From a virus, in IMG/VR virus record IMGVR_UViG_3300031167_000043, positions 1 to 21,951 of that record: 21,951 nt of DNA. The stretch is one strand, 5' to 3'. Below the pieces are notes generated by a model that saw only the letters and a program-made list of their open reading frames with translations, was not told the origin of the DNA and searched no databases. A program made the position numbers and the translations under genes. Of the stretch, positions 1 through 21,951 are shown piece after piece (position 1 is the first letter of the stretch; the number at the start of each line of letters is the position of its first letter).

Positions 1-1359
1 CTTTTCGTGTGTAAATAGCTCGGGAAACAGCACCTGTAATTTATGTTTCTGGCACTGGTACCTGCTTAGCTTTTTAGACCCGTTGTAGTAAAAGTACCCT
101 GGGGGCGAACTATGTGAGTACGTAAATCCTAGGTGCTCATAAACCTTCCCAGTACCCCACCGCTTATCGCTGTAGCTTAGTACTGAGCCTTTGTATTTAG
201 CCCGGAAGTACTTGAATAGTTTACTGGCACCTCCTTGTACTACTATGCCTGTTAAAGTACATAGTCTTACTAACTCGTAGTCCTGCTGCGCGGTAAATCT
301 GGGCGTACCAAAAGTCATTACTGCTGCCAGTATATCTTTATAAAAAAGTCCCAGGTTTATTTTAGTTGGACTACCTCTTCCCTGCAGATGGTTATCGTCT
401 AGGAAGTCTCCTGGAAAAGGTATCTCTTTTATAACACACTTCCTAGCACCCACACTTAGTGCTTTCCCCAGCTTAGCGTTTAAAATAGACTTAACTATGT
501 CTTGCTTATTCTGCCACTCGTGCTCCCATATCTGTATTAGCTGGTATCCTTTTTCTTTACATGCGTTAAGTTTATCTAAGTGGTATGTGGTGGACTTATA
601 CAAGTCACTATGCCAATATTCTCCATTGTATTCCAAAGCTAGTTTTATATCTTCTAGCACAATATCTAACTCTTTTCCACCAAGTATCTTTCTATCATTA
701 ACAAGTACCGCGTTAACGTACTCTGCCATTTCTACTTCTCCTTTTGAAACCTGCTTAGGTGCACAAACCCTACAGACTATCCCAGAACTAGCACTTATTA
801 TATTATTTGGTATAATAGGCCAGATGTGTTTACAGACACCCTGCACTCTAATGGCGGTATGTGAACATACATATGTATCTAGTAAAACCAACTCGGGGGC
901 TGCTAGATGTAACTCAGTGACAAACTGTTCATGAGTCTTTTTAAGAACACTAAGTACTGGAGTACATACTCTACATGTTGTGCCGTTGCCCCTCGCAATT
1001 AAGTTATTAGGTATAATTTCCCACTCGTGCAAACAAGTAGTATCCATAACCAGCACTTTAGACTGACAGTGTGTGTACACACCAAGCAATTTTAGATTAG
1101 GGGCTTTATGTGCTAATATAGTAACAAAGTCTTCAGAGCTTCTTTTATTGTGAGGTACTTTCCTTGTACATACCCTGCAAATAGTACCAAACCGCTTGAC
1201 ACTTAATGCGTAGTAAGGAGACACAAGATACTCATGCCCCTCAGGGCAAGCAACCAGCACCTTACTTTTAATGGCTATGTACTTACCAAGCACAGTTAAG
1301 TGAGGAGCTACCTCTTTTAGCTGCGCTACAAACTCCTCCTGTGTTTTCTTTCTAGCCAT
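1..1359 (-). CDS. Zinc-ribbon-array homing endonuclease (EDxHD/Vsr-like), C-terminus off the left edge
   Basis: I translated 453 codons from the ATG at 1359 down to base 1 with no stop, so the gene is partial at its C-terminus. Residues 1-200 hold three ~65-residue repeats, each with an F-x3-L lead-in, an L-L-G-Y-like core and a Zn site: C38/H42/C61/C64, C109/H111/C129/C132, C176/H178/C196/C199. Residues 205-300 look like an EDxHD/Vsr-type nuclease: SKGE (E208), KELDI (D232), LEYNGEYWHSD (243-252) and WEHEW (278-282). Residues 315-453 resemble the C-terminal domain of phage homing endonucleases (NHLQG at 323-327, a GLFYKD strand, a MTFG strand, GGASKLFKYF near 376-385). Only a short tail should be missing. 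It overlaps the upstream gene by 8 bases (ATGGCTAG), with GGAGG 4 nt before its ATG, so translation is probably coupled. The role is probably free-standing homing into phage DNA. Family recognition is from motifs only. Confidence 0.85.
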   Translation of the reverse strand, partial: MARKKTQEEFVAQLKEVAPHLTVLGKYIAIKSKVLVACPEGHEYLVSPYYALSVKRFGTICRVCTRKVPHNKRSSEDFVTILAHKAPNLKLLGVYTHCQSKVLVMDTTCLHEWEIIPNNLIARGNGTTCRVCTPVLSVLKKTHEQFVTELHLAAPELVLLDTYVCSHTAIRVQGVCKHIWPIIPNNIISASSGIVCRVCAPKQVSKGEVEMAEYVNAVLVNDRKILGGKELDIVLEDIKLALEYNGEYWHSDLYKSTTYHLDKLNACKEKGYQLIQIWEHEWQNKQDIVKSILNAKLGKALSVGARKCVIKEIPFPGDFLDDNHLQGRGSPTKINLGLFYKDILAAVMTFGTPRFTAQQDYELVRLCTLTGIVVQGGASKLFKYFRAKYKGSVLSYSDKRWGTGKVYEHLGFTYSHSSPPGYFYYNGSKKLSRYQCQKHKLQVLFPELFTHEK

Positions 1360-2014
1360 TCAGCCTCCGTACAATCCAATCTCTTAACTCTATTTCGCCT
1401 TTTGAAACCTGCTTAGGTGCGCAGGTTGGGCACGAATGCCCCGTCTTGCGAGGGCTAAGGAAGTTATGTGGCAGTATATCCCAGGTGTGACTGCAAGCAC
1501 CTATTACCGATACCCACACTAGGTCCCCCTTATATTGGGTAACCACTACCAACCCCGCTACTAATAAACGTACTTCCTCTAGGAATACCTCATGGCTTTT
1601 CAACAGAGGGGCCTTAGTATTGCATATTTTGCAGGCATTTAAGTCACCTCTACCAGTAAACTTATCTGGGGTAATACGCCACTCGTGCCCACAAACACTG
1701 TCCTTAACTAGAATCGTACTCCTATTGTTAGAGTACGTACTTAGTAGTAGTAAGTTGGGGTTTATCAGGTGCACCTCTTTTTCAAAGTCTATATGTGACT
1801 TTGCAGTAGTACTTTTAGGGAGGCATACTCTACAAACAGCACCAACACGTAAGGTGCCTAATATGTGGTCTGGGCGTATCTCCCATACATGCCCACACGT
1901 TCCGCGTACTGCAAGTGTGCTCTTATTCCCTGTATACGCGCCCAACAGAGTCAGGGTAGGTGCCACAAGCTGTAATTCTTCTAGGAATTCTTCGTTTGTC
2001 TTTTTCCGTGGCAT
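1352..2014 (-). CDS. Zinc-ribbon repeat protein, paralogue of the downstream nuclease but lacking the nuclease domain
   Basis: This 220-residue protein has three repeats of the same type as its neighbour, with Zn ligands C40/H42/C61/C64, C108/H110/C128/C131 and C174/H176/C195/C198. It then shares the linker APKQVSKGE with the nuclease but ends 13 residues after E207, before the Asp, His and WEHEW-type elements. It should therefore bind nucleic acid without cutting. The start at 2014 is supported by AGGAG six bases upstream and by a consensus promoter at 2037-2065. The stop lies 8 bases inside the next gene. It may be a decayed copy left by recombination between tandem endonuclease genes, or a deliberately cut-down DNA-binding partner or repressor. 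The reading frame is intact and the leader is good, which favours a made protein. The function is inferred. Confidence 0.8.
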   Translation of the reverse strand: MPRKKTNEEFLEELQLVAPTLTLLGAYTGNKSTLAVRGTCGHVWEIRPDHILGTLRVGAVCRVCLPKSTTAKSHIDFEKEVHLINPNLLLLSTYSNNRSTILVKDSVCGHEWRITPDKFTGRGDLNACKICNTKAPLLKSHEVFLEEVRLLVAGLVVVTQYKGDLVWVSVIGACSHTWDILPHNFLSPRKTGHSCPTCAPKQVSKGEIELRDWIVRRLNG

Positions 2015-2036
2015 ATAGTCTCCTATTTAAAACACT

Positions 2037-2065
2037 ATTATACACGGAAATGCTGACAATGTCAA
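2037..2065 (-). promoter_or_regulatory. Consensus sigma70 promoter for the zinc-ribbon/nuclease pair
   Basis: On the minus strand, TTGACA (2065-2060) and TATAAT (2042-2037) are both perfect and separated by 17 bases. Transcription should start near 2030, giving a very short leader that carries AGGAG before the ATG at 2014. The -35 is part of an 11-base palindrome, TGACA-A-TGTCA on the plus strand (2054-2064), which could be an operator or coincidence. Confidence 0.8.
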
Positions 2066-2100
2066 GTACACTTTTACACCCCTGCACAGAAAAACTGCGC

Positions 2101-2129
2101 TTGACATTTAGATGCACGCGTAGTATAAT
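2101..2129 (+). promoter_or_regulatory. Consensus sigma70 promoter for the HNH-portal-capsid operon
   Basis: TTGACA (2101-2106) and TATAAT (2124-2129) are perfect with 17-base spacing. The start should fall near 2136, about 36 bases before the HNH start codon. The spacer carries ATGCAC at 2112-2117 and TAG directly before the -10, both shared at identical offsets with the tape-measure promoter at 10811. It lies back-to-back with the minus-strand promoter, the two -35 boxes being 35 bases apart. Confidence 0.85.
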
Positions 2130-2171
2130 GGTAAAAATTAGAATGATAAATAAAAAAAAAGGACGAGGTAT

Positions 2172-2612
2172 ATGGCAGCTAACACAGGCAACAATCGTAT
2201 ACCCGTAAAATGGGTGCGCGATAAAGCGAAGAAAGCATATATTAAAGAAAAATCATGTGCTATTTGCGCAGGAACGGAAGACCTTGAGCTACATCATTTA
2301 GCTAGCGTAACCCTGCTGCTTAACGCATGGGCTCAAAAAACCGGCTATGATATTAGCACAGACGAGGGAATCATTGCAGTACGGGATGAGTTCATCTTAG
2401 CCCACGACACAGAGATGTACTCAGACGTGTACACGCTATGTAATAAACACCACACAGGCTTACATAAAATATTTGGAAAAGCACCTTCCTTAAGCTCCTC
2501 CGACAAACAACGCGCTTGGATTGATAAGCAGCGGGATAAGCAGCGGGATAACTTAGTTGCCGGTGTAGAGCCTATTAGAGTAGTGAAGAGCTCTTTTGCA
2601 GAATTTTGTTAG
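2172..2612 (+). CDS. HNH endonuclease
   Basis: A 146-residue protein of phage HNH type. Cys29-x2-Cys32 precedes an ELHHL core (His41, His42), and Cys90-x2-His93-His94 with His98 follows. This gives the four-ligand Zn site and the catalytic His expected of the HNH/treble-clef fold. The length is normal for free-standing phage HNH proteins. An AAGGACGAGG ribosome-binding site lies 5 bases before the ATG, and a perfect promoter lies just upstream. In many cos-type phages such an enzyme stimulates terminase cleavage, and in others it is a mobile homing nuclease. The gene sits 12 bases before the portal gene, which suits a packaging role, but no terminase is present here to support that. The C-terminus holds a small tandem duplication of 12 bases (2523-2546 region), giving DKQRDKQRD. 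Confidence 0.85.
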   Translation: MAANTGNNRIPVKWVRDKAKKAYIKEKSCAICAGTEDLELHHLASVTLLLNAWAQKTGYDISTDEGIIAVRDEFILAHDTEMYSDVYTLCNKHHTGLHKIFGKAPSLSSSDKQRAWIDKQRDKQRDNLVAGVEPIRVVKSSFAEFC

Positions 2613-2624
2613 AATAGGAATAAT

Positions 2625-3821
2625 ATGGGATTTTTAAATTATATTAGTGAGAAGTTCAACCCTGCACAAGCTACTATTGCTAGAGATGAAGGTATGTCTA
2701 TTAGCACTCCGGTAGCTAGTCTTACTAGCGTTACTGGGTTCCAGAATGTTGAGGCGGTAAACCGTGGGGTTAGCTTAATTGTTAATGCATGTGCTTCATT
2801 AGACTACGATGTTAAAGAAAGCATAGGTCCTGTGAAAGTTAGGGCGAAAGCGTTATCCAAGCTGCTTAACTTTGCACCCAATCCATACCAGAGCGCGTAT
2901 GATTTTAGACAGAACATATTTACTGACTTCATCTTTGAAGGCCATGTATTCATCTACTTTGATGGTGTTCATATGTTTCATCTCCCTGCCAACCAGGTTG
3001 AGATTATAACAGATCCTAAGACGTTCATAAAAGGGTACGTGTATGGAGAAACTAAGCTTAGGGAAGATGAGGTTTTTTACTTTAAAGACGTAAACTCTGC
3101 CTCTATATACCGAGGAGCTAGTAGACTACGTTCAGCGCAGAATTCAATAAACATAGTAAATTCTATGATATCTTTCCAGAAAGGGTTCTTTGATAATGGG
3201 GCAGTATTCGGATTAGTACTAACTACCGACAACCCTTTATCAGCAAAAGCTAAAGAACGTACAATACTTCACTTTTTGCAGAAGTATAACCCTAAGATGG
3301 GCAGCAAGCGCCCGGTCATTCTAGACAATGGCCTTAAGCCCCATTCATTAGCACAAACGAATTTTACAGAGATGGACTTTGATCAATCTCTTAAGACGCA
3401 TAGCGAAAAGATACTTACAGCATTAGGTGTACCGCCTATTTTGACTAATGGGGGTAACAATGCTAACATTAGCCCTAACTTACGCCTTATGTACTTAGAA
3501 ACCGTGATGCCTATACTACGAAACTTTTCTAGCTCATTAGAACGCTACTTTGGTTATAATATAGAAGCCATTACAGCTAACGTATCTGCACTACAACCTG
3601 AGATTAAAGAAATAGCTGGATTTAATACTACACTTGTTAACGGTGGCGTAATAACCCCTAACGAGGCACGCACTAATTTAAGACTTGAGAAGGACGAGGA
3701 CCCAGAAAGCGACAAGCTACGTATCCCAGCTAATATAGCAGGCAGCGCAGCTAATCCTAGTGAAGGTGGGGCGCCTAAGAAACCAAAAGACGAACCTAAG
3801 AAAGACGAACCGAGTAAATAA
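2625..3821 (+). CDS. Portal protein, HK97 type
   Basis: A 398-residue protein that I recognise as the HK97-like phage portal family. It shows a VEAVNRGVSLIVNACASLDY-type N-terminal helix, the YQSAYDFRQNIFTDFIFEGHVFIY region, a GASRLRSAQNSINI helix, and the LTALGVPPILT-type segment followed by ANISPNLRLMYLET, all in the expected order. Twelve copies form the vertex ring through which DNA is packaged and to which the connector binds. The final ~30 residues are a low-complexity, Lys/Asp/Pro-rich tail, probably disordered. It starts 12 bases after the HNH stop with AGGA upstream and ends 10 bases before the protease-capsid gene, so these genes are one operon. The length is slightly below the family norm, which is not unusual. 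Confidence 0.92.
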   Translation: MGFLNYISEKFNPAQATIARDEGMSISTPVASLTSVTGFQNVEAVNRGVSLIVNACASLDYDVKESIGPVKVRAKALSKLLNFAPNPYQSAYDFRQNIFTDFIFEGHVFIYFDGVHMFHLPANQVEIITDPKTFIKGYVYGETKLREDEVFYFKDVNSASIYRGASRLRSAQNSINIVNSMISFQKGFFDNGAVFGLVLTTDNPLSAKAKERTILHFLQKYNPKMGSKRPVILDNGLKPHSLAQTNFTEMDFDQSLKTHSEKILTALGVPPILTNGGNNANISPNLRLMYLETVMPILRNFSSSLERYFGYNIEAITANVSALQPEIKEIAGFNTTLVNGGVITPNEARTNLRLEKDEDPESDKLRIPANIAGSAANPSEGGAPKKPKDEPKKDEPSK

Positions 3822-3831
3822 AGAGGAGAAT

Positions 3832-5763
3832 ATGGATAAGACCTTTTATCTTAGCAGCAATAACTTTAAAGTAAAGGCTGGGGAAGGGGAAGATGTTACC
3901 TCTTTAGAAATTGAAGGCTTTGCTAATACAACTACCAAAGACCGAGATGGGGATTTAATTCCTGCGGGTGTGTGGGAGAAAGGCATTCAGGAGTACTTAA
4001 AGAACCCAGTGCTTTTAGGATTTCATCAACATAATAACCCAGTAGGCAGAATGATTGCCCACGAAATAAGCGACAAGGGACTTTGGATTAAAGGTACCAT
4101 TAGCTCAGCAAGCGATAAGGTGTTTAAGCTAGTACAAGCAGGCATCATAACCGCGTTTTCTGTTGGGTTTACAATCAAGAATGCTGAATTCAAACCTGAA
4201 ATAGATACTTTTATTATAACAGAGTTGGAGCTGCATGAAATTAGTTTAGTTTCAGTAGGAAGTAATAGAGACTCCCTGTTTAGCCTATCCAAAGCATTTA
4301 ACGATGATACAGATGAGTTGAACAAATTTAAAATGCTGTTTGCTAAGGATAGTGATTCAGTTAAAGAACAAGACACTACTGATAATGTAGATAGTGAAAC
4401 CAACAAAAAAGGAATTGAGAACATGGAAGAGAAAGACTTAGAATTAATGGTAGCTAAGATGGTTGCCGCTTCTGAAGCTAAAGCCGCAGCTTTAACCGCA
4501 GAGATTGCAGAAAAAGCGACTGCAGAAAAAGCAGCTTCAGCAGATATCGAAGCAAAAGTTGCCGCAGCTGTTAAAGCCGCTACAGCCCCAGTTATTGTAT
4601 CTGGTGAGACCGGTGCAGAGAAGCTGATGGCAGAGATTGAAAAGCGTTTTGCTGATGCAGAAGTATCTAGCAAAGCAGCTTTAGCGGGTTTAGAGGCAGA
4701 GCTTAAAGAGAAAGCAGCAGAAATTGCAGCTATGAACAAAAGCAAGATGACCTTCAGTGACACAGGCAGCACAGGCACACACCAAGAGAAAGAAACCGCA
4801 GTCTTGTTAGCAAAGATTATGCGTAAGGGTGTTGCTGATACCAAGTACGGCTCTGCTCTTGTTGAAAAGGTAGGCACTCACGTTCCTAATGCAACATGGG
4901 AATTAGAAGTTTCTATGCGCATGGAAGAGGAAGTTAGACGTAAATTAGTAGTCGCACCTACACTGCGCCAGATGCAGATGCAGACAAATGTTATGACTAT
5001 CCCTGTAAATCCTGAGGCTGGCACAGCTACTTGGATCGAAAATTCACAATTCGGTACTTCGGCTTCTTCAGGTGCTGCTAAAACGCACGCATTGAGTGCT
5101 ATCACAGTTAATGCTTACAAACTTGCATCCCTCGAATATCTACCATTTGAAGAGCAAGAAGACAGTTTGCTAGTTTTACTACCTATCATTCGTGATGCAA
5201 TGGTAAGACGCCTAGCTCGCTCAGTTGATATCGCGTTCATTCGTGGTGCAGGTGCAGGTGCTGACCCAGTTAAAGGCTTGGCAGGTTTTGATGCAGCCGC
5301 TGCAGTTAACCCAGCAGTAGCAAATGCAGCTACCATTGAGAATATGTTAGCTATGCGTAAAGACCTAGGTGCTTTAGGTTTAGACCCTAGTGAGTTAATT
5401 TATGTAGTTTCTACCGATGTATACCATGACTTACTTTCAGATACCACAGTAGGCAGCTCATTCAGAACAGCTGACGCCGTCGGCGTTGACCGTTCAACCT
5501 TGCTAACAGGTCAGATTGGTTTTATTGGTAACTCAAAGGTTCTAGTTTCGGCAGAATTCGAAGCTAAAGCAGCGAACAAAATAGGTGCCATAATCTATAA
5601 CCCATCTAACTTTATTGTAGGTAATCAACGTGGTCTTCGTTTTGATACTGATGATATCGTAGTTGAACAACGTAAAGTTTTAGTTGCTAGCTTACGTACC
5701 GGATTGCAACAGTTAACAACTAACTTAGGTGCTGGCGTATCTAAATTAGAGTGGGCTGTATAA
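3832..5763 (+). CDS. Fused prohead protease, scaffold and HK97-fold major capsid protein
   Basis: The chosen start is the ATG at 3832, preceded by AGAGGAGAAT. The frame is open further upstream, but that part overlaps the portal gene. The product is 643 residues. Residues 1-~150 match the S78/U35 prohead protease: a GFANTTTKDRDGD strand, LLGFHQHNNPVGR with H65/H67, the catalytic-serine motif AFSVGF (S110) and ELELHEISLVSVGSNRDS. Residues ~198-302 are Ala/Lys/Glu-rich and helical, like the HK97 delta (scaffold) domain. Residues ~304-643 are an HK97-fold capsid protein (MRMEEEVRRKLVV, the WIENS strand, the E-loop region, YLPFEEQEDS, VDIAFIRGAGAG, VSTDVYHDLL). In HK97 the protease and capsid are separate genes. 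Here one frame encodes all three parts. An internal in-frame ATG at 4423 probably gives scaffold-capsid alone (see separate entry). A terminator follows directly. Confidence 0.9.
   Translation: MDKTFYLSSNNFKVKAGEGEDVTSLEIEGFANTTTKDRDGDLIPAGVWEKGIQEYLKNPVLLGFHQHNNPVGRMIAHEISDKGLWIKGTISSASDKVFKLVQAGIITAFSVGFTIKNAEFKPEIDTFIITELELHEISLVSVGSNRDSLFSLSKAFNDDTDELNKFKMLFAKDSDSVKEQDTTDNVDSETNKKGIENMEEKDLELMVAKMVAASEAKAAALTAEIAEKATAEKAASADIEAKVAAAVKAATAPVIVSGETGAEKLMAEIEKRFADAEVSSKAALAGLEAELKEKAAEIAAMNKSKMTFSDTGSTGTHQEKETAVLLAKIMRKGVADTKYGSALVEKVGTHVPNATWELEVSMRMEEEVRRKLVVAPTLRQMQMQTNVMTIPVNPEAGTATWIENSQFGTSASSGAAKTHALSAITVNAYKLASLEYLPFEEQEDSLLVLLPIIRDAMVRRLARSVDIAFIRGAGAGADPVKGLAGFDAAAAVNPAVANAATIENMLAMRKDLGALGLDPSELIYVVSTDVYHDLLSDTTVGSSFRTADAVGVDRSTLLTGQIGFIGNSKVLVSAEFEAKAANKIGAIIYNPSNFIVGNQRGLRFDTDDIVVEQRKVLVASLRTGLQQLTTNLGAGVSKLEWAV
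4409..4425 (+). promoter_or_regulatory. Internal ribosome-binding site and in-frame start for scaffold-capsid (M198)
   Basis: AAGGA (4409-4413) lies 9 bases before an ATG at 4423 that is in frame with the protease-capsid gene. Initiation here would give a 446-residue product beginning MEEKDLELM. It starts exactly at the predicted scaffold segment and excludes the whole protease. HK97 gp5 has the same order (delta domain then capsid). The site would raise capsid copy number over protease, which a head needs. It is inferred from sequence only. Confidence 0.6.
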
Positions 5764-5774
5764 TCTAGTCACTC

Positions 5775-5802
5775 AAACAAGACTCTTCGGAGTCTTGTTT
5801 TT
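5775..5802 (+). terminator. Intrinsic terminator after the capsid gene
   Basis: A perfect 11-bp stem (5775-5785 with 5790-5800) closes on a TTCG tetraloop (5786-5789) and runs into a T tract (5798-5802). It begins 12 bases after the capsid stop codon. It should end most transcripts here and so leave the connector and downstream genes at lower level. Confidence 0.85.
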
Positions 5803-5832
5803 AAAGCCTATTATTTAGTAGGCTTTAAAAAC
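5797..5832. other. Second large hairpin between capsid and connector genes
   Basis: A perfect 14-bp inverted repeat, 5797-5810 with 5819-5832, encloses an 8-base loop. Its left arm shares four bases with the right arm of the preceding terminator stem, so the outer base pairs of the two cannot form together. It has no T tract after it on either strand, so it is not a simple second terminator. It could be an RNase III site, a 3'-end stabiliser or an anti-terminating alternative structure. The connector's AGGAG lies 8 bases downstream. Confidence 0.6.
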
Positions 5833-5848
5833 AATAACAGGAGCAAGT

Positions 5849-6415
5849 ATGGGAGCTAGTTTAGTAACACTTTCAGCGTATAAGAGCTATGCGGGGATTA
5901 ACAGTGACAACTCAGATGTTTTGATCAATATCCTAATCCCTAGAATCAGTGAGTATGTTAAGAATTACTGCCGCAGATCCTTTATAGACTATACATTTGA
6001 TAGCAAAGTAGAGGTGTTTAACGGAAATACCCCGTACTTTCTATTAGAAGAGAATCCTATAATTAATATAGCTAGTGTTGAGTACAGTACCGACTATGGG
6101 CAGACGTACACCGCATTAACTGAGTTTACTGATTGGGTACTAGACGGAGAGTTGATAAAACCCCTACCTACAGAAACATTTCAGAAGCAGCTATTAGGTT
6201 ACCGAGTTACGTACACGGGAGGCTTCGACCCGCTGCCTGAAGATGCTACTCAAGCTATCATGGATTTAATAACTTACTATAGAAAGAATGACGGGTCTGT
6301 TAACGCAATAAAAAACGTTAATTCAAAAACATCCCAGATAGACTACCTTTCAGACGTTGCGCTACCTGCGTACATTAGAAGAGTGTTAGATTTCTATATT
6401 TCGGACTATACCTAA
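5849..6415 (+). CDS. Head-tail connector (HK97 gp6-like adaptor)
   Basis: A 188-residue protein with the pattern of gp6/gp15-type adaptors. An N-terminal helix runs SAYKSYAGI, followed by a helix VLINILIPRISEYVKNYCRRSF and a beta-rich middle (VEVFNGNT, FLLEENPI). The GYRVTYTGGFDPLPEDATQAIMDLITYYRK signature strand and helix come near residues 122-152. It binds below the portal to build the connector ring. An AGGAG site precedes the ATG at 5849. The stop TAA overlaps the next ATG by one base (TAATG), which implies translational coupling. It is the first gene after the capsid terminator, with no clear promoter of its own in the 85-base gap, so it probably depends on read-through. Confidence 0.75.
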   Translation: MGASLVTLSAYKSYAGINSDNSDVLINILIPRISEYVKNYCRRSFIDYTFDSKVEVFNGNTPYFLLEENPIINIASVEYSTDYGQTYTALTEFTDWVLDGELIKPLPTETFQKQLLGYRVTYTGGFDPLPEDATQAIMDLITYYRKNDGSVNAIKNVNSKTSQIDYLSDVALPAYIRRVLDFYISDYT

Positions 6416-7788
6416 TGTTCGGCCTAACAGGTATACGAGCTTTATTAGATAGTACTGTTAGGCGTTTTAGCCGTAAAGTACCTGAATCTATGGAGCCGGT
6501 ATTTATACCCCTAGACCTTAACTCACTTAATGTTACCCTGGGTAGCATCATTGATAACAGCAAGACCGCAACGTTGGGCGGAAGTCCTAGAGAACCCGAC
6601 AGAGTTTCTCTAAAAGAGTTCCGCACAAAGATTATTACATTCATTACCAAGACATACCCTAATAAGGTAATTCTTACTAGCGGAAACGATATATTCGTGA
6701 ATGGTAAAGGAGGCTTGTCTCTAGATATTATTCTAGGAAAGCACACCCCCGCAGTAGTGTATAATACAACAGCTAGTAATGATAATATACAGGGCATCCT
6801 ATTTAATAAGTTTAATGCTGCTCAAGCGCAGTTCTTTGACGGGTTTCTTAATAAAGAAGTATTAGATTTTCTTAATAAGAAGCTGGGTACTACGTTAACC
6901 TCATTTGATGCAGGCGTAGTACTGCAGAACCCTAATGCTCCTCTGACAAAGAAAATATCTACACTGTCTAGAATACTTAATAGCTTTTCTAAAAGTACTG
7001 TGAATATAGAAGGTGTAAATTCTAGGGGTGACAAAGCTAGGGTCTTTCAGACCCAAGCCGTGGTTGATTCCTTACTACGAGTCTACAGCAGAACAAATGT
7101 ACCTGGTGTACAAGTACACGCAACAGTTAGAGATAACCTGACCACTTTCTTGTCCAGTATACAAGCAGATATAGTAATAATACAAGACTCCGGCACCACA
7201 CAGAATATAGCTTCTAAAATAGCTAAGGGGCCCGAAGTTAAGAAGATAGCTGAAATGCTTACGAATACTGCATTAAAGGGCAAACGCTCATTTGCACAAA
7301 AGATAAGCGATAGAGTCGTTGCGGTCTTCTTAGGAAAAACTGCTCAGAATAGTACTGGCGCAGTTAAGATGGACCCCATAGACGCTAGGACTAAATCTGC
7401 TGTGCGTACCCGAAGTACTTCCGGCAAAAGTAGCAGCTTCATATTTCCTCAAGGCAGCACGTCTCCTGCGGCTTTAGTCTCCATACTTAATGCTAGTTTA
7501 GAGCAGACTGTAAAAGGGAACATGGGTAAAGGTAGCCCCCCTTCAGAGGTGCTAAACTACCAAAGTGGTACGCTAGCAGGCAGTTTTAAAGTAGAAACGG
7601 TATCGATAACGCGGCAAGGGGCTATAACAGCGTTTTACTCGTACGCTAGATCCCCTTATGGTACTTTTGCAGAGGGCGGAAAACGTCAAAACCCCCGATC
7701 AAGAGACCCTACTCGTTTAGCAGACAAGTCTATAAGACAGATAGCTGCCAGAAATGCTATAATCGAATTAAGAACCCAGGTAATATAA
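6415..7788 (+). CDS. Putative neck / head-tail joining protein (unknown family)
   Basis: A 457-residue protein that I do not recognise at family level. It lies where siphoviruses normally carry head-closure and neck (HK97 gp10-like) genes, between the connector and the tail terminator, and starts by TAATG coupling. The C-terminal ~100 residues have a pattern seen in neck proteins: YQSGTLAGSFKV, a GAITAFYSYARSPYGTF strand pair, then RDPTRLADKSIRQIAARNAI. The first 350 residues are mixed alpha/beta with no visible catalytic motif, signal peptide or membrane segment. It may replace two ordinary small neck genes with one product. The role is inferred from position and the C-terminal pattern. Confidence 0.6.
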   Translation: MFGLTGIRALLDSTVRRFSRKVPESMEPVFIPLDLNSLNVTLGSIIDNSKTATLGGSPREPDRVSLKEFRTKIITFITKTYPNKVILTSGNDIFVNGKGGLSLDIILGKHTPAVVYNTTASNDNIQGILFNKFNAAQAQFFDGFLNKEVLDFLNKKLGTTLTSFDAGVVLQNPNAPLTKKISTLSRILNSFSKSTVNIEGVNSRGDKARVFQTQAVVDSLLRVYSRTNVPGVQVHATVRDNLTTFLSSIQADIVIIQDSGTTQNIASKIAKGPEVKKIAEMLTNTALKGKRSFAQKISDRVVAVFLGKTAQNSTGAVKMDPIDARTKSAVRTRSTSGKSSSFIFPQGSTSPAALVSILNASLEQTVKGNMGKGSPPSEVLNYQSGTLAGSFKVETVSITRQGAITAFYSYARSPYGTFAEGGKRQNPRSRDPTRLADKSIRQIAARNAIIELRTQVI

Positions 7789-7789
7789 T

Positions 7790-8233
7790 ATGTCAAGAAG
7801 AACAAGTATAGTACAAGCACTAACAACACAGTTTAAGACTATTAATGGTACTGGGATATATAAAACTAATTTATTCAACAACGCATTCCCTATACTTAAG
7901 TTCTGGGATGAAATTGACGATGCTCCGGCGGTGTACACGTCCCCAGGGTCAGAAACCCGGCAATACGAATTAGCAGGCTTCAAATGGGGCTTCCTAAATA
8001 TTAGCACTAAGGTGTATACTAGAGGCGAGGATGCGCAAACCCAGCTAGAGGATTTATTAGAAGATATAGAAGAATGTATCGACCTAAACAGCACCCTAGT
8101 ATACGACAGTGTAACACTACATGAAACTACAGATATACTAATCATGTCGATAGTAACCGACGAAGGTTTACTAGCTCCCTGGGCTGTTGGGGAGATTAAT
8201 ATGCAGGTAAGGTATCAAATAATGTCAGATTAA
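7790..8233 (+). CDS. Tail terminator protein
   Basis: A 147-residue protein with the tail-terminator pattern. It has an N-terminal helix (IVQALTTQFKTI) and a FWDEIDDAPAVYTSPGSETRQYE strand region. A KWGFLNISTKVYT strand follows, then the acidic helix QLEDLLEDIEECI. The TDEGLLAPWAVGEINMQVRYQI end strand is highly typical. Terminators form a hexameric ring that stops tube growth and joins the tail to the head. It starts one base after the neck stop codon with AGG about ten bases upstream, and a 130-base non-coding gap follows before the major tail protein. Confidence 0.8.
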   Translation: MSRRTSIVQALTTQFKTINGTGIYKTNLFNNAFPILKFWDEIDDAPAVYTSPGSETRQYELAGFKWGFLNISTKVYTRGEDAQTQLEDLLEDIEECIDLNSTLVYDSVTLHETTDILIMSIVTDEGLLAPWAVGEINMQVRYQIMSD

Positions 8234-8363
8234 CCCGATCTTGAGTTCGGGACACAGCAGTACAACTCAAATACTAAACCATAAACACGTTTACACTCTC
8301 ATTTTGCCTCAGATAAATATCTAGAGAACGACGGAGAAAGACGTACTTTTAAAAGGGAACAAA
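8234..8363 (+). other. Intergenic leader before the major tail protein
   Basis: This 130-base gap has no gene. Two short, mutually exclusive pairings start it: CCCGA 8234-8238 with TCGGG 8247-8251, and TTGAGTT 8241-8247 with AACTCAA 8264-8270. A weak promoter-like pair, TTTACA and GATAAA with 16-base spacing, lies near 8289-8316 and could drive the major tail gene, but neither box is consensus. AAGGGA five bases before the ATG at 8364 is a good ribosome-binding site. Confidence 0.35.
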
Positions 8364-9803
8364 ATGTCATTTAATCTAATTAGAAATGCAAGAGTATTTT
8401 TCACAACAAACGTAGACGCGCAAGGCGTTGTATTAATGACTGGTGCAACAGCATCTAACACTAGAGAGATTCAAGTATTAGACGGCCTATCATACTCACA
8501 AAACACAGCTTCAGAAACAGTTGCTATTAATGAAGCCGGTGCTACTCCAGTACGTGGACAACGTCAGTTTAACACTGCGTTAGAAGCAGTAGACTTCTCG
8601 ATGACTACGTACATGAGACCAAACGGCGTACCTACTAATGTCACATCAGAAGAAAGCGTCCTATGGAACGCACTATTAGCCACAGACGCTATTGGCGGAG
8701 CTGCCCCAGCTTGGTCAGAAGCAGCAGCTAGCGCTACTTTAGTTGTTACCAATTCACAAACACACCAACTTCAGGCCTTCGGACTGATCATTGTTGTTGA
8801 CGGTACTTCCTACATCATTGACAACTGTGCTTTAGATTCAGCATCAGTTGACTTCGGTTTAGACGCTATTGCACAAATCGCTTGGTCTGGTAAAGGTACA
8901 ATCCTACGCCAGGTTGAATTAGTAGCAGATATAGCTAGCCCTGTAGTTATCACCGGGGGTGTATCAGAAGTAGCTACTGTAGCAGTTGATGCAACTTCAG
9001 GTAACTATACTCTCACGTATGACTCACAAACAACAGGCAGTATCCTGTTCAACGCTTCAGCTTCTGCAGTTAAGACAGCTTTAGAGTTACTCTCTACAGT
9101 AACAGCAAATAGTACTATTGTTAGTGTTACTGGCGGACCTGGCGATTCTGGTGCTACAACTCCATATATCGTAACATTTGACGCCGCTTTAGGTGACGTT
9201 AATCCAAACCTTACAGCAGCTTCTGTTGATTTAGCGGGTGGTGGCGGTACTGTTGTTGTTACCATAGTTGCAGGTACTAGCATCGGTAGTGCACTAGCTA
9301 AAGTTACTACAGCACCTTTCATCGCTAACAAGCTTAGTACTTTAGCAGTTACTAAAGATATTGGTGCTACTGGTAAGGCGTATACTATCGCTATTACTGG
9401 CGGAAACCTAACCTTCTCAAATAACATAACTTATTTGACACCCGCTAACCTTGGTGTGGTTAATAAGCCTGCTACCTACTTTACTGGTGCTAGATCAATC
9501 TCAGGCTCTGTAACAGCGTACTTGAGAACCGGTACTAATAACTCTGCTGGCTTGTTGTCTGATATGTTAGCTACATCGGATACTGCTGTAGATCCATCAT
9601 ACGCAATTCAAATCAATATTGGTGGAACCTCAAACACCACTAGAGTTGAGTTTGATCTTCCTGCAACTGTATTGACAATCCCTTCAGTATCTACTGAACA
9701 GGTTATTTCTACTACGATTAACTTCACAGCACAGGGCTTCACAGGCACTGGCTTTGATATTACTTCAGCTAACGAAGCTGAGGTTCGTTACTTCGCACCT
9801 TAA
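8364..9803 (+). CDS. Major tail (tube) protein with an inserted beta domain
   Basis: A 479-residue protein placed between tail terminator and chaperone genes, the usual site of the tail-tube gene. Residues 1-~195 and ~310-479 look like one split tube fold: LSYSQNTASETVAINEAG, FSMTTYMRPN, VLWNALL, then ISGSVTAYLRTG, VEFDLPATVLTIPSVSTEQVISTTINFTAQG. Residues ~199-304 look like a separate insertion rich in Thr, Val and Gly (NYTLTYDSQTTGSILFNASA, VTGGPG, PYIVTFDAALG). That resembles a short repeat-type domain common in phage structural proteins. The insert would project outward from the tube. Both flanks have clear ribosome or RNA structures: AAGGGA before the start and a hairpin cluster after the stop, as expected of a highly expressed gene. 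The length is well above a plain tube protein. Confidence 0.8.
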   Translation: MSFNLIRNARVFFTTNVDAQGVVLMTGATASNTREIQVLDGLSYSQNTASETVAINEAGATPVRGQRQFNTALEAVDFSMTTYMRPNGVPTNVTSEESVLWNALLATDAIGGAAPAWSEAAASATLVVTNSQTHQLQAFGLIIVVDGTSYIIDNCALDSASVDFGLDAIAQIAWSGKGTILRQVELVADIASPVVITGGVSEVATVAVDATSGNYTLTYDSQTTGSILFNASASAVKTALELLSTVTANSTIVSVTGGPGDSGATTPYIVTFDAALGDVNPNLTAASVDLAGGGGTVVVTIVAGTSIGSALAKVTTAPFIANKLSTLAVTKDIGATGKAYTIAITGGNLTFSNNITYLTPANLGVVNKPATYFTGARSISGSVTAYLRTGTNNSAGLLSDMLATSDTAVDPSYAIQINIGGTSNTTRVEFDLPATVLTIPSVSTEQVISTTINFTAQGFTGTGFDITSANEAEVRYFAP

Positions 9804-9826
9804 TCTTTCTAAACTCCCTTAGGGGA

Positions 9827-9910
9827 TACTTATACCCAACCGTTGCCCATAGCGGTTGGGGGTGTAAGTAGAAAGTTCTTCCTAAGAACTTTCTAGTTAC
9901 GCTACGTAAC
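9827..9910 (+). other. Cluster of three consecutive hairpins after the major tail gene
   Basis: Hairpin 1 pairs 9827-9842 with 9853-9870: about 16 bp with one G-U and a two-base bulge at 9861-9862. Hairpin 2 is a perfect 11-bp stem, 9870-9880 with 9884-9894, closed by CCT. Hairpin 3 is a perfect 6-bp stem, 9896-9901 with 9905-9910. None ends in a T tract, so they are not standard terminators. A structured 3' end that protects or processes tube-protein mRNA is the likeliest role. The rest of the 183-base gap (9911-9986) holds only a weak imperfect repeat near 9951-9966 and AAGGA before the next gene. Confidence 0.65.
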
Positions 9911-9986
9911 ATGGGAACACATCCACGGCCTTAAAAAGCCACTATAAAATAAGGGCTAACTAGCTCTGCAAATAAAGGAATTACAT

Positions 9987-10415
9987 ATGGGAATCAATCT
10001 TAAAACATTACTAGTACCTAGCAAGGCAACAACCTGCGATTACCCAGGTATGCCTGACTTCACAATTGATGTATCTTTTCTTAGTCGTGAATCGTTACAA
10101 AAGATGCGCAAAAAAGCTACAAAAACAACATTCAAGAACAGAGCACCTATCGAAGAATTAGATGATGATCTTTTCTTAGAACTGTACGTACAGGCTACCG
10201 TTAAAGGTTGGGCAGGTCTAAAGCTGAAGTACTTAGAGCAACTAGCCCCTGTAGAATTGGGTGTAGAAGACCCAGAATCAGAGATGGAATACACCGAAGA
10301 TAACGCCCTCGCGCTAATGAAGAGTTCGGTTAATTTTGATAACTACATCTCAGAGCAGAGCACTGATCTTGCGAATTTTACAGTGAGCAGGTCAGAGACT
10401 GCAGTGACAGAATAG
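9987..10415 (+). CDS. Tail assembly chaperone, upstream frame (gpG-like)
   Basis: A 142-residue acidic protein immediately before the tape measure region. It begins with a short beta-like part (TTCDYPGMPDFTIDVSFLSRESL) and continues with helices (AIEELDDDLFLELYVQATVKGWAGLKLKYLEQL-type middle). It ends FDNYISEQSTDLANFTVSRS, the usual pattern of lambda gpG-type chaperones. They coat the tape measure before tube assembly. AAGGA lies 8 bases upstream of the ATG. The 3' end overlaps the upstream extension of the next reading frame, which is open from 10367. A -1 shift in that overlap would give a G-T fusion of about 262 residues. Confidence 0.75.
   Translation: MGINLKTLLVPSKATTCDYPGMPDFTIDVSFLSRESLQKMRKKATKTTFKNRAPIEELDDDLFLELYVQATVKGWAGLKLKYLEQLAPVELGVEDPESEMEYTEDNALALMKSSVNFDNYISEQSTDLANFTVSRSETAVTE
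10373..10379 (+). other. Candidate -1 ribosomal frameshift site (non-canonical)
   Basis: Read in the upstream frame, G AAT TTT (10373-10379) is followed by ACA. A single-tRNA slip of the Phe codon on the TTTT run would place the ribosome on TAC at 10379, in the downstream frame. It is not a canonical X-XXY-YYZ heptamer, because the Asn codon cannot re-pair well. It is the only homopolymer run of four or more in the permissible zone 10367-10415. The zone is set by a TGA at 10364 in the downstream frame and the TAG at 10413 in the upstream frame. Confidence 0.4.
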
Positions 10416-10444
10416 CCTTATACCTGCAAAATAAAGATTTAAAT

Positions 10445-10774
10445 ATGAGTAAGGAAGCATACTACCAAATGTGCGTGGAGCTTGACATGGAACCCGTTGA
10501 AGAGGACGTTCCTATAGATATCTCCGACTTTCCAGAACTTGTACAAACATGCTTTATCGTATATTCAAGACTACCTGATATATGGGATTTCATGGGAGGG
10601 AATTACGCAGGCAAAGATTTAAACATAATCTTTGAACTGCTAAACCTATATGACCTGAAACTTGAAGAAGAGCAGCTATTAGCACTAGACTTCATTAGTA
10701 TCATGGACGTGACAAGAACGAATTTAATTTCTGAAAAAGCAAAAGTTACGAAAGCAGCCTCCGCCAAGAAATAG
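10445..10774 (+). CDS. Tail assembly chaperone, downstream frame (T domain of a G-T fusion)
   Basis: From the ATG at 10445 this reads 109 residues. However, the frame is open from 10367, and the upstream codons translate to RIALYLQNKDLN, which continues smoothly into MSKEAYYQMCVELDMEP. This looks like one protein domain cut by the ATG rather than a real N-terminus. Later motifs are DISDFPELVQTCFIVYSRLPDIWDFMGG and a helix FELLNLYDL, as in T-type chaperone domains. The sequence before the ATG is AT-rich with only a weak AAAG site. I infer that most product arises by -1 frameshifting from the upstream gene, with independent initiation possible. The stop codon is embedded in an intrinsic terminator. 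Confidence 0.7.
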   Translation: MSKEAYYQMCVELDMEPVEEDVPIDISDFPELVQTCFIVYSRLPDIWDFMGGNYAGKDLNIIFELLNLYDLKLEEEQLLALDFISIMDVTRTNLISEKAKVTKAASAKK

Positions 10775-10787
10775 CGGGGGCTTTTTT
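10757..10787 (+). terminator. Intrinsic terminator after the chaperone gene
   Basis: GCCTCCGC (10757-10764) pairs with GCGGGGGC (10774-10781) through one T-G wobble. Six Ts follow (10782-10787). The stop codon (10772-10774) overlaps the right arm. It separates the chaperone transcript from the tape measure, which has its own promoter 24 bases on. Confidence 0.85.
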
Positions 10788-10810
10788 CCGCCCGCAACAT
10801 AATTTTGGTG

Positions 10811-10839
10811 TTGACAAACCTATGCACCTATAGTATAAT
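10811..10839 (+). promoter_or_regulatory. Consensus sigma70 promoter for the tape measure gene
   Basis: TTGACA (10811-10816) and TATAAT (10834-10839) are perfect with 17-base spacing. The spacer has ATGCAC at 10822-10827 and TAG before the -10, at the same offsets as in the promoter at 2101-2129. A run of similar bases (GTTAAAAAT) follows the -10 in both. Transcription should start near 10846. Confidence 0.85.
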
Positions 10840-10857
10840 TGTTAAAAATAGGATAGG

Positions 10858-10879
10858 ACTACCAATAAAATTTGGTAGT
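10858..10879 (+). other. Hairpin in the tape measure 5' leader
   Basis: ACTACCAA (10858-10865) pairs perfectly with TTGGTAGT (10872-10879) around a six-base loop, about 12 bases after the predicted transcription start. It leaves the ribosome-binding site GGGGA near 10896-10900 free. A 5'-proximal stem of this kind often protects a transcript from decay; that role is inferred. Confidence 0.5.
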
Positions 10880-10904
10880 ACAACGGATTGCTACAGGGGA
10901 AATC

Positions 10905-13900
10905 ATGGCAGGAGAAAATGTTAGAACAACAGTAAGTATTAAGGTTGAAGCAGACGGCAGCCTAAAAATTGTTACAAAAGACGTACAGACCCTGAATAAA
11001 GAACTTGATAAGACCATTAGTACCGCAAGTAAAATGTCGTCAAGTGTAAAGCAAATAGCCAACGCAGCTCAGACAGGCACTAAAGCTAGCAGAGCAGCTC
11101 TGCAAGGTGCCGGTACGTCATTCAAAGCGCAACATGAGAACTTCGATAAAGCTAGAGGTATTTCACAATCCTCAGGCGCAGCGGCTCGCGACTTTGCCAA
11201 CCAGTCACGAGGACTAGGTGGGCTAGTGCGCCTGTACGCTACTTTTGCGGCTAACTTGTTTGCTCTTGGGGCAGCTTTCCGAGCACTTAGTGGTGCGATG
11301 GATACTAGTAACATGGTCAAAGGACTTGACCAGTTAGGTGCTTCAGTAGGTAGAAACTTAGGTGGATTAAGTAAAGAATTAGTAGAGATCTCTGGTGGAG
11401 CTATTTCACTAGCTCAGGCTATGAAAGCTGTCGCCCAGACTTCTACAGGTGGATTAAGTGGAGAGAACATTAAACGATTGGGTGGTGTAGCTAGAACAGC
11501 CGCTGCCGCTTTGGGTGTTGCAATGCCTGACGCCGTTAATAGACTATCTCGTGCTATAACAAAATTAGAACCAGAATTACTAGATGAATTGGGTATTATG
11601 ACCCGTTTAGAGCCAGCAGTCGATATCTACGCTAGACAGCTAGGTAAGGCTTCGTCTCAACTAACACAATTTGAAAGACGCCAAGCGTTTGCTAATGCAG
11701 TATTAGCAGAAGGCGAAGAGAAGTTCGGAGCTATTGAAGACATTCCAGTTAATACCTTTGATGTATTAGCTTCTTCTTTAAAAGATATACTACAAGATGG
11801 AACTGCAGTTATTAATAAGTTCCTAGTACCTGCAATAAACTTATTTGCTAGCAGCCCTACGGCTTTGATGGCAGGTATGGCTGCGCTTGTGTTTGTCATA
11901 GGTAAGCAGTTTATACCAGCATTCCAGGGCCTCAAAGGGCAGTTCGCCGCTACTGCAGAAGCAGCTAGAGAGACAGCTCAGATTAGAGGTGCAGCAGCAG
12001 CACAAGCATTAGTGACGCTAAAAGCTACAGGTGCTACGCGCATTGCAGTGCTACAGTCTCTAGCAGAAAAAGAAGTACAAGTACAGAAAGACCTAGTAGC
12101 CAAGAGTGAAGCTATTAACGTTAGAAGACGTAAAGCCAACCCCTCTGTACCGTTCCTAGCAGATACTGGTATACAAAAGCGTATTGCCACTATAGCCACC
12201 AAACCTGTGGAGGAGCTACAAAGAGAGGACATAGCACTTGTACAGAGACAAGCAGATGCTATGTCTAAGTTAGGGGGTGTCCGAGCAGAGCAAGGCGCTA
12301 TACTAGACAAGTTAGCTAAATCCTTGGGAAGGGAGTTGGACACTTCCAGAGACCAGACTATTGCTATAAAAAGGCAAACAGCGGCTGTTCAAGACAATAC
12401 AGTATTTAAAAAAGCACAGACTGCTGCTAGTAAGGCCGCTAGAGTATCTGCGGAACAAGAAATTATCAGTAACTTAGCATTAAATTCTAGCTTAATTGGC
12501 AGAACAGCTGCAATGCGAATAGCTGAAGCCGCTACTAAGAAGCTAGACGCTACCGCTGCATCGGCTGCAGCATCCGCAGCCCAGCTAACTGTCGCCCTGG
12601 CTGCTGGGAAAGCATCTGCAGTGTCCTTCGCAGGCTCCGTAGGCATAGCCGCAGCAAGTACAGGGCACTTTGCTAAGGCATCTATATTTCTCCGAACACA
12701 GCTAGCCTCCCTCAGTGCTGAAATAACTAAGGTAGGGGCTGCTATAAACAAATTATTTGCCGCTGCCGCTGCCGCTACAGTTTTAGTTATAGTATTTGAA
12801 GCCCTTAAGGGTATCTTCTCAGGTAACACAAAAGAAATAAAAACATTTAATTCTGCAATAGAAGATGCCGAATCTGCTATAGACAATATGGACAGAACTC
12901 TTAAGCTTATGACAGACAAAGGGCTAAAAGGCTCTATAGCTGGAATCATTGCTACAGGTAACGCCTTCGAAGGCTTAGCTACTAGTATAAAGGCAGTAAC
13001 TGAAGCATCAAGAGAAGCACAAGAAAACACTACGTTTATAGATACTTTGGAAGACGGGGTAAGATCTATATTTGGTGGTGGTGTAGAAAAGAACGCGAAC
13101 GAAGCCCTAACGAACCTAACCTTAGGTGCTATAAAGTCTTTAGACCAATCAGGCCTAAAAGAAGTTGGAGAAGCTAAGTTTAGAGAAATTTTAGGTATAA
13201 CTGGTTTAGATTCCCCCCTCAATAAAGCAACAGTTTCTGCAGCACTAGAAGCACTAGGTGAAGCGGGACAAAACGATATTGTAGATAATTTTGCTAGAGT
13301 AGGACAAGAGCTTTCAAATGTAGGCTCACGTATGGAGTCTTTCAAGACATCTACCGTAGCAGCTAATTTAGCCTTTGCTCAACTGATTCAGTCAACTGCA
13401 AGCAGTGACCCTATATTTAGATTAGGTGTTACCATGCAAGGCTTAGCGGCTAGCATGATCAAAGTCGTAGCGTCAGGATCTCTAGTAACCGAGCAGATAG
13501 ACGCTATTATTTTAGATATTACACAAAACTCTGATAACGCCATACTATTTGGCCCAAAGACAGTAGCTAACATACTAGAAGTGAAAGATGAAGTAATAGC
13601 TCTTAATGCTGCTAAGAAAGAAATACTGGATATAGATAAAGCACTAGCAAAAGCATCCTCTAACGAGAGGTTTAAAGACTCCGATGTCTTTAAAGAAAGA
13701 AAGAAACAAGGTATTGAAGTAGTACTATCAGACCAACTCATAACTTTTGTTGATCAAATGACTAAGGAGCGTAAAGCTGCTGCTGCTGTAGTTGCCACCC
13801 AAGCCGCAGTAACTGAAAAGTCCGCTAAAGTATTTAGTGACGCCCTTACAGAGTCTTTTACTCGTGGCTCTGCATTGATAGCGCAAGCTACCGGAGAAGC

Positions 13901-16900
13901 GGAACAAAAAGCAGCTCTGAATATTCGTAAAGCACAGCTTGGCGGCCTCTCCGGAGAGGGTCTCGCTAAAGAGCAACTAGCTATTTCTAAGGAAGAGCTC
14001 AAAATACGCTTAGTTGCTGTTGATACCAGTATAGACCTCATAACTTCTCAGGAAGCTATGCGCGCTGCGATAGAAGAAAACACAGCTGCTAGCGTACTAG
14101 CGTCAGCGGTTAGTTCCGGCGCGCCTGCAGAAGAGATAACAGAGCTTAAAAATGCGCTATCTGCTGCGGAGATATTCTTAAGTGCTTTTAACGGGAAGGA
14201 GGGTTTCTCCCTAAAAGGTTTCCAAGAGATAGTAGATGGCTTGGAAGACGGTATAGTTAAACAGCTAGTACAGGTTAGGGGTATAACTCCGAAATCTCAA
14301 ATAGGCAGCCAAGACGCTACTAGGACCTTGCTAGAGTCCCAAGACGAAGCATTAGATATTACAGGCGGAAGAGCTGTTGCTAAAGGTGCTCAGGAAGACG
14401 CAGCTAAGCTGGTGAACCTAAAAATCCAGGGGCTTGAAGCAGACAAGAATGCTTTAGAGGTATCGAGACAAATAGCAGGCTTTGCCTCTGCAGAGAATTC
14501 AGCTAAAAAAGCTGCATTAGATACTGAAATTCTGCAACTTAGACATAGCGTCGAAAGACAAGCTTCTCAAGTAGCTATTTCTAATGCCTCAGGCACCGAA
14601 GAAAAGCTAAAGCAGAAAGCTTTAGCTTTAGAGCAGTTACGCACACAAGAAATTCAAAGACAGAATTTAGCCACTAAGAGTGCTGTAGAACAGGCCGAAA
14701 ACGCACTAGTAGCATCTAAGGTAACAAGGGATCTTACATTAGCCGGACATAAATTAGCTTTGGATTCGGCACTTGGGCAATTAGATGTACAGCAGGCGCA
14801 AAATGCCGCCGCTAATATTAGGTTTAATATCTCAGATAGCGTGAGAGCAAGTATGCAAGCTGAAGTAGACTTGGCTTCCTTAATACTCACCACAGAGCAA
14901 GCTCGTGGCGTAGAAGCAGCCAAGTTAGAGGCTATCAAGTTACGTGCTTCAGTAGAAATAGCTGGTTTAGACGCGTTAGGGGCTGCAGGTGCTGCTGATG
15001 CGGCTGCTGCTCGCGCTAAACTTGACAATGACATACTAGCCTCTGAAATCACACAACAAAATATAGCAAACACTGCTGTATTAGAAGCTGAAGTTCTTAG
15101 TATCAGAGAAGACTCAAGCAGAGAGCTCGATAGGCAGAACAGACTGTTAGAGACATCAAGTTCTCTAGCTGAGGATTTGGGTAAAACCTTCGGTAAAGTA
15201 GGTAAGAGCATGGGTTCTGTAGCTAAGGTATTCTCAAAGTTTGCAGTTAACTTAGAGAAAAACCAAGGTGCTATTAATACCTTATTAAAGAAACGCGCTA
15301 GACTTGACAAAGCAAGTATCAAAGACAACAAGAAAATTGCGGACAACGAAAAAGACTTAGGCAGAGCTAGAGAGAAAAGCTTCACAGACCAATTAGATGG
15401 TATTAGTGATGTTGCGGGCGCTGGTAAGTCTTTCTTCGACGACCAATCAAAGGGCTTCAAAATCTTAGAGGGTATTGAGAGAGCCTTTACGGTATTTTCA
15501 ATAGCTATGAAAGTAGCCCGCACAGTGGCAGATGCTACCGCTACTGTAGCCGCAGTAGGCTTTTCAGGGACCAGAACAGCAGCTACAGTAGTAGAAGCCG
15601 GTGTAGATAGTGTAGCTGCAGTAATTAAAACAATAGCCAGCATACCTTTCCCGGGAAACCTAATAGCAGGTGCCGCAGTAGCTGCAGTAGTAGGAGGCTT
15701 ATTAGCTACTATGATCGGTGGCGGTGGTGGTCCTGATGTGGCAAGTACTGCCAGTGTGGGGTTCACTGCAGAAGATAGGCAAGAGGTGCAAGGTTCCGGT
15801 GTAGCTTTCGAGAACGGGAAAAGAGTAGACAGAGCTGGCGGCGTTTTAGGTAGTTCTGTAGATAAGGTGGAAGACATTTCTAGATCCTTGGAACTAATAG
15901 AGGAAAGCACAGAGATAACTTCTATATTTGGGAGTACTAGCCTAAAGATACTACAGCAAATTGAGCAAAACACCAAAGCACTAGCAGGAGCTTTGTTTTC
16001 CACTACAAATATAGGTAAGTTAGGTAGTGGATTTGATACCGTTGAGGGTACTAGAGCAAAAGGCGGGTTCTTTGGCAGCAAGAAAGTAACTACTGAAGTA
16101 ATAGATAAAGGTCTCTTGGTAACGGGTACCTTTGATGAAATACTATCTGGGTTAGCAGACTTTCTTGAATTCGAGACTCTTAAAATAACTAAAAAGAAGA
16201 AAAGTTTATTTGGCTCAAATACACGCACCAACATAGAGGAGCAGACTAAGGAACTTACGGAACAGGCAGAAGAGTTAGTTATTGACCTGTTCTCTGGACT
16301 AACAGATGCCGCTAGAGAAGCAGCCCAGCAAGTATTCGGATCAGGAGCTGCTATTGATCGTATACTAGAAGACTTCCAAGTAGACTTTAGAGTTAGCGGT
16401 TTAGATTTATCAGGCGAAGATTTCCAAGAAGCAATCCTTTCCGAAAGTAATGTTGTACTGAACCAAGTACTTACACAAGCACTACCCGTACTCGAAGTAT
16501 TTAGAGAGTTGGGAGAAGGCTTCTTGGGCACCTTGATTCGGTTAGCTACGGGTACTGCAGTTATTAGTGAAAAATTCGGCAGACTTGGGATAGACCTAGA
16601 GGAGAGTTTCAATAACCTACCCCTACTACCTACCAGCACTGTTGACAAACTAAAAGATTTAGGCCAAGACGCAGTAGATGCCTTAAATACAGGTATAGAC
16701 AATGCAATCTTAGGTAACGAGAGTAGCATAAGTGACAGCGATTTAGAGGTACTTAGAGACACCCAAACTCAATTCTCTGACAAACTAATGGCAGCGGCCA
16801 GGACAATGGGTACTGCTACAACAGCCGTAGCGCAGACTCTCGTAGAGTCCGAAGTAGCTTTTACCGACTCTAAGCTAGCTATATTAGGTACCAGAAATGC

Positions 16901-19900
16901 TCTGCTACAGTTTACAGCAGCGGAGAAGATACTTAGTGGTGAGCTAGAAGTTAGTGGGGATAGGAGAACGGATGCCACAAACAATATTACAGATGAAGTA
17001 CTAGCTTTTGTAGACTCTTCTAAGACGTTTACCAATAGCATAAGCACTATGGTACTTATGTTTACAGATAGGGTAGGCATTATAACAGAAGCCAATGATA
17101 ACATAATAAAAGGGTTTGGCGGTATAGAGTCTTTTGTAGAAAAGACAGGGTTTGTCTTTGAGAACTTCCTAAGCGAAGAAGAGCAAATTACTATTAAAAC
17201 GGGAGAGCTAAACGTAGCCTTAGCAGATCTGGCCAAGAAGGGGTTTCTTACGACGGAGCAGTTAGAGAGCCTTACGGACGGTACAGGAAATCTAGGTGCT
17301 GAGTACTTCGAACTAATGATTGCTCAAGACTATCTGTCTGAAAGTGGTATAAGAGCAGCGGACGCGATATTTACATTAGCACCCGCAGTAATAGAGGTTA
17401 CAGACGAAATAGTATCTTTGTTAGATAGACTATCGGATGCAGGTATAGGTATAGACGACTTTGCTGATTTATTAGAAAGCGCTATTGCTGGAGAGTTAGA
17501 GCCAGAAGAATTAGGTACCGGCATTGCCGAGAGTATCCGTAGTGGGTTCTTCTCAGCCATATCAGCCTCATTTGTAGCTGAAACTTCTAAAAGTATAGTT
17601 AATACCCTAATATCCCCTATATTGACAGGAATGCTTAAAGGGGCTTTAGTTGCCAACGACCTGTTTAGTACTACTATAGATACCTTTGTATCCGAGACAG
17701 TAGCCAAAGCTTCGGCCCTAACAGAGTTACTTAGTAACCCTGAGTTTGTGAAAGCAGTGGATAAGGTAACTGGAGTAATCACTGAACTGTTCGCAGACTT
17801 AAACGGTATTGGTGGGGATAACAACGCAGCTGCTATTGCAGAGGAACGTGCTACGCTACAGGAGCAGCTTAACGATTTAACTGATACAGCGGCTCAAGCA
17901 CTAGAACGCCAAAGAAGTGCCTTACACGAAAGTAACAGAGAGTTGTTTGACCAGATCCAGTTAGTGATACGTGCTAATGAGATAGCTAATGAGCGCAACA
18001 CATTACAGGAACAATTTAACTCATTAACAGACACAGCAACTGAAGCACTTACTAGACAGAAAGATGCTTTAGATGCCAGCAACCAAACACTGTTTGACCA
18101 AATCCAAACAATACTAGCAGTAGAACCTGCCTTTAAAGCACTAACAGATGCGGTTAAAAAACAGAAAGTAACATTACGCGAAAAGCTCAAAATAGAGTTA
18201 GACGGGTATAAAGCGCAGCTAAGCACAGCTACTACTAGTGTTGCTGCTCTTAAGGCAGTGTTTGCCTCCCTAAAAGCTACACAGCAGTCGCTCACTAAAT
18301 TTGGTAGCACCACGGGTACTCTCACAATCGACCCTAAGGATATAGCGGCTTCATTAGGTGTAGGTGCAGGAACCTTTTTCAAAGGCTTTTCAGACCTATC
18401 TAATACTGCAGGCTCTTTCACGAGTTTTGTAGCTAGTGCAGCAGATGCAGTAGAAGAAGAAGTATCCGCAGCAGAGGCACAGATTGAAGTACTTAACGCC
18501 CTTATTAAGGTAACTCAGGATAACTTTGAACAAGAAATATCTAAGTTAGATACTGTTATTTCTAATGCCCAAGCACAAGTCAATGCGCTAAACAAGATAG
18601 ACTCCTCAGTGCTATCAGTAGTAGATGCGATAGGTGAACTTGCATTAGCAATAGAAAAGTCTACCGAAGCCTCGATACAGGCAACAGCAGACGCTGCTGC
18701 TAAAGCTACGGCAGATAAGGCTAAAGCCACTGCTGCAGATAAGGTATTCAAGGAATCGCTAAAGAAGGCCAGTAGAGGGGGTTCCGGGGATAGTAATACA
18801 GAACTCGCAGAAGATACGCGTGCAGCACGTGGTGACACCCTTGGTACAAGTATCACGGGCAGTATAATAGGGCCTTTCATCAACCAAGCCGCAGAGGATG
18901 CAGCCGCTAAGATTGCTGCAAGCTTGGAGGCTACAAGCATAACAATTGATGGGATACCTGTTACAAGTACCCCGGGTAGTATAATAGGGCCTTTCATCAA
19001 CCAAGCCGCAGAGGATGCAGCCGCTAAGCTTGCAGCAAGTAAGGGTACACCTGTTACAAGCATAACAAATAATACAGGTGGACCTTTCAATCAAGCCGCA
19101 GCGGATGCAGCAGCCGCTTCTAGAGCAGCCTTTGCAGCGGCAGACAAGGATCTCGTACTCACTGGTGATCTCGATAGGTTTAAAAGATTGGTTGATGAAG
19201 AAAATGCAAGGTCAGGACTTAAGTCAGCAGAAAAAGCACTTAAGGACGCCAACGATGATTTTGCTAGCGCACGTAGCGTAGGTGCTAGTAATTCTAACGG
19301 CCTTACCAGGGCGGGAACTCAATCCGCAGTAGATGCAGCTATTTTAGCAAGGGACGCTGCGCTTGCTGCTCTTGAAAACATCCCTGGAAGGTCCTTCCGC
19401 CCAGGTGATAGAGTTTTCGCAGACCCAGGTACGGCAGCCACAGCACTTGCTGCGCCTCCTGCCACGGTACCAGAAGTATTAGTACCAGAAGTAGTAGTAC
19501 CAGATACTGCTGCAAAAGATACCGCAGAAACGATACGTTTAGCAAACATTGCATTATCTGAGATGTTTACGCTTAACCAAGAGTACTGGGCCTTAATAGG
19601 GGATAATGTTAGTTTACGCGAATTAGAGCTTGCAGGCATAAGTGAAGGTAACAAGGGGCTAAAAGAGTCTATATTTCTGTTTACAGATTTAGTATCTGGC
19701 TCGAAAGCGCAGGTAAAGTCCTTAGTATCTGACAGAAAGAATCTCGACGTTGAGTTATTAACAGCGCAGGGAGACACGAAAGGAGCTTCCGCGCTAAGTA
19801 GAGCATTCGCACTAAAAGATACTACCGACGCTAGGGGCACAGCGTCGGATCTTCTAAGTAACGGAGACTTATCTGCAGCCAATAAAGCTGTAGTACTTTT

Positions 19901-21443
19901 AGCGGTAACTACAGCCAAAAGTACGCTTACTACATTGCTAGCTACAGAAGCAGTGTCCGAAGCAGACCAAGCTACTGCGGAATTAGGTGTTACTACAGCA
20001 GAAACGGCACTGGCGCTGTTTGAAACAAAAGAAGGCATAGCAGAACTAGCTGTATCTACAGCAAATGTAGCAATCGCTGCGTTTGATGCTAATGAAGCTA
20101 TTAGGGTACAGATTGCAACACTAGAAGAACGCAACACATTACAAGAACAGCTTAATGATCTAACTGATACAGCTACTCAAGCCCTTACGCGACAGAGAGA
20201 TGCCTTATTTGATAGCAACAAGGCACTATTTGATACTATTCAAGCAGTAATATTGACAAGAACCGCTACAGACGAAGCATTGGCTGCGGTGGAAAAAGCT
20301 ATTGATGCAGAAAAAACGCGTATAAACGGTATCATAGAGGCCGCAGAGAAAACTGGGGCGGCTATAGAAGGTGTGTTCGACCTACTTAAAACCAATATAG
20401 AAGGCCTGCTAGGTATTGTAACAAGTACTAAAGCACAGCAAGCCTCCGAAGGTAATGCCTTCATCGAGCGTGCGCTAGTAGTTGCACAAGCAACAGGCAC
20501 GCTACCTGACGCTGGAGAACTTGGAGATGCTATTACTGCAGCACGTGGTGGCTTAGATAACTCTCAGTTTAATACCCGTTTAGAGGCTGACAAAGCTTCA
20601 TTAATAATGGCAGGTAAACTGTCTCAGTTAAAGGATATAGCAGAACCTCAACTAACTGCCGCAGAAACATCTCTACAGAATGAAAGAGCGCAATTAGAAG
20701 CACTAGACGCTCAGCTGGAGGAAGCACAGAGACAGGTAGATGTACTAAATGGGATTAACACTAGCGTTCTTAGTGTTGGAGATGCTATAATAGCCTTAGA
20801 CGTGGCAATGGCAGCGCAGTCTGCTGCAATGATTGCTGCAATTCAAGCCGCTGCACAGATAGCTGCTATTCAAGCCGCTGCACAGATAGCTGCAATTCAA
20901 GCCGCTGCACGGATAGCTGCTACCCCGACGCAAATTCCTCCCGGAGCTACAGCAACATTTGGGCCTTCAGGAGGAGCACAGGGAGGGGTAGCATCCGCAT
21001 CGCAAGCTACGTTTACTAGCTTGCCAGGAGGCATGACTAAGATAACGCTCGCTTCTGGTGAAGCTATAACTTTAACTAATTCCATTAGTGCTAGTAATTT
21101 AGCCGCTGCTGTAAATAACCCTAACCGTGCGGCACTTTCGGGGGCTCTTGCAGAGTTTGGTAGAGCACAAGGTCTACAAGGCTTCGCAGACGGGGGATTC
21201 ACCCCAGGCGGCGATGTTATAGTAGGTGAAAGAGGCCCAGAGATTGTTAACTTACCGAGAAATTCGTTTGTTAACAATAACCAGGACTCTAAGAAACTGG
21301 TAGATAATACACTAGTAGTTTCGGAGTTAAAGCAGTTGAGAGCCGATATGAACGCTGTACTAATATCTATTGCTCAAAGCACGGCTAAGACAGCTAGTAA
21401 AATAGTTAAGATTGATACGATTGGAGTAGCTACGAGGGCATAA
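10905..21443 (+). CDS. Giant tail tape measure protein (3512 residues)
   Basis: The ATG at 10905 is chosen because CAGGGGA lies 4 bases upstream. An in-frame TTG at 10872 has no such site and lies inside the leader hairpin. The protein is Ala/Lys/Glu-rich and mostly helical. Hydrophobic stretches lie near residues 107-128, 317-337, 616-641, 1580-1610 and 2211-2250. Three 42-residue repeats begin ER-x-TLQEQ, and nearby are 39-residue and 9-residue tandem repeats. A Pro/Val linker (PEVLVPEVVVPDT) lies near 2850. The C-terminus (about 3426-3455) carries GFADGGFTPGGD, GERGPEIVNLP, a typical tape-measure ending. I see no peptidase or lysozyme motif. It sets tail length and probably enters the host envelope at infection. 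At the usual ~0.15 nm per residue it predicts a tail near 525 nm. It has its own promoter and leader. Confidence 0.95.
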   Translation: MAGENVRTTVSIKVEADGSLKIVTKDVQTLNKELDKTISTASKMSSSVKQIANAAQTGTKASRAALQGAGTSFKAQHENFDKARGISQSSGAAARDFANQSRGLGGLVRLYATFAANLFALGAAFRALSGAMDTSNMVKGLDQLGASVGRNLGGLSKELVEISGGAISLAQAMKAVAQTSTGGLSGENIKRLGGVARTAAAALGVAMPDAVNRLSRAITKLEPELLDELGIMTRLEPAVDIYARQLGKASSQLTQFERRQAFANAVLAEGEEKFGAIEDIPVNTFDVLASSLKDILQDGTAVINKFLVPAINLFASSPTALMAGMAALVFVIGKQFIPAFQGLKGQFAATAEAARETAQIRGAAAAQALVTLKATGATRIAVLQSLAEKEVQVQKDLVAKSEAINVRRRKANPSVPFLADTGIQKRIATIATKPVEELQREDIALVQRQADAMSKLGGVRAEQGAILDKLAKSLGRELDTSRDQTIAIKRQTAAVQDNTVFKKAQTAASKAARVSAEQEIISNLALNSSLIGRTAAMRIAEAATKKLDATAASAAASAAQLTVALAAGKASAVSFAGSVGIAAASTGHFAKASIFLRTQLASLSAEITKVGAAINKLFAAAAAATVLVIVFEALKGIFSGNTKEIKTFNSAIEDAESAIDNMDRTLKLMTDKGLKGSIAGIIATGNAFEGLATSIKAVTEASREAQENTTFIDTLEDGVRSIFGGGVEKNANEALTNLTLGAIKSLDQSGLKEVGEAKFREILGITGLDSPLNKATVSAALEALGEAGQNDIVDNFARVGQELSNVGSRMESFKTSTVAANLAFAQLIQSTASSDPIFRLGVTMQGLAASMIKVVASGSLVTEQIDAIILDITQNSDNAILFGPKTVANILEVKDEVIALNAAKKEILDIDKALAKASSNERFKDSDVFKERKKQGIEVVLSDQLITFVDQMTKERKAAAAVVATQAAVTEKSAKVFSDALTESFTRGSALIAQATGEAEQKAALNIRKAQLGGLSGEGLAKEQLAISKEELKIRLVAVDTSIDLITSQEAMRAAIEENTAASVLASAVSSGAPAEEITELKNALSAAEIFLSAFNGKEGFSLKGFQEIVDGLEDGIVKQLVQVRGITPKSQIGSQDATRTLLESQDEALDITGGRAVAKGAQEDAAKLVNLKIQGLEADKNALEVSRQIAGFASAENSAKKAALDTEILQLRHSVERQASQVAISNASGTEEKLKQKALALEQLRTQEIQRQNLATKSAVEQAENALVASKVTRDLTLAGHKLALDSALGQLDVQQAQNAAANIRFNISDSVRASMQAEVDLASLILTTEQARGVEAAKLEAIKLRASVEIAGLDALGAAGAADAAAARAKLDNDILASEITQQNIANTAVLEAEVLSIREDSSRELDRQNRLLETSSSLAEDLGKTFGKVGKSMGSVAKVFSKFAVNLEKNQGAINTLLKKRARLDKASIKDNKKIADNEKDLGRAREKSFTDQLDGISDVAGAGKSFFDDQSKGFKILEGIERAFTVFSIAMKVARTVADATATVAAVGFSGTRTAATVVEAGVDSVAAVIKTIASIPFPGNLIAGAAVAAVVGGLLATMIGGGGGPDVASTASVGFTAEDRQEVQGSGVAFENGKRVDRAGGVLGSSVDKVEDISRSLELIEESTEITSIFGSTSLKILQQIEQNTKALAGALFSTTNIGKLGSGFDTVEGTRAKGGFFGSKKVTTEVIDKGLLVTGTFDEILSGLADFLEFETLKITKKKKSLFGSNTRTNIEEQTKELTEQAEELVIDLFSGLTDAAREAAQQVFGSGAAIDRILEDFQVDFRVSGLDLSGEDFQEAILSESNVVLNQVLTQALPVLEVFRELGEGFLGTLIRLATGTAVISEKFGRLGIDLEESFNNLPLLPTSTVDKLKDLGQDAVDALNTGIDNAILGNESSISDSDLEVLRDTQTQFSDKLMAAARTMGTATTAVAQTLVESEVAFTDSKLAILGTRNALLQFTAAEKILSGELEVSGDRRTDATNNITDEVLAFVDSSKTFTNSISTMVLMFTDRVGIITEANDNIIKGFGGIESFVEKTGFVFENFLSEEEQITIKTGELNVALADLAKKGFLTTEQLESLTDGTGNLGAEYFELMIAQDYLSESGIRAADAIFTLAPAVIEVTDEIVSLLDRLSDAGIGIDDFADLLESAIAGELEPEELGTGIAESIRSGFFSAISASFVAETSKSIVNTLISPILTGMLKGALVANDLFSTTIDTFVSETVAKASALTELLSNPEFVKAVDKVTGVITELFADLNGIGGDNNAAAIAEERATLQEQLNDLTDTAAQALERQRSALHESNRELFDQIQLVIRANEIANERNTLQEQFNSLTDTATEALTRQKDALDASNQTLFDQIQTILAVEPAFKALTDAVKKQKVTLREKLKIELDGYKAQLSTATTSVAALKAVFASLKATQQSLTKFGSTTGTLTIDPKDIAASLGVGAGTFFKGFSDLSNTAGSFTSFVASAADAVEEEVSAAEAQIEVLNALIKVTQDNFEQEISKLDTVISNAQAQVNALNKIDSSVLSVVDAIGELALAIEKSTEASIQATADAAAKATADKAKATAADKVFKESLKKASRGGSGDSNTELAEDTRAARGDTLGTSITGSIIGPFINQAAEDAAAKIAASLEATSITIDGIPVTSTPGSIIGPFINQAAEDAAAKLAASKGTPVTSITNNTGGPFNQAAADAAAASRAAFAAADKDLVLTGDLDRFKRLVDEENARSGLKSAEKALKDANDDFASARSVGASNSNGLTRAGTQSAVDAAILARDAALAALENIPGRSFRPGDRVFADPGTAATALAAPPATVPEVLVPEVVVPDTAAKDTAETIRLANIALSEMFTLNQEYWALIGDNVSLRELELAGISEGNKGLKESIFLFTDLVSGSKAQVKSLVSDRKNLDVELLTAQGDTKGASALSRAFALKDTTDARGTASDLLSNGDLSAANKAVVLLAVTTAKSTLTTLLATEAVSEADQATAELGVTTAETALALFETKEGIAELAVSTANVAIAAFDANEAIRVQIATLEERNTLQEQLNDLTDTATQALTRQRDALFDSNKALFDTIQAVILTRTATDEALAAVEKAIDAEKTRINGIIEAAEKTGAAIEGVFDLLKTNIEGLLGIVTSTKAQQASEGNAFIERALVVAQATGTLPDAGELGDAITAARGGLDNSQFNTRLEADKASLIMAGKLSQLKDIAEPQLTAAETSLQNERAQLEALDAQLEEAQRQVDVLNGINTSVLSVGDAIIALDVAMAAQSAAMIAAIQAAAQIAAIQAAAQIAAIQAAARIAATPTQIPPGATATFGPSGGAQGGVASASQATFTSLPGGMTKITLASGEAITLTNSISASNLAAAVNNPNRAALSGALAEFGRAQGLQGFADGGFTPGGDVIVGERGPEIVNLPRNSFVNNNQDSKKLVDNTLVVSELKQLRADMNAVLISIAQSTAKTASKIVKIDTIGVATRA
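17844..18657 (+). repeat. Tape measure duplicated block A, with two 42-residue repeats
   Basis: Repeat R1 (17844-17969) and R2 (17991-18116) share ER-x-TLQEQ-x-N/D-x-LTDTA, a QAL/EAL-x-RQ segment and FDQIQ. The block ends with VNALNKIDSSVLSVVDAI (around 18575-18640). Block B at 20127 has the same order and similar spacing, so the unit of duplication is roughly 650-690 bases and starts at R2 or R3. Confidence 0.75.
18861..19120 (+). repeat. Tandem 117-bp repeat in the tape measure gene
   Basis: Bases 18861-18911 and 18978-19028 are identical over 51 positions, with a 117-base (39-codon) period. Each encodes GSIIGPFINQAAEDAAAK. A degenerate third copy from about 19071 encodes GGPFNQAAADAAAAS. 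Identity at third codon positions indicates a recent duplication. Confidence 0.9.
20127..20811 (+). repeat. Tape measure duplicated block B
   Basis: Repeat R3 (20127-20252) begins ERNTLQEQLNDLTDTATQAL, matching R1 and R2. The block ends with VDVLNGINTSVLSVGDAI (around 20738-20793), matching the end of block A. The intervening parts differ more, so this is an older duplication than the 117-bp one. Confidence 0.7.
20841..20921 (+). repeat. 27-bp tandem repeat, three copies, in the tape measure gene
   Basis: Copies 20841-20867, 20868-20894 and 20895-20921 differ at only two or three positions and each encode IQAAAQIAA or IQAAARIAA. The product is a short amphipathic Ala-rich helix. Simple tandem repeats like this change copy number easily. 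Confidence 0.9.
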
Positions 21444-21444
21444 T

Positions 21445-21951
21445 ATGAGTTTATTTAAAATAATCACACCACACATTCTGCCCTCACCTTTCGTAGTGGC
21501 AGATCATCATGTAATAGCCTCTAACGTAGCCGAGGTAGATCACGCCGAGTACGATCCTGCACTAGCTTATAGTGTAGTAGGTACTCGGGTGATAATAAAA
21601 GCTCCTAGTGCTACAGTTACTATGGGGGTGTCTAACCCTGTAGTAGTCACATGGACAGCATTTTCACTACCAGCTAAATCTCCTGTACGCCTTACCACTA
21701 CAGGAGCCCTTCTTACAGGGCTTTCAACGTCGCTTACATACTATGTAAAAACTAAACTAACAGCCGATACTTTTACTATTAGTGAAAGACCCGGGGGTGC
21801 AGAACTAGCAGCTAGTGGCACCCAGTCTGGGGTACATACTATGACAGCAACAAGACACGATATTTATGAAGTAGTGTCTGCAGTAGGTATAGGGGAACAC
21901 CCTGTAGTATTTCCCGCTAAGTGGGTGAGAGTAGGTGCAACGAATAAGTGG
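21445..21951 (+). CDS. Distal tail / host-interaction protein with inserted domain, C-terminus off the right edge
   Basis: The ATG lies one base after the tape measure stop, with GAGGG about seven bases upstream, so the genes are coupled. 169 codons are open to the edge. Residues 31-52 (EYDPALAYSVVGTRVIIK) and 137-169 (RHDIYEVVSAVGIGEHPVV, KWVRVGATNKW) together match a small fold often seen in phage distal tail and fibre proteins, with the WVxVGATNKW ending typical. Residues ~54-134 (VVVTWTAFSLP, TTTGALLTGLSTSLTYYVKT, ADTFTISERPGG, ASGTQSGVHTM) look like a separate beta domain inserted into that fold. The position directly after the tape measure is where distal tail and adhesion-hub genes usually lie. 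The exact role is not certain. Confidence 0.7.
   Translation, partial: MSLFKIITPHILPSPFVVADHHVIASNVAEVDHAEYDPALAYSVVGTRVIIKAPSATVTMGVSNPVVVTWTAFSLPAKSPVRLTTTGALLTGLSTSLTYYVKTKLTADTFTISERPGGAELAASGTQSGVHTMTATRHDIYEVVSAVGIGEHPVVFPAKWVRVGATNKW

Follow-up and report, generated by a model that had tools for sequence, protein, structure and literature searches.

Organization of the locus

The stretch of DNA analysed here (the window) is a virus record of 21,951 bases. Judged by homology to Demerecviridae and by gene order from portal to tail tube, the neighbourhood is the structural module of a T5-like phage. Tail assembly chaperone proteins are also encoded in this module. The features are:

2625..3821, plus strand: portal protein gene (PF04860, E 7e-50; 34-40% identical to T5-like portals)
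3818..3834, plus strand: upstream ribosome-binding site AGAGGAG and start ATG 3832 (from the sequence; SD energy -7.9 kcal/mol)
3832..5763, plus strand: protease-linker-scaffold-capsid fusion gene (one open frame, 643 aa, 69.0 kDa; S78 and HK97 capsid families above cut-off)
3901..4281, plus strand: S78 prohead protease domain, approximately residues 24-150 (TIGR01543; invariant alignment columns)
4282..4422, plus strand: protease-scaffold linker, residues 151-197 (predicted disordered, pLDDT <50 at residues 170-199)
4409..4425, plus strand: putative internal ribosome-binding site AAGGA (4409-4413), 9 nt spacer and start ATG 4423 (52 of 52 clusters; nucleotide logo)
4423..5763, plus strand: proposed nested gene for a scaffold-capsid precursor of 446 aa and 47.1 kDa that corresponds to the T5 pb8 precursor of 458 aa (start aligned with T5-like capsid starts)
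4423..4869, plus strand: scaffold (delta) domain, residues 198-346 (AF2 helices 200-251 and 262-304)
4870..5760, plus strand: predicted mature HK97-fold capsid protein, residues 347-643, 297 aa, 31.7 kDa (T5 pb8 sequence match; Foldseek)
5775..5802, plus strand: hairpin with U-tract 3' of the capsid gene (-14.6 kcal/mol, z -4.5), likely a transcription terminator
5849-6415: head completion protein gene, structural module
7790-8233: tail terminator gene, structural module
8364-9803: major tail protein gene, structural module

The module also encodes a tape measure protein of 3,523 aa at 10872-21443 (phrog_3779, E 8e-44; the family profile has only 1,225 positions), and an unusually long tail is therefore predicted. 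Near the head module, a homing-endonuclease-like gene on the minus strand (1-1359; phrog_559, phrog_3339) contains repeated Cys-rich domains. Its shorter paralogue (1352-2014, minus strand) has Cys-rich repeats without the nuclease part. Two perfect, divergent TTGACA-N17-TATAAT sites (2065-2037, minus strand; 2101-2129, plus strand) have the endonuclease genes on one side and the head operon on the other.

The fusion gene and its product

The open frame of the fusion gene extends back into the 3' end of the portal gene, with a first GTG at 3760. The likely start is ATG 3832, preceded by AGAGGAG. TIGR01543 (HK97 proheadase) matches residues 28-149 of the product (E 3e-18; 66.4 bits against a cut-off of 59) and TIGR01554 (major_cap_HK97) residues 238-511 (E 3e-13, above cut-off). 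Pfam S78 and Phage_capsid also score above cut-off. Alignment to the proteases of T5-like phages and to fused relatives shows H65, S110 and E136 among the invariant residues. The family model and the conserved His and Ser identify the N-terminal part as an HK97-type prohead protease (S78). Its catalytic-type residues are kept, and it looks intact by sequence.

The capsid part matches T5 pb8 (5tjt, E 4e-37) and 8ho3 (E 4e-42) in phmmer searches, and the top Foldseek matches of its model are the T5 and DT57C capsids. Sequence and model together assign it to the HK97-fold major capsid proteins of the T5 pb8 lineage, with an N-terminal delta domain predicted to be helical. The AF2 model of the whole 643-aa fusion comprises a protease beta fold, a disordered linker, a helical scaffold and a capsid fold. 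Cleavage of the scaffold-capsid chain is predicted after approximately K346. This residue is invariant among 33 fused relatives, and the mature chain of T5 pb8 starts at the equivalent position.

Other IMG/VR contigs, representing two nearly identical strains (99.97 and 99.92%), encode the identical 643-aa protein, so that the fusion is not an assembly slip. Single-protein scans returned these two strains only and no bacterial genome contig; alignment-based scans were needed.

The internal start

ATG 4423 (M198) is in frame with the fusion, and the junction reads AAA AAA GGA ATT GAG AAC ATG. The codon is placed at a domain boundary because, in the AF2 model, the disorder of residues 170-199 ends here and the first scaffold helix starts at residue 200. 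M198 is nearly invariant among the 33 fused relatives and aligns with the capsid gene start of nine T5-like phages with separate genes. The original prediction had described a single frame for protease, scaffold and capsid, an in-frame ATG at 4423 with AAGGA upstream at the protease/scaffold boundary, and products of ~643 and ~446 residues. All of this agrees with the features listed above.

Computed SD energies in the window are -7.9 kcal/mol for the upstream and -5.6 kcal/mol for the internal start. The internal site is unstructured (0.0 kcal/mol), and just 3% of the sites in the gene are equally open. This openness reflects low G+C, and the site is not more open than its own shuffles. A special RNA structure was rejected as an explanation, as the site is merely A-rich and has none.

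Fused relatives

Viral contigs were scanned with protease and portal alignments, and the loci were classed by HMMs of both domains. The scans yielded 117 distinct fused homologues without internal stop, grouped into 52 clusters at 80% identity. Every contig relative having both domains is fused; the contig relatives without a capsid match all run off the contig end. Among the phages compared, only the GenBank T5-likes have separate genes. A fused protease-capsid gene with both domains in one uninterrupted frame is kept in relatives. A large group of uncultured T5 relatives has, as a rule, the arrangement noted first in one phage.

In 46 short-class clusters the linker from the protease end to the internal start has 18 different lengths (28-90 residues), all in frame and free of stops. 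The T5-likes with separate genes use all three frame relations between protease and capsid. A long class comprises six clusters and 15 of the 117 proteins (L050, L053, L063, L066, L067, L080-L083, L086, L088, L089, L092, L093, L095). These proteins reach ~900-1000 aa when complete and contain an insert of ~230-340 residues after the protease and ahead of the scaffold. The internal site of the long class is stronger (AAAGGAGA/TAAGGAGA; SD TAAGGAG/AAAGGAG, -8.7 to -9.3 kcal/mol in cluster representatives). It is located after the insert, just before the scaffold, and therefore follows the capsid part.

Conservation of the internal ribosome-binding site

The boundary start was chosen by SD: of the ATGs in a region of 70-110 codons, which usually holds a few, the one with the best SD was taken. 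The original prediction had named alignment of relatives as its own check, and the internal signal proved to be conserved. A boundary start with AGGA ending 5-11 nt upstream is present in all 52 clusters (51 ATG; one GTG, in L094). The same motif precedes only 8 of 843 other in-frame ATGs and 20 of 896 out-of-frame ATGs of the same genes. AGGA-ATG spacing is 7, 8, 9 or 10 nt in the 51 ATG clusters. L056, L091 and L094 first seemed exceptional; on inspection, they have a weaker SD, an ATG further downstream and a GTG start, respectively.

Codon choice contributes to this signal. Synonymous shuffles under the same selection of the start gave a mean of 27 and a maximum of 37 clusters reaching the same SD energy in 300 shuffles, against 50 of 52 observed. 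None of the 300 shuffles matched the observed mean SD (z -4.8). After clustering at 55% identity (16 sequences) the effect was weaker: z was -2.3 and 8 of 300 shuffles reached the observed value, with the GTG-start L094 scored as missing. Lysine before glutamate is coded AAG in 38 of 40 cases at the site (95%) and in 45 of 232 cases outside it in these genes (19%; Fisher p 8e-21). With the region defined regardless of SD strength, the counts are 32/48 and 43/194 (p 1e-8). Among clusters the SD is encoded by varied residues (KE, KG, KD, EE). The nucleotide logo shows conservation of the ATG and of AAGGAA (-12 to -7), while the upstream linker is essentially unconserved.

The SD bases are, on this comparative evidence, kept by codon choice beyond protein conservation, though the protein supplies part of the signal. 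The internal start and its ribosome-binding site appear conserved under selection, as is characteristic of in-frame nested assembly genes. Since the fusion frame is kept over the 18 linker lengths and the SD is conserved, both fusion and internal start appear to be under selection, which is the signature of a nested gene.

Separate genes in T5-like phages

T5 and other Demerecviridae share with the window a homologous protease, delta domain and capsid, and the synteny of portal, protease, capsid, head completion, tail terminator and tail tube. In the nine T5-likes, two separate genes with 2-17 nt between them encode the protease (191-211 aa) and the capsid precursor (457-474 aa). The protease frame closes at a stop codon ahead of the capsid ATG, whereas the window has no stop and the proteins are fused; the window thus lacks the Demerecviridae trait of separate protease and capsid genes. 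The SD of the T5-like capsid gene is located in the last protease codons or just past the stop, the same place as the internal SD of the window. The junction in Brizo, for example, reads AAG AAA GGA TAA TACAATT ATG.

In JSF10 and Proteus phage RP7 (L009 2438-4462, L010 2435-4477) the separate genes are in the same frame and parted by stop codons alone, so readthrough would yield a fused protein. In a portal tree, the nine T5-likes with separate genes form one clade (100/100) among the fused lineages; the sole outgroup, ST64B, is on an extremely long branch. A relic of gene fission, in the form of a C-terminal tail of the separate T5-like proteases mimicking the capsid N-terminus, was rejected as unsupported, as only KKP3711 beat the controls.

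Proposed mechanism and alternatives

The locus is very probably a nested gene with two starts in a T5-like tailed phage, yielding a 643-aa fusion and a 446-aa scaffold-capsid protein from the internal start. Internal initiation producing the 446-aa precursor besides the 643-aa fusion is well supported by the comparative analysis. Ribosomes initiating at 3832 would form the protease-scaffold-capsid fusion. Those initiating at 4423 would form just the scaffold-capsid precursor, which corresponds to T5 pb8. Scaffold and capsid domains are common to both products, which could therefore co-assemble into the procapsid, with the protease on a minority of subunits. Heads would consist mostly of plain capsid subunits and carry the protease inside by means of the fusion minority. 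After assembly the protease would cut after ~K346, so that the scaffold and the protease itself are shed and the 297-aa mature capsid protein is left. We infer that both proteins are made in some ratio, co-assemble and remove the protease themselves. The protease-to-capsid ratio would be set by translation, and tethering of protease to the capsid lattice would follow from the fusion, both as first suggested. SD strength alone predicts no excess of capsid, because the upstream SD is the stronger one in the window.

HK97-type proteases cut their own chains. A polyprotein might accordingly be envisaged, with the full-length fusion as the only product, self-cleavage in the linker separating protease and capsid, and an incidental internal ATG. 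The presence of an apparently intact protease and the stronger upstream SD are consistent with such a scheme. It requires no ribosome-binding site, however, yet AGGA-ATG/GTG is present in 52 of 52 clusters with synonymous choice while the linker around it drifts. One protease would also be imposed per capsid subunit, and the polyprotein is considered very unlikely. The conserved bases might instead be a by-product of a conserved Lys-Glu-x-x-Met that serves in processing or assembly. The frequent K-E at this position shifts the DNA towards AGGA, and synonymous shuffles alone give a mean of 27 of 52 clusters. The excess of AAG codons (95% against 19%), the clusters encoding the SD via KG, KD or EE, and the cluster with GTG after AGGAG speak against an origin in the protein sequence, which is rated as extremely improbable.

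A third scheme retains the dual-start gene but assigns the capsid-only protein to its own transcript from an internal promoter; that mRNA would be translated from the internal ribosome-binding site. Herpesviruses (UL26.5) offer a precedent: their protease and scaffold share one frame as nested genes, and in cytomegalovirus the transcripts are 3'-coterminal (PMC4498786 and its reference 7). The region has about as many promoter-like sites as expected by chance (16 against 15), and a separate transcript is judged highly unlikely. Initiation at two starts is the reading preferred here.

Genes annotated as capsid-protease fusions are puzzling, as hundreds of capsid subunits would each have a protease; an internal start that is conserved resolves the difficulty. 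It further implies that, in a widespread group of uncultured viruses, the precursor of the most abundant virion protein escapes gene callers. The locus would also be a natural case in which an enzyme enters a protein shell as part of an isoform of the shell's own protein. As a tentative generalization, dual starts may be the general rule for phage genes annotated as protease-capsid fusions and may have evolved several times, with the protease entering the procapsid as a minority capsid isoform. The only difference between fused and separate forms would then be a stop codon close to the conserved SD and ATG of the capsid gene, and the two T5 genes may derive from a fused ancestor.

Comparison with other fused and nested genes

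Fused protease-capsid genes, which the original prediction rightly described as known in some phages, have been published (PMC5513430, PMC8508860). The actinobacteriophage "major capsid and protease fusion protein" of Circum, Maggie and RRH1 (PMC5513430) resembles the window in joining an S78-type protease to a capsid protein. The capsids belong to other lineages. In the Maggie family, an SD-preceded ATG follows the protease in all five phages examined (Maggie, Penoan, Adaia, Schiebs, RRH1). In the Circum family, the internal start is clear in Circum, Salk, Nightmare, Pippin15 and a faecal phage, a GTG in Lactococcus 1706 and weak in Crocheter. Bilo and Indigenous, two of the nine Circum-family phages, have no SD-preceded ATG or GTG at the junction; a fused gene can therefore perhaps manage without one. 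Pseudomonas phage MD8 encodes protease, scaffold and major capsid protein in one gene, gp5 (PMC8508860). In the present analysis, CAGGAG-N9-ATG was located at codon 220, right behind its ClpP-like protease. MD8 differs from the window in the ClpP-type protease and the Mu-like capsid. The internal starts in the Maggie and Circum families and in MD8 were chosen by eye, with no null model, and serve as leads.

Upstream of a conserved M-x-(R/H)-N-x-F-like motif that lies between scaffold and capsid, the Circum-type family has another in-frame ATG, with an SD of the GGAAGG/AAGGAG type. It is codon 242 in L177 (gene 3037-5013), 308 in L179, 306 in L180, 275 in L181, 251 in L182, 239 in L183 and 267 in L186. 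This ATG is possibly a third start or a codon-driven coincidence.

The literature search, covering open-access text, found fused genes and no report of internal starts in them; as evidence of novelty this is weak. In the MD8 paper (PMC8508860), neither "start codon" nor "alternative start" occurs as a term. Within that open-access text, no description was found of a single frame that combines protease, scaffold and capsid and also has a conserved internal start from which the capsid precursor would be made.

Nested assembly genes are established in two other systems. Herpesvirus UL26/UL26.5 (PMC4498786) resembles the window in producing protease-scaffold and scaffold from one frame with identical C-termini. 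It differs in an unrelated protease, in the lack of a capsid protein in the frame, and in the use of separate transcripts instead of one mRNA. Bacteriophage lambda has overlapping protease-scaffold (C) and scaffold (Nu3) genes (Shaw and Murialdo 1980, cited in PMC8508860). As proposed for the window, an in-frame internal start yields the scaffold alone besides the full-length protease-scaffold protein. The lambda protease is ClpP-like and the capsid protein E is encoded by a separate gene, whereas in the window the capsid is within the nested gene.
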